Assembly (NCBI RefSeq): GCF_011065895.1
Contig: NZ_JAALCR010000037.1
Coordinates: 1 to 51,982 of the forward strand
DNA: 51,982 nucleotides
Origin: Paludisphaera rhizosphaerae
GTDB lineage: Bacteria; Planctomycetota; Planctomycetia; Isosphaerales; Isosphaeraceae
Direction: 5' to 3'
This document shows positions 1 through 51,982 of the stretch, piece by piece. A program made the position numbers and the translations under genes. The notes beneath the pieces are model-generated. The model made no database searches. It saw nothing but the letters and a program-made list of their open reading frames with translations, and was not told where the DNA came from. Positions within the stretch are counted from its first letter, which is position 1. Every line of letters begins with the position of its first letter.

Positions 1-649
1 TCGCTTCCAAGTCGTCGGGGGGGAGTGGGACGTCCTCGTTGACGAGGACGGGCGGTCCGACGGGCAGGCCCGCTCGGCGCTGGCCCTGGTAGTGGCGGTA
101 CATGAGCCAGCCGCCGACTCCCGCCGCGATGGCGATCGCCACCCACTGCTGGGCTTCGTGGAGGCCCTTCTCGATCTGGTGCGCGAAGAGGTAGCCCAGC
201 AGGAACATCAGGCTGGTGCTCAGGAGCACCGCGACAAGGTCGATCAGCAGCAGCTTGAGCGGCGGCAGCTTGAGGATGCCGGCGGTCAGGTAGGCGGCTG
301 TCCGGAAGCCGGGCGCGAATCGGCCCAGGATCAGGATCTTGAAGCCGTGGCGGTGGAAATACCCCTTGATCTGGGCTTCGCGGGCCTTGGTCAACAGGCG
401 GCGGGTCAAGGGGAGGCTGAGGACGCGCTCGCCGTATCGGTAGGCGATGAGGTAGACGAGGAAGTCGCCCAGCAGCACCCCGATCATGCACGACGAGAAG
501 GCCAGCGGGCCGTTAAGCTGGCCGTTGCGGGTGAGGATCGCCGCCAGGAGGACGGGCGCCTCCTCCGGGATCGGAAGGCCGAAGCCCCCCAGCACCAGGA
601 TCAGGGCGATCCCGATGTACCCGAGTTGTCCAACCAACTGCTCCGTCAA
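1..649 (-). CDS. DedA/SNARE-associated family membrane protein (3' end cut off)
   Basis: The minus-strand frame reads 216 codons without a stop and runs off the left window edge, so the C-terminus is missing. The protein is strongly hydrophobic with several membrane segments. It carries the DedA hallmarks: GLPIPEEAP near residue 24, a GDFLVYLIAY segment near 61, and GRFAPGFRT at 109-117, which matches the family's basic/proline motif. DedA proteins are inner-membrane proteins linked to lipid (undecaprenyl phosphate or phospholipid) flipping and envelope homeostasis; the specific substrate here is unknown. I chose a TTG start at 649 because AGGAG lies 6 bases upstream; the upstream in-frame stop is at 719-721. 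The visible C-terminal tail is soluble and proline-rich. The gene is divergent from the Uma2 gene. Confidence 0.85.
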   Translation of the reverse strand, partial: MTEQLVGQLGYIGIALILVLGGFGLPIPEEAPVLLAAILTRNGQLNGPLAFSSCMIGVLLGDFLVYLIAYRYGERVLSLPLTRRLLTKAREAQIKGYFHRHGFKILILGRFAPGFRTAAYLTAGILKLPPLKLLLIDLVAVLLSTSLMFLLGYLFAHQIEKGLHEAQQWVAIAIAAGVGGWLMYRHYQGQRRAGLPVGPPVLVNEDVPLPPDDLEA

Positions 650-773
650 CCTCGGCTCCTGACTCTCGACGCGATCCTGCCCCGACCTCGGCGACGCCGC
701 GCCACCCAACCACTGGTATCACAATGAGACCGGGGCGTCGAGAGCCCGTCTCGCTCCACAAGCTCCGCCGTGG

Positions 774-779
774 TATAAA
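774..779 (+). promoter_or_regulatory. Candidate extended -10 promoter element of the Uma2 gene
   Basis: TATAAA is preceded by TGG, giving the extended -10 form TG-N-TATAAA. It lies 43 bases before the ATG at 823. I see no good -35 hexamer. This is pattern matching only. Confidence 0.3.
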
Positions 780-822
780 TCAACTGAACGCCTGAACCGA
801 CGCGACGCTCGGGAGCCGTCTC

Positions 823-1677
823 ATGAGCACCGCCAAGTCCAACTCCTCCAGGTCCTCAACGGCGACGACGCTGTTCGTTGACCCGTACGACCCGTTGTAC
901 CCCTCCAGCGACGGCAAGCCGATGGCGGACAGCACCCTCCAGTTCCAGTGGATCGTCACGATCAAGGAAGGGTTGCAGAGCCTATTCGAGGACCGAGCCG
1001 ACGTCTTCGTCGCCGGCGACCTCCTCTGGTACGCCGTCCAGGGGGACCCTCGCGACTCCATGGCTCCGGACGTCCTCGTGGTTTTCGGTCGACCCAAGGG
1101 GCATCGGCGGTCGTACCGCCAGTGGGTTGAGGAGAACGTCGTCCCGCAGGTCGTTTTCGAGATCGACTCTCCCAGCAACACCGCGGCCGAGATGGCCGGG
1201 AAGCTCCGTCGCTACGACAAGCGAGGCGTCGAGGAATACTACTACTACGATCCCGAGACAGGGGCCCTGAAGGCCTGGCTGCGAGGTCCTGCCGGCCTTC
1301 GCGCCATCAAGAAGACAAACGGCTGGACGAGTCCCCGACTGGGAGTGACGTTCGAGGTGCCTCGGCGCAAGGACGCTCTCATCCTGCTCCGGCCCGATGG
1401 ACTCCCGTTTCGGACGTTCGGCGAGTTGGCTCGCGACGAGGCGGCGGCGCGGCGGATCGCCGAGGCCGAACGCCAGCGACGACTCCAGGCCGAGCGAAAG
1501 ACCAGGCTTGCGGAACGCATCGCCGAGGCCGAGACCCGTCGTGCCGAGGTAGAGACCCGTCGTGCTGAGGCCGAGACCCGTCGCGCCGATGAGGAAAGGT
1601 CGCTGCGTGAGGAGGCCGTCGATCGCGCTGAGCGCTTGGCGGCCCGGCTTCGTGAGTTGGGCGAAAGCCTCGATTGA
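823..1677 (+). CDS. Uma2 family (DUF820) PD-(D/E)XK nuclease-like protein with coiled-coil tail
   Basis: This 284-residue protein has the Uma2 (DUF820) fold typical of cyanobacteria and planctomycetes. The expected PD-(D/E)XK residues are present: PD at 82-83, the E-I-D strand at 113-115, and a lysine at 127 in GKLRRYDKRGVEEYYYY. Family members are annotated as putative endonucleases, but cellular roles are mostly unproven. From about residue 203 the sequence becomes a charged Ala/Glu/Arg coiled coil with a perfect heptad-like repeat (AETRRAE type) encoded by a 21-bp DNA repeat. Uma2 proteins often occur in large paralogous sets. The neighbours do not suggest a pathway. Start: ATG, 43 bases after a possible extended -10 box. 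Confidence 0.85.
   Translation: MSTAKSNSSRSSTATTLFVDPYDPLYPSSDGKPMADSTLQFQWIVTIKEGLQSLFEDRADVFVAGDLLWYAVQGDPRDSMAPDVLVVFGRPKGHRRSYRQWVEENVVPQVVFEIDSPSNTAAEMAGKLRRYDKRGVEEYYYYDPETGALKAWLRGPAGLRAIKKTNGWTSPRLGVTFEVPRRKDALILLRPDGLPFRTFGELARDEAAARRIAEAERQRRLQAERKTRLAERIAEAETRRAEVETRRAEAETRRADEERSLREEAVDRAERLAARLRELGESLD
1522..1584 (+). repeat. Three tandem 21-bp units inside the Uma2 gene
   Basis: The string GAGACCCGTCG recurs at 1531, 1552 and 1573, an exact 21-bp period with a few substitutions between units. Each unit encodes seven residues of the form AE-x-ETRR. The in-frame period lets the coiled coil grow or shrink without a frameshift. Confidence 0.8.
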
Positions 1678-1881
1678 GGCGGTCTATAAACGACTCGAGC
1701 CGCCTTGACCGGGATCGCAGCCGCGGGTAACGTGCCGACGCCCAGGAAGGGTGCCGTATGAAACGAGCCCGGCCGCTCCCCCCACGTCGAAGCCGAGGGG
1801 GCCGCCGAGGGCCCGGGATGCGCCCGCCCCGCCCGTGCGGGACGCGGCCCGCGGAGATGTTCTCAAGGAGGAGGACGAGGT

Positions 1882-3456
1882 ATGTCCGACAAGCGACGGT
1901 CCGAGGGACGTCGCCGCGCCTGGGGGCGCGGGCCGATCATTTTGAAGTTCGACTCCCTTGAGAAGCGTGAAGTCCTCTCCACGGCCGCTCACAACCTGCC
2001 CGACCTGGTCGGCTCGTCGCTCGTCGTCGTTCAGAGCGCGGACTGGGGGGATTCGGTGACGGTGACGGGCCAGGTCACCAATCAAGGGGACGCCGCCGCC
2101 TCCGGTTCGTTCAACGTCGCCATCTACGCGGGAAGTCGGTTGAACATCAACCGTATGTCCGTCTTGCTGGGCGAGGTGACGATCCCCGACGGCCTCGCCG
2201 CCGGCCAGTCGATCCCCTTCACGACGACCGTCAAGCTCCCGGCCAACCCGGTCCCCGGCATGGGGTCGTCCGGGAACCTCGCTTTGAGCATGAAGGTCGA
2301 CTCCTCGAAGCAGATCGTCGAGTCCAACGAGCGTAACGACAGCGGCATCGGTCCGGGTTACGACCAGGCCCTCATCCAGATCGCTCCGACGCAACCGGCT
2401 CAGATTCTCGCCACCTCGGTCGGCATCTATCCGTCGACCGCCACCTGGGGGCAGACGCTCTCGGTGACGACCCAGATGACCAACAAGTCCTACGGTGCGG
2501 CGCAGGCGACTCGCGCCCAGGTGGTTCTGACCCCCGCCGGGATCGCGCAGGGGACCGGGTCGGACGTCACCCTGGGCAGCATCAGCGTGCCGGCGATCGA
2601 GCCCTGGCAGACCGTGAACGTGGAGAAGACGTTCACTCTTCCCTCGATCCCGCCGGTCCTGCTCTCCGGGGCCACCTCGTTCACCCTGACGATTCTCCCG
2701 GACGCCGACTTCCTGACCAACCCGGTCGGCCCCCACGTGGCTGTGGGTGGGACGGGGATCGATCAGACGTCGGTGACGATCAACCTGCCGAGCGACGTGA
2801 CGACGACGCCGATCCAGACCAATCTGCCGGACCTGGCTGTGTCGACCGTCTCGACGTCGACGAGCGACCTGGTCTGGGGCGGCAACTTCGACGTGACGAC
2901 CAGCGTGCAGAACATGGGCAGCGTCGACCCAGGTCCGTTCCGGGTCCGGTTCCTTCTGGCCGGTCCCAGCGGCAACCCGAACCGGACCATCTTCCTGGGC
3001 GACGCCATCGTTCCGGGACTCGCCCCTGGCTACTCGCAGTCCATCACGCAGACTGTCTCGCTCCCAAGCAGGCTCCCATCGGGGATCGTGCTGGACGGCA
3101 TCGGCACGGCCAAGATCGTCGCCATCGCCGACCCGGAGAACGGCCTGAACGAGACCTTCAAGAACAACAACACGGCCACGTCGTCGCCGGTCTCCCTGCG
3201 GCTGCTCGGGTCGGATGGGTCGACCTTTGTGCCTAACACGCCCGACCCAGAGGTTCTGCTCGACATTAACAAGCCGAGTATGGCCAAATATCAGAAGGCT
3301 CTGAAGCTGGCCCAGGCGGCGACGGCCACTCAGAACGGTCAGGCCGCTCCGACCAAGAAGCTCTATCGACGTCCCGCCATCAAGTCGAGCAGCAACGACA
3401 AGACGCTCGGGATCTTCCCGAAGTCGGTCGGGAATTTCTTCAAGGATCTGTTCTAA
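1882..3456 (+). CDS. Exported CARDB-repeat protein with LEPR-XLL-like N-terminal motif
   Basis: This is a 524-residue protein. An Arg/Lys-rich leader is followed by FDSLEKREVLS at residues 23-33, a variant of the planctomycete LEPR-XLL sorting motif (LE-x-R-x-x-L). Three similar beta-sandwich modules follow at about 40-160, 175-300 and 312-430. Each begins with an N-L-P-D-L-like phrase and contains V-x-N-x-G strands typical of CARDB (cell-adhesion-related) domains. The C-terminus is basic and Gly/Lys-rich with no membrane anchor. A surface or secreted structural role is inferred; no catalytic motif is visible. The start is supported by AAGGAGGAGG about 8 bases upstream of the ATG. The 204 bases between this gene and the Uma2 gene hold no convincing gene. 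Confidence 0.8.
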   Translation: MSDKRRSEGRRRAWGRGPIILKFDSLEKREVLSTAAHNLPDLVGSSLVVVQSADWGDSVTVTGQVTNQGDAAASGSFNVAIYAGSRLNINRMSVLLGEVTIPDGLAAGQSIPFTTTVKLPANPVPGMGSSGNLALSMKVDSSKQIVESNERNDSGIGPGYDQALIQIAPTQPAQILATSVGIYPSTATWGQTLSVTTQMTNKSYGAAQATRAQVVLTPAGIAQGTGSDVTLGSISVPAIEPWQTVNVEKTFTLPSIPPVLLSGATSFTLTILPDADFLTNPVGPHVAVGGTGIDQTSVTINLPSDVTTTPIQTNLPDLAVSTVSTSTSDLVWGGNFDVTTSVQNMGSVDPGPFRVRFLLAGPSGNPNRTIFLGDAIVPGLAPGYSQSITQTVSLPSRLPSGIVLDGIGTAKIVAIADPENGLNETFKNNNTATSSPVSLRLLGSDGSTFVPNTPDPEVLLDINKPSMAKYQKALKLAQAATATQNGQAAPTKKLYRRPAIKSSSNDKTLGIFPKSVGNFFKDLF

Positions 3457-3769
3457 AGGTCGGTATCGGCAAAGTGGTCCAGACCTGCTGAGGCTTCCCC
3501 TTTTGTCCAGGTTTCGGACCGCTGGCAATCGACACAACCCTATCAGATTTCACGAATTCGAGGCGTCATCGGATCGCGTTTCGGGAAACTTGAGACAAAA
3601 TGGAAAATAGCTAGGCGGTTTGTTGAAGAGCGGTAAGATCGCGGCTATGCTTGCCTGGTCTGATTCCTCCCTCGCATGAGGAGGGGGGGCGGCCGGCCGG
3701 CCGTTGGTCTCCGTCCAGAGCGTCCGGCCTCTGCCGCGCCCTGAAGTCTTGCCCCCAGAGGATTTTACG
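3457..3769. other. Intergenic stretch without a gene
   Basis: About 310 bases. The first half is less GC-rich than the flanking genes. The second half contains a G-run and an alternating GGCC palindrome around 3690-3703. A weak hairpin (CCTC/GAGG arms) lies near 3666-3684. I see no convincing promoter, RNA or small gene. Confidence 0.5.
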
Positions 3770-4555
3770 ATGGCCCAGGATCGGACGGACGCGCAAGACT
3801 TCTCGGCGACGTCGCGGACGGCGGCATTCGTCGACTCCCATTTCGTGCCGGGCCAGTACGAGCCCAATTATGCGTACCCCCTGCTGGTCCTTCTGCATGG
3901 CCGAGGGGCCGACGAGGACCAGTTGGTTCGGGCCATGCCGGCCTTGAGCCGACGGAATTATGTGGGGCTCGGACTTCGGGGGCCCGTCCCCGTTTTCAAG
4001 CACGAACGTCAGGTGGGCTATTCCTGGGGGCAGGAATTCGAGATTCCCGCCCGAAGCAGCTTCCGAAGCGCTCCGGTTCTGGGTGAAGCGGAACGACTTC
4101 GCCGAATCCTGCTCGATCCGGAAATGGACCCCATGATGCGGTTGGAAGACGGCGTCTTCCGCAGCATCCGGGAAATCCGCAGCCTGCTGCACGTGCATTC
4201 CGAGCGGATCTTTCTGGTGGGTCATGGTGAAGGAGCGGCCGCGGCTTACCGCCTGGGCCTGAGCTTCCCCGACCGGTTCGCCGGGATCGTGGCGATCAAC
4301 GGCTGGCTCCCGACCAACTTCCGGGCCCTTGCTCGATACCAGGCCTGTCGCGACTTCCCGATCCTCGTCGTCCATGGCGCGTGGAATACGCGAGTGCCGA
4401 TCGGTCACGCCCGTCGCGACGTCGCCACGCTTCGAGCCGGCGGTTTGCGGGTCGCCTTCCAGTCCTACCCCTGCAACCATCGCCTCAACCCCGACATGCT
4501 GGCCGACGTCGACACCTGGCTCATGAATCGTTGCACGACTCAACCCGCCGTTTGA
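3770..4555 (+). CDS. Alpha/beta-hydrolase-fold protein of the phospholipase/carboxylesterase type, catalytic serine absent
   Basis: The 261-residue protein resembles the small phospholipase/carboxylesterase (YpfH-like) alpha/beta hydrolases: LLVLLHGRGADED at about 38-50, an LGLRGPV strand at 67-73, and the nucleophile-elbow region IFLVGHGEGAAAAYRLGL at 147-164. In active relatives the elbow is G-x-S-x-G; here it is GHGEG (151-155), so glycine replaces serine. The usual acid strand HG-x-x-D reads HGAWN (Asn206), while a His is present at 237. It may therefore be a non-catalytic binding protein. The ATG at 3770 was preferred over an upstream TTG at 3704 because homologous sequence begins only after it and AGAGGA lies just upstream. 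Confidence 0.75.
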   Translation: MAQDRTDAQDFSATSRTAAFVDSHFVPGQYEPNYAYPLLVLLHGRGADEDQLVRAMPALSRRNYVGLGLRGPVPVFKHERQVGYSWGQEFEIPARSSFRSAPVLGEAERLRRILLDPEMDPMMRLEDGVFRSIREIRSLLHVHSERIFLVGHGEGAAAAYRLGLSFPDRFAGIVAINGWLPTNFRALARYQACRDFPILVVHGAWNTRVPIGHARRDVATLRAGGLRVAFQSYPCNHRLNPDMLADVDTWLMNRCTTQPAV

Positions 4556-4572
4556 TTCACGCGAGGGCCGAT

Positions 4573-4618
4573 GTGGGGTTACAATAGAGCGTCGCGCTCG
4601 GCGTCGCTCAAACCCCAC
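4573..4618. promoter_or_regulatory. Inverted repeat upstream of the zinc-ribbon membrane protein
   Basis: GTGGGGTT (4573-4580) and AACCCCAC (4611-4618) are perfect 8-bp arms with 30 bases between them. Inside lies a smaller stem, GAGCG-TCG-CGCTC. The inner sequence TACAAT at 4580-4585 resembles a -10 box. The element ends 20 bases before the ATG at 4639, so it could be a terminator of the upstream gene or a leader structure; the sequence does not decide. Confidence 0.4.
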
Positions 4619-4638
4619 TCGATGAGGCCCCTTAAATC

Positions 4639-5883
4639 ATGGACGGCGAGTTCGCCTGTCCTCAGTGCGGCCAGACTGTCAAGGTTCGGCGGCCCGGACC
4701 TGGGCGGCAGGCACGCTGCCGCTTTTGCAACAGCCTGATCGAGGTTCCCTTCCTGCCCCGCGTCGACGGGGCCTGGAAGCGTCGTCGATTCGAAAAGCCG
4801 AGATGGGTTCCCTGGGCCTGGGCCGGAATCATCCTGGCGGTGGCATCGCTGATCGCCACCGCGACCGTGCAGGCCCTGGTGCGAAGCGAGCGAGCGGCTC
4901 GGCTGCGGACCGTCGAGCGGTTGATCGACTCTTCCCAGGCTCATGAGTCGGCGGGACGGTTCGATCTCGCACTCATCGATCTGGACTCCGCGCTGACGGT
5001 TGCGCCGGCCACGGGGGTTGAGTTGGATGACCCCGATAAGCTGCATGGCCGCCGCCGCGATCTGGCCCGTCGCGACGTGGAATCCGTGCTCGGCAAGCTT
5101 GCGGCCGACGATCGACCAAAATCCCTCGGGTCCTGGTTGGACCTGATCGCCCGCGTGGGGGCCGATCACGACCTCGAACCAGTCCGAACGGACGTCCAGG
5201 CGCGGTTTGACTCCGCACTCAGTCATTGGATCGACGACGCCGCCGACCGGGCCGTCCGCGAACTCGATCCGTCAACGGCACTCGCGATCTGCCGCGACGG
5301 CGACGACCTGGCTCTTCACCTCCCTTCGCCCGCTCGGAAGCCCGCCCAGGACCGCTTTCGGGCGATCGTCGCCGCTCTGGTCGATCGTTGCGGCGCGGCG
5401 ATCGATGAGGCTCCAGGGGAATTCGTCGTCGGGGCGAAAGCCGGGTACGACCGAATCTTCCGACCGATGATCCTCGAAACCCTCCGTCTGAAGGGCTATC
5501 TTCCTCCCCCCACGGAGCCTCGGTGGGCTGATCTCTGGACCAACCCGCCTTATCGCTTCACGTTCGCGGTCCGGGAGCGCCATGAGGGGACCTACCTGGG
5601 AACGCAGAATCGGCTCTCACGAATCGAGGCCAGGCTTTCCCTGACGGATCGAGGACGCGAAATCTGGATGACCGCTCCGAACGCCCGGACGATCGTTCCG
5701 GTTCCCAACCTGCCGTCGTATCTCGCCGGTCGACTGGCTCTGAGCCAGGATCGCGTGGAGGAGGCGGAGAAATTGCTCCACGACAACGCCTTCTCCCAGA
5801 TCCGCGACCGGTTCCAACTGAGCCTGAAGAATCTCCCCGATCGCCCCGGGGCGGCGTCGACGGCGAGTCTTGGCCCGCGCTGA
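4639..5883 (+). CDS. Zinc-ribbon, single-membrane-segment protein of unknown function
   Basis: This 414-residue protein opens with a four-cysteine zinc ribbon (Cys7, Cys10, Cys27, Cys30), of the kind common at the N-terminus of planctomycete proteins. One membrane helix follows at about 57-80 (WVPWAWAGIILAVA). The remaining 330 residues are predicted to lie on the other side of the membrane. They are rich in Ala/Leu/Arg/Asp and look helical in their first part (80-290), perhaps TPR-like, with a more strand-like C-terminal part. I recognise no enzyme motif. It lies directly upstream of the cobalt/nickel transporter operon but is separated from it by a hairpin. Confidence 0.7.
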   Translation: MDGEFACPQCGQTVKVRRPGPGRQARCRFCNSLIEVPFLPRVDGAWKRRRFEKPRWVPWAWAGIILAVASLIATATVQALVRSERAARLRTVERLIDSSQAHESAGRFDLALIDLDSALTVAPATGVELDDPDKLHGRRRDLARRDVESVLGKLAADDRPKSLGSWLDLIARVGADHDLEPVRTDVQARFDSALSHWIDDAADRAVRELDPSTALAICRDGDDLALHLPSPARKPAQDRFRAIVAALVDRCGAAIDEAPGEFVVGAKAGYDRIFRPMILETLRLKGYLPPPTEPRWADLWTNPPYRFTFAVRERHEGTYLGTQNRLSRIEARLSLTDRGREIWMTAPNARTIVPVPNLPSYLAGRLALSQDRVEEAEKLLHDNAFSQIRDRFQLSLKNLPDRPGAASTASLGPR

Positions 5884-5905
5884 ACGTCCCTCTTCACTGG
5901 GACGT
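5884..5905 (+). terminator. Hairpin immediately after the zinc-ribbon gene
   Basis: ACGTCCC and GGGACGT form a perfect 7-bp stem with an 8-base loop, starting right after the stop codon. There is no T-tract, so its role as a terminator is uncertain. Confidence 0.35.
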
Positions 5906-5912
5906 CGGCTCC

Positions 5913-5941
5913 GGTATGATGATTTCACCAAACGCCATACC
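5913..5941. promoter_or_regulatory. Dyad GGTATG-N17-CATACC before cbiM, a candidate metal-regulator operator
   Basis: GGTATG (5913-5918) and CATACC (5936-5941) are perfect inverted arms 27 bases before the cbiM ATG. The E. coli NikR site is GTATGA-N16-TCATAC, that is GTATG-N18-CATAC. Here the same half-sites are 17 apart. The left arm overlaps TATGAT (5915-5920), a fair -10 hexamer. A repressor bound here would block transcription; this is inference from motif similarity and position. Confidence 0.4.
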
Positions 5942-5967
5942 GTGACCCCAGCGAGTCAGGATGCGCC

Positions 5968-6966
5968 ATGCATATTCCGGACGTGCTGATCGACTCTCGC
6001 GCCTCGCTCGTGACCACGCTGATCGGCGCGGCCGGCCTGGCTTACGGGCTTCGGCGCGTGCAGGACCGGCATGGAGCGCGGGCGACCTCCTTGATGGGGA
6101 TGACGGCGGCGTTCGTTTTCGCCGCTCAGATGGTCAATTTTCCGGTCGGGCCGGGAGTATCCGGGCACCTGCTGGGGGGCGTCCTCTCGGCCGTGCTGCT
6201 GGGACCCTGGGCCGGCGCAGTGGTGATCGCCGCGGTCTTGATCGTCCAGTGCCTTCTCTTCCAGGACGGCGGGGTAACAGCGCTGGGGGCGAACTTCGTC
6301 AATATGGGGCTGATCGGCTCCGTCGTCGGCTATGCGATCTACGACCCGATCCGCCGCGCGGTGGGCGGGAGGCGGGGGATTCTGGTGGGCTCGATGACCG
6401 CGGCCTGGTTCTCCGTCCTGCTGGCCGCGGGAGCGTTCTCGATCGAGCTTGCGGCCGGAGGCGGTCGCGAACATTTCTTCCGGATCCTGAGCTGGATGGG
6501 GCTGGTCCACGCCGGGATCGGCGTGGGCGAGGCTCTCATCACCGGCCTGGTGGTCAGGTTCGTGCTGTTGACCCGACCCGAACTGATCGAGGTCGACGGT
6601 GAGGACACGCCGGAGACCGCGCGGTTCGGCTTCGGCTTTTCCACGATCGCCGCCGGGCTGGCGATCGCCCTGGCGGTCGCCGTGTTCGCATCGCCTTTCG
6701 CCTCCGATGCGCCGGACGGACTGGAGTTCGTCGGGGAGAAGCTCGGGTTTTTGCCCGACGGCGAGGCCCCGCCGATCATTCGCTCGCCCATGGTCGAATA
6801 TAAGCTCCCGCTGCCGATCGAGCCTAAGGGGCCGTACGGCGTCAAGCTGGCGACGGCTGCGGCTGGGCTGATTGGGACGCTCGTCGTTTTCGGCTTCGCC
6901 TGGTCGATGGCCCGAGTTTTCGCCCCCAGCAACGGGGAGCAGGGGGCATGGGCTGATGCCGTTTGA
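5968..6966 (+). CDS. cbiM: Cobalt/nickel ECF transporter substrate-binding component CbiM fused to a PDGLE (CbiN-like) domain
   Basis: The 332-residue protein starts MHIPDVLI; the N-terminal Met-His-x-Pro is the metal-chelating signature of CbiM/NikM. The N-terminal 210 residues hold about six hydrophobic segments with Gly-rich motifs such as PVGPGVSGHLLGG. From about residue 215 there is a membrane segment, an outside segment with DAPDGLEFV (PDGLE motif) and a final membrane segment, the module that acts as the small N subunit in CbiMNQO/NikMNQO systems. Together with CbiQ and CbiO it would import Co2+ or Ni2+ across the inner membrane. The metal cannot be fixed from the sequence. The gene overlaps cbiQ by 11 bases, indicating an operon. 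Confidence 0.88.
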   Translation: MHIPDVLIDSRASLVTTLIGAAGLAYGLRRVQDRHGARATSLMGMTAAFVFAAQMVNFPVGPGVSGHLLGGVLSAVLLGPWAGAVVIAAVLIVQCLLFQDGGVTALGANFVNMGLIGSVVGYAIYDPIRRAVGGRRGILVGSMTAAWFSVLLAAGAFSIELAAGGGREHFFRILSWMGLVHAGIGVGEALITGLVVRFVLLTRPELIEVDGEDTPETARFGFGFSTIAAGLAIALAVAVFASPFASDAPDGLEFVGEKLGFLPDGEAPPIIRSPMVEYKLPLPIEPKGPYGVKLATAAAGLIGTLVVFGFAWSMARVFAPSNGEQGAWADAV

Positions 6967-7579
6967 CGGGCCCTTGCAACGTCTCGACGCGCGAGTGAAG
7001 CTCGTGGCGGCGGTCGCTTTCGTGGTCGGGGTGGTCGCCGCTCCCTCGGGCTCCTGGCGGCTGCTAGGCGCGATGGCGGCCTGTCTCGCCGTCGCGGCGG
7101 CGGTTGGGCGGATCTCCCCCGCGCGACTGCTCGTGCGCTGGCTGGGGTTCGCGATCGTGGTCGGATTTCTCGCGGTGTTGGCGTCTGGGGCCGTTGCCGA
7201 ACGGACGGGGCTGCCGCGGCGGTTGGTTGTGCTGGATCTCGTCGTTCGCAATAGTCTGGCGTTCGGTGCGATGATGATTCTGGCCGAGGTCACCCCCTGG
7301 TCGCGGCTCCTCTCGGCCTTGCGGCGTCTGGGCGTCCCGGCGGTTCTGACGGCGACGATCGCGATGATGCACCGCTACCTGTTCGTCCTCCGCGACGAAC
7401 TCGACCGCATGGCGACGGCCCGCCGGGCTCGGACGTTCGGCCGGTCCGGGCTGACGTTCAGCGTGCTCGCGGGACTGATCGGGATGCTGCTGTTTCGGGC
7501 GCTGCTTCGCGAGGAACGCGTCTTCGACGCCATGACCGCGCGGGGGTGGGACGGCGAGTTTCGGACCCTGGACGACTGA
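6956..7579 (+). CDS. cbiQ: ECF transporter transmembrane component CbiQ
   Basis: The 207-residue protein begins MPFDGPLQRLDARVKL, the usual CbiQ opening (short soluble start with D-x-R-x-K-L, then membrane segments). Hydrophobic segments span about 20-70 and 90-125. The coupling-helix region includes a RRLGVPAVL phrase and, further on, a MATARRARTFG motif (A-R-x-A-R type), which contacts the ATPase in ECF transporters. It is the T-component linking CbiM to CbiO. The ATG at 6956 overlaps the end of cbiM; an earlier in-frame start would add 28 residues that do not resemble the family. Only 3 bases separate its stop from the cbiO start. Confidence 0.87.
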   Translation: MPFDGPLQRLDARVKLVAAVAFVVGVVAAPSGSWRLLGAMAACLAVAAAVGRISPARLLVRWLGFAIVVGFLAVLASGAVAERTGLPRRLVVLDLVVRNSLAFGAMMILAEVTPWSRLLSALRRLGVPAVLTATIAMMHRYLFVLRDELDRMATARRARTFGRSGLTFSVLAGLIGMLLFRALLREERVFDAMTARGWDGEFRTLDD

Positions 7580-7582
7580 GCC

Positions 7583-8383
7583 GTGCCGACCGACGATGCA
7601 ACCAACGCCCCGACGCCCGCCGTCCGAGTGAACGGACTCTCCTACGCCTACCCTGACGGCCGGCGGGCTCTCGACGGTGTCGATCTGGAGATCTCCCCGG
7701 GGGAATCCGTGGCGTTGGTCGGACCGAACGGTGCAGGCAAAAGTACGCTGCTCCTTCACCTGAACGGCCTTCTGCCCGGCAAGCGGTCCGTCCTGGGACG
7801 CCGGGCGACCACTTCGGTGTGGATCGACGGCCTGGACGCCTCGCGCGAGGCCGCGGCGGTTCGGCGCAGGGTGGGGCTGCTGTTTCAAGATCCCGACGAT
7901 CAGCTCTTCTCGACGACCGTCCTGGAGGACGTCGCCTTCGGCCCGTTGAACCTGGGGATGAGCAAGAACGAGGCCCGTCGACTGGCTCTGGAATGCCTGG
8001 CGCAGGTCGATCTCGTCGCCGCCGCCGATCGGCCGCCGCATCACCTGAGCTTCGGCGAACGCAAACGAGCCTGCCTCGCCGGCGTGCTGGCGTGTCAACC
8101 CTCGGTCCTGGTCCTCGACGAACCCACGGCGAACCTCGACCCCCGTGGTCGTCGGCGATTTCTGGAGTTGATCGCCTCCCTTCCGGCGACCAAGCTGATC
8201 GCAACCCACGACCTGGAGATGGTGCTGGAGATCTGCCCTCGGACGGTCCTGCTGGACGCCGGCCGGGTCGTCGCCGACGGACCGTCGAGAACTATTCTCG
8301 ACGACCAGACTTTGATGGAGACCCACGGGCTGGAACGCCCGCTCGGCCTCTTGATCGAGCGTCGAGACGAGGCGACCCGCTGA
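7583..8383 (+). CDS. cbiO: ECF transporter ATP-binding protein CbiO
   Basis: The 266-residue ABC ATPase shows, in order, Walker A GPNGAGKST (about 48-56), the Q-loop LLFQDPDDQLF (about 98-108), the signature LSFGERKR (about 154), Walker B SVLVLDEPTANLDP (about 174) and the switch histidine THDLEM. The signature differs from canonical LSGGQ, as in a number of CbiO proteins. It would hydrolyse ATP to drive metal uptake with CbiM and CbiQ. The start is GTG at 7583. The gene ends 5 bases before the stop of the convergent kinase gene, with no terminator between. Confidence 0.9.
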   Translation: MPTDDATNAPTPAVRVNGLSYAYPDGRRALDGVDLEISPGESVALVGPNGAGKSTLLLHLNGLLPGKRSVLGRRATTSVWIDGLDASREAAAVRRRVGLLFQDPDDQLFSTTVLEDVAFGPLNLGMSKNEARRLALECLAQVDLVAAADRPPHHLSFGERKRACLAGVLACQPSVLVLDEPTANLDPRGRRRFLELIASLPATKLIATHDLEMVLEICPRTVLLDAGRVVADGPSRTILDDQTLMETHGLERPLGLLIERRDEATR

Positions 8384-8388
8384 TTCGG

Positions 8389-11300
8389 TCACCGAGCCGT
8401 CGGCGAGGTTTCCAGGGCGTGGCGGAACTCAGGACGGTCGCGAAGGGACGCCATGTCGGGGTCTGAGGCGGCGTGATCCGGCGGGAAACCGGAGGCCACG
8501 GCGCGCCCCAGCAGCTCCAGCGCCCGAGCGTGTTCGCCGAGCAGGGCCAGTGCGCATGAGGCGTTGTACAGGCCGTTCGCGGTCGGATGCGCGACGAGGC
8601 GGTCGATGTCGTCGAGAGCGGCCCGCTTGCCGACGCGGGCGCGCTCGACGGCTCGCAGCTCGACGGCGTCGAAGAAGTTGGGCTCGGCCTCGATCGCCTC
8701 GTCGAGATGCCTGAGGGCGGCGGCGGAATCGCTGCAACGCAGGACGTTGGCGAGCCCGTAGTGGGCCAGGGGGTTGTTCGGCTGCTCGGCCAGGACGGCG
8801 TTGAAATCCTCCGCGGCCTTCTCCGGCGAGTTCCGAAGTCGGATCACGCCCCGCGCGGCGCGGATTTCCGGACTGGGTGAATGCGCGAGAAGCTCGTTGA
8901 ACAGGTCGTCGGCCTGACGGGACTTGCCCTGGCGGTTCAGCGCGTCGGCCAGGGCGGCCGCCACGCGAGGCTCGTTGCGACCCTTGAGAATGGCCTTCCG
9001 CAGATCGAGCTCGGCCTTGGCCGGCTCGTTCAACTCCAGCTCGACCAGGCCCCGATTGGCGCGGGCCTCAAGGAAGTTGGGGTCCAGGGTTAGAGCCCGG
9101 GAGTAGGCGTCCGCGGCCTCGCGAGGACGGCCGGCCAGAGACAGGGCGACGCCTCGGTTGAAGTGGCCCCAGGCGTAGTCAGGCCGGGTGACGACGCAGG
9201 CCGTGAAGTCGCCGACCGCCTCGGGGTACCGCTTCTGCTCATAGTGGCAGTGACCCAGCGCGAACCACGCCCAGAACGAGGTGACGTCCAGCGCCACCGC
9301 CTCGCGCAGAGCCTGCTCGGCGGCTGTCAGATCGTCCATCGAGAGGTGGAACATTCCCAGGGTCGTCCAGTCGCGGCAGGTCTTGGGGGGCCGGGCCGCG
9401 GCTTCGCGACGGTCGCGCTCGGCTCCCTCACCGTCGCCCAGAGCCGCCCGATAGCGTGACCTCTGGCGGAACAGGACGGACGGGGGAGCCGGAAGCCTGA
9501 CGGCCAGGCGGTCGAGCCGTGCGACGGCCGATTCCAGGACCTGGCGGCGACGAGACTCGGACTCATCCTTCGCCGCGATGACGCGAGCGTGGACGTCCTC
9601 CAGAATCAGGTCGACGATCGATTCGCGTACCGCGGTTCGCTCGGCGGCCTCCAATCGGAGGATCCAGTCGCCGCCCAGCACCCCCTGGGCCTCGTCGACT
9701 CCCGCCGCCTCCAGCGTCGCCGGAGCCAGGAGCAAGCCGCGATGAAGGCGTTCCTCGTCGTTCGAAGCGTTGAGGAGGAACTGGCACTCCTGGGAGTCGC
9801 GTTGGAATTTGCGGAGCATCAACCGGGCGTGGAGCGCCTCCGTCGCCTCGTAAACGTGGAGACCGAGAATCATCACTAGCCCGAGGACGATGGCCGCCGC
9901 GCCGGCCGTGGATGTTGACGAGCAGGCCGCCGGATGTCGCCGCGCCCATTTCGCCGCACGCTCGGCCAGGCTGGGTTCGGGGCCGTACTTCATCGGCAGA
10001 TCGTCGAGGAATCGGCGAAGATCTTCCGCGAGGTCACCGGCGCAGGCGTATCGGTCGTCCGGGTTGGGAGCGAGGCATTTCGCCGCAAGGGCGTCCAGAC
10101 TGTAGGGGACTTCCGGGACGCGGGCTCGAAGCGAAGGGGGGGCCTGCTGACGCTCGGCGATCATCCGACGGACCAGTCCGAGGGACCCGCCGACCCCCTC
10201 TTGAGTGGGAAACGGCGACTCACCGGCGATCATCTCGAACAGGATCAGGCCCAGCGAGTAGATGTCCGACCGCTCGTCCACGGCCTCGGGGGAGGTCGAT
10301 CCCTGCGGATCGAGCGCGTCGAGGTGTTCGGGCGACATGTAGGGCAAGGTGCCGCCGAGCATCGCCCGTGCGATCGAGGCGTCGGCCTCCTGGTCCTCGG
10401 TCGGCGCCTCGACCGAGAGGTTGAAGTCCAACAGCATCGGGGTTCCGTCGGCCGCCATCAGCACGTTTGAGGGCTTCAGGTCCCGGTGCAGCAATCCGCG
10501 GGAGTGGGCGTGCTCCAGGCCCTCCGCCAGCCGAGCGACGACCCACACCGCCGCCCGGATCGGATCGGCGCGGCGAAGAAACCTGCGTGCGGGAAGGAGA
10601 TCGTCGTCGGGGTGGTCGCCGGCGGCCTCGGATGCCGGCCGATCCAGCATCCATCGCAGGGGAGCGAATTTCCGCGAGGGGCGATCCGGTCCTCCGCGCA
10701 TGATCGAAGTCGGACGATTGCCGGTATGGGCCGGGTCCAGCCGCACCGAACCTGAATCGTGGAGCCGAAGGCGGCGCGACTCCCTGCGGCTTGAAACCGG
10801 GGAGTCGACGCCGACCGGAGGCTGTCGCTGCGTGAGACGGTCCAGAGCCGCGATCAAGCAGGGGCGTCCGGCTTCGCCCTCGCAGCGCGCCTGCGCTTCT
10901 TCGAGGACCTGGGCCAGGTTCGCACCTCCCAGGTAGGGCATGCAGAGCAGCCTCAAGCCCGTCTTTGGGTCGTCGTGGACCGAGTGGACCGGGACGATGT
11001 GGGCGTGCTGGAGCCGAGCCAGAATCTGGGGCTCGTCCCCCTCGGCCGCGGAAACCTTCAGGGCGACGCGGCGACCTGCGAGATTGGCTTCCTCCGCCAG
11101 GAAGACGCGGGCGAAAGCTCCCCGACCCAGCTCGGAGATCAGTCGAAAGCCGCCGACCTCGTCGCCGGGACGGGGAAGGGCCGGACCCTGGTCCGAGCTT
11201 CGGCCGAAAGGGAGCCCCGTTTCATCGTCTCCGCCGCTCTCGAAGACGCAGGTGTCCTTGTCGATGTTCCGTCCGTCGAGCGGGCTTTCCGAGGACTCGA

Positions 11301-11445
11301 AGTCCATCGCCTCGCTGGGTGCCGACCGCAAGGCGGACCTTCCCCGTCGCGAAACCGGCTTCGAGGCCCGCAGCGATTCGAGCGAATCAACGGAGCCGAT
11401 TTCAAAGTCGGCGAACGGCGAGTCGTCGGAGCGGTTTTGCGCCAT
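8389..11445 (-). CDS. Membrane-anchored Ser/Thr protein kinase with TPR arm
   Basis: The 1018-residue protein has a disordered, Ser-rich first 90 residues, a Hanks-type kinase domain (about 100-480), a membrane helix near 510-531 and a C-terminal half with many TPR units (about 690-1000, e.g. ALGHCHYEQKRYPEA). Kinase motifs seen: Gly-loop GRGAFARV (107-114), the lysine in VALKV (130), HRDLKPSN (320-327) and DFN (340-342) in place of DFG. About 130 residues of low-complexity, Arg-rich sequence separate the hinge from the HRD helix, much longer than usual. The kinase probably faces the cytoplasm and the TPR arm the other side. The ATG at 11445 was preferred to GTG 11472 because AGAGGGAGAG precedes it. 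Substrates are unknown. Confidence 0.88.
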   Translation of the reverse strand: MAQNRSDDSPFADFEIGSVDSLESLRASKPVSRRGRSALRSAPSEAMDFESSESPLDGRNIDKDTCVFESGGDDETGLPFGRSSDQGPALPRPGDEVGGFRLISELGRGAFARVFLAEEANLAGRRVALKVSAAEGDEPQILARLQHAHIVPVHSVHDDPKTGLRLLCMPYLGGANLAQVLEEAQARCEGEAGRPCLIAALDRLTQRQPPVGVDSPVSSRRESRRLRLHDSGSVRLDPAHTGNRPTSIMRGGPDRPSRKFAPLRWMLDRPASEAAGDHPDDDLLPARRFLRRADPIRAAVWVVARLAEGLEHAHSRGLLHRDLKPSNVLMAADGTPMLLDFNLSVEAPTEDQEADASIARAMLGGTLPYMSPEHLDALDPQGSTSPEAVDERSDIYSLGLILFEMIAGESPFPTQEGVGGSLGLVRRMIAERQQAPPSLRARVPEVPYSLDALAAKCLAPNPDDRYACAGDLAEDLRRFLDDLPMKYGPEPSLAERAAKWARRHPAACSSTSTAGAAAIVLGLVMILGLHVYEATEALHARLMLRKFQRDSQECQFLLNASNDEERLHRGLLLAPATLEAAGVDEAQGVLGGDWILRLEAAERTAVRESIVDLILEDVHARVIAAKDESESRRRQVLESAVARLDRLAVRLPAPPSVLFRQRSRYRAALGDGEGAERDRREAAARPPKTCRDWTTLGMFHLSMDDLTAAEQALREAVALDVTSFWAWFALGHCHYEQKRYPEAVGDFTACVVTRPDYAWGHFNRGVALSLAGRPREAADAYSRALTLDPNFLEARANRGLVELELNEPAKAELDLRKAILKGRNEPRVAAALADALNRQGKSRQADDLFNELLAHSPSPEIRAARGVIRLRNSPEKAAEDFNAVLAEQPNNPLAHYGLANVLRCSDSAAALRHLDEAIEAEPNFFDAVELRAVERARVGKRAALDDIDRLVAHPTANGLYNASCALALLGEHARALELLGRAVASGFPPDHAASDPDMASLRDRPEFRHALETSPTAR

Positions 11446-11646
11446 TATCGAGTCGCTCTCCCTCTGGATCACAATCGCCGGCCACCGGCGCGTCCATCCA
11501 AATCGGTAGGTCCCGGCGTGGAGGTTGGCCAGCCGTTGTGGCGTTCAGGCAACACGTTTCCGGGTTTCCGTCGTTTCGTCGCGACGTGTCCTAGGCTTGT
11601 AATGTGATACCCGGTTCAAATAGGCAGGATGATGAGGGGGGCGAAC

Positions 11647-12816
11647 ATGTACGCGGAAGGCTCAGGACGGGCGCGGCAGGCCTTTTGCGAGGAGCGAGAG
11701 GCTGGGCCGGCCGATCGCAGCGGCGACGCCGCCGGCGGCGATGAAGGGGAGCATGTCGTTATTGGTCGTCTAACCCGTCGAATGAAAATCTCGGATCCCC
11801 CGGGGCGATTCCAGGCTCTGGCGACGAACGTCCTTCGCGCGTCGCTGGCCGCCGAGGTCGTGGCCTGGGTGCCGGTGGAGGACCACGAGGACGTCGTGGT
11901 CAGCGGCGAGGTCGTGGGGCTGGGCTCCAAGGCTTTGCGGCTGCTGGCGTCCGCACTGGGACGCGATCCGGTCCGGATGGCCGATAATCCTGAGTCGGCG
12001 CGAGCCGCCCACGCCCCGGAGGCCGTTCGGCGGTTCGCCGTCGTGGCGGCGGGCACCGCCGGCGCTCTGATTGTGGTCAACCCGGCGGAGGGCCGTCCGT
12101 TCGGCTCCCTGGAGATTGAGCGCACCCAGTACGTCGCCTCGCTGATCGCCACCCAGTCCCACAACGCGCGGGTGTACGCCGACCTGAAGGATCTCCTCTT
12201 CGGCATCATCCGCGCTCTGACCGCGGCGATCGACGCCAAGGACCCGTATACCTCGGGTCACTCGGAGCGCGTCGCCCGGATCGCCGTTCGACTGGCCGAG
12301 GAACTGGGCTGGCCTCCCCAGAAGCGAAGCGACCTCTACCTGGCCGGGCTGCTCCACGACATCGGCAAGATCGGCATCGACGACGAGGTGCTCAAGAAGC
12401 ACGGGCCGCTCAGTCCGCAGGAATACCGGCGGATCCAGCAGCACGTGGAGATCGGTGTGACGATCCTCCAGGACCTGAAGAAGCTCCGGCACATTCTGCC
12501 GGGGGTCCGTCACCACCACGAGAGCCTCGACGGCACCGGCTATCCCGACCATCTGGAAGGGGACGAAATCCCGATCGAAGCGCGAATCCTGGCCGTGGCC
12601 GACTCGTTCGACGCCATGTCCAGCAACCGGCCCTACCGCAAGCGGCTCTCGCCGATGCAGATCGACGAGATCCTTGAGAAGGGCCGCGGCGTCCAGTGGG
12701 ACCCCGCCGTGATCGACGCGCTCAAGGCCTGCCGGATGGACGTTGAGGCCATCCGACAAAAGGGCCTGGGCGAGAGCCTGATCGGCGCCGTCGACCTGGC
12801 GATCGGACGGCGTTGA
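11647..12816 (+). CDS. HD-GYP domain protein with N-terminal GAF-like sensor region
   Basis: The 389-residue protein has an N-terminal region (about 50-175) patterned like a GAF domain, ending in a linker helix. The HD-GYP domain spans about 178-380. Metal and catalytic motifs are present: HSERVARIA near 205, LLHDIGKIG at 236-243 (HD at 237-238), HHHESLDGTGYP at 289-300 (GYP at 298-300), and RILAVADSFDAM near 313-324. Active family members hydrolyse cyclic di-GMP; whether this one does is inferred only. An ATG at 11629 is also in frame, but 11647 is preceded by GAGGGGGG and is preferred. No membrane segment is seen. The gene diverges from the kinase and converges on the macroglobulin gene. 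Confidence 0.88.
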   Translation: MYAEGSGRARQAFCEEREAGPADRSGDAAGGDEGEHVVIGRLTRRMKISDPPGRFQALATNVLRASLAAEVVAWVPVEDHEDVVVSGEVVGLGSKALRLLASALGRDPVRMADNPESARAAHAPEAVRRFAVVAAGTAGALIVVNPAEGRPFGSLEIERTQYVASLIATQSHNARVYADLKDLLFGIIRALTAAIDAKDPYTSGHSERVARIAVRLAEELGWPPQKRSDLYLAGLLHDIGKIGIDDEVLKKHGPLSPQEYRRIQQHVEIGVTILQDLKKLRHILPGVRHHHESLDGTGYPDHLEGDEIPIEARILAVADSFDAMSSNRPYRKRLSPMQIDEILEKGRGVQWDPAVIDALKACRMDVEAIRQKGLGESLIGAVDLAIGRR

Positions 12817-12835
12817 CCCAGGCGATCGATACCAT

Positions 12836-12870
12836 GGCCGGGCCCGACGGTAGAGTCGTCGGGCCCGGCC
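12836..12870. terminator. Perfect 14-bp hairpin between convergent genes
   Basis: GGCCGGGCCCGACG and CGTCGGGCCCGGCC form a perfect 14-bp stem around the loop GTAGAGT. It lies between the stops of the HD-GYP gene (12816) and the macroglobulin gene (12878), so it can serve both strands. There is no long T-run. Confidence 0.75.
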
Positions 12871-12877
12871 GACTCGA

Positions 12878-15800
12878 TCAACGGAACCCGCCGGCGGCCG
12901 CGCCGGGAGGCTGTTCGGCGGGAACCGCGTAGCGATTCTGAAGCCGCTCGATCTGCTTCAGGTTGTTGCCCCGGTTGAGCGACTGGATGTTGGCGTCGAG
13001 GGCCTGGTTCGGGGAGAAGGGGACGTTGTTCACCCCCTTCTGAATTTCGTCTCGCTGCTCCCTGATCAAACCCGGCGTTGCGATCGGTTCGGGTTGTGGA
13101 CCCAGGTACGCCTTGCCGCGATGGAAGGCGTATTCGGAAATCCCCTTGCGGACGACGACGGTCGCCTGGCCGTGCAGCCCCTCGGCGGCGAAGACGCCGC
13201 GGAGATCGGTCTCTCCCGAGCGGAACTCGGGATCGGCCGAGCCCACGACCTTCACCTGGACTCGGCTGGCCGGAGCCTTGGTGCGGGCGTCCCGGACGAC
13301 GGCCCGGAGCCGGCCGGCCGGCGCTTCCTCCAGAACATCGACTTCGAGCGGGCTGACCAGGACCACCCCCGAGGCGTAGAGGTCGCCGCCGCGGATCATC
13401 ACCAGGTACGCCCCGTTCTTGGTCAGTGGCAAGTCGATCGTCTTCGTTTTGTCCTCGTAGTCGTCGCCCGAACCCAGGGAGATCGACTGCTCGAACAGCG
13501 GCGTGATGCCGGCAAGATCCACGCCAGCGATGGCGTCGAGGTTCCGGCGGGCCAGGTAGAGTTGCATCAGGTCGACGGGGTGCACCGTGACGTCGACCCT
13601 GGCGATGTTGCGATACGTCAGCTTGATCTGCGCTTTGCCGTCGGTTGCGGCGGCATCGGGCGCGATCCCGATGTTCCGCAGGCCGCCTCCGGCGACGGCC
13701 GGCTCGGCGGGCGGGCGGACGACGGTGATCTCATCGACCTTCAGGTCCTTGCGGGTGTAGTACGCGACGGCGTCCGCGGCGTCGGTGAACTGCTCGGCCG
13801 CCTGGCGGTAGTATTCGAGGGCCCTGGTCGGCATGAGGCGGGCGTCGAAGATCTGGCCGAGGATAAAGACCGCCGGCCATTTATTCGGGCTGGAGACGTC
13901 GGCACCGGAAGCGTCCTTGTATGTCGCCTTGGCGATTGCCTCCGCCAGTTTCACGGCCTCGTCGTAGCGGCCGAGATGGAAGTCGGCCAGAGCCTGGCTG
14001 TACTGGAAGGCGTCCAGGAACCGGCTTTGGGGGTACATCGCCGCGTAACGGGCCGACGATTTCACGACGGCCGGATAGTCTTCCAACTCCAGCAACGTTC
14101 CAACCAGCGCCAGGCTGGCCTCGTCGGCGATCGGATTGGTCGGTGACTGGGCCAGGAAGGTCTGGATCATCCGGGCCGCGTGCAGCAGCAGGCCCGACCG
14201 CGTTACGCCCGCCGAGGCGAGCTTCCGTCGCAGAGTCGGATCGTCGATCGACCGCGTCGCGGCGTCGGCGACGACCTGAGAGAGCCCGAAGAAGTCGGTC
14301 TCGATCGACGGCGTGTTTGGATACTGCCGCCAGAGGTCGACGAGATAGGCCGTCGCCTCCAGGGGCTCCCCGCGCTGGCGGAGAAGTTCGCCGACGCGGG
14401 CGTCCTCGACGTAGCCGGCCTCGATCAGCCCGCGCCAGACGATCATCGCCCGTTCGTGCTCGTCGATGTCGCGATAGGCCCGGCCGATCACCTGGAGTTG
14501 ATCGAACGTCAGAATCATTTCAGGCGAGCGTTCCTTCACGACCTCAAAGTCGCGGACGATCTTGCGAGCGTCGTAATGGGCGATGTCGATCAGCAGGAGC
14601 ATCCGCGAGACGTCCTTGGCGACGTCGTCGCGCAAGGTCCAGTCGGTGTAGAGCGACTCCAGCGGCGCGGCGGCCTCGGCGAGGCGGCCGGCGTCGAAGA
14701 GGGTTTTGCCGCGGGCGTAAAGTTCGTCTGGCGTGGGTCGGATCTTGTCGTCGTCGGGCTCGCCGGGGGAGAGGACGCCGAACGAGCCGGGCTCGCCGAC
14801 GTGGAACCGCCCGGGCTCGTCGATGCTCCGCACCGACGCCGGCAGCGTCTTGTACTTGCCGGGGAGCCAGCCGAAGACGTCGTACTGGATGCCGCCAGGG
14901 TTGACGTCGGGCGGGAAGTAGAACGTCAGAACGCCGTCTGCCAGCGTGTAGGACGCGGCCGAGGATTTGACCGTCCCCTCGATCAGCGTCGTCCCGGCGG
15001 GGAGTCGCTCCTCGACAACGAGGAAATCGCGGTCCCAGACGGGCGTCTCGGAAGGGATGTTCCGCCAGACGACCAGCCCGACTCGGGCCCGGCCGCCGTA
15101 GGCTGCGTGAGTGGCGACGTTCTCGAACGTCGACGGGTTCACCGCAGCCGAGAAGCCCACGGGGAGCGTTTTGCCGTCTAGCTCAGGTTCGGCCGGCCAG
15201 TAGACGCGGCGATCGACCCAGGCGATGCGGCCGTTACGGTCCTGGTCGGGGCCGAACTCACGGGTGAAACCCGTCAGCCCGACCGAGTAGTGGAACGTCC
15301 CCCGGCCTTCCAGGGTGAAGGCCACGCGATTGGCGTCGTTGGCCTTGATCGCCTCGACGGGGACGGCGATCTCCTGAGCTTCGGCCGCGCCGGCGACGTC
15401 GATCTCGGAGACCTTGCGGTCGTTGACGACGACGGTGAGCTTGTACCGCTCGCCGCCGCCGGTCGTCTTACCGTGGAACGCCGCCAGCGCGGCGACGGCC
15501 GGCCCCTTCGCCTTGACGGGGTTCCACCCCAGGCCGAACCGGTGTGCCTCAAGCCACTCGACCCCCTGAGCCAACTCGTTCGCCTGGGGACGAGTACGAG
15601 CGTAAGCCAGGCAGGCGAGCGCCGTGGTCTCGGCCGTCGACCGCAGGCCAGCGGCTTGATTGGCGCCTTCCCAGTAGAGCCGCGGCCGTCGGCCCGGCGC
15701 AGGCGTCTCAGTCTTCGCCCTCGGCGCGAGGATCGCCAGCGATTCGGCCGCCAGCTCCGGACGCCCGAGGTTGGCGAACGTCAGCGCCAGATGTGCGAGC

Positions 15801-18800
15801 GCGGCGTTCGAGAGATTCTGACGCTCGCGATTGAGGCTGTTGGCCGCCTCGAAGCCGGCTCGCTTGCGGACGCTCAGGGCGTGCAGCAGCGCCGCGCGGG
15901 CGTCGCGGTCTCGGCTGTCGACGCGGCTGATCGCGGCCTCGATCCAGGCCGCGCCCTTGTCGAGGACCGATGAGTCAGGGAGCAGGCCGAGTTCGCCGGC
16001 CGTCGCCAGCGCCCAGAAGACGGAGGCCGTCGTGTAGCGGTCGCTCCCCGAGACCTGGGCGTTGTTCTCGGGTCGATCGGGTGCCGCCGCCATCCATCCC
16101 CAACCGCCGTCATCGCGCTGGGAGGCCGTCAACTGAGAGACGAGCCCCTGAATCCGTCCGACGAGTCGTCGGGCGTCGCCCGAGTCGCCGGCGCGGGCCT
16201 TGCGCAGATAGTCCAGGGCCGAGGTCGCCGCGAGCAGATCCGCGGCGCGATCGGCGGTCGTCGGGGGAGGGAAGCATCCCCAGATGATCTTGCGACTCTC
16301 GAACGGCCGAAGGTCCGAGCCCAGGGCCAACTCCACGATCATCCGCTCAAGGCTAGGCGAGACGACGATTCGCATGGCCGGGTTTTCATAAGACCGCCCT
16401 CCGGGGAGGCCGACGAAAACCGTGGCGCCGTCGCTGCTGGACCCCGAAGCCGAGGCGAAGGTCTGTACGCCCCAGGGACGCACCGGCAGTTCGGCCGCAA
16501 CCCGGTCCGAGCGGTCGCCGATCGTCGCGGTGAGCGTCAACTTCATCTCCCCCTCGCCGGCTTCGATCGGGTCGAAGAGGACCTCCTCGACGCCGTCGCC
16601 TTTCAGCTCGACCGTCTTGGGGAGGACCTGCTCACGGCCGCCGCTCCCAGCGGTCAGCTTGAGGGCTGCTGCGCCGGCGGCGACACCCATGTGGTGGATC
16701 CGCGCCATGAACCGCGGCCTGTCCCCCTGGGTGAGCGCTGGGGGGGCCTTCAACTCGACGAAGAAATCGCGGCGGATTGTCACCGAGGAGAACGCTTCGC
16801 CGACCAGCGTATCCGCGCCGGTGGCGCCTCGGGCCGTGATCCGATACTCCGACATCGCTGAAGGCGCGGGGAACGTCACCTTCGCCTTGCCGTCCTCGCC
16901 CGTGACGACAGCAGGATTCCAGTAGGCCGTTTCGACGAACTGCTCTCGGGGTGCTTCGTTCACGCCCCATAGGGTGGAGCGGTCGGCGTCTTCTCCCAAT
17001 TGGGCCCGCTTGCGAAGCATCCGCCCCTCGCCGCGTTGGTCGTCGGCATCCTTCGCTTTCTCCTCCGCTTTGGGCTCGTAGGCGAAGTTGTCCGAGAACG
17101 CGGCCCCCGCAGCCGGCTTCCCGGCCGCCATGCCGCCCCGACGGCCGCCGAGGCCAGGTCCCATCATGCCGACGGGTGCCGGTGCGGCCGGCGCAGCGGC
17201 GACGAGCCCTTCCAGGGATCGACCGACATCGGTCCGTCCCGCCGCGTTGGCGGCGAGGGCCGTTCGCCGTTCGGCCTCGTCGACGACCGCCCGCGAGACG
17301 GCCGTGGTGGCCGGAGCGTACCGGAAGGTGTTCGTCGACGAAACGGCGAAGGCGCCAACTCGCGTCTGGTCGTAGAAGAACCGACCGATGGGGGGCAGCG
17401 GATCGGCGAACCGCCGCAGGAGGGCCTGATCGACGACGGCCAGCGACAGCTCCGCCTTGACGGGACGGCCGAGCTGATCGAGCGCCGTAACCTCGACCTC
17501 GACGGGGTCGCCGGGACCGACCTGGGGCTTCGTCGGCTTCACGGTCACGCGCAGGTCGCGTTCGACGGCCACGTCGAGCCGGGCGTGGTCGAGCTTGTCG
17601 CGCCACATCCGCGTCGCCGTCAGGGTGAAGTTCGGGAACTGGGGACCGTCCACGTCCCACGAGACGGCGTTGTCCCCCTCGGCGAGGGTCACGATCCGAT
17701 ACGAGAGGATGCGGTCGGCGTCCCATGTGAGGAGCGCTGTGCCGGCGCGGCCTCGGCTGTGCAGGTTCACCCGGGCGGGCTCGCCGACCTTGTACCGGGT
17801 TCGGTCGGCGATCAGCCGAAGCGTCGTCTCGTCGTCCTTGCCGGAGATGAAGAGCGGTCGGTCGGCGACGACCGAGTTCCCGAAGCGGTCCGTTCCTGAG
17901 ACCCGGACCAGGAAGTGGCCGCCCGCCGCGTCGTCGGATCGGAAACTCACAGCGCCGCGGCCTTCGGCGTCGGTCTTGAGCGCCTTTCGCTCGACTTCTC
18001 TCTCGACGGTCCTGCCGTGGTCGACGACCACCTTCACGAGCGCGGTCGACAGCTCCTGAGGCGTGGGCGTTCCCAGGGCGTCGGTCGTTCGGACGCGGGC
18101 GGAGAACGTCTCGCCGGTCAGGTAGACGGCTCGGTCGGTCTCCACCTGGGTCGAGAACGCTTTGACTGCGATCGAGAGCTGGGCAACCGTCCGGACGTCG
18201 TCCTGCGGCAGCACGGCGACCAGGACGATTTGCTGCTCCTCGGCCAGACTCTCCGTCGGGAACGAGACGTGGAACTTGCCGTTCGCGTCCGTCCGGCCCT
18301 GGACCTTCCGCCCGTCCGGCAAGGAGACCTCGACCGGCCGGTCGGCCGCCGGGGCGCCGTACTGGAAGCGGGCGATCACGTCGGCCTCAACCGTCTCGCC
18401 GCGGTAGTAGACCGTTCGGGGCAGGTCGAAGGCCAGGTCGAGCGGCTGAAGCACGTACGACTGAACCTGAAACGAACCAGAGAACTCGCTCTTCCCTGGC
18501 TGGAAGACGCGCACCTGATAGCCGCCGACGGGAGCCGCCGAGTCGATCGGGACCGATTCATGGAAGGTGCCGAATTCGGAGAGCGTCACGTCACGAGCCG
18601 CGATCCGACGGCCCGAGGCGTCGACGACCTCGAAGCGGTACGATGCCCCGGGAGTGTTCGCGTACTGGCCGGCGGCGACCTCGCGGACGACGCCTCGAAT
18701 CAGGGCCGTCTGCCCAGGGCGGTATGCGGGCCGATCCGTGTAGATGAACGCCCGCGGCGCCAGCCCTCGTGAGACCTCGGCCCGCACGCCCAGGCTCGAC

Positions 18801-20947
18801 CCGGCGACGTGCGGGCCGTCGACGAGCAGATAAGTCAGCCGGCGATTCGCCTCGCGAGCCGGCGACCAGTCGTGCAGCAACACCCCGTCCGCGCCGGTGG
18901 CGGCTTCCAGGACGACCTGGCCGGCGTCGCAGATCAAAACCCGCGCGTTCGGTCGGCCCTTCCCGGTCTTCGCATCCTGGGCGAAGACGAGCACCTGATC
19001 GCGGGACGTTTTCACGATGGCGTCGAGGTCGCTGGCGACCACCAGGGTCGTCGCCTGGAGCGTCTTCTGGTCGGTGACCTTCACCACGTAGACGCCCGGC
19101 GTTTCCAGCTTCTTCAACGCGTAGTCGACCGAGACCGGCTTGAACCGGGCATAGCCGGGGACGTCTTCGGTCCACTCGGCGTCGGGGGCGACGAGGCCGA
19201 TGTCGAGCGATTCCACGTTCTCGAAGCCGTGCTTCTTGCGGAAATACGCCTCGGCGTTCAGCTTGTAGGCCGTGAACGTCAGCCGTTCCAGGTTCCTTGT
19301 GGAGATCTGGAGATTCGCCGTCTCACCAGTGCGGAAGCTGCGCGGTGTGACGACGGTCAGCGTCGTCGATTCCATCACGGCGATTCGCTGCGCCGCCTGC
19401 ATGGCCCACGGCTGCGTCTTGATCTTCTTGTAGGCCTCGACGGCCTCGGCGAGCTTGCCCTTTCGTTCCTCCAGGATTGTGCCGGTGAGGAACTGAGCGT
19501 GCGCGGCGGGCTCGGTGTCCGGGAACTTACCGAGGAGAGTCGACCAGGCGGCGATCGCCTCGTCGTCGTGCTTCTCCTCGGCGTGGCTCCAACCGATCTG
19601 GAAGAGGACCTCCGGGACGCGGGCGTCGAGAGGGTTCTGGGCGACGAACTCGCTCCAGGCAGCGCGGGCGTCGCCGAAACGACCCAGACGGACGAGATCC
19701 TGGGCCTTGGATAGCTTTGCCGACAGAATAGCTCGCTGGGCGTCCGCGCTCTGGGGACCGTCGGGGTACTTGGCCAGATATCCCTGCCAGGCGGCGACCG
19801 CCTCGTCGAACCGAAGCTGCGATCGAAGGACGTCGCCCACCTGATACGCGGCCGTCATCGACAGCTCGGCCAGATCCTTGCGAGCCTCGTCCGTCTCGGC
19901 CTTGTAGCCTTCTCCAGTAAGGAATCGATGGAAGGCGTCGAGGGCTTCCTCGTGTCGGTTCCGGGCCAGATAGGACGCGGCGATCTCGTACGCCGCGCGG
20001 ACCGCTCGGGGGTGGGTCGGATAGGCGGCCAGGAACCGCTTCAAGGCGGCGACTCCCAGCGTCAGGCTCTGGGAGTCGGGCGGGTTCGGTACGCCGTAGG
20101 TTGCGGGGATCAGGGCGAGGGCCTGGGCTCGCGCGTCGTCATCGGCCGGGGTTCGGGCTTCCGGCTTCATGCGCTCCACGTCGCGGGCCAGGTCGGTCCA
20201 GGCGAGACGGGCGTCCAGCGGGCGGCCGGAGTCTCGGAGAGCCTCGCCCAGCATCAGCCGGGCGGCCGAGCGTCCGGGGAGGTTGGGGAAGTCCTTGAGT
20301 CGAGCTTCCAACTCGGTCACGGCGCGAGGATGGTCGCCGAGGATTCGGCTGACTCGGGCGATCTCGACAGTCAGGTCGCCCCGCGCAGCGGCTCCCTTGG
20401 CCAGCAATCGAGCCTGGATCAGCAGCTCACGAGCGCCCTGGGGATCTGGGGGAGTTACGGGGTCGTCGGGCTTGAGGAGACCCCGGGCGAACGACTTATA
20501 GACGTCGGCCAGCCGATCCTTGCGTTCGTCGGCCAGGAGCGGGATCGCGGAGGCTCGCGCCAGCTCCTCGGCGCGGACGGCGTCGCCCGCAGCCAGCTCC
20601 AGGGTGGCCAGCTCGTAGCGAATCTTGGGGATCCAGACGCTCTTCGGGTGGGCCTCCATCGCCTTGCGGAGCCCTTCCCGCGCCGGATCTCGGCGGCCGT
20701 CCAGGCGGTCGGAAATCGCGATGAGGAATTCCAGGTAAGCCTGCTCATCGTCGCCGTTCGCCTTGCCTCGAAGCGCCGACAGCTCGGCGCGAGCCTCGGC
20801 GAATCGGCGTTCCTGCAAGGCCGCGACCACCTCGCCGGGGATCGTCGGCGCGGCGGCCGGTGGGGCGCCTTTCACGTCGTCGGGGGCGATCACCCCAGTC
20901 AGAGAGGCGGCGACAAGCGACCCAATCCATGTGCAGAAGAGAGGCAT
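12878..20947 (-). CDS. Giant alpha-2-macroglobulin-like protein with TPR blocks at both ends
   Basis: The 2689-residue exported protein begins with a short hydrophobic signal (about 5-20). Approximate order: TPR-type helical repeats (30-520); macroglobulin strands including YTDRPAYRPGQ near 737, the canonical MG2 phrase; further MG/bait domains; a Gly/Ala/Pro-rich bait-like stretch before the A2M core; the A2M core starting near 1324 (TLWGVNEAPREQF); an alpha-toroid (about 1550-1850); a C-terminal MG segment; a second TPR block (about 2065-2400); and a further MG-like module from about 2443. The thioester region reads WGCFPPPTTADR at Cys1558, so the C-x-E-Q thioester is absent. Bacterial A2M proteins are periplasmic protease traps or lipoproteins; no lipobox is evident. 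The ATG at 20947 has GGAGG nine bases upstream; an upstream start at 21091 would add 48 residues lacking a signal peptide. Confidence 0.87.
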   Translation of the reverse strand: MPLFCTWIGSLVAASLTGVIAPDDVKGAPPAAAPTIPGEVVAALQERRFAEARAELSALRGKANGDDEQAYLEFLIAISDRLDGRRDPAREGLRKAMEAHPKSVWIPKIRYELATLELAAGDAVRAEELARASAIPLLADERKDRLADVYKSFARGLLKPDDPVTPPDPQGARELLIQARLLAKGAAARGDLTVEIARVSRILGDHPRAVTELEARLKDFPNLPGRSAARLMLGEALRDSGRPLDARLAWTDLARDVERMKPEARTPADDDARAQALALIPATYGVPNPPDSQSLTLGVAALKRFLAAYPTHPRAVRAAYEIAASYLARNRHEEALDAFHRFLTGEGYKAETDEARKDLAELSMTAAYQVGDVLRSQLRFDEAVAAWQGYLAKYPDGPQSADAQRAILSAKLSKAQDLVRLGRFGDARAAWSEFVAQNPLDARVPEVLFQIGWSHAEEKHDDEAIAAWSTLLGKFPDTEPAAHAQFLTGTILEERKGKLAEAVEAYKKIKTQPWAMQAAQRIAVMESTTLTVVTPRSFRTGETANLQISTRNLERLTFTAYKLNAEAYFRKKHGFENVESLDIGLVAPDAEWTEDVPGYARFKPVSVDYALKKLETPGVYVVKVTDQKTLQATTLVVASDLDAIVKTSRDQVLVFAQDAKTGKGRPNARVLICDAGQVVLEAATGADGVLLHDWSPAREANRRLTYLLVDGPHVAGSSLGVRAEVSRGLAPRAFIYTDRPAYRPGQTALIRGVVREVAAGQYANTPGASYRFEVVDASGRRIAARDVTLSEFGTFHESVPIDSAAPVGGYQVRVFQPGKSEFSGSFQVQSYVLQPLDLAFDLPRTVYYRGETVEADVIARFQYGAPAADRPVEVSLPDGRKVQGRTDANGKFHVSFPTESLAEEQQIVLVAVLPQDDVRTVAQLSIAVKAFSTQVETDRAVYLTGETFSARVRTTDALGTPTPQELSTALVKVVVDHGRTVEREVERKALKTDAEGRGAVSFRSDDAAGGHFLVRVSGTDRFGNSVVADRPLFISGKDDETTLRLIADRTRYKVGEPARVNLHSRGRAGTALLTWDADRILSYRIVTLAEGDNAVSWDVDGPQFPNFTLTATRMWRDKLDHARLDVAVERDLRVTVKPTKPQVGPGDPVEVEVTALDQLGRPVKAELSLAVVDQALLRRFADPLPPIGRFFYDQTRVGAFAVSSTNTFRYAPATTAVSRAVVDEAERRTALAANAAGRTDVGRSLEGLVAAAPAAPAPVGMMGPGLGGRRGGMAAGKPAAGAAFSDNFAYEPKAEEKAKDADDQRGEGRMLRKRAQLGEDADRSTLWGVNEAPREQFVETAYWNPAVVTGEDGKAKVTFPAPSAMSEYRITARGATGADTLVGEAFSSVTIRRDFFVELKAPPALTQGDRPRFMARIHHMGVAAGAAALKLTAGSGGREQVLPKTVELKGDGVEEVLFDPIEAGEGEMKLTLTATIGDRSDRVAAELPVRPWGVQTFASASGSSSDGATVFVGLPGGRSYENPAMRIVVSPSLERMIVELALGSDLRPFESRKIIWGCFPPPTTADRAADLLAATSALDYLRKARAGDSGDARRLVGRIQGLVSQLTASQRDDGGWGWMAAAPDRPENNAQVSGSDRYTTASVFWALATAGELGLLPDSSVLDKGAAWIEAAISRVDSRDRDARAALLHALSVRKRAGFEAANSLNRERQNLSNAALAHLALTFANLGRPELAAESLAILAPRAKTETPAPGRRPRLYWEGANQAAGLRSTAETTALACLAYARTRPQANELAQGVEWLEAHRFGLGWNPVKAKGPAVAALAAFHGKTTGGGERYKLTVVVNDRKVSEIDVAGAAEAQEIAVPVEAIKANDANRVAFTLEGRGTFHYSVGLTGFTREFGPDQDRNGRIAWVDRRVYWPAEPELDGKTLPVGFSAAVNPSTFENVATHAAYGGRARVGLVVWRNIPSETPVWDRDFLVVEERLPAGTTLIEGTVKSSAASYTLADGVLTFYFPPDVNPGGIQYDVFGWLPGKYKTLPASVRSIDEPGRFHVGEPGSFGVLSPGEPDDDKIRPTPDELYARGKTLFDAGRLAEAAAPLESLYTDWTLRDDVAKDVSRMLLLIDIAHYDARKIVRDFEVVKERSPEMILTFDQLQVIGRAYRDIDEHERAMIVWRGLIEAGYVEDARVGELLRQRGEPLEATAYLVDLWRQYPNTPSIETDFFGLSQVVADAATRSIDDPTLRRKLASAGVTRSGLLLHAARMIQTFLAQSPTNPIADEASLALVGTLLELEDYPAVVKSSARYAAMYPQSRFLDAFQYSQALADFHLGRYDEAVKLAEAIAKATYKDASGADVSSPNKWPAVFILGQIFDARLMPTRALEYYRQAAEQFTDAADAVAYYTRKDLKVDEITVVRPPAEPAVAGGGLRNIGIAPDAAATDGKAQIKLTYRNIARVDVTVHPVDLMQLYLARRNLDAIAGVDLAGITPLFEQSISLGSGDDYEDKTKTIDLPLTKNGAYLVMIRGGDLYASGVVLVSPLEVDVLEEAPAGRLRAVVRDARTKAPASRVQVKVVGSADPEFRSGETDLRGVFAAEGLHGQATVVVRKGISEYAFHRGKAYLGPQPEPIATPGLIREQRDEIQKGVNNVPFSPNQALDANIQSLNRGNNLKQIERLQNRYAVPAEQPPGAAAGGFR

Positions 20948-21376
20948 GGAAACGGCCTCCGAATGGTTCAGAGCGAGAGAGGGGCGGCGCGATCGAGGGC
21001 CGAACGCCTTGTCTTTGGACGTCGGCCCGGCTCCGCGGGTTCCGACGTACCCAGGCTCGTCGACTGACGCAGCCAGGTCCCGTTGGTTCAACGTGCCAGT
21101 CCGGCCCCTCTTAGTCGAGACCCTGAAAACTCGCGCAAGTGCGTGGTTGGGTGTGTGCGTTATTGGCGTTTTCGGCGAAAATGACTAAACCGTGTCGCCC
21201 CCTGGCGTCAGGTTTCGAATGCCGTCTATGAGGAGAATTGTTTTCGTGCCGTGGAGTCGCGGGGCTTAACGAACTGAAACGAAGACAGTCGGCAACTCCG
21301 CTCGACAGACCCGTGGGAATTTCTACAATTCGGTGACGATCCACTCGCGACGAAGACCTGCGGACGGAGACCGAGG
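20948..21376. other. Divergent intergenic region between macroglobulin and LEPR-XLL genes
   Basis: About 430 bases without a convincing gene. It is less GC-rich in its central part (21120-21340) than the flanks. It holds a small palindrome TTTTC-GGC-GAAAA at 21169-21181 and the promoter-like pair listed separately. Promoters for both divergent genes should lie here. Confidence 0.55.
21302..21329 (+). promoter_or_regulatory. Candidate promoter of the LEPR-XLL gene
   Basis: TCGACA (21302-21307) and TACAAT (21324-21329) are each one base from the sigma-70 consensus hexamers, with a 16-base spacer. The start codon at 21377 lies 48 bases downstream. Confidence 0.4.
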
Positions 21377-23179
21377 GTGGCGATAAGCGTGCATGGATTC
21401 TGGCGCAGGTTGGGTGCGGCAGGACGCCGATCGCACGATCGTCGCGGCGCTGTCTCTCGCGGCGGAAGCCGTGGCGGATCTCCTCGCATCGGCGTCATTG
21501 AGACGCTGGAGCCGCGAGTGCTCCTGAACGCCGACTCCGAAACCACCCAGGATCGACTGCCTCCGCCGGAGTCGCTCTATTTCGTGGTTCCCCCTCCGGC
21601 GTCCGAAATCGCCCTGGGATGGGGAGACTCCTCGGCCGACCAGGGGACGTCGGGTCCTCCTGCGCCGAAGAATGAGGTCGCTCCGACCGACGCTCAGCCG
21701 ACCTTTCTGGCTTCGAGGCCGTTCGATTCGATCAACGGACCCATCTCACCCATCCTGAAAGCTCAGGCCGACGCTATCCGCAGCCACATCCTTTCGGCGG
21801 CGGGCATCGACCTTCAGGACGCCGAGGGGAACTCAAAGTCCTCGGAAGATGAGGCGCTGGACGCTTCGCGCACGGATAACTTCGCACCGTCGACGACCGC
21901 CGCCACGCTTGGCTCCCCGATCGTGGAAACGCTGACCGGTCCGCCGAGCCCCGCAGAACTGGAAACGCTTCCGAAGGTTCCGTGGACGCGCAGCTACTCC
22001 TACGCTGGCGCGATCGAAGCCGACAGGGACTCGGTGGCCTTCCGCATCCCCGTCGGGCCGACGACTCAGACGCTGACCGTCGACGTTCGACCTGGCGCCG
22101 ACGGCCAGCTCACCACTCCCAAGATCGATCAGCTGTACCTGATCGGAGCCAACGGCGAGATGCTGGCGGCGATCTCCGGCGTCAAGTTCATGTCGAACGG
22201 CTCGGAGCAGGTCCTGTACATCTCGATCCACGGGGCTCCCGTCGGCGGCCAGTTGTTCATGCGTCTGGTTCGAGGCGACGACGCAGGGACCTACTACGGC
22301 GGCAGCGACGACTCCGACTCGCTCACCAACGTCCAACTCCCCTCGTCGTGGGGATCGTCCAACTACGAGATCAGCATCCTGAGGACGGACGTGGTCTCGA
22401 ACTCCGGGGTCGCGACGGGCGCCTCCTCCTCGGGAGGAGCCTCGTTCATCACGACGCTCCCGACGACGACCGACGCCTCGACGTCGTCCGCGGCCACGTC
22501 CTCTTCCAGCCCGGGGACGGCCTCCTCCAACACGAAGGAGGCGGCGGACTCGCGGGTCGACGAGGTCGCCCAGTCCGAAGAGGATGGAGTTGAACTGGCT
22601 AAGCTGGAGGAAGATCCTCCTTCCGTCTACCTGGGACCGCTGGTCTCTCGGACGGCCGCGCCGCTGGGGCCCGTTCTGGCGACCTACGCCGGCGATCCCG
22701 CTCCTCCGGTCTCACGTGCGGATCGCCCAGCCGGCGACGTTCTGGACGCGCTCGGGGGGGATCTCGATCTCGACCTGCTTCTGAATCTCCGAAGCCGCCG
22801 GGCGACGAGCCATGCGGCAAGACGAGAGGACGACGGGGCGACGATCGCCGAATCGAGGGGGGGAACCGGCGCGCCGATCCTCCTGGCCGGCAACCAACCG
22901 ATCGACCCCCGGACGGAGGCGCTGGCTCTGGCCGCCTCTCTCGACCGGGACGCCGAGTCGGAAGAGCTTCTGGTCGACGCGGCCGACGATCCTCCCCGCG
23001 AGCGTCAGGCCGAGGTCGCCCGCGCCGGTCTCGCGACGCGGGCCGTGGGCTTCCTGATCGGCCTGGGGCTGGCGTCTGGGCCGCTCTATCCCGACCTTGT
23101 CGCCCTGGCTCGTCGAAAGCTGCTTCGCAGAACCCGACCGCTCCGGCGCAGGGCGGCGAAAGGCGGCGGAGGATCGTAA
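21377..23179 (+). CDS. LEPR-XLL domain exported protein of unknown function
   Basis: This 600-residue protein starts with GTG. A strongly basic leader (residues 1-37) is followed by IETLEPRVLLNAD (41-53), an exact LEPR-XLL motif. The central part is Pro/Ser/Thr/Asp-rich and low in complexity, with one beta-sandwich-like domain at about 200-330 (TLTVDVRPGADGQ ... YYGGSDDSDS), reminiscent of bacterial pre-peptidase-type domains. The C-terminus carries a hydrophobic segment near 556-576 (GFLIGLGLASGPLYP) followed by an Arg/Lys-rich tail, the layout of a C-terminal membrane or sorting anchor. No catalytic motif is recognised. It is probably a surface-attached structural protein (inference). Confidence 0.75.
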   Translation: MAISVHGFWRRLGAAGRRSHDRRGAVSRGGSRGGSPRIGVIETLEPRVLLNADSETTQDRLPPPESLYFVVPPPASEIALGWGDSSADQGTSGPPAPKNEVAPTDAQPTFLASRPFDSINGPISPILKAQADAIRSHILSAAGIDLQDAEGNSKSSEDEALDASRTDNFAPSTTAATLGSPIVETLTGPPSPAELETLPKVPWTRSYSYAGAIEADRDSVAFRIPVGPTTQTLTVDVRPGADGQLTTPKIDQLYLIGANGEMLAAISGVKFMSNGSEQVLYISIHGAPVGGQLFMRLVRGDDAGTYYGGSDDSDSLTNVQLPSSWGSSNYEISILRTDVVSNSGVATGASSSGGASFITTLPTTTDASTSSAATSSSSPGTASSNTKEAADSRVDEVAQSEEDGVELAKLEEDPPSVYLGPLVSRTAAPLGPVLATYAGDPAPPVSRADRPAGDVLDALGGDLDLDLLLNLRSRRATSHAARREDDGATIAESRGGTGAPILLAGNQPIDPRTEALALAASLDRDAESEELLVDAADDPPRERQAEVARAGLATRAVGFLIGLGLASGPLYPDLVALARRKLLRRTRPLRRRAAKGGGGS

Positions 23180-23235
23180 CTCGGATCCAGCCCGCGCTCC
23201 GCGGTGCCCGAGTCTGCCGCCGGGTTTCCCATTCA

Positions 23236-23256
23236 ACGCCTCCCTGGGCGTCTTTC
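23236..23256 (+). terminator. Weak hairpin with pyrimidine tail after the LEPR-XLL gene
   Basis: ACGCC and GGCGT form a 5-bp stem with a 6-base loop, followed by CTTTC. It sits between convergent genes. Support is weak. Confidence 0.3.
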
Positions 23257-23313
23257 ATCTCAGATTAGACCGCCGTGGTCGAGTTTCGGCCCTCGCGCTG
23301 ACGCGGCGGTGGG

Positions 23314-26300
23314 TCAGCCGCTGGAGGTCGTCGACGGCGGCGTCGAACGAACCCGGGCCAGGGCGTGAGAGGTCGTCCGGCGGGCGAGTTCCAGCCAACG
23401 CGGGAGGCGATCGGGCCGGGCGGTCAGGCAACGGGCGTAGGCGATCAACACGCCCAGGTCGGTCGCTGGATCTTCGTCCGACCAGGCCGCCGCCTGTTCG
23501 AGGTCGGCCAGTGCCGGCTCGATCAGGGGGGGCGAGAGTTCAATGAAGCAAAGGGCCCGGCCGAGGTAAGCGTCAGCCCGTTCGCGGTCGCGGCGGAGAA
23601 CCAGGGTCCATTCGCGGGCCGCGTCCTGCGTCCGGCCGAGACGGCGTAGCGCCCGGGCTCGATGAATCCGAGCGTAGACGTCGTCGGACCGCGAGACCGC
23701 CAGGTCCAGGTCGTCGAGAGCGGACTCGGGTGCAGGCCCGCCAAGTTTCAGGACGCCGCGAAGTTCCAGCAGGCCGGGATTGTCGGGCGCCAGTTTGAGC
23801 CCGAGCCGGACCTGGCGCTGGGCCTCGCGATCGTCCCCCGCCCAGCTGGAGACCCGCGCGGCGATCAGGTGGGCTTCGGCTGAATTCTGGCTCGAATCCG
23901 CCAGGGCCTCGGCGACGGCGGCCCGAGCCTGACGGTGTCGCCCGAGAGTCGCCAGGATCACGGATCGGGTGAGTCGCAGCCGGTGCGCGACATCGGGACG
24001 AGCGGCGGCGAGTGCGGCGATCCGGCGCTCGGCCGTGACCAGGTCGGCGCGGAGCCGGGGGCCGCCGACCGGGAAAAGCGCGAGGTCCTCGGGGCGGTCG
24101 ATCTGGAGGTCGTCGTAGCGGCCGGCGGCGAGCAGGGCCCTGTCGACCAGACGGTCACGCGCGGGCGTCGGGTCGAGTCGACGGGCCTCGACCGCGTCGA
24201 CCACCGCTTCTTCCCGACGGCTGAGCATCATCCGGACGATCGCGCGCATCGCCAGCAGGTCGCTCCGCTCGTCCTCGCGAGTCTCGCCGTCAACGAGCAA
24301 CTCCAGCGCCGCCTCGGCCGAATCGGGATGGCCCAGACGAAGGTCGAGGAGCGCTCGGCTCCGTCTCGCCGCGACGTCGCCTGGGTTCTGCGTCAACAAC
24401 TCGCCGAAAATCTCCTGCGCTCGCGCCACGTCGCCCGATTCGGCGTAGATGTTGGCAAGGTTGAGCTGCGCCGCTCGGGCCAACTCGCCGTCCGGATCGG
24501 TCTCGATCACCTCCCCGTACCATCGTCGCGCGCCAACGACGTCGCCCAACCTCTGGCGAACGTAGCCCAACTCCAACCGGACTCGCGCGGCTTCAGGACG
24601 CTCGCCCATCTTCGCCAGCGAGGCTTCCAGCTCCTTCAGGGCTTCGGCCCACGATTCCTGCTTGCGACAGAGACGCGCCCGGCTGAACAAGACCCACGGC
24701 GAGTCGGGGTTCACGCCTTTCGCGACGTCGTAGTGCCTGAGAGCCTCGTCGTCCAGGCCCGCCTGGTCCTCCAGATAGCCTAGATAGTATTGATACCAGT
24801 AGTTGGACCAGTTGATCAGGACGGACCGCCGCAGCCAGAGGATGGCGGGCGCCAGTTCGTGGCGGCTGGAATGCAACAACCCGCGCTGGAAGCAGGCCAG
24901 GGCCGATCGCTCGTCCTCCGGGCGAGGCTCGATCGGGGGCCGTCCGATTTCGGGCCGATTGGGGAGCCGCTCCTCGAAGCGTCGTCGCAGCTCGCGCCAG
25001 GGGCCCGGCGAGTCGACGAACCGGAGAGCCTTATCGCAGTGTTCGATCGCTCGTGCGACGGTCTTCTCCCGGACCGGGTTGCGCTCAGGCGTGGGGTCGG
25101 GGAGGGAGGCCTCGACGCCGACCATCCAGAGGAAGAGCAACTCGTTGACCTCGGACTTGAGGCGATCGAGCTCGGCCGGGTCGAGCATGCTCAGGTTGTG
25201 GTCGAGCTTCGTCCAGTCCTTGGCGCCCAGGACGTAGAAAGGTTCCAGCAGCGCCTGGAGCTTCTCAGCAGCGACGGCGCGGCCTTCGGCGACGCCGACG
25301 AACCGCATCCGCAGATCCTCGGCGGCGGCGTGCACGGCCTCGGCCTGCCGGCGTTTCTCGGCTGACCGCTCAGCCAGGTGATACTTGTGGTTGGCGTCGT
25401 CCGCGCGGCGCTCCAGGTCGTTGTAGGCGTGGGGCTCGGTAAGCCGGACCCGGAGTCGCTCGGCGAGATCACGGACGTTCCGCAGGTCGAAGACGCGGGT
25501 CAGAAAGTTCTGGCTGGGGCCTTCCACGAACTGAAGCGCCGCGTCGTACTGGAGCTTGGCCGTCTCGAAATCACGTTTCTGCATCAGTTCGTCGCCCGCC
25601 TCCAGGCGACGGTCCGCCTGGGCCGCGCGATCGGTCCGCTCGATGCTCAGATTGATCGCCGCCGCGCCGGCCGCGCCGCAGGAGATGAGAACGACGGCCG
25701 CGGTCGCGAACCGGAAGCGGTTGCGGCGAATCCGCCGGGCGGCCCGGCTCCACAGGGGCTCGCGCGCGTGAATCAGCGGGAAGTCGTCGGCGACGGCCTG
25801 AAGGTCGGCGGCCAGTTCCTCGGCCGTCTGGTAGCGGTCGTCCGGCGCTGGAGCCAGGCAGCGTTCGAGGACCGCGCGGATCGGCGCAGGGACGTCGACT
25901 TCGTCCGGAAACAGGCCGTGGGGGTCGCGTCGCCGCTCGTCGGCCGAATCGAGAAGCGCCTCGACGACCGACGACGTTTTGCGGGGCGGGGCGAACGGCT
26001 TCACCCCCAGCAGGGCCTCGAACAGCAGGACGCCCATCGAGAAGACGTCCGACCGAGCGTCGACGTGATCGCCGACGGCCTCGGCCAGCGCTTCCAGGTG
26101 CTCCGGGGCCATGTAGTCGACCGTGCCGCCGAGACTCGCCGCCGCTCCGGGCCCGCCGTCGGGGGTGATCGCCTCGTGGGCCAGGTTGAAGTCCAGGAGC
26201 ATCGGCGTGCCGTCGGAGGCGATCAGAACGTTCGACGGCTTGACGTCTCGGTGCAGGACGCCGCGCTCGTGCGCGTGGCCGAGGGCCTCCGCGAGACGGG

Positions 26301-27222
26301 CCCCCCACCAGGCGAGGGCTCTGGGGAAGGTCCGCGCAGCTAGCTCGGTCCGACCCGCCGAGGGGCCTGTGGAGGCGGCGTCCGGCTCCAGGCGGTCGAG
26401 CGCTTCGACCAGAGCGCGACCGCTGGGGGGCCCTTCGCCGCCGGCCCTGTCGACCTCGTCCAGCAGCCTCGACAGCGTCACGCGACCGAAGTAAGGCATG
26501 CAAAGGACGTGCAGCCCGGTCGCCGGTTCCACGCGATGCGAGTGAACCGGGACGATGTGCGTGTGCTGGAGCCGAGCCAGCGTCTGGGGCTCGCGGGAGC
26601 CTCGAAGACTGACCTTCAGGGCGACAGGGCGATCCGCGAGCTGGGTCTCGCGTGCCAGGAAGACCCGCCCGAACGAGCCTCGGCCCAACTCCTCGACAAG
26701 CTGAAAACCGGCGATGGCGTCGCCGGCTTCGGGAAATTTCGGCCGTCCCCCGAGGTCGTCGTCGGTCGTCGTCGTCGTGCCGTGCGATCCCGTCGACCCC
26801 GAGCCTGCACCGACGAGCCGGTGGATGTCCAGCACGCGCCGCAGCGGGCCGGAGAAGTTCTCATATCGGGACAGGAAGGCGTCTGGCTCGGGGGCCTCGC
26901 CGGCCTCTTCCAGCAGGCAGAACTCCTCGTAGATCAGGGCGACGATGGTGTCTTCGCCCAGCTCGGGATAGCGTTCCGCGTACCAGTCGGCGGACGCTCG
27001 TTGTCCTGATTCCCACCGGAGCGACATGTCGGTGCGCAGGATGGCCAGCCGCGCGCCGGGGAACCCGCCGGGCTCGGGCCAGCCGGCGAGGAACGCACGG
27101 GGGTCGGGGCGCGAGCCGTTGGAGTCGGCCTCGCGCCAGGCCTGCTCGTATCGTCGTGTAAGGCGCGCCGCGGAGGGTGTTGAGGCGTCCTCCCACGTCC
27201 GCCCCCAGGCGCCAACGCTCAT
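23314..27222 (-). CDS. Ser/Thr protein kinase with TPR arm, coupled to an ECF sigma factor
   Basis: The 1302-residue protein has an N-terminal helical module (about 15-135) containing the phrase ADWYAERYPELG, followed by a low-complexity linker. The kinase domain spans about 172-480: Gly-loop GRGSFGRV (180-187), lysine 203, HRDVKPSN (324-331) and DFN (344-346) instead of DFG. A membrane helix lies near 505-525, and a long TPR-rich arm fills the rest. Its ATG overlaps the sigma-factor stop codon (ATGA at 27219-27222), so translation is probably coupled. Kinases of this build next to ECF factors are a planctomycete theme; the kinase may control the sigma factor by phosphorylation (inference). 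Confidence 0.9.
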   Translation of the reverse strand: MSVGAWGRTWEDASTPSAARLTRRYEQAWREADSNGSRPDPRAFLAGWPEPGGFPGARLAILRTDMSLRWESGQRASADWYAERYPELGEDTIVALIYEEFCLLEEAGEAPEPDAFLSRYENFSGPLRRVLDIHRLVGAGSGSTGSHGTTTTTDDDLGGRPKFPEAGDAIAGFQLVEELGRGSFGRVFLARETQLADRPVALKVSLRGSREPQTLARLQHTHIVPVHSHRVEPATGLHVLCMPYFGRVTLSRLLDEVDRAGGEGPPSGRALVEALDRLEPDAASTGPSAGRTELAARTFPRALAWWGARLAEALGHAHERGVLHRDVKPSNVLIASDGTPMLLDFNLAHEAITPDGGPGAAASLGGTVDYMAPEHLEALAEAVGDHVDARSDVFSMGVLLFEALLGVKPFAPPRKTSSVVEALLDSADERRRDPHGLFPDEVDVPAPIRAVLERCLAPAPDDRYQTAEELAADLQAVADDFPLIHAREPLWSRAARRIRRNRFRFATAAVVLISCGAAGAAAINLSIERTDRAAQADRRLEAGDELMQKRDFETAKLQYDAALQFVEGPSQNFLTRVFDLRNVRDLAERLRVRLTEPHAYNDLERRADDANHKYHLAERSAEKRRQAEAVHAAAEDLRMRFVGVAEGRAVAAEKLQALLEPFYVLGAKDWTKLDHNLSMLDPAELDRLKSEVNELLFLWMVGVEASLPDPTPERNPVREKTVARAIEHCDKALRFVDSPGPWRELRRRFEERLPNRPEIGRPPIEPRPEDERSALACFQRGLLHSSRHELAPAILWLRRSVLINWSNYWYQYYLGYLEDQAGLDDEALRHYDVAKGVNPDSPWVLFSRARLCRKQESWAEALKELEASLAKMGERPEAARVRLELGYVRQRLGDVVGARRWYGEVIETDPDGELARAAQLNLANIYAESGDVARAQEIFGELLTQNPGDVAARRSRALLDLRLGHPDSAEAALELLVDGETREDERSDLLAMRAIVRMMLSRREEAVVDAVEARRLDPTPARDRLVDRALLAAGRYDDLQIDRPEDLALFPVGGPRLRADLVTAERRIAALAAARPDVAHRLRLTRSVILATLGRHRQARAAVAEALADSSQNSAEAHLIAARVSSWAGDDREAQRQVRLGLKLAPDNPGLLELRGVLKLGGPAPESALDDLDLAVSRSDDVYARIHRARALRRLGRTQDAAREWTLVLRRDRERADAYLGRALCFIELSPPLIEPALADLEQAAAWSDEDPATDLGVLIAYARCLTARPDRLPRWLELARRTTSHALARVRSTPPSTTSSG

Positions 27223-27827
27223 CCGGCCGGCTCCCACTCCGACTCCATGCGCCGCCTCAGGTCTTCAAGCACACGTTGGACGGTCCGCTCGCTGATCCCC
27301 AGGCGCTCGCCGATGTCCTTGCTCGAGAGTCCCTGCGCCTTCAGCTCCAGGATCGTCCGACGCTCGCGGGGCAGCAGGGCGTTCAGGCGGTCGAGCGCCT
27401 CGTGGGCCTGGGCCACCTCGCTGGGCGAGTCGATCGGATCGGCCACCTCCTTGGGGCGGCGGCCGTCCCCCCAGAGCGGCTCCTCGCGATGCATGTCGTT
27501 CTTGAGGCTGGCGGCGCGACGGTACTCGTCGATTACCTTGTTCTTCGCAGCCCGGGCCAGGAAGGCGACAAGATGTCGAGAATCTTCAAAATCCGTGGGG
27601 GCGTCGCGCATCCGGCGGAAGAAGCTTCCCCAGACGCTCTGGAGGAAGTCGAGCGAGTCGAACCGCGATCGCAGCAGCCTGGGGAGCTGCCTGCGCACCA
27701 CCAATCGGACCTCCGGCTCATACCGCTGGAGGAGTTCGCGGGCGGCCCCTTCGTCGCCCTGCTGAATTCGCTTGAGGAAGTCGGCCAACTGGCCCTCTTC
27801 CTTCAGCGAAGGATCGCCGACCGACAT
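27219..27827 (-). CDS. ECF-family RNA polymerase sigma factor, kinase-linked
   Basis: The 202-residue protein has sigma region 2 at about 24-105 (DSLDFLQSVWGSFFRR, followed by LARAAKNKVIDEYRR) and a region-4 helix-turn-helix at about 145-195 (LLPRERRTILELKAQGLSSKDIGERLGISERTVQRVL). No region 1 or 3 is present, as in ECF factors. I chose the ATG at 27827 because AGGAGG stands 6 bases upstream; a start at 27965 would add 46 basic residues without family resemblance. No anti-sigma gene is adjacent. The overlapping downstream kinase is the likely regulator, as in ECF groups linked to Ser/Thr kinases. Confidence 0.9.
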   Translation of the reverse strand: MSVGDPSLKEEGQLADFLKRIQQGDEGAARELLQRYEPEVRLVVRRQLPRLLRSRFDSLDFLQSVWGSFFRRMRDAPTDFEDSRHLVAFLARAAKNKVIDEYRRAASLKNDMHREEPLWGDGRRPKEVADPIDSPSEVAQAHEALDRLNALLPRERRTILELKAQGLSSKDIGERLGISERTVQRVLEDLRRRMESEWEPAG

Positions 27828-27972
27828 GATTCGCCTCCTGAGCCCGGCCGGGGGATCGTCCCGGCGCCGCGTCCCGGCTCCTTGTCGCCGGCGGTCGCCG
27901 GCCCGGGACGTCGATCGGTCGCCTTTCAGGCTAACCATCGAGGCCGACCATTGGCAAGACGTCAAGGAGCAT

Positions 27973-28002
27973 GGCGGGCGCCCGGCGCGATGAGCGCCCG
28001 CC
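27973..28002 (-). terminator. Hairpin after the giant exported protein gene
   Basis: GGCGGGCGC (27973-27981) and GCGCCCGCC (27994-28002) form a perfect 9-bp stem with a 12-base loop, 22 bases beyond the stop codon at 28025. It would separate the giant gene from the sigma-factor gene downstream on the same strand. No T-tract. Confidence 0.5.
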
Positions 28003-28024
28003 GTCGGGCAAGGTTAGGCGTTCA

Positions 28025-31000
28025 TCATCGGACGGAGGAGCGTGCGAGGGTCGCCCATTTGGCGGCCATGAGGCGGCGTTGAGCCGTGGCCGTCAGGTGA
28101 CGAACCGGCCTGGATGAGACAGCGGCGACCGGCGAGATCCTCCGACTCAGATGCAGGCTCCTGCGGGCGAAGGAAGGATCGGGACCGGCCAGTTTTTTGG
28201 GGTCGAGCACGGCCTGGTACTCGCCGCCGGGTCGCCCGTCGTCGTCGCCGTCGAGCGCGACACCGTTCTGGTCGACGATTCCGCCGTCCCCCTGGATGAT
28301 CAGCAGGGACACGCCGTGGAGCGGAACCTGGCCCACAGGCCGGATCCGGACGGTGTGCGTCGCGGCGTCGTAGGTCGCGTCGCGGAGGGGGATGATTCGA
28401 TCGTCCTTCGTCCCCAACCGACCGTCGCGCCCTGGGCCGATGATCCGGTAATTGGCGACGTTTGAGGCGGAGACGGGGTCGAGGTCGCCAGCAAACCCGA
28501 CGACGAACGAGGTCGGCTGATGGTGGTATCCGAATCGCTCCACCGAAGTGACGACCGGCCCGGACGGGAGCGGAGCGGCGAGGACCTGCAGATTGGTGGT
28601 CGCCGAGCCGCTGGAGACGAAGTCGTCGCTCCCGAGGTAGCGGGCGGAAATCGAGTGCGCTCCCTCCGAGAGCCCCAGCGTCACCAGCACGGCGGTCGCC
28701 ACACCGCCCACGTTCGTCACGGCGACGGTCCCTGCGTCCACCCCGTCCACGGTGAAGGTCACGAGGCCGGTTGGGAGGGAGCCGAGTGGGGAGGTGACGA
28801 GCGCCGTCAGCGTGACCGGGCTACCGGCCACGGCCGGGCTGGGGGTTACGAGCACCTGGGTCGCCGTGGCGATGGGCGTGGTCCTCGCCGCGACCGTGAC
28901 GGCCAGGGACGGCGAAACGCTCGCCGCGAATCCGGTGTTCCCGGCGTAGGAGGCCGACACCGAGTGAGACCCGGCTCCCAGCGTCATCGTCAGCGTCGCC
29001 AGGGCCCGGCTCCCGTTGGGTCTCAATGCCACGGGGGACCGGGCTACGCCGTCGACGATGAATGTCACCTGGCCCGTGGGGATCGCCCCCCCCTGAGCCG
29101 ACACGTAGGCGGTGAACGTGACGGATCCGCCCACCGGGACGGGGTTGGGCGTCGCCGTGATCTGCGTCGCCGTCGTTAGCAGGACCGCCCCGGCGCGGAG
29201 GGAGGCGGTCGCCGTCGCCGTCCGCGAGGAGTTGCTCAGCGATCGGACCAGCACCCTGAGCGAACCCAGCCCCAGGTCCAGCAGCTCAGCCGAGAGGGTG
29301 ATGGACCCGGTCCCCAGGGCCGGCAGCCGAATCACGGGGATCTTGGAGGTCAACTGCCCACTGTAGCCGACGAGAGACCCCGAGATGGGACCCGACGGCC
29401 CGAGGAGGATCACCTCGAAGTCGTCCTCGGCGTTGCCCGTGTTCGTGACGAGCAGGCTGAACGTCTTCGCGCCCGGAGAGGAGAGGACGTAGCTGGGGGT
29501 CTCGAATCGGGCCGTGACTCCAGCGTGCGAGGCGACCGTCACGTCGACCGAATCCGCGCTGCGGACCGCGGAGTTGCTCAACGAGGTGGCCGTCGCCGTC
29601 AGGGAGAGCGAGCCGGGAAGGGCGTACGAGATCTGGCCGATCGTGATGGCGACCACCGTCGACGCACCCGGCGCGAGCGTCACCACGTTCCTGCTCAGCT
29701 CCGCCACGAGGCTGGCAGGCCCGGCGAGGCCCAGGAGGAACGAGTCCGTCGTCCGGCCGGTGTTCGTCACGGTCATCGAGACGACGCTCCCCGGAGCGAC
29801 GGAGTTTGGAACGATCGCCACCTGGACCCCGAGCGAGAGAACCCTCAGGATGCCGCTCGCCTGCGCGGTTGCCTGCGAGCCGATGGAGGTGGTCGAAACC
29901 GTGAAGGGGATCGTGGCCGCGGCGACTCCGGACGGAGCTTGAATCGTGAACGGGACGTCCACCGCGCCCGTCAGCCCTGGAGTGACGAAGACGCTCGTCT
30001 TGTCAAAAACCGCGGTGTAACCAGCGGGCAGGCCGGCGATCGCGAGCGTGAAGGTCTCGCCGACGCTCCCGGTGTTCGTCAGCCGCACGACGTATCGAGC
30101 TTTTCCTCCCTGCCCGATGGTCGGCGCCGAGGTGATCATGGCGACGACGCCGTGAGATTGGTGATCCGACGACGGCAGGAGCGGGACGCCGGCGAGCACG
30201 AGGTTGCCGTCGACGGAGCCGACGATCGTGCCCGAGGTCGCCTGGACCGTGAAGCCGAAGTCGCCCAGCACGGCGAAGGCGTCAGGAGTCATCGTCAACT
30301 GGACGTCGACGAAGCCGCCGGCCGCCACTGTCGCCTGCGCCGGCAGCGAAGCCCAGCCGGCCGGGAGGCCGAGAACCGACAGGTTATAGGTCAAGGTCGA
30401 CGAGGTCGGGTTCGACACTCTCACGCGATAGGTGGTCGTTCCGCCCGGCTGCAATTCCTGGGAAGCCGGCGAGAGCCCGAGAATCTGAACGCCCGAAACG
30501 ACCAGCGGCGGCAGCGCCACCTCGCCGTCGGTCCCCTGGCTCGTGAAGTCGATCGTCGTCGTTCCTGTGATCGACCGCGAGTCGCCGGGATGCAGATCCG
30601 AGACGGTCGTTTGCCAGGTGATCGTGCGGGTCAGCGATCCCGCGGCCAGGTTGAGGTCCCATTCGTAGCGGTCGGAGTCAATTCCCGCGATGATCCGAGT
30701 CGGCGCGAGGCTGAACGAGCCCGGGACGAGGGCGACGCCGCCTCCCTTGGGAACGTCGACGTGGACCGTGACGGGGATCACGTCGGCCGCGTCCAGTTGG
30801 TAGATGATGAGCCCGCTGGTACTCGTCGTGTAGATATAGCCGTCGCCGCCGTCCAGACCCTCCGTCGTGGCTGGGATCGTCGTGCTGCTGTAGACGAAGC
30901 GAGTCGGATCGCTGGCGTCGACCACGAAGATCATCGGGGAGTCCGTCGACGACCCGGTGCTCGAGAACGCGAACAGCCCGCCGCCGAGCGCCGACGCGTA

Positions 31001-34000
31001 CGCGTTGTACGGGCCGGCCGACGCGCGGTCGATCGTCTCGGAGTGGAGCAGGACGGGGTTGCGCGGATCGGAGACGTCCAGAGTTGCCAGGACGAGGTCG
31101 CCGCTCAGGGGAAGGTCGGACGTCAGGTCCTGCCAGCCTCCCGTCGAGGCCGTGACGAACGCGAGGTTGCCGTCGACGAGCAGCTTGACCGCCTGGACCG
31201 TCCCCGGGATGACGACGGACTTGACGAGCGACATGTGCGTCGGGTCGCTGACGTCGATGACGAGGATGACGCCCTGGCCCGTCTGGGTGTCGTCCCCCTT
31301 GGCCGTGCTGCCGGCGACGAGCAGCGTGTTCGGCCCGACGAGCTGCATCTGCCAGAGATTGCCGTCGCCGCCGTTGATGTCGGCGTTGAGGTATCGTTCG
31401 ATGCCGTCGTCGAAGGTCCCGTACGTGTTGCGCAGGATGCCGTCGAGCTGGGGGGAGGCCGGGTTCGAGACGTCAATCGAGTAGACGTCGCCGGTCTGGT
31501 ACTTGATGTCGTTCACGCCGCCGATGAGGAACGTGAAGCTCCAGGTGGAGATGAAGACATGGGTGTCGGAGACGACCATGTGCCAGCCGAGCGCGTAGTG
31601 CAGCCCCGGCGTCGCGCCGAGCAACTGGGGATTCGCCGGGTCGGTCAGCGAGTAGATTGAGAGAACCATCGGCGTGACGGCGCCGCCGCGGGCCAGGGCG
31701 TACAGCTTGTCGCCGTGAACTTCCAGGATGGTCGACGCGCCGCCGAACGTCTCGAGGAGCTGGGGACTGGCCGGATTCGAGACGTCAAAGGCCTCGATCC
31801 CCGAGGATCCGCTGGCGAAGACGTAGTGGCCGTACTTCACGACGCCCCCCGCTCCAGGGAGGTTCGTCTGCGAAACGACGCCGAGCGGGCCGACGAGCGT
31901 GGCTTGGGCCTGAACCTGAAGCGTGTTCGTGACGACGCTCGCGCCGGGAGGAAGCTGATCCTTGTCCGACGTCAGGGTCGCCGAGACGGGCGAGCCGACC
32001 ATCAGGGCGCCGTCGCCGGTCCCGCCCGGGATCGAGGCTCCGCCGGGCGTCGTCAGGGACACTCGGAGGATGTAAGAGCCGACGGGGAGGCCCGTCGTGT
32101 CGACGGCGCCCAGGTCGACCGTCGTGAGCGAGGCGACCACGTCGAGCGTCACGTCGACGGGCGACGACGTGAAGACGACCTGTCCCGACGAATTGATCAA
32201 CTGAAGCACGGCCCGGGCGGTTTGCAGCCGGTTGACGGCGTTAAGGACGCGGGCCGTGACCTCCACGGATTGGCCCGGCGTGGCGAACGAACGGTCGCCG
32301 GTCACCGAGACGACCGAGACGAACTCCTTCCGGACGCTCATCGAGCCGACCGCCGTGCGGGAGATCGGCGGCGTGCTGCCGTCGATGGTCGCCGAGACGC
32401 TGAACTGGAACGGGGAGAGTTCTGAAGTCGAGTTGGGCGTGAGGGTCAATGTGACCGTCGCGAAGGCGTCGGGCGCGAGCGTGACCGAGGTCTGGCTGAA
32501 CAACGAGGCCACGTCGGCCGGTAGGCCGAGGACCGCCAGGTCGTAGGTGGTGGTCGCGGTCCCGATGTTGTGCACGAGAATCGTGAAGACGGAAGGCGAC
32601 TGCGGCTGCGCCACCTGGCTGGAGTTCACGAACGAGAGGTCCACGTTTCCCTGGCCGAGGGCTTCAACCGTCTCGCCGAAGGTGTCGAGCCGGCCGCCCA
32701 GTTCGGTGACCGCCGCCTGGATCGCGGACGGCGTCTGGGCCGAGGCGATCCGGTCGCGCGAGGCCGCGAAGCCGGCCGCGAAGGGGGCGAGGTTGGGATC
32801 GGAACCGAGCAATCCCAGGATGGCCCCCAGGTCGGCGACGACCTGACTCTTGTAAACGGCGCTGGTCGGGGAGCCGACGAGGTTCGTCAGCGCGACGCCC
32901 AGGTCGCTCAGGCGGGCGGCGAGGTCGGGTTGGCCGATCCGATTGGCGACTGTCGCGGCGTCAGCCACTGATGTGGCTCCGGGCACGGCCGTGATGAGGG
33001 TGAACGAGTGGAAGTCCGGGAACGGCGTGCCGAAGTCGGTCGTCAGGCGCAGGCCGAGCGTCTGATTCAGCGGCGTCGAGGCGGCGGGCGTCAGCGTGAG
33101 ATTAAGCTCGACCACCTGGCCCGGGTTCAGCGTGAGCGGCGCCAACCCGGCGACGGAGAGGCCCTCGGAAGCGAGAGACTGAAAACTCACCGCCTCCGCC
33201 ACATTGCCGGTGTTCTCGAGCCGGAGCTTGATCTGAGCTGGCGTCCCTGGCGACGAGGAGACGTTGTCGCGGTCCGTCGTGACCTTGAGACCGTGGATCG
33301 CCGGCATAACGAAGGAAGCCGTCTGGACCGTCGTCTGGCTCGGATCGGCCGTATCCGTGATCTGGACGCCGAAGTCCAGCGTCGTTCCCACGGCGGGGAG
33401 CGATCCGGTCGGGAAGAGGATCAGCCCGATCTCGGCGGTCTCGCCGGCGGGGATCACGACTTCCGGGATGCTGGTCTTCCCCGAGAAGCCGGCGGGGAGG
33501 TCGATCATCGCCAGCGAGAGCCGAAGCGTCGTCGAGCCCAGGTTCTTGATCCCCAGCCGGAACATGGTGGGCGACTGGGCGCCGTTGATCGGCAGCGTGT
33601 AGAGCGGGTCGGGAACGATCGCCGCGGCGATCTTCGTGCCGGAAGCGGCTCCCACCCCGAGATTCTTGAAGGCGTCGAGAGGCGCGGGCGAGAGCAGCAG
33701 ATCTTCCAGGGGAGGATCGTTCGAAAGCTCGAAGCCGATCTCGAGGCCCGCGAGGAACCCCAGGCCGAAGGGGGTGTTTCGGAATCCCTGGGCGAGTTGC
33801 ATCGCCAGCGTGAAAAATGCGCCGATCCAGTTCTTGTACGCCGCGACGTCCGCCCAGAACTGCCCCGCCTTCTTCGAATTGTCGCCGTACGAGACCCACG
33901 CCCCCAGCAAGAACTTGAACGCCGTGCCGATGCCGCTGATCGAGAGCCCCGCCAGGGCTCCCCAATTGAATTCAACGACCCCCCTCATGAACGCGACATA

Positions 34001-36310
34001 GGCGCTCGTCGCCGCATTCTGGATCAAGCTCGAGTGCTCGCCGTTGTCCATCACGTCGACGGCCGCCCCGGTCGAGGGGTCGAACTCGTACCACCCGACG
34101 CGGGCCTCGCCGTTGATCGTGACGCTTTGAGCCGGGACCAGGACGAACTTGCCGGCGTCAAGCGCCTGGGAGATGAACGCCCTGGCGGCCGGGGTGATCG
34201 CCAGAGCCTCGAGTTGGTTCCGGTTCTGCGCGCTGAGGAAGACGAGGGGGACGCCCTGATCCCTCGCCGTTTGGAGGACCGTCACGATGCCGACGGGCAG
34301 GATCGAAAAGCTGGTCGACGTCGCGGGGGGCGTCCCCATGACGTACTGCTCGGTGAACGACTCGGTCATCCCGCGAAGCAACTGGAATGAGATATCGGCG
34401 TTGGCGTTCTGGCCCGGCATGGGGATGGCCCGAATCACGTCGCGCATCAGGTCCATGGACAGGCTGAAGACGACCGTCCCGTCATCCTTGGTAATGGCCT
34501 TCGAGTCGAAGGCGATGACCCGGGGGCTCGCGAGGTAGGCCTCGACGAGCATGTGGCCGGCCAGGTCCGCGTTGTACGCGTCCGAGAGGGCCAGGAACTG
34601 AGCCAGCCGGGATCGAGCCGCCGACAGGAACGCGGCGGTCATCTCGCTCTGGATCCGCTGCCCCAGCGCGTCCCTCTCGGGGCCGTCCGGGGCGGCGTTC
34701 GCTTGCTGGACGAACGAGGTCAACTCCGCTTCGCGCGCGCTGAGTTGGGCTCTCAGCTTCTCCGCCGCGGCCTGGCTGTAAAGGCCGGATTCGATGCTCA
34801 GCGTGGTGTAATCCAATGGCGAGATCAGCGGTTGGCCGCTGGGATCGACCGAAACACTCCCCCCCCCTCCCAGCCGGGCCGCCGCGCCGATTCGATCGAC
34901 GATCGTCTTCGACAGGTCGACGGACGTGCCGTCTGGCGACGTGATGTGGAGCTTCAGGAACTCGCCCGTGAGGAGCTGGCTGCCGAACGGGAAATTGGTC
35001 AGGACTTCCTGGAACGGCTGGCCCGTCAGGATCGGGTTTGCGGCCGTATCGAGCGTCCCATCGCCGATCAGCAGGTACGGAGTGTAGGTGTTGATCGTGG
35101 CCGCGAAAAGGGCTCCCACGGACGTGCTCGTGACCAAATGGCCGAGCGTGATCGGCCGACCGACCAGCTCAACCGTGTTGAAGACGTCGGAGAGCACCGT
35201 GGCGACGCTCTGGAAAGACCCGCCGAACAGGTCGCTCTGGGTCAGCTCGCGGTCCACGCTCAGATAGACCTTGTGCCGAAGGGAGTCGGGGACTGCGGCG
35301 AAGGTCGACGTTGGCGCGGCGAACGCGGCGCCGATCGTCGCGGAAGCGAAGCTCGGGTCGGCGTTTTGAAAGCCGGAGCCGGTATTGAGCTGGATCCAGT
35401 AGTGGTCGCGGGTCTCGGCCAGAAGGTCGGCGTCGTTGGCTGGGTCGGACGCTATGGTTCCAGGATTGAGGAACCCCACGACTCGCAGAGGATCCTTGAA
35501 CATCGAGAGGATCAACTGCTGGGAGAGAGCGTCGGTCAGCGTCCCGTGGGCGTAACGGGCCGGGACGCCTGAGGCCCGCAGGAGCGCCACGCCCAGGCTC
35601 GACTGATCGAGCGAGTTTCCCGCATCGCTCCAGAGCGTCCCCCGCGCCCCTCGCAGGGAGCCGACGTACGACTCATAGTCCACCTCCTGCGTGAGGTAGG
35701 CGAGGATCTGCGTGGGGTCCTGGTTCAGCTCGGCGGCCTTCGCCTGGATGTACGGATCGTTCGAATCGGCATCGGGCGTCGCGGCGAGCAGCGAGGGGTC
35801 GACCGACCCCGCGCGGAGGCTGGCCGGCAGGGCGTCGTCCGCGACCGAGGCGCCCTGGTAGACGCCGGCCGCATGCGACCCGGCGTCGATCTGAAGGACG
35901 CCGGCGCTCGCCAGTGCGACCGTGACCTGCACGGTCGCCGAGCCGAACGGCGCGATCGTCCCCAGCGACCACGACAGGGCCTGGCCGGTCCGGACGCTCG
36001 GCAGCATCGTGGCTGAGACGTAAGAGACGCCGGTCTTGAGCGTCGTTGACAGTTGGACGCCGCTCACGGCCTCGGGCTGCTGGTTGTAGACCGTGTACTG
36101 GATTTTCAACTGGCCGTTCTGAACGCCGGCGGACGTCCAGGAGGACAGAGTCCGGCCGACGCTGATCACGTCCGAATCGGCTGCAAGCATCAAGCGGGCT
36201 TCGAGCCTCTCGCAGGCCGATCGTAATGGCCTGGGCCGTTCCGTTCGGCGCTTGCGGCTCACGCTTATCTCGGTCTGCCTCCTTGCCGCTCGTGGATCAA
36301 TCTTCGGCAT
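28025..36310 (-). CDS. Giant exported repeat protein with transglutaminase-like core, beta-propeller repeats and Ig-like domains
   Basis: The 2761-residue protein has a basic leader and CERLEARLMLAAD near residues 34-46, a LEPR-XLL-like motif. Approximate order: a DUF11-like beta domain (50-150); a transglutaminase-like core (about 185-325) with GNSLDQS near 232, RDHYW near 301 and NADPSF near 316; a long helical and mixed region with hydrophobic stretches (about 330-870); several repeated beta-sandwich domains with V-x-N-x-G strands; LVIVD-type propeller repeats (about 1480-1830, phrases like DVSNPASPQ); more beta-sandwich repeats; two Ig-like domains of the Big_3_5 type (about 2370-2575); and a final domain with GPGRDGRLGTKDDR. 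The start at 36310 (ATG, CTGGAG upstream) was preferred to GTG 36319. A surface or adhesive role is inferred. Confidence 0.85.
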   Translation of the reverse strand: MPKIDPRAARRQTEISVSRKRRTERPRPLRSACERLEARLMLAADSDVISVGRTLSSWTSAGVQNGQLKIQYTVYNQQPEAVSGVQLSTTLKTGVSYVSATMLPSVRTGQALSWSLGTIAPFGSATVQVTVALASAGVLQIDAGSHAAGVYQGASVADDALPASLRAGSVDPSLLAATPDADSNDPYIQAKAAELNQDPTQILAYLTQEVDYESYVGSLRGARGTLWSDAGNSLDQSSLGVALLRASGVPARYAHGTLTDALSQQLILSMFKDPLRVVGFLNPGTIASDPANDADLLAETRDHYWIQLNTGSGFQNADPSFASATIGAAFAAPTSTFAAVPDSLRHKVYLSVDRELTQSDLFGGSFQSVATVLSDVFNTVELVGRPITLGHLVTSTSVGALFAATINTYTPYLLIGDGTLDTAANPILTGQPFQEVLTNFPFGSQLLTGEFLKLHITSPDGTSVDLSKTIVDRIGAAARLGGGGSVSVDPSGQPLISPLDYTTLSIESGLYSQAAAEKLRAQLSAREAELTSFVQQANAAPDGPERDALGQRIQSEMTAAFLSAARSRLAQFLALSDAYNADLAGHMLVEAYLASPRVIAFDSKAITKDDGTVVFSLSMDLMRDVIRAIPMPGQNANADISFQLLRGMTESFTEQYVMGTPPATSTSFSILPVGIVTVLQTARDQGVPLVFLSAQNRNQLEALAITPAARAFISQALDAGKFVLVPAQSVTINGEARVGWYEFDPSTGAAVDVMDNGEHSSLIQNAATSAYVAFMRGVVEFNWGALAGLSISGIGTAFKFLLGAWVSYGDNSKKAGQFWADVAAYKNWIGAFFTLAMQLAQGFRNTPFGLGFLAGLEIGFELSNDPPLEDLLLSPAPLDAFKNLGVGAASGTKIAAAIVPDPLYTLPINGAQSPTMFRLGIKNLGSTTLRLSLAMIDLPAGFSGKTSIPEVVIPAGETAEIGLILFPTGSLPAVGTTLDFGVQITDTADPSQTTVQTASFVMPAIHGLKVTTDRDNVSSSPGTPAQIKLRLENTGNVAEAVSFQSLASEGLSVAGLAPLTLNPGQVVELNLTLTPAASTPLNQTLGLRLTTDFGTPFPDFHSFTLITAVPGATSVADAATVANRIGQPDLAARLSDLGVALTNLVGSPTSAVYKSQVVADLGAILGLLGSDPNLAPFAAGFAASRDRIASAQTPSAIQAAVTELGGRLDTFGETVEALGQGNVDLSFVNSSQVAQPQSPSVFTILVHNIGTATTTYDLAVLGLPADVASLFSQTSVTLAPDAFATVTLTLTPNSTSELSPFQFSVSATIDGSTPPISRTAVGSMSVRKEFVSVVSVTGDRSFATPGQSVEVTARVLNAVNRLQTARAVLQLINSSGQVVFTSSPVDVTLDVVASLTTVDLGAVDTTGLPVGSYILRVSLTTPGGASIPGGTGDGALMVGSPVSATLTSDKDQLPPGASVVTNTLQVQAQATLVGPLGVVSQTNLPGAGGVVKYGHYVFASGSSGIEAFDVSNPASPQLLETFGGASTILEVHGDKLYALARGGAVTPMVLSIYSLTDPANPQLLGATPGLHYALGWHMVVSDTHVFISTWSFTFLIGGVNDIKYQTGDVYSIDVSNPASPQLDGILRNTYGTFDDGIERYLNADINGGDGNLWQMQLVGPNTLLVAGSTAKGDDTQTGQGVILVIDVSDPTHMSLVKSVVIPGTVQAVKLLVDGNLAFVTASTGGWQDLTSDLPLSGDLVLATLDVSDPRNPVLLHSETIDRASAGPYNAYASALGGGLFAFSSTGSSTDSPMIFVVDASDPTRFVYSSTTIPATTEGLDGGDGYIYTTSTSGLIIYQLDAADVIPVTVHVDVPKGGGVALVPGSFSLAPTRIIAGIDSDRYEWDLNLAAGSLTRTITWQTTVSDLHPGDSRSITGTTTIDFTSQGTDGEVALPPLVVSGVQILGLSPASQELQPGGTTTYRVRVSNPTSSTLTYNLSVLGLPAGWASLPAQATVAAGGFVDVQLTMTPDAFAVLGDFGFTVQATSGTIVGSVDGNLVLAGVPLLPSSDHQSHGVVAMITSAPTIGQGGKARYVVRLTNTGSVGETFTLAIAGLPAGYTAVFDKTSVFVTPGLTGAVDVPFTIQAPSGVAAATIPFTVSTTSIGSQATAQASGILRVLSLGVQVAIVPNSVAPGSVVSMTVTNTGRTTDSFLLGLAGPASLVAELSRNVVTLAPGASTVVAITIGQISYALPGSLSLTATATSLSNSAVRSADSVDVTVASHAGVTARFETPSYVLSSPGAKTFSLLVTNTGNAEDDFEVILLGPSGPISGSLVGYSGQLTSKIPVIRLPALGTGSITLSAELLDLGLGSLRVLVRSLSNSSRTATATASLRAGAVLLTTATQITATPNPVPVGGSVTFTAYVSAQGGAIPTGQVTFIVDGVARSPVALRPNGSRALATLTMTLGAGSHSVSASYAGNTGFAASVSPSLAVTVAARTTPIATATQVLVTPSPAVAGSPVTLTALVTSPLGSLPTGLVTFTVDGVDAGTVAVTNVGGVATAVLVTLGLSEGAHSISARYLGSDDFVSSGSATTNLQVLAAPLPSGPVVTSVERFGYHHQPTSFVVGFAGDLDPVSASNVANYRIIGPGRDGRLGTKDDRIIPLRDATYDAATHTVRIRPVGQVPLHGVSLLIIQGDGGIVDQNGVALDGDDDGRPGGEYQAVLDPKKLAGPDPSFARRSLHLSRRISPVAAVSSRPVRHLTATAQRRLMAAKWATLARSSVR

Positions 36311-36772
36311 GTTGCACACTCCAGAAGCGAGTCTGTTCGATCCCGAGTGGTTTTAGTCGCTTGAGTAAGCGAGATACGTGTTGAATTCTGGAGGTTGCAG
36401 CGAGGATGTTGGCTATTGCCAGGTTCGAGCGACATGAAGTTTGCCGAGCCTGGACATATCGAGGAGACAGTTTAACGTATCTGTGGAAATCGACGGTTGC
36501 AAGATGCAATCAATCAACATCGCGACGGAAAATTTGATGCAACCCTCCCTGATTGGCGCGGGAGGTTTCATTTGTTGAGTCCGGTTCACCCATGTGGTGG
36601 CGAGCCAGCGAGCTGGAATCGTTTTGGACTGACGTGTCGCCAGGCGCTAGGTGAGACAACCGGGTTTCCTTCTCGACCGTTGCTCTCCCAGTCGTCCCAG
36701 GTTGATAATCGAGCCTTCAGCCTTGCGGCGGAGTCCCGATCGCGACATCCGCCCGCGGGGGGGAGGTCGTCG
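36311..36772. other. AT-richer divergent intergenic region with hairpins
   Basis: About 460 bases without a gene, clearly less GC-rich than its surroundings. It holds TCGCTT-GAGT-AAGCGA (36357-36372), a 9-bp stem with one G-T pair (CCAGGTTCG 36419-36427 with CGAGCCTGG 36445-36453) and TTGCA-AGA-TGCAA (36497-36509). Promoters for the giant gene and the epimerase gene should lie here, but I cannot place them with confidence. Confidence 0.5.
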
Positions 36773-38125
36773 ATGCCAACTGGTCTGAGAGCGTCGCTGA
36801 TCGGCCGTCTGACGGCGGCGGTTTGGATCCTGGCTGCTGGCCGGCTTCTGGCGCAGTCTCCCGACCCAGCCGTCCCTCCAACTGCGGCGCAGTTGCGGGC
36901 CTTGCTGGGGGCCGAGCTTTCCCGATGGCATCCCGCGGCCGTCGACCGGGCTGTCGGCGGTTTCCACCAGGAGATGGCCCGCGACTGGACCATCAAGCCG
37001 GACCGCTCAAAGTTCCTCGTCTACCAGGCCCGCATGACCTGGACCGCCGCGGCCTTCGCCGAGTTCGAGCCCTCGAAGCGCGAGGAGTATCTCGGGTACG
37101 CACGCCACGGCCTGAAGTTCCTCGACGAGGTCATGCGCGACGCGGAGCAGGGGGGCTTCCACTGGATCCTCGACGCGAACGGGAAGCTCGATCCGAAGCT
37201 CGGCGACGAAAAGCACGTCTACGGTACGGCCTTCGTCGTCTACGCCGGGGCAAAGCTCCGCGCCGTGGGGGGCGACGATCGAGCCCTCAAGGTGGCGCGC
37301 GACGCCTTTGACTGGCTGGAGGCCCACGCTCACGACCGCGAGAACGGCGGCTGGTTCGAGGCCCTTCGACGCGATGGGACGGCGATCACCTCGTATGATC
37401 CCTCGGCCCCGGTCGCCGCTCGGAAGGATCGCCTCGGCGTCTACTACGGCTACAAGTCGATGAACAGCCACATCCACCTGCTTGAAGCCCTCGCCGAGCT
37501 GGCGCGGGTCGACGATCGGCCGATCGTCCGCGAGCGCCTGGAGGAGGCTTTTCACCTCGTCCGCGACCGGATCGCCGTCGAGCCGGGGGCTCTGAACCTC
37601 TACCTCACGCGCGACTGGCGGGCGATCCCCGCCCACGACTCGTTCGGCCACGACGTTGAGACGGCCTACCTGCTGGTCGAGGCGGCCGAGGTCCTCCACA
37701 TGCCCGACGACGAGGCGACGTGGAGGGTCGCCCGGCGACTCGTCGACCACGCCCTGGACTGGGGCTGGGACGACCGCTACGGCGGCTTCAACGACAAGGG
37801 GGATTCGTTCGCGGCCGGATCCTACGACACGACCAAGGTCTGGTGGACCCAGGCCGAGGGGCTGAACGCACTGGCCCTTCTCGACCACAAGTACGGCCGG
37901 GAGACCGACCGCTACGCCCGCGCCTTCGCGAAGCAATGGGAGTTCATCGAGCGGCACATGCTCGACCCCGAGTTCGGCGGCTGGTATTCCGAGACCGAGC
38001 GCGACGGGCGGCTGCGGGGCGAAGGCGCAAAAGCCAATCAGTGGAAGGCGGAGTACCACACGTCTCGGGCGCTGATGAATGTCGCCCGACTGCTGGGGAA
38101 CGCCTTGGAAACCCATGGAAAGTAA
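36773..38125 (+). CDS. Exported N-acylglucosamine 2-epimerase (AGE) family protein
   Basis: The 450-residue protein has a signal peptide (LIGRLTAAVWILAAGRLLAQS, cleavage near 28). The mature part is an alpha/alpha-barrel of the AGE / cellobiose 2-epimerase type. Family-like phrases include ELSRWHPAAVDRAVGGFHQEM (about 48-68), VYQARMTWTAAAF, EHAHDRENGGWFE-type motifs near 180-200, NSHIHLLEALAEL (about 230), GHDVETAYLLVEAAE (about 295) and KVWWTQAEGLNAL (about 355-367). The His residues in the NSHIHLLEA, GHDVET and WWTQAE regions are those used in family chemistry. The sugar substrate is unknown, and export suggests a periplasmic one. The ATG at 36773 has GGGAGG upstream. pdxH follows after 12 bases, so the two may be cotranscribed. 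Confidence 0.83.
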   Translation: MPTGLRASLIGRLTAAVWILAAGRLLAQSPDPAVPPTAAQLRALLGAELSRWHPAAVDRAVGGFHQEMARDWTIKPDRSKFLVYQARMTWTAAAFAEFEPSKREEYLGYARHGLKFLDEVMRDAEQGGFHWILDANGKLDPKLGDEKHVYGTAFVVYAGAKLRAVGGDDRALKVARDAFDWLEAHAHDRENGGWFEALRRDGTAITSYDPSAPVAARKDRLGVYYGYKSMNSHIHLLEALAELARVDDRPIVRERLEEAFHLVRDRIAVEPGALNLYLTRDWRAIPAHDSFGHDVETAYLLVEAAEVLHMPDDEATWRVARRLVDHALDWGWDDRYGGFNDKGDSFAAGSYDTTKVWWTQAEGLNALALLDHKYGRETDRYARAFAKQWEFIERHMLDPEFGGWYSETERDGRLRGEGAKANQWKAEYHTSRALMNVARLLGNALETHGK

Positions 38126-38137
38126 GGCGAACGACCG

Positions 38138-38776
38138 ATGAGTCTGTCCGACATCCGTACCGATTACAAACGCCACACGCTCGACGAGAACGATCTCAAC
38201 CGCGACCCGATCCGTCAGTTCGAGGCCTGGTTCGCGGAGGCTCTGGCCGCGGAGGTGCCTGAGGTGAACGCCGCAACGCTCGCCACGGCGACGCCCGACG
38301 GCCGGCCCTCGGCGCGGATCGTCCTGCTCAAGGGTTGCGACCCCCGAGGCTTCACCTTCTTCACGAATTATGAGAGCCGCAAGGGTCGGCACCTGGCCGC
38401 CAACCCTCGCGCATCGCTCCTCTTCTTCTGGAAGGAGTTAGAGCGTCAGGTCTCGATCGAAGGGACCGTGGAGAAGGTCACGGCCGAAGAGTCCGAGGCG
38501 TATTTCCACTCGCGGCCGGTCGCCTCGCAGGTTGGTGCGTGGGCCTCGAAGCAATCCGAGGTCATCGCCGACCGCGAGTCGTTGGAGGATCGCTTTTGCG
38601 AGCTTGCGGAGAAGTTCGCCAACGCCGAGGTCCCTCGGCCAGAGTACTGGGGAGGCTACCGCATCCTGCCGGAATCGCTGGAGTTCTGGCAGGGCCGCCC
38701 CAGCCGCCTGCACGACCGACTCCGCTACCAGAAGGACGCCGCCGGCGCGTGGACCATCGAGCGGCTTTCGCCTTGA
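38138..38776 (+). CDS. pdxH: Pyridoxamine 5'-phosphate oxidase
   Basis: At 212 residues it matches PdxH length. It oxidises pyridoxine or pyridoxamine 5'-phosphate to pyridoxal 5'-phosphate with FMN in the cytoplasm. Motifs: [13 protein letters not shown] (about 23-35), [15 protein letters not shown] (about 52-66), [17 protein letters not shown] (about 74-90) for FMN and substrate binding, [28 protein letters not shown] (about 124-139) and the C-terminal [19 protein letters not shown] with RLHDR. All expected catalytic and binding segments are present. It begins 12 bases after the epimerase gene and is followed after 27 bases by the STAS gene. Confidence 0.95.
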
Positions 38777-38803
38777 TCCCTCGCGAAGTCCGAGGACATC
38801 GCC

Positions 38804-39190
38804 ATGACGACCACCACCCAATGCCCGGCCTGCAGCGAACCCTCGTCGATCGACGACCCCCAGGCCCCATGCACCCGTTGCGGCCGAGGCGTCTGGTTCT
38901 CCTGGAGCAGGCAAGACGGCCAGACGGTGCTGCGGCCCAAGAAGGACCTGCTCAACTCCCACCCGCTCGACCAGTTCCTTGAGTCGGTCGAGTTCGAGCC
39001 GGGCGACCATCTGGTCATCGACCTCTCCGACGTCCACTACATCGCCAGCGAGGCCCTCGGCCGTCTGATGGGCCTGCGCAAGCGACTCATCGCGGCCCAG
39101 GGCCGTCTCACCCTCCGAGGACTCCACCCCGACCTCGCCGAGGTTTTCCGCGTCACCCGGATCGAGTCGTTCTTCGACATCGAGCCGTGA
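38804..39190 (+). CDS. Zinc-ribbon/STAS (anti-sigma factor antagonist-like) protein
   Basis: The 128-residue protein combines an N-terminal four-cysteine ribbon (CPAC near 8-11, CTRCG near 23-27) with a STAS domain (about 40-126), including HLVIDLSDVHYIASEALGRL. STAS proteins of the SpoIIAA/RsbV class bind anti-sigma kinases and are switched by phosphorylation of a serine in the DSSG loop. In my alignment that serine position is Glu (in ASEA), so phosphorylation control is unlikely at this site. No kinase partner gene is adjacent. It follows pdxH after 27 bases. Confidence 0.75.
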   Translation: MTTTTQCPACSEPSSIDDPQAPCTRCGRGVWFSWSRQDGQTVLRPKKDLLNSHPLDQFLESVEFEPGDHLVIDLSDVHYIASEALGRLMGLRKRLIAAQGRLTLRGLHPDLAEVFRVTRIESFFDIEP

Positions 39191-39221
39191 TCGCTGAGCC
39201 CGACGCCGTCGCGGCGCGTCG

Positions 39222-39227
39222 TATAAT
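39222..39227 (+). promoter_or_regulatory. Consensus -10 box upstream of the toxin-antitoxin pair
   Basis: TATAAT, a perfect sigma-70 -10 hexamer, lies 43 bases before the ATG of the antitoxin-like gene. No good -35 hexamer is visible at the usual spacing. Confidence 0.4.
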
Positions 39228-39270
39228 GAAGCCGGAGACGGCAGCCTCGTGAAGGGAAGGAGGGCGTTGC

Positions 39271-39552
39271 ATGAGCACTGAGGTTCAGCCCGAAGTTCGT
39301 TCCGAACCCCCTGTCCGCCCCGAATTTCTCGACGTGACCGGCCTCCCCGCTCCGGTCGTCGCCGGTCTTCGGACGATCGTGGAGAGTTTGCGAGGGCAGG
39401 AGGCGAGCAGTTCCCCTGAGACTTCGAATGCCGCTGACTTGACGCCGGAAGAGCGACTCCGCCTCTTTCGCGAGTGGGTCGCTACCCGTCCCGCGATCGG
39501 GGGCGATCTTCGTGACGACCGCGAGACGATCTACGAAAGTCGTGATGAGTGA
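39271..39552 (+). CDS. Putative antitoxin partner of the PIN-domain protein
   Basis: This 93-residue acidic protein is encoded directly upstream of, and overlapping by 8 bases, a PIN-domain gene. Its C-terminus (LTPEERLRLFREWVATRP ... DRETIYESRDE) matches the ending often seen in antitoxins paired with PIN toxins in planctomycetes and cyanobacteria. The Pro-rich first half has no clear DNA-binding fold. The antitoxin assignment rests mainly on gene arrangement. A GGAAGGAGGG ribosome-binding site lies about 8 bases upstream. Confidence 0.65.
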   Translation: MSTEVQPEVRSEPPVRPEFLDVTGLPAPVVAGLRTIVESLRGQEASSSPETSNAADLTPEERLRLFREWVATRPAIGGDLRDDRETIYESRDE

Positions 39553-39994
39553 GTTCTTGATCGACACGAGCATTCTGACTCGGCTTGCCGACTCTGCACA
39601 GACGCTCCACGAAGCAACCGCTCGATGTGTGGATAAGTTGCTCGTTGATGGTCGTGAGCTCTGCATCGTGCCGCAGTGCCTGTACGAGTTCTGGGTCGTC
39701 TCGACGCGACCAACCAGCGTCAATGGACTGGGTCGCACCCCGATCCAGGCCATAGCGGACGTTCGCGTTTTCAAGGCGGCTTTCACTTTACTGGACGACC
39801 CTCCGTCGCTTTATTCCACCTGGGAGTCGCTTGTCCTCTCGAAGCCCGTCCTCGGCCGCAAGGCTCATGACGCCCGGTTGGTCGCCGCCATGATGGTGCA
39901 TGGCCTGGGCAAGGTTCTGACGCTCAACCCTCAGGACTTTCAGGGGTATCTCGGGATCCATGCGTTGACGCCTGGCGAAGTCGCGGCGACTTGA
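39545..39994 (+). CDS. PIN-domain (VapC-like) toxin ribonuclease
   Basis: The 149-residue protein begins MSEFLIDTSIL, the standard PIN opening. The acidic residues expected for Mg2+ binding are present: Asp7, Glu48 (in YEFW), Asp109 (in KAHDARL) and Asp131 (NPQDF). PIN toxins cleave RNA and are neutralised by the protein encoded just upstream. The ATG at 39545 overlaps the antitoxin end by 8 bases, consistent with coupled translation. Target RNA is unknown. Confidence 0.83.
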   Translation: MSEFLIDTSILTRLADSAQTLHEATARCVDKLLVDGRELCIVPQCLYEFWVVSTRPTSVNGLGRTPIQAIADVRVFKAAFTLLDDPPSLYSTWESLVLSKPVLGRKAHDARLVAAMMVHGLGKVLTLNPQDFQGYLGIHALTPGEVAAT

Positions 39995-40103
39995 CCGGGA
40001 TTGGCATAAGCCTCTCGGTCGGATACGCTTGTGGGCTTGGGAGCAGGTGCGAGGAGACGTCCCGCGTCGAGACGGGCGGTGGAAGCGGAGAAAGCGGTCG
40101 ACG

Positions 40104-42314
40104 ATGCTTCAGATCAAGCTGCCGGACGGGTCGGTGAAGGAGTATCCCGAGGGGACCAGCGCCCGCGACGTCGCGGCGGGGATCGGCAAGAGGCTGGCCG
40201 CCGCTTCGGTCGCGGCCGTCGTCGACGGGACGATCGTCGACCTCGACCGGCCGCTGGAGAACGGTCGCGAAGACCGCACGCCGCTGGAACTGCGGCTCTT
40301 GACCTCGCGCGACCGCGAGGCGCTGGACGTCCTGCGGCACTCGACGGCCCACATCATGGCCCGCGCCGTGATGCGATTGTTCCCCGGCGTCCGCCTGGCG
40401 TTCGGCCCGACCACGGCCAATGGCTTCTATTACGATATGGAAGTCGACGGCCGGACCATCTCCGAGGACGACTTCGCGGCCATCGAAGCCGAGATGGCCA
40501 AAATCACCAAGGACGCCGAGCCCTTCGAGCGGTTCAGCCTCCCCGTCGATCAGGCCCGGAGCTTCGTGGCCGACCTCGGGCAGAACCTGAAGGTCGAGCA
40601 CATCGACGAGGAACTGGCCAAGTACGGCGTCCTGAGCTTCTATCGCCAGGGCGAGTTCGTCGACCTCTGCCGTGGCCCGCACATCCCCAACGCGGGGAAA
40701 GTCGGGGCGTTCAAGCTTCTCTCGATCGCCGGCTCGTACTGGAAGGGCCGCACCGATCGGCCAATGCTCCAGCGCCTCTACGGCACCGCCTTCTTCGACA
40801 AGAAGGAACTGGATGCCTATCTGGCTCAGGTCGAGGAGGCCCGCAAGCGAGACCACCGTCGACTGGGCAAGGAACTCGGGCTCTTCACGATCTCGCAGTT
40901 GGTCGGCCCCGGCCTGATCCTCTGGATGCCCAAGGGGGCGATCGTCCGAGGGCTGCTGGAGACGTTCCTCAAGAACGAGCTGATCAAGCGCGGGTACCAG
41001 CCGGTCTACACACCGCACATCGGCAAGGTCGACCTCTACAAGACGAGCGGCCACTATCCGTACTACAAGGACTCCCAGTTCCCGACCCTGAAGATGCCGG
41101 CCGACGCCTCCGCCAAGGAGCTGCTCGACGGCCTCATCTCCGGCTGCGTGGATGACGACGCCCAGCGCGTCTTGCTGGGGAAGGCCGGCATCCCCGAGCG
41201 TCTCCCCGACTCCTCGTCCGAGACCAGGTACACCAAGCCGTTCTTCGAGATGAGCGTCGCCGAGCGGATCGGCTACCTCGAACAGACCTGCGAGTTCGAG
41301 GAATACCTGCTCAAGCCGATGAACTGCCCGCACCACATCCAGATCTTCGACGCCCAGCCCCGGAGCTACCGCGACCTGCCGTTGCGGCTCGCGGAGTTCG
41401 GCACGGTCTACCGCTATGAGCAGTCGGGCGAGCTGTCGGGCATGACCCGCGTCCGGGGGTTCACCCAGGACGACGCCCACCTCTTCTGCACTCACGAGCA
41501 GGTCCGGGCCGAGTTCCGCTCGACCATGGAGCTGACCCAGTTCGTCCTGGCCTCGCTGGGGCTGAACGACTACAAGCTCCGGCTCTCCAAGCACGACCCC
41601 GAGGACCCCAAGTACCAGGGGGCCGCCGGCGACACCTGGCGGACGGCCGAGGAAGACATCCGGACCGTGCTCGACGAGATGGGCCTCCCCTATGAGGAAG
41701 CCGCTGGGGAAGCCGCCTTCTACGGGCCCAAGGCCGACTTCATCGTCCGCGACTGCATCGGTCGCCAGTGGCAGCTCGGGACGGTCCAGCTCGACTACGT
41801 CCTCCCCGAACGGTTCGGCCTCCACTACGTCGGGGCCGACAACCAGTCGCACCGGCCGGTCATGATCCACCGGGCGCCGTTCGGCAGCATGGAGCGGTTC
41901 ATGGGGATCCTGATCGAGCACTTCGCCGGGGCGTTCCCGCTCTGGCTGGCGCCCGAACAGGTCCGCGTCCTGCCGATCTCCGACAAGGCCGCCGACTACG
42001 CCGAGACCGTCCTCAAGCGGCTGAACGACGCCGGCCTCCGTGCGACGATGGACCACCGCCCGGAGAAGATTGGGGCCAAGATCCGCGACGCCCAGCTCCA
42101 GAAGATCCCCGTGATGTTCGTCGTCGGCGCCAAGGAGGCCGAGTCCGGCAGCGTCGCCTACCGCGACCGCACCGGCGGCGACCTCGGCGTCATGACCCTG
42201 GACGACGCGATCGCCCGCGTTGCGAAGGAAGACGCCGAACGGACGTTCCATCAGGCCGCCCCTCTCGCCCCTCCCGCCTCGGGCGACGAGTCGGGCGAGA
42301 AGCACGAGTATTGA
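40104..42314 (+). CDS. thrS: Threonyl-tRNA synthetase with an extra segment in the catalytic core
   Basis: The 736-residue class II synthetase contains a TGS domain (1-62), an editing domain with HSTAH (79-83) and DLCRGPH (187-193), the catalytic core with KPMNCPHHIQIF (404-415), GELSGMTRVRGFTQDDAH, and a C-terminal anticodon-binding domain ending in a short acidic tail. The zinc ligand Cys408 is present. It charges tRNA-Thr with threonine. Between KDSQFPT (322-328) and EFEEYLLKPMNC (397-408) there are about 65 more residues than in E. coli ThrRS; the frame stays open, so this looks like a genuine insertion. The start at 40104 gives the normal MLQIKLPDG beginning. Confidence 0.95.
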   Translation: MLQIKLPDGSVKEYPEGTSARDVAAGIGKRLAAASVAAVVDGTIVDLDRPLENGREDRTPLELRLLTSRDREALDVLRHSTAHIMARAVMRLFPGVRLAFGPTTANGFYYDMEVDGRTISEDDFAAIEAEMAKITKDAEPFERFSLPVDQARSFVADLGQNLKVEHIDEELAKYGVLSFYRQGEFVDLCRGPHIPNAGKVGAFKLLSIAGSYWKGRTDRPMLQRLYGTAFFDKKELDAYLAQVEEARKRDHRRLGKELGLFTISQLVGPGLILWMPKGAIVRGLLETFLKNELIKRGYQPVYTPHIGKVDLYKTSGHYPYYKDSQFPTLKMPADASAKELLDGLISGCVDDDAQRVLLGKAGIPERLPDSSSETRYTKPFFEMSVAERIGYLEQTCEFEEYLLKPMNCPHHIQIFDAQPRSYRDLPLRLAEFGTVYRYEQSGELSGMTRVRGFTQDDAHLFCTHEQVRAEFRSTMELTQFVLASLGLNDYKLRLSKHDPEDPKYQGAAGDTWRTAEEDIRTVLDEMGLPYEEAAGEAAFYGPKADFIVRDCIGRQWQLGTVQLDYVLPERFGLHYVGADNQSHRPVMIHRAPFGSMERFMGILIEHFAGAFPLWLAPEQVRVLPISDKAADYAETVLKRLNDAGLRATMDHRPEKIGAKIRDAQLQKIPVMFVVGAKEAESGSVAYRDRTGGDLGVMTLDDAIARVAKEDAERTFHQAAPLAPPASGDESGEKHEY

Positions 42315-42343
42315 CATCCCGCGCCCGACTGCGGGTAGGAACG

Positions 42344-42814
42344 GTGGCGACACAGGTGCGACTCGAGATCGCGAATCCGAAGAACGGTTGGGCGACGATC
42401 CAGCTGAGCGCACCGGATGTCGACCTGGTGCTCCCCGCGTCCTCCGTCCCCAGAGATTCCTTGGCGGACCTCGCTGCGGCCGGGAATCGGATACTGACCG
42501 GTGAGACTGAGGTGATCGTCGTCTGGAATTCGGAGCCGGTCGAGTTCGAGTTTCGATTCTCGACCACCGGTGGCCTCTGCCGGCTTGAAGTCCGTGAACT
42601 GCCCGCTGGGATCGTTCCTATCGCGGCAGTCGAGGCTGAAGCGGAAGCATTCGCGCGGGCGATCTGGCGATCCTTTCGACGGCTTCAAGGTCGGATTCTG
42701 ACCGACGAGTATCAGGCCGCCTGGGGGAACCCTTTTCCCACCGCGGCCATCGATCGTCTCGGCGATCGTCTGCCTTTCTCGACCGTGATCCAGCGCCGCG
42801 GAGCCCATCACTGA
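42344..42814 (+). CDS. Small protein of unknown function coupled to the downstream dehydratase
   Basis: The 156-residue protein starts with GTG at 42344, with TAGGA just upstream. It has no signal peptide or membrane segment. The first half alternates strands and turns (ANPKNGWATIQLSAPDVDLVLPA), and the second half is mostly helical (VEAEAEAFARAIWRSFRRL). I do not recognise the family. Its stop overlaps the ATG of the next gene (TGATG at 42812-42816), so translation of the two is probably coupled. It begins 29 bases after the thrS stop. Confidence 0.6.
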   Translation: MATQVRLEIANPKNGWATIQLSAPDVDLVLPASSVPRDSLADLAAAGNRILTGETEVIVVWNSEPVEFEFRFSTTGGLCRLEVRELPAGIVPIAAVEAEAEAFARAIWRSFRRLQGRILTDEYQAAWGNPFPTAAIDRLGDRLPFSTVIQRRGAHH

Positions 42815-43794
42815 TGTCCTTATCCTCGGAAATTCCCATCGGCGAACGCCAGATCCGCGAGGCCGTCGAACGGCTGGCCCCCTGGATCCACAAAACGCCG
42901 GTGATGACGTCCCGGACGCTCGACGAGCGGGCCGGGGCGTCCGTCTTCCTCAAGTGCGAGAACCTTCAGCGCGTGGGGGCGTTCAAGTTCCGCGGGGCGA
43001 TGAACGCCCTGCTGCTTCTGGACGAAGTCGCCAAGGCCAAGGGGGTGGTCACCCACTCGTCGGGCAACCACGCCCAGGCCCTGGCGCTGGCGGGATCGCT
43101 GCTGGGGATCCCGGTGACGGTCGTCATGCCCCACACGGCGCCGGCGATCAAGCAGTCGGCGACGGCCGGTTACGGGGCCACGATCCGCCTTTGCGAGCCG
43201 ACCCTCGCCGCCCGCGAGGAAGCCGTGGCCGACGAGGTCGCCCGCAAGGGGCTGACGCTCGTCCACCCGTTCAACGACTGGAACGTGATCGCCGGCCAGG
43301 CGACCGTTGCCTGGGAGCTGCTCGACCAGGCCGGCCCGCTTGACGCGGTCGTCGTCCCCGTGGGGGGCGGCGGCCTGGTCTCGGGGACGGCCCTGGCGGT
43401 CAAGGCCCGCTCGCCCCAGACGCTTGTCATCGGCGTCGAGCCCGAACGCGCCGACGACGCCCGGCGCTCGCTGGCTTCCGGCAAGATCGAGCCCTCCGGC
43501 GACCCCCGCACCATCGCTGACGGTCTCCGCACCTCGCTGGGCGAACGCCCTTTCGCCGTCATCTCCCGCAATGTCGACAGGATCGAGACGGCCGGCGAAA
43601 CCGAGATCGTCGACGCCCTCCGCTTCCTCTGGGAGCGCCTCAAGATCATCGTCGAGCCCTCCAGCGCGGTCGTCGTCGCCCCCATCCTCGACCGTCGTCT
43701 CAGTGGCGAAGGCCGCCGCATCGGCGCGGTCCTCAGCGGCGGCAACGTGGACCTCGGCCCCTTCTTCGAGTCCCTCGCCTCCCGCTGGCTCTGA
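42814..43794 (+). CDS. PLP-dependent threonine/serine dehydratase or serine racemase family
   Basis: The 326-residue protein is of the type II PLP fold shared by threonine deaminase and serine racemase. The PLP lysine is in KFRGA (Lys58), substrate binding is in HSSGNHAQALA (81-91), and the phosphate-binding glycine loop is VGGGGL near 183-188. C-terminal strands include SSAVVVAP. It lacks the regulatory ACT-like domain of IlvA, so it is the short catabolic form. Whether it makes 2-oxobutanoate, pyruvate or D-serine cannot be told from the sequence. It overlaps the preceding unknown gene by one base. Confidence 0.87.
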   Translation: MSLSSEIPIGERQIREAVERLAPWIHKTPVMTSRTLDERAGASVFLKCENLQRVGAFKFRGAMNALLLLDEVAKAKGVVTHSSGNHAQALALAGSLLGIPVTVVMPHTAPAIKQSATAGYGATIRLCEPTLAAREEAVADEVARKGLTLVHPFNDWNVIAGQATVAWELLDQAGPLDAVVVPVGGGGLVSGTALAVKARSPQTLVIGVEPERADDARRSLASGKIEPSGDPRTIADGLRTSLGERPFAVISRNVDRIETAGETEIVDALRFLWERLKIIVEPSSAVVVAPILDRRLSGEGRRIGAVLSGGNVDLGPFFESLASRWL

Positions 43795-44409
43795 TCGTCG
43801 CCCCGCCTGAGCGAGGGCTTCGATCGGGTTCGTATGCACGCGTCGAGTCACTCGTTTTCGGCGTGTAAAAACTTTGCCGTTCAGTGTTTGCGGTCCGCGA
43901 AGCGGTTGGCTTCGATCGGCGAGAAACGAGGCTCTCGTCGCTCACCACCACCTTTCAATCCAGTAATGACGTCTGACCGATGGTCGCAGTGTTGAGCGTG
44001 GAGAGTCGAGAACGCGAACCACAACAACCTCTTTGCCCGTCAGCCAGTCCATCGATACGACGGCTCGTCTCCCCGACGGATACCGAATGCGGATTGCGAA
44101 AGAGCGATCGTCGGCGACGTCGCCGGCCGCACTGGCTCTCTAAATGGATGGTACGACAGGATGAGCCTTTCGGTTACGCCCGCGGCTCAGTCAGGTCGTC
44201 GCCGTTGTCAGGGCTGCTCACAGATCCCTGAAAAGGGATGACGCCGATGATTCGCATGCTCCAGCTTTTCCGGCATGCACGGATTGAGAGGCTGAGGCTG
44301 GGGGGCCCTCTGGCGAGCGTCTCGGATCGGTGAGAGGATGTCACGGCCGAGGCGGTCCAGGTCTCTGGTGCGCCCGACGTCCCGCCACGCTCTCCCAGGG
44401 AATCCCGCC
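43795..44409. other. Gene-free region of about 615 bases, possibly holding a gene remnant
   Basis: No intact gene is convincing. On the minus strand, 43942-44139 is open for 65 codons before a stop and has a peptide-like composition (RIRYPSGRRAVVSMDWLTG, ending in HYWIERWW), but its only ATG is internal. It may be the end of a decayed gene. A small hairpin, ATCCCT-GAAA-AGGGAT, lies at 44224-44239. Confidence 0.4.
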
Positions 44410-45768
44410 ATGAGTCTCTCCCGCCGTCTCATCCTCGTGGTCTTCGTCCTGTTCCTACCACCCTCCGTTTGGGCGGAAGCTCCGCGCGTGAGTCGCATCG
44501 ACAACGGCGTGGTCCGCGTGGGCGTCGACCTCGACCTGGGTGGGGTGATCACCGAGTTGGGCCGGTCCGACCCCAAGACCCCCAACCTCATCAACTCGCA
44601 TGATTACGGCCGTCAGATCCAGCAGTCGTATTACAGCGGTCCTCAGCCGTTCGGGAAGGCGCACCCGGGCTGGAAGAACTGGCCGTGGAATCCGATCGGC
44701 ACCGGCGACGCGTACAAGAACCCCGCCCGGGTCGTGGAGCATACCAACGACGGCAAGGTCCTCTATGTGAAGTCGATCCCGATGCAATGGGCGCTCAACA
44801 ACGTCCCCGGCGACTGCACGTTCGAGACCTGGATCGCGTTCGACCCGGCCTCGCCCGCCTCCCTCCTCGTGCGCTGCCGGCTGAACAACGCCCGAGAGGA
44901 TCACACCCAGTATCCGGCCCGCGACCAGGAGTTGCCGGCGGTTTACACCGTGGGGACGCTGCACCGGCTGATCACCTACAAGGGGACGAACCCGTTCGCG
45001 GGCGAACCGGTCGCGACGATCGCCAACGCCGGGCCGCCGTGGGCTTCGTGGACGACCCCGGAGCACTGGGCGGCGCTGGTGGGTGACGACGGCTGGGGCG
45101 TCGGCGTGATCCATCCGGGTTTGTACCACTTCATCGGCGGGTTCCACGACAAGCCCGGCGTCGGCGGGCCGAAGGACAATCCCACCGGCTACATCGCCCC
45201 CGTGCGGCAGGAAATCCTCGATCACGACATCGCGTATGAATACTCCTACGTCCTGACCCTCGGCACCGTCGACGAGATCCGCGAGCGCGCGAAGGCCCTC
45301 CGTCCGGCCGACTCCCGCCCCAACTTCCGCTTCAACGTCGATCGTCGTCACTGGACATACCACGACCTCGCCGATGCGGGTCTGCCGCCGAAAAAGGGCC
45401 TGCTCCTGAGCGCCACCGGCTCGGACGCCTACGCCCTCGCCCCCGAGCAGTGGTACCCCGCCGCCGACGTCCCCCGCCTTCACCTGACGGCCGCCAACCT
45501 GACGACGGCCCCGATCCGAGGTTTCCTCTTCTGGCGCGGGCCGGGCGAGTCGTTCCACGACGATCGGAAAGTTCCCTTCGAGATCCCCCCGACGCCCAAC
45601 CCCGACGCCCCGGAGCCGGTCGTCGTCGACCTCGCCGCCCATTCCGGCTACAAGGGGACCGTCGCCGCCCTCCGCATCGACCTCGACCCCGCGCCGACCA
45701 TCCCGAAGGCGACTCCGTTCCTCCGGCTCGACGCTCTTTCATGGCGATCCTCGACCAGGGCTGACTGA
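44410..45768 (+). CDS. Exported protein of unknown function
   Basis: The 452-residue protein has a signal peptide (SRRLILVVFVLFLPPSVWAEA, cleavage near 24). The mature part is beta-rich with many Trp, Tyr, Gly and Pro residues (e.g. YYSGPQPFGKAHPGWKNW, WALVGDDGWGVGVIHPGLYHF). This composition is typical of jelly-roll or carbohydrate-active folds. I do not recognise catalytic residues. A periplasmic or secreted role in polysaccharide handling is a guess. The ATG at 44410 was chosen because it begins the signal peptide; a start at 44338 would place 24 basic residues before it. Confidence 0.7.
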   Translation: MSLSRRLILVVFVLFLPPSVWAEAPRVSRIDNGVVRVGVDLDLGGVITELGRSDPKTPNLINSHDYGRQIQQSYYSGPQPFGKAHPGWKNWPWNPIGTGDAYKNPARVVEHTNDGKVLYVKSIPMQWALNNVPGDCTFETWIAFDPASPASLLVRCRLNNAREDHTQYPARDQELPAVYTVGTLHRLITYKGTNPFAGEPVATIANAGPPWASWTTPEHWAALVGDDGWGVGVIHPGLYHFIGGFHDKPGVGGPKDNPTGYIAPVRQEILDHDIAYEYSYVLTLGTVDEIRERAKALRPADSRPNFRFNVDRRHWTYHDLADAGLPPKKGLLLSATGSDAYALAPEQWYPAADVPRLHLTAANLTTAPIRGFLFWRGPGESFHDDRKVPFEIPPTPNPDAPEPVVVDLAAHSGYKGTVAALRIDLDPAPTIPKATPFLRLDALSWRSSTRAD

Positions 45769-45866
45769 CTCCGCATCTTGCACCGCCAGGGCCTTGTGCG
45801 GGACCGGGCTGGGCCCGAAGATCGTGGCGATTTCTGCTTCGTCGTGCGATCGAGGCCCACCCCGAC

Positions 45867-47174
45867 ATGAGTACGCTTTGCTGGATTGCGCTGGTCGACC
45901 TTTGCGCGGTCGTTGTTCTGACCCTGCGGAAGGTCGACGTGCGCCTGGTGCTGCTGCTGGGGGCGGTCCCGCTGTTCGCGGCTGCGGGCAAGTCAGGGAT
46001 GGTCGAGATGCTGGCGAAGGTCGTCGCCGAGATGACCAATCCTGCGACCGTGGTGCCGATCGGCGCGGCGATGGGGTTCGCCTACGTGCTGCGCGTCACG
46101 GGATGCGACCGCGAGATGGTCCGGCTGATGCTGCGGCCTCTGCGATACGCCCCCGCGCTGCTGATCCCCGGCGGCGTGGCGGCTGGGTATCTCGTCAACA
46201 CGACGATCGTCAGCCAGGCCGGGACGGCCGCCGTCCTGGGGCCGATCCTGATCCCGCTGCTCCGGGCGGGTGGCATGGAGGCCGCGACCGCCGGCGCGGT
46301 GCTCTTGCTGGGGGCCTCGATGGGGGGCGAACTGTTCAACCCCGGCGCGGTCGAGATGCGGAAGCTCTCCGACCTGACGGGGCTTGAGGGGCACGTGGTC
46401 GTCTCGCGGCAGGCTCCGCTCAACTTCGCGGCCTGCGGCGCGGCGCTGTGCACATTCTGGATCCTGGCGCTGCGGCGGGATCGGAGGTCGGCGCCCGCGC
46501 CCGAGGCAGAGGAAGCGGCCGAGACGCGCGACGACCGGCGGATCAATCCGTTCAAGGCGATCGTGCCGGTGGCCCCGCTGGCCATCCTGTTCGCCGACGC
46601 CGCCTTCGGCGCGTCGTCGCCGCTGGCGGCGTTCCAGGGACCGTCAAAGATCCTGGCGGCGATGCTGGTGGGCGTCTTGCTCGCCTGGGCGGCCGCGCCG
46701 GCGACGGGCTCGAAGCTCGCGCCCGAGTTCTTTGAGGGGGCGGGCTACGCTTACACGCACGTCATCTCGCTGATCGTGGCGGCGTCGACGTTCGCCGAGG
46801 GGGTTCGCGGCAGCGGCCTGATTCGGGTCCTCGTGCAGATGCTGGCGGACCGTCCCGAACTGGCGCCGATCGCCTCGGTCGTCTTCCCGTGGGGGCTGGG
46901 AGTGATTTCCGGGAGCGGGATCGCGCCGGCGGTGGCGATCATGGAGTTCTTCGTCCCGGCGGCCGATTCCCTGGGGCTCGACCCGGTCCGGATCGGCGCC
47001 CTGGCGTCGCTGGGGGCGCACTTCGGCCGGACGATGAGCCCGGCGGCGGCGGTCGTCGCCATGTGCGCCCGGCTTTCCGGCGAGCCGGGCCCGCGGCTGA
47101 TCCGGCGCGTCGTCGCGCCGCTGCTGGTCGGCATGGCGGTCATGATCGCCGCGACGGTTTTGCGCCTGCTCTGA
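45867..47174 (+). CDS. dcuC: DcuC-type C4-dicarboxylate carrier
   Basis: The 435-residue integral membrane protein has about twelve hydrophobic segments. It resembles the DcuC family: TVVPIGAAMGFAYVLRVTGCDREM (about 57-80), GYLVNTTIVSQAGTAAVLGPILIPLLRAGG (about 108-137), GASMGGELFNPGAVE, VISGSGIAPAVA and HFGRTMSPAAAVVAMCA near the C-terminus. Such carriers exchange or take up fumarate, succinate or malate. A cytoplasmic loop of charged residues (about 205-230) divides the two halves. Substrate assignment is by family only. Neighbouring genes do not reveal a dicarboxylate pathway. Confidence 0.8.
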   Translation: MSTLCWIALVDLCAVVVLTLRKVDVRLVLLLGAVPLFAAAGKSGMVEMLAKVVAEMTNPATVVPIGAAMGFAYVLRVTGCDREMVRLMLRPLRYAPALLIPGGVAAGYLVNTTIVSQAGTAAVLGPILIPLLRAGGMEAATAGAVLLLGASMGGELFNPGAVEMRKLSDLTGLEGHVVVSRQAPLNFAACGAALCTFWILALRRDRRSAPAPEAEEAAETRDDRRINPFKAIVPVAPLAILFADAAFGASSPLAAFQGPSKILAAMLVGVLLAWAAAPATGSKLAPEFFEGAGYAYTHVISLIVAASTFAEGVRGSGLIRVLVQMLADRPELAPIASVVFPWGLGVISGSGIAPAVAIMEFFVPAADSLGLDPVRIGALASLGAHFGRTMSPAAAVVAMCARLSGEPGPRLIRRVVAPLLVGMAVMIAATVLRLL

Positions 47175-47477
47175 GTGGCTTCCGCCGAACGTGGCGTTCA
47201 GGAAAGCCCCTTTGATATGTTAGACTCGTTCGCCTCAAGCATGGCGGGCCGGGAGGGCTTTCCGACCCTCGTCGGAACTCTCCGCCAGGCGTAATCATCG
47301 AGCGCGGCCGGCCATGCAGCGGTCCCGCTCGATGGTTTTCCCGGCAGTTTCCAGTCGTCGACGGGCCGCGAAGCCCGCGGTTCGACGACCGGGAGCATCG
47401 GGGCCGAACTCGCAACGGCCGTCGCGAACGCTCCCCGCTTCCCTCCGGTCGAGCCTCTCAACAGGAAGACGCATTCC
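47175..47477. other. Intergenic region of about 300 bases
   Basis: No gene is supported. TG-T-TAGACT at 47219-47226 is a weak extended -10 form but would leave a leader of about 250 bases. Several GC-rich short palindromes (e.g. GCGGCCGGCC) are present. Confidence 0.4.
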
Positions 47478-48491
47478 ATGACGAAGGCCCCCCTCGCCCA
47501 ATCCGTCTCCACTGCTCTGAACAAGGCCCGCACCTGGCAGGGGCACTGGCGCCGCATGCTCCTCTCCAGCGACTATCGACGCACCTGGCGGATGATGAAG
47601 GCGGCTGGAGCCCTGAACGTAGGGGGCGAGCCTCGCGAGAAGCGGATGCCCAAGCATCTTGAGGACGCCCGCCGTCGCGCCGAGACGCTGACGCCACGTC
47701 CCCTGGTCGAGGCCGGGGCTTACGAGATCCACATGCTCTCGGGGCACTCGCACGTGGGCATGGGCTGCATCGCCCTCTGGAGCCTGGTGCGCTGGCTGCC
47801 CCCCGAGGTCTCGGTCTACCTGCACAGCGACGGCTCCATGACGGAGGCCGATCAAAACGCCTGGCGGCGCGTCTTTCCGAACATCCATATCGTGACGGCC
47901 GACATGATCGAGCCGCTCAAGGAAGCCTTCTTCGCCGACGGCCGATTCCCGCTGATCAAGGAGTTCAGCAAGACCAGCGTCTACTCGCCCAAGGTCGTCG
48001 ACTTCCATCTGATCGGCTCCTCCAAGGTGATCGTCTCGCTGGACACCGACGTCCTGTTCTTCAAGAGGCCCGACGAGCTGATCCGCGTTTGGGACCAGGC
48101 GCTGAAGGGCGATCGGATCGTCTCGACGTTCTTCGACATCATGAACGCCTATCTGTGCCCATTGAAGGAACTGGACGCCCTGATCGGCCCGGTCCCCCGG
48201 CGATTCAACTCGGGGATGTGCATCCTCCCCAGGCTCAGCCTGGCCGACTTCCAGGAGATGGAAGACATGTACGCGAAGGTCGGCGCGCACGATCCCTCGC
48301 TGCTCAAGAACATCTGGCTGGAGCAGACGACGCACGCCTGGCTGGCCGCGAAGAACCACGGCTATTTCATGGGCCCGCAATACGTGATCGGCCAAACCCT
48401 GCCAGGCTCGACCGCCGTCCACTACGCCGGCGTCTTCCGCGAGCTTTACTTCGCCGAGGGGCTCCCCCTCATTTTCAACGACCGGAACTGA
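47478..48491 (+). CDS. Glycosyltransferase-like protein with DTD motif
   Basis: The 337-residue protein lacks a signal peptide. Its N-terminus is basic and the central part looks like a GT-A fold of the family 8 kind: IHMLSGHSHVGMGCIALWSL (about 84-103), SVYLHSDGSM and KVIVSLDTDVLFFKRPDEL (183-201), where DTD is the likely nucleotide-sugar/metal site. The second half contains FNSGMCILPRLSL (about 245), matching the NSG phrase of such enzymes. It would transfer a sugar onto an unknown acceptor. No cell-wall or polysaccharide cluster surrounds it. An AGGAAG box precedes the ATG. Confidence 0.7.
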   Translation: MTKAPLAQSVSTALNKARTWQGHWRRMLLSSDYRRTWRMMKAAGALNVGGEPREKRMPKHLEDARRRAETLTPRPLVEAGAYEIHMLSGHSHVGMGCIALWSLVRWLPPEVSVYLHSDGSMTEADQNAWRRVFPNIHIVTADMIEPLKEAFFADGRFPLIKEFSKTSVYSPKVVDFHLIGSSKVIVSLDTDVLFFKRPDELIRVWDQALKGDRIVSTFFDIMNAYLCPLKELDALIGPVPRRFNSGMCILPRLSLADFQEMEDMYAKVGAHDPSLLKNIWLEQTTHAWLAAKNHGYFMGPQYVIGQTLPGSTAVHYAGVFRELYFAEGLPLIFNDRN

Positions 48492-48643
48492 GACGCCGGA
48501 CTGGCCCCGTGGACTCGACCTCAGGTGCACGCGACGAACCGACCGGCCGCCCCCTGCACGTCTTGTCGGGGGTGAGTCGGCCTCGTTAGGGTGAAGGTCG
48601 CCTTGGGTCCGAGAATCGAGCAGGTCGAGGGAGTCGCATCGCC

Positions 48644-49141
48644 GTGGCCGACAATCATTCGTTCGACGTGGTCAGCGAGATCAACCAGGTCGAAATGCAC
48701 AACGCCGTCACCCAGGCCCAGCACGAGTGCGCTGTGCGCTACGACTTCAAGGGGACGAAGGCGGCCATCGAGTACAACAAGAAGGACGAAGTTCTCACCA
48801 TCACGGCCGATCACAAGGGCCAGCTTGAGACCGTCATCCAGGTGCTCAAGGAGAAGATGGCCAAGCGAGGCGTGGCCGTGAACGCCCTGGTCAGGGGGGA
48901 CGTCGAGGAGGCGTCGCATGACTCCGTCCGCGAGAAGGTGACGATCCACTCGGGAATCGACACCGACGACGCCCGCAAAATCGTCAAAGACGTCAAGCAG
49001 ATGAAGATCAAGGTTCAGGCCCAGATCATGGACGACAAGGTCCGGATCACGGCCAAGAAGATCGACGACCTTCAGGCGGTGATCGCCCACCTCAAGGAGA
49101 ACGGGCCCAGATACCCTCTCCAGTTCGTCAACTTCACCTGA
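48644..49141 (+). CDS. yajQ: YajQ family nucleotide-binding protein
   Basis: The 165-residue protein starts with GTG and reads SFDVVSEINQVEMHNAV (about 6-22), RYDFKGTKAAIEYN (about 32-45), and ends with PLQFVNFT, all YajQ (DUF520) hallmarks. It has two ferredoxin-like halves. Homologues bind nucleotides, and one Xanthomonas member binds cyclic di-GMP and controls transcription; this role has not been shown for planctomycetes. The HD-GYP protein encoded elsewhere in the window would act on the same signal if both are active, but there is no physical link. Confidence 0.92.
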   Translation: MADNHSFDVVSEINQVEMHNAVTQAQHECAVRYDFKGTKAAIEYNKKDEVLTITADHKGQLETVIQVLKEKMAKRGVAVNALVRGDVEEASHDSVREKVTIHSGIDTDDARKIVKDVKQMKIKVQAQIMDDKVRITAKKIDDLQAVIAHLKENGPRYPLQFVNFT

Positions 49142-49153
49142 CCCGATCCGCCG

Positions 49154-49188
49154 ACCCGCGCCGGTAGAGTCGCCGCCGGTCGCGGGGT
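49154..49188 (+). terminator. Imperfect hairpin after yajQ
   Basis: ACCCGCG-CCGG pairs with CCGG-T-CGCGGGGT, one extra base in each of two places, around an 11-base loop. It begins 13 bases after the yajQ stop. There is no clear T-run. Confidence 0.4.
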
Positions 49189-49298
49189 TCCCGGGCTGAA
49201 GACCACCTCCTCCAGAGCCGATCTCACATTCACCCGGAGGCGAACCGGGCGTGGATGGGCGCGAGTGCGCCAGGCCGGACCCTGGAGGAGGACGACGG

Positions 49299-50477
49299 AT
49301 GGGCTTCCTGAACGGACGTATGACCTTCACTCGCTTCCGCGTGGGCGGGCCCTCGCCGCTGCCGTTCTCGGAGGAGATCCTCGGGCAGCTCGAAGCGCAC
49401 AAGATCGGCAAGCACAGCCCGGCGGAACCCGTCGACGGCGTCAGCACCGGCTGGGGCGGCGGCGGACACGTCCTGGACGTGAACTTCGACCTCGCCAAGA
49501 ACCTCATCAACGACGCGCTCCACGCCTCGATCCGCGTCGACACGGACAAGATCCCTGGGACGCTCCTGCGGGCTTACACCCAGATCGAGCTGGACGCCCG
49601 CGCCGCCATGAACCCGAGCGGCACGCCGACGAAGGCCCAGCGCCAGGAGGCCAAGGAGGCCGCCAAGGCCCGCGCCGAGTCCGAGGCGTCCGACGGCCGC
49701 TTCCGTCGCTGCAACCACTACCCGATCCTCTGGGACGGCCGCGAGGATATCCTCTACGTCGGCTCGACCAGCTCGAACGTCGTGGAACGGGCCACCTCGC
49801 TCTTCCGCGAGACCTTCGAGCGGACCCTGGAGCCGATCACGGCCGGGGCGCTGGCGATGGGGAACCCGGAGTCCATCGCCGAGTCCGACCGCGTGGCCGC
49901 GAAGCTGGGCGAAGGGTCGCTGAACCTCTATGGCGGCGACAGCGGCGACCAGCTGGCGACCGTCGCGTGGGTCGAGAAGGCCCCCAACATGCTCGACCAC
50001 CTGGGGAACGAGTTCCTCGTCTGGCTCTGGCACCAGCTTCAGAACGAGAGCGACACGATTCCCCTGGCCGACGGCTCCGACGTCGCCGTGATGATGGCCA
50101 AGACCCTGACCCTCGACTGCCCCCGCGGCGAGACCGGCCGGGACAGCCTGATGGACGACTCGCCGACGCGTCTGCCGGAAGCCTTCCGGGCGCTCCAGTC
50201 AGGCAAGCTCCCGCGCAAGGCGGGGATGATCATCGTCCGCCACGGCGCCCAGTACGAGTTGACCCTCCAGGCGGAGAGCCTGGCGATCACCGGCGCTCTT
50301 CTTCCCAAGCCCGAGGAACGCCTCGCCCCGTACGAGGCCAAGTGCGAACGGGTGGACGGACTCCGCCACTTCGCCCAGACCCTCGACCTCCTCTTCGACG
50401 CCTACCGCTCGCGGAAGACCGCCGGCACCTGGGCCGAGGAAGTCGGCCGGATCAAGAAGTGGATCACGGCGGCCTGA
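49299..50477 (+). CDS. RdgC-like recombination-associated protein
   Basis: The 392-residue protein begins MGFLNGRMTFTRFRV, followed by a helical stretch and a TGWGGGG segment, as in the N-terminal part of RdgC. A charged helical linker rich in Ala/Lys/Glu (about 120-145) leads into a central alpha/beta domain (ILYVGSTSSNVVERATSLFRETF, about 158-180). The C-terminal part again has alternating strands and helices. E. coli RdgC is a ring-shaped DNA-binding protein that limits RecA and is about 300 residues, so this one is longer by about 90. The assignment is by general layout and needs a profile search. The ATG at 49299 has GGAGGAGG about 8 bases upstream. Confidence 0.55.
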   Translation: MGFLNGRMTFTRFRVGGPSPLPFSEEILGQLEAHKIGKHSPAEPVDGVSTGWGGGGHVLDVNFDLAKNLINDALHASIRVDTDKIPGTLLRAYTQIELDARAAMNPSGTPTKAQRQEAKEAAKARAESEASDGRFRRCNHYPILWDGREDILYVGSTSSNVVERATSLFRETFERTLEPITAGALAMGNPESIAESDRVAAKLGEGSLNLYGGDSGDQLATVAWVEKAPNMLDHLGNEFLVWLWHQLQNESDTIPLADGSDVAVMMAKTLTLDCPRGETGRDSLMDDSPTRLPEAFRALQSGKLPRKAGMIIVRHGAQYELTLQAESLAITGALLPKPEERLAPYEAKCERVDGLRHFAQTLDLLFDAYRSRKTAGTWAEEVGRIKKWITAA

Positions 50478-50517
50478 GGCCGTTTCGAGAACGGTTCATG
50501 TGTGCGGCATTCTAAGT

Positions 50518-50691
50518 CCCCTCTCCCGCCGGGAGAGGGCAGCCGCGCAGCGGCGGGTGAGGGTCGTCGGATTTTGGAGGGCCCATCGCTCGCGCGGCCC
50601 GACGATCCAGGCTCAATCTACAGGTCCGACGACCCTCACCCGGCCCTTCGGGCCACCCTCTCCCACCGGGCTTGTCTTTACCCACAAGTCC
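50518..50691. repeat. Palindromic intergenic repeat (REP/MITE-like)
   Basis: Nested arms: CCCTCTCCC-GCC-GGGAGAGGG hairpin (50519-50539); a perfect 17-bp pair, 50555-50571 with 50625-50641 (GGGTGAGGGTCGTCGGA and its complement); GGCCC-TTC-GGGCC (50642-50654); CCCTCTCCC again at 50656-50664; and GGGCTTGT/ACAAGTCC (50668-50691, one G-T pair). The layout is that of dispersed REP-type elements, probably present in many copies in the genome (inference). Confidence 0.7.
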
Positions 50692-50794
50692 GATCGTTGG
50701 GCGGTCGGGGTTCGTAGTATTGGTATGATATGGAGTTCCCCACGTTTGGTGGGCGCTCGGGGGAGTTGGTATAACCGCACCAATCCCCCGGAGA

Positions 50795-51085
50795 ATGACG
50801 ATGCCGCCGAGGTACACCGACGAGTTCAAGCTCGAGGCCGCCAGGCTGGTCCGCGAGCAGGGATACACCGTCAAGGCCGCCGCCAAGAGCCTGGGCGTCG
50901 ACCCCGGATCGATCCGCGGCTGGGTCCGCAAGCTGGCCCCGGCGACGGCCGGGCCCGGCCCGGCCGCCTCGCCCGAGGAGCTGCAGCGCGAGCTGCGGCG
51001 GCTCCGCGAGGAGAACCGCCGTCTCCTCATGGAACGCGAGATCTTAAAAAAAGCGACGGCCTTCTTCGCCAAGGAGAATCCGTGA
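50795..51085 (+). CDS. IS3-family transposase OrfA (helix-turn-helix)
   Basis: The 96-residue protein starts MTMPPRYTDEFKLEAARLV and has a helix-turn-helix (about 6-47, VKAAAKSLGVDPGSIRGWV) followed by a leucine-rich coiled coil (about 58-85, LQRELRRLREENRRLLMERE). It binds the IS ends and dimerises. It ends with TGA, overlapping the GTG start of orfB. Confidence 0.93.
   Translation: MTMPPRYTDEFKLEAARLVREQGYTVKAAAKSLGVDPGSIRGWVRKLAPATAGPGPAASPEELQRELRRLREENRRLLMEREILKKATAFFAKENP
51046..51053 (+). other. Programmed -1 frameshift site of the IS
   Basis: Seven A residues followed by G (A7G), near the end of orfA. The orfB frame is -1 relative to orfA and is open across this point, so slippage would give the OrfAB transposase as in other IS3 elements. 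Confidence 0.7.
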
Positions 51086-51945
51086 GGTTCGCCTTCGTCC
51101 GCGATCATCGCCGCCGCTGGCCTGTCGAGGTCCTCTGCGACGTCCTGAAGGTCTCGCGCAGCGGCTTCTACGCCTGGCTGCAACGGCCTCCCAGCCGTTC
51201 GGCCGAGCGTCGGCTGGAGTTGACCGCCGTCATCCGCCAGGTCCACGAGGAGAGCCGACGAATTTACGGTTCGCCGCGCGTCCACCAGGAGTTGACCAAG
51301 CGGGGCGTCGACTGCTGCGAGAACACGGCGGCCGGGCTGATGCGCGACCACGGCATTCGAGCCAAAACCCAACGCCGATTCGTCCCCAGGACGACCGACT
51401 CCCGCCACGCGCGGCCGATCGCCGAGAACGTCCTGGCCCGCGACTTCACGCCCGACCGCCGCGACGCGGCCTGGGCCGCCGACATCACCTACATCCCCAC
51501 CGCCGAGGGCTGGCTCTATCTCGCCGTGGTGCTGGACCTGTTCTCCCGAAGGATCGTGGGCTGGTCCGCCGCCGACCACCTCCGGGCCGAACTGTGCGTC
51601 TCGGCGATGGAGATGGCCCTGGGCCGTCGCCATCCGGCGGCCGGCCTGCTGCACCACAGCGACCGCGGCGTCCAATACGCCAGCGAGGTCTTCCAGGCCG
51701 TGCTCGCCGGCCGCGACATCGAACCCAGCATGAGCCGCAAGGGCGACTGCTGGGACAACGCCGTCGCCGAGAGCTTCTTCGCCACCCTCAAGAAGGAGCT
51801 GACGCATCACGAATCCTACGCGACCCGCGAGGAAGCCCGCCGGTCGCTGTTCGAGTACATCGAGGTCTTCTACAACCGCATCCGCCTCCACTCGACCCTG
51901 GGCTACATGAGCCCCGCCGACTACGAGGCCGCCAACCCCACGTAA
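51082..51945 (+). CDS. IS3-family transposase OrfB (DDE integrase core)
   Basis: The 287-residue protein starts with GTG. A helical N-terminal part (HTH_21-like, RRIYGSPRVHQEL) leads to an rve-type integrase core. The DDE triad is in WAADITYI, LHHSDRGVQY and NAVAESFFATLKKEL; all are present. It catalyses cut and strand transfer, mainly as the OrfAB fusion. The C-terminal YNRIRLHSTLGYMSPADYE is complete, so the element should be functional. Confidence 0.95.
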   Translation: MRFAFVRDHRRRWPVEVLCDVLKVSRSGFYAWLQRPPSRSAERRLELTAVIRQVHEESRRIYGSPRVHQELTKRGVDCCENTAAGLMRDHGIRAKTQRRFVPRTTDSRHARPIAENVLARDFTPDRRDAAWAADITYIPTAEGWLYLAVVLDLFSRRIVGWSAADHLRAELCVSAMEMALGRRHPAAGLLHHSDRGVQYASEVFQAVLAGRDIEPSMSRKGDCWDNAVAESFFATLKKELTHHESYATREEARRSLFEYIEVFYNRIRLHSTLGYMSPADYEAANPT

Positions 51946-51982
51946 CCCCTCCCGAGCGCCCACCAAACGTGGGGAACTCCAA

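What the first reader, a model, noticed from the sequence alone, without database searches (positions are those of the whole stretch)
12878..20947. Macroglobulin core framed by TPR blocks at both ends
A2M-type proteins in bacteria are usually about 1500-1700 residues. Here a 2689-residue version has TPR-like repeats before MG1 and a second TPR block followed by another MG-like module at the C-terminus. This could be a protease trap combined with a protein-docking scaffold.
Basis: partly seen in the sequence, partly recalled or inferred. Interest (0 to 1): 0.6.

Follow-up and report, generated by a model that had tools for sequence, protein, structure and literature searches.

The report
Giant two-armed macroglobulin without thioester
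This planctomycete gene encodes a very large, probably exported relative of the animal immune protein alpha-2-macroglobulin that lacks the usual chemical trap and carries the same docking-and-sandwich arm at both ends, a recurring design for which we found no published description and which probably works as a scaffold or non-covalent cage.

Summary
It is a real family: 40 further full-length loci from 39 assemblies labelled Planctomycetota, Verrucomicrobia, Spirochaetales, Poribacteria or plain 'bacterium'. (1) The C-terminal arm is a second copy of the N-terminal one: the MG pairs match at hhalign E 3e-14, against 0.0022 to 0.62 for 16 other windows, with the same element order. (2) No CxEQ thioester motif in 41 of 41, although 20 of 21 shorter A2Ms from genomes of the same class have it. 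(3) The twin MG pairs are the best conserved segments; TED is less so and reduced in some members. A classical covalent protease trap is therefore unlikely. I favour a non-covalent, type-II-like macroglobulin scaffold or cage assembling through its two equivalent arms. Kinship with the recently described CAGE complex is suggested by block order but untested.

The parts
12878..20947 (-). whole coding sequence, 2689 aa, ATG start
   Evidence: GGAGG about 10 bases upstream of ATG
20864..20947 (-). residues 1-28, hydrophobic signal-peptide-like N-terminus
   Evidence: sequence; 39 of 40 relatives have a hydrophobic N-terminus by a crude rule whose start codon was chosen for hydrophobicity; no dedicated predictor run
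19373..20839 (-). residues 37-525, N-terminal TPR solenoid (25 helices in the model)
   Evidence: Pfam TPR_6/TPR_16/YfiO; model pLDDT 89
18773..19372 (-). residues 526-725, N-terminal MG pair (bMG3-like second domain)
   Evidence: aligned to Salmonella A2M with the rest of the ring
17303..18760 (-). residues 730-1215, MG ring (MG2 onward) with bait-region domain
   Evidence: Pfam MG2, A2M_BRD; model on C3 beta chain and Salmonella A2M
16958..17275 (-). residues 1225-1330, hypervariable bait-like stretch (65-352 aa across 41 members)
   Evidence: lowest conservation of the segments scored, 1.19 bits; profile
16658..16945 (-). residues 1335-1430, A2M (PF00207) domain
   Evidence: also found by whole-genome search
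16283..16657 (-). residues 1431-1555, MG8/CUB first part
   Evidence: model on TEP1, A2ML1, C5
16244..16282 (-). residues 1556-1568, site of the thioester motif in other A2Ms; a Cys is present but no CxEQ
   Evidence: control
15458..16270 (-). residues 1560-1830, TED-like alpha/alpha toroid without CxEQ
   Evidence: profile match to YfhM TED at 2e-6, equalled by squalene-cyclase-type toroids at 1.4e-6
14768..15457 (-). residues 1831-2060, CUB second part and C-terminal MG of the core
   Evidence: bMG10 in 22 of 40 members at E<=0.1
13733..14752 (-). residues 2066-2405, C-terminal TPR solenoid (17 helices)
13088..13642 (-). residues 2436-2620, C-terminal MG pair, duplicate of 526-725
12881..13087 (-). 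residues 2621-2689, variable tail

Best explanation
It is a probably exported giant member of the alpha-2-macroglobulin superfamily built as [TPR-MG-MG]-[MG ring with bait-region domain]-variable stretch-[A2M-CUB-TED without CxEQ]-[TPR-MG-MG]. The two end arms are copies of one another, and the covalent trap is missing. SHOWN by sequence and models: the architecture, the arm duplication, the missing motif, the single clade among the A2Ms sampled, the occurrence in several phyla. INFERRED: it sits in the periplasm or outside; the thioester was lost rather than never there; the two near-equivalent arms act as matching docking or assembly surfaces, so that copies or partners close around a target and hold it non-covalently; cutting of the variable stretch may drive the closing, as reported for the thioester-less MagD. 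My confidence is about 0.95 for the architecture and 0.35 for the mechanism; the number below is for both together.
For: Whole order in 40 further full-length loci. Arm duplication: hhalign E 3e-14 for the MG pairs, 16 other windows 0.0022-0.62; TPR+MG block as a whole E 1e-25; a profile made from C-terminal pairs only hits two places in one long frame in many genomes (capped list); 14 of 14 compared secondary-structure elements in the same order, offsets 493-502. Both arms with cross-hits in 10 of 12 further loci; in the other two (L134, L136) my stretch or frame held only one end, and each shows that arm. Thioester: CxEQ in 0 of 41 against 20 of 21 shorter A2Ms. Core fold: residues 1426-2060 on TEP1r Z 31.5, 3.5 A over 547 residues; 526-1208 on Salmonella A2M Z 22 (rmsd 14.9 A, so domain arrangement differs). 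Conservation: MG pairs 2.76 and 2.89 bits, TED 2.27, MG8/CUB 2.14, bait-like 1.19. Giants are one side of a branch, support 100 and 100/100.
Against: No oligomer was predicted or measured; N and C halves were modelled apart, so whether the arms meet is unknown. 25 of 41 members keep a Cys near the former thioester site, and one (L091) has CSTQ there, so a degenerate or altered bond is not fully excluded. No conserved partner gene was found. Another thioester-less A2M, MagD, works with operon partners; two mag-type families, DUF1175 and DUF2138, are absent here. High conservation of the arms fits a pure scaffold equally well. That the variable stretch is cut by proteases is untested.
Confidence: 0.5

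Rival explanations
1. Pure envelope scaffold: the macroglobulin core is only a rigid spacer, the two TPR-MG-MG arms dock other envelope proteins and nothing is trapped.
For: MG pairs and TPR_C are the best conserved parts. In one sub-group (L125-L129, frames of 2,302-2,448 aa, L127 cut at its N-terminus) the MG8/CUB profiles no longer match and TED matches only in part, while both arms stay strong. TPRs resemble periplasmic YbgF/CpoB/BamD solenoids.
Against: The variable stretch and the BRD-A2M-TED order are kept in the 41 aligned members, more than a spacer needs. No partner gene is conserved next to it.
Confidence: 0.33
2. Classical covalent protease trap like YfhM or human A2M with added docking repeats.
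For: MG ring, BRD, A2M and TED fold are present. A Cys near the site in 25 of 41 members, and CSTQ in one of them, L091.
Against: No CxEQ in 41 of 41; 20 of 21 shorter A2Ms keep it.
Confidence: 0.03
3. Envelope-assembly factor related to the CpoB/BamD way of working, with TPRs binding outer-membrane or cell-wall machinery.
For: tol_pal_ybgF and OM_YfiO profiles match the N-terminal TPR (80.8 and 69.8 bits, both below the curated cut-offs of 90.1 and 81.4); CpoB is the best TPR hit among solved chains for P0001.
Against: Matches are generic TPR matches below cut-off; the flanking genes annotated are not of that kind.
Confidence: 0.1
4. Chance fusion or assembly artefact joining unrelated genes.
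For: None beyond the unusual length.
Against: Same order in 40 other loci from 39 assemblies, among them the complete Singulisphaera acidiphila record (L056); third-position GC 0.81-0.90 along the gene.
Confidence: 0.01

Closest known systems
Type II bacterial A2M (MagD of Pseudomonas, YfaS of E. coli)
   Same: No CxEQ motif, bait-like stretch kept, macroglobulin core; giant-core profiles match the longest open piece of the K-12 yfaS pseudogene strongly (MG ring 3e-49, A2M 8e-24, part of MG_N 8e-13).
   Different: No TPR and no C-terminal arm match in that 1385-aa piece, which is not a whole protein; mag-type partner families DUF1175 and DUF2138 are absent from this genome; tree position of the yfaS piece is weak (support 55, long branch).
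Type I bacterial A2M (YfhM/ECAM, Salmonella A2M)
   Same: Same MG ring, BRD, CUB-TED and C-terminal MG fold.
   Different: CxEQ and a PBP1C neighbour missing here; TPRs at both ends and a duplicated MG pair added.
The ~2,080-aa thioester A2M of the same genome (L104:1995-8243)
   Same: Same core order and a similarly long stretch before MG2.
   Different: Keeps YPYGCTEQ; ends after the core. No C-terminal TPR arm match in any of 21 shorter A2Ms; MG_C hits in six of them are weak (E 4e-6 to 2e-3) and lie before MG2.
CAGE complex (Tetrahymena CAGE1, Dictyostelium AbpF; preprint PMC12485934, text parts 1-2 of 7, Discussion, one methods section and passages read)
   Same: Order of blocks alpha, beta sandwiches, alpha inserted in beta, beta, alpha, beta; two sandwiches whose top fold hits were A2M; bacterial homologues with signal peptides, most prevalent in PVC lineages.
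   Different: Authors report no Pfam domain, and no PDB match for alpha domains 1 and 13, whereas here TPR and A2M models match; length 1,890-2,418 against 2,689; no sequence comparison could be made.

Membership tests
Alpha-2-macroglobulin superfamily | MG2, bait-region domain and A2M domain in order | tested here: met
   PF01835, PF07703, PF00207 above cut-off
Alpha-2-macroglobulin superfamily | CUB-TED-C-terminal MG fold after the A2M domain | tested here: met
   Z 31.5, 3.5 A over 547 residues on TEP1r; A2ML1 and C5 similar
Type I bacterial A2M | CxEQ thioester in TED | tested here: not met
   0 of 41 members; control 20 of 21 shorter A2Ms
Type I bacterial A2M | operon with PBP1C | tested here: not met
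   nearest genes in the window are HD-GYP, a 600-aa protein without Pfam match and kinase-TPR proteins; only these neighbours were annotated
Type II bacterial A2M (MagD/YfaS) | no CxEQ motif | tested here: met
Type II bacterial A2M (MagD/YfaS) | bait region kept and cleaved | tested here: inconclusive
   hypervariable stretch 1225-1330 present; cleavage not testable here
Type II bacterial A2M (MagD/YfaS) | mag operon partners | tested here: not met
   DUF1175 and DUF2138 (products of yfaT and yfaA beside yfaS): 0 matches in the own genome, E. coli control rings in both searches; the other partner families were not searched
Type II bacterial A2M (MagD/YfaS) | common descent of the core | tested here: inconclusive
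   tree places the yfaS piece near giants and 2,000-aa forms with support 55/36 only, long branch
TPR repeat proteins | TPR helix pairs at both ends | tested here: met
   N block; C block TPR_18 above cut-off, 38 of 40 members TPR_2 at E<=0.1; solenoids in both models; profile match between the blocks
CAGE complex | sequence homology to AbpF/CAGE1 | not testable with these tools
   no CAGE sequence held; profile searches of PDB chains listed none by name (one search showed 60 of 139), but whether the entries are in the copy is unknown
CAGE complex | hollow homotetramer | not testable with these tools
   no oligomer prediction available

The most novel reading that the evidence does not exclude
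This family is, or is the ancestor of, the prokaryotic CAGE proteins: a macroglobulin that lost its thioester and duplicated its N-terminal arm became a self-closing megadalton cage, also found in protists and slime moulds. Supporting but not proving: colinear block order and roughly similar block sizes (the 2,383-2,448-aa reduced members come closest to CAGE1's 2,216), an alpha domain inserted in a split beta domain like TED in CUB, A2M-like CAGE sandwiches, exported bacterial forms most prevalent in PVC lineages (PMC12485934). Against: the authors found no Pfam domain in CAGE1 and no PDB match for two of its alpha domains.
Probability: 0.3. Interest if true: 0.85.

Novelty: new variant of a known kind. 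Interest (0 to 1): 0.52.

Why it matters
Macroglobulins are the ancient core of animal complement and protease control. A bacterial lineage, present in several phyla, that lacks the thioester and has doubled its arm shows a second route for the fold, from single-use covalent trap towards assembly or scaffold, and gives a clear, testable structural prediction. If linked to CAGE it would supply an evolutionary origin and a functional hint for a cage of unknown function.

Tried and rejected
Conserved operon: frames near 41 loci (40 relatives and the window) were clustered by blastp; the largest cluster covers 13 of 41 loci (kinase-TPR proteins), one with the HD-GYP protein 9, one with the LEPRVLL-type protein 6. 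Others are smaller or antisense frames, not annotated by any search. No conserved partner seen; stretches reach at most about 10-12 kb and many contigs end earlier.

Viral origin or spread: no relative of the C-terminal MG pair in viral contigs (61 pattern matches, none confirmed). The BFVD fold search gave one macroglobulin of a giant-virus sample at E 1.1e-7, TM 0.16, and TPR proteins. Not followed.

CAGE in PDB: no chain named CAGE or AbpF in hmmsearch lists or in the 50 rows shown of each fold search. Absence proves nothing.

RNA features: none in the window at gathering thresholds.

Void rows: the last five repeat an old output file; the comparison was redone. Rows dropped: 29 of 69 genome loci were left out of the 41-row set because matches did not reach both below residue 140 and above 2590; at least L043 and L060 among them have full-length frames. 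The tree used 25 of 41 giants, that ten; searches used 28 of 41 rows for the MG-pair profiles; A3 and A4 used 39 and 40. L134 was missing because my stretch cut the gene to a 558-aa frame under the filter.

Full report
WHAT IS THERE. The frame window:12878-20947 (-) is open for 2689 codons from an ATG at 20947 with GGAGG about ten bases upstream. GC and third-position GC are even along the gene, so no recent patching is visible. The genome (G000, 8.05 Mb, 110 contigs) has one other A2M match, at C3:110984.

DOMAINS. Pfam finds TPR models in the N-terminal fifth, then bMG3, MG2, A2M_BRD and A2M, and TPR_18 at 2254-2326. Two AlphaFold models on family alignments (39 and 40 rows) are good: residues 29-1228 mean pLDDT 89.0, pTM 0.66; residues 1426-2625 mean pLDDT 86.1, pTM 0.61. 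The stretch 1229-1425 was not modelled. The first 635 residues of the second model lie on TEP1r at Z 31.5, 3.5 A over 547 residues, with A2ML1, A2M and C5 close behind. From memory, C5 also lacks a thioester. By sequence profile alone the toroid matches YfhM no better than squalene-cyclase-type toroids (2e-6 against 1.4e-6), so its naming as TED rests on the fold and its place in the chain.

THE TWO ARMS ARE COPIES. Aligned as profiles over 41 members, the whole TPR+MG blocks match at E 1e-25. TPRs match each other easily (redone alone: 1e-10 to 1e-15), so the MG pairs were tested alone: 2436-2625 against 526-715 gives E 3e-14 and 149 columns, while the other 16 windows (the last two shorter) give 0.0022, for the window overlapping the true partner, and 0.051 to 0.62 (repeated with separate alignments). 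These E-values are for a single comparison. In the models the pairs share 14 elements at near-constant spacing. A profile made only from C-terminal pairs finds many long frames in other genomes of the phylum twice, about 5-6 kb apart. Segment profiles on 12 further divergent loci give both arms, with the N profile hitting the C arm and the reverse, in 10; in the other two only one end was seen.

THE THIOESTER MOTIF IS MISSING. CxEQ occurs nowhere in 41 of 41 members. 25 of 41 keep a Cys within the aligned stretch around the site, and one, L091, has CSTQ there, which I read as chance but cannot exclude as a relic. As control, 20 of 21 shorter A2Ms fetched from genomes of the same class have CxEQ, mostly YPYGCTEQ, including the paralogue in this genome (L118 is the exception). 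In two trees the giants are one side of a branch with full support. One shorter A2M (L112) has N-terminal TPR and MG matches and a thioester motif but no C-terminal arm, as expected of an intermediate; the order of events was not tested.

WHAT IS CONSERVED. The MG pairs lead (2.76 and 2.89 bits), then TPR_C 2.62, A2M 2.55 and the MG ring 2.52; CUB/RBD 2.29, TED 2.27, TPR_N 2.26, MG8/CUB 2.14; the bait-like stretch 1.19 with lengths 65-352. So the N-terminal TPR is no better conserved than TED; the statement about the arms rests on the MG pairs and the C-terminal TPR. In a sub-group (L125-L129) the MG8/CUB profiles no longer match and TED matches in part, while both arms stay strong; these five are close to each other (57-62% to L125), so this is one lineage.

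SPREAD. In one genome-contig scan 194 stretches encode relatives; the best 80 gave 69 loci, labelled Isosphaeraceae, Pirellulales, Phycisphaeraceae and other Planctomycetota, and Verrucomicrobia, Spirochaetales and Poribacteria (labels as in the records, mostly MAGs). The C-terminal-pair profile matches 104 of 292 phylum genomes at E<=0.001, 65 of 209 among good ones; the weakest of these may not be giants. The whole protein matches 53 of 59 near relatives, some through shorter A2Ms or TPR proteins only. PF00207 itself is found in 109 of 118 genomes of the class.

HOW IT MAY WORK. Export is inferred from hydrophobic N-termini (39 of 40 by a crude rule that favours hydrophobic starts). Published type II MagD holds a test protease non-covalently after bait cleavage and forms complexes with operon partners (PMC5764988, abstract and passages), and protects against some peptidoglycan-targeting type VI effectors (PMC12663445, passages). 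The giant shares the missing motif and the bait-like stretch but not the two operon families tested. I infer that its second arm stands in for partner proteins or a neighbouring subunit, giving closure through pseudo-equivalent arms. A pure scaffold is nearly as likely.

RELATION TO KNOWN SYSTEMS. It is a member of the A2M superfamily by fold and profiles. It is not a type I A2M (motif missing). Membership in type II is open: core profiles match the longest yfaS piece better than YfhM (MG ring 3e-49 against 2e-15), but the tree support is 55 and two operon families are absent. The nearest published thing in overall layout is CAGE (PMC12485934); that comparison rests on the authors' domain list and my block order, with no sequence test.

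LITERATURE. No paper describing TPR-flanked or arm-duplicated macroglobulins was found in the held open-licence library (searches, of which 18, 44 and 79 returned nothing; listings read, plus passages of PMC3328433 and PMC4498604). Subscription papers and database annotations were not searched, so such proteins may well be listed under A2M or TPR names.

VERDICT. Real and conserved; a new variant of a known kind with a duplication I found no report of. Interest 0.52.

Noticed in passing
window 28025-36319 (-): 2764-aa surface-type protein with transglutaminase core, Big_3_5, LVIVD repeats and an N-terminal CERLEARLMLAAD motif.
   Followed up: no
window 21377-23179 (+): 600-aa protein with IETLEPRVLLNAD motif and no Pfam match at E<=0.1, divergent from the A2M gene; similar frames of 586-705 aa near the gene in six loci, this window included.
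   Followed up: partly
window 23314-27237 (-) and 8389-11472 (-): Two serine/threonine kinase-TPR proteins lie on either side of the A2M gene; similar proteins cluster near it in 13 of 41 loci.
   Followed up: partly
L112 (1938-aa frame): Thioester-motif A2M with N-terminal TPR and MG matches but no C-terminal arm: a possible intermediate.
   Followed up: partly
L125-L129: Family members with frames of 2,302-2,448 aa, reduced CUB/TED but both arms strong.
   Followed up: partly
L118 (2062-aa frame): The only one of 21 shorter A2Ms without a CxEQ motif.
   Followed up: no
L091, near the former thioester site: CSTQ in a member otherwise without CxEQ; several relatives keep a Trp-Cys at this place.
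   Followed up: partly
G106:C1:477316-477558: A2M domain in a 3859-aa open frame, longer than any other in the capped list.
   Followed up: no
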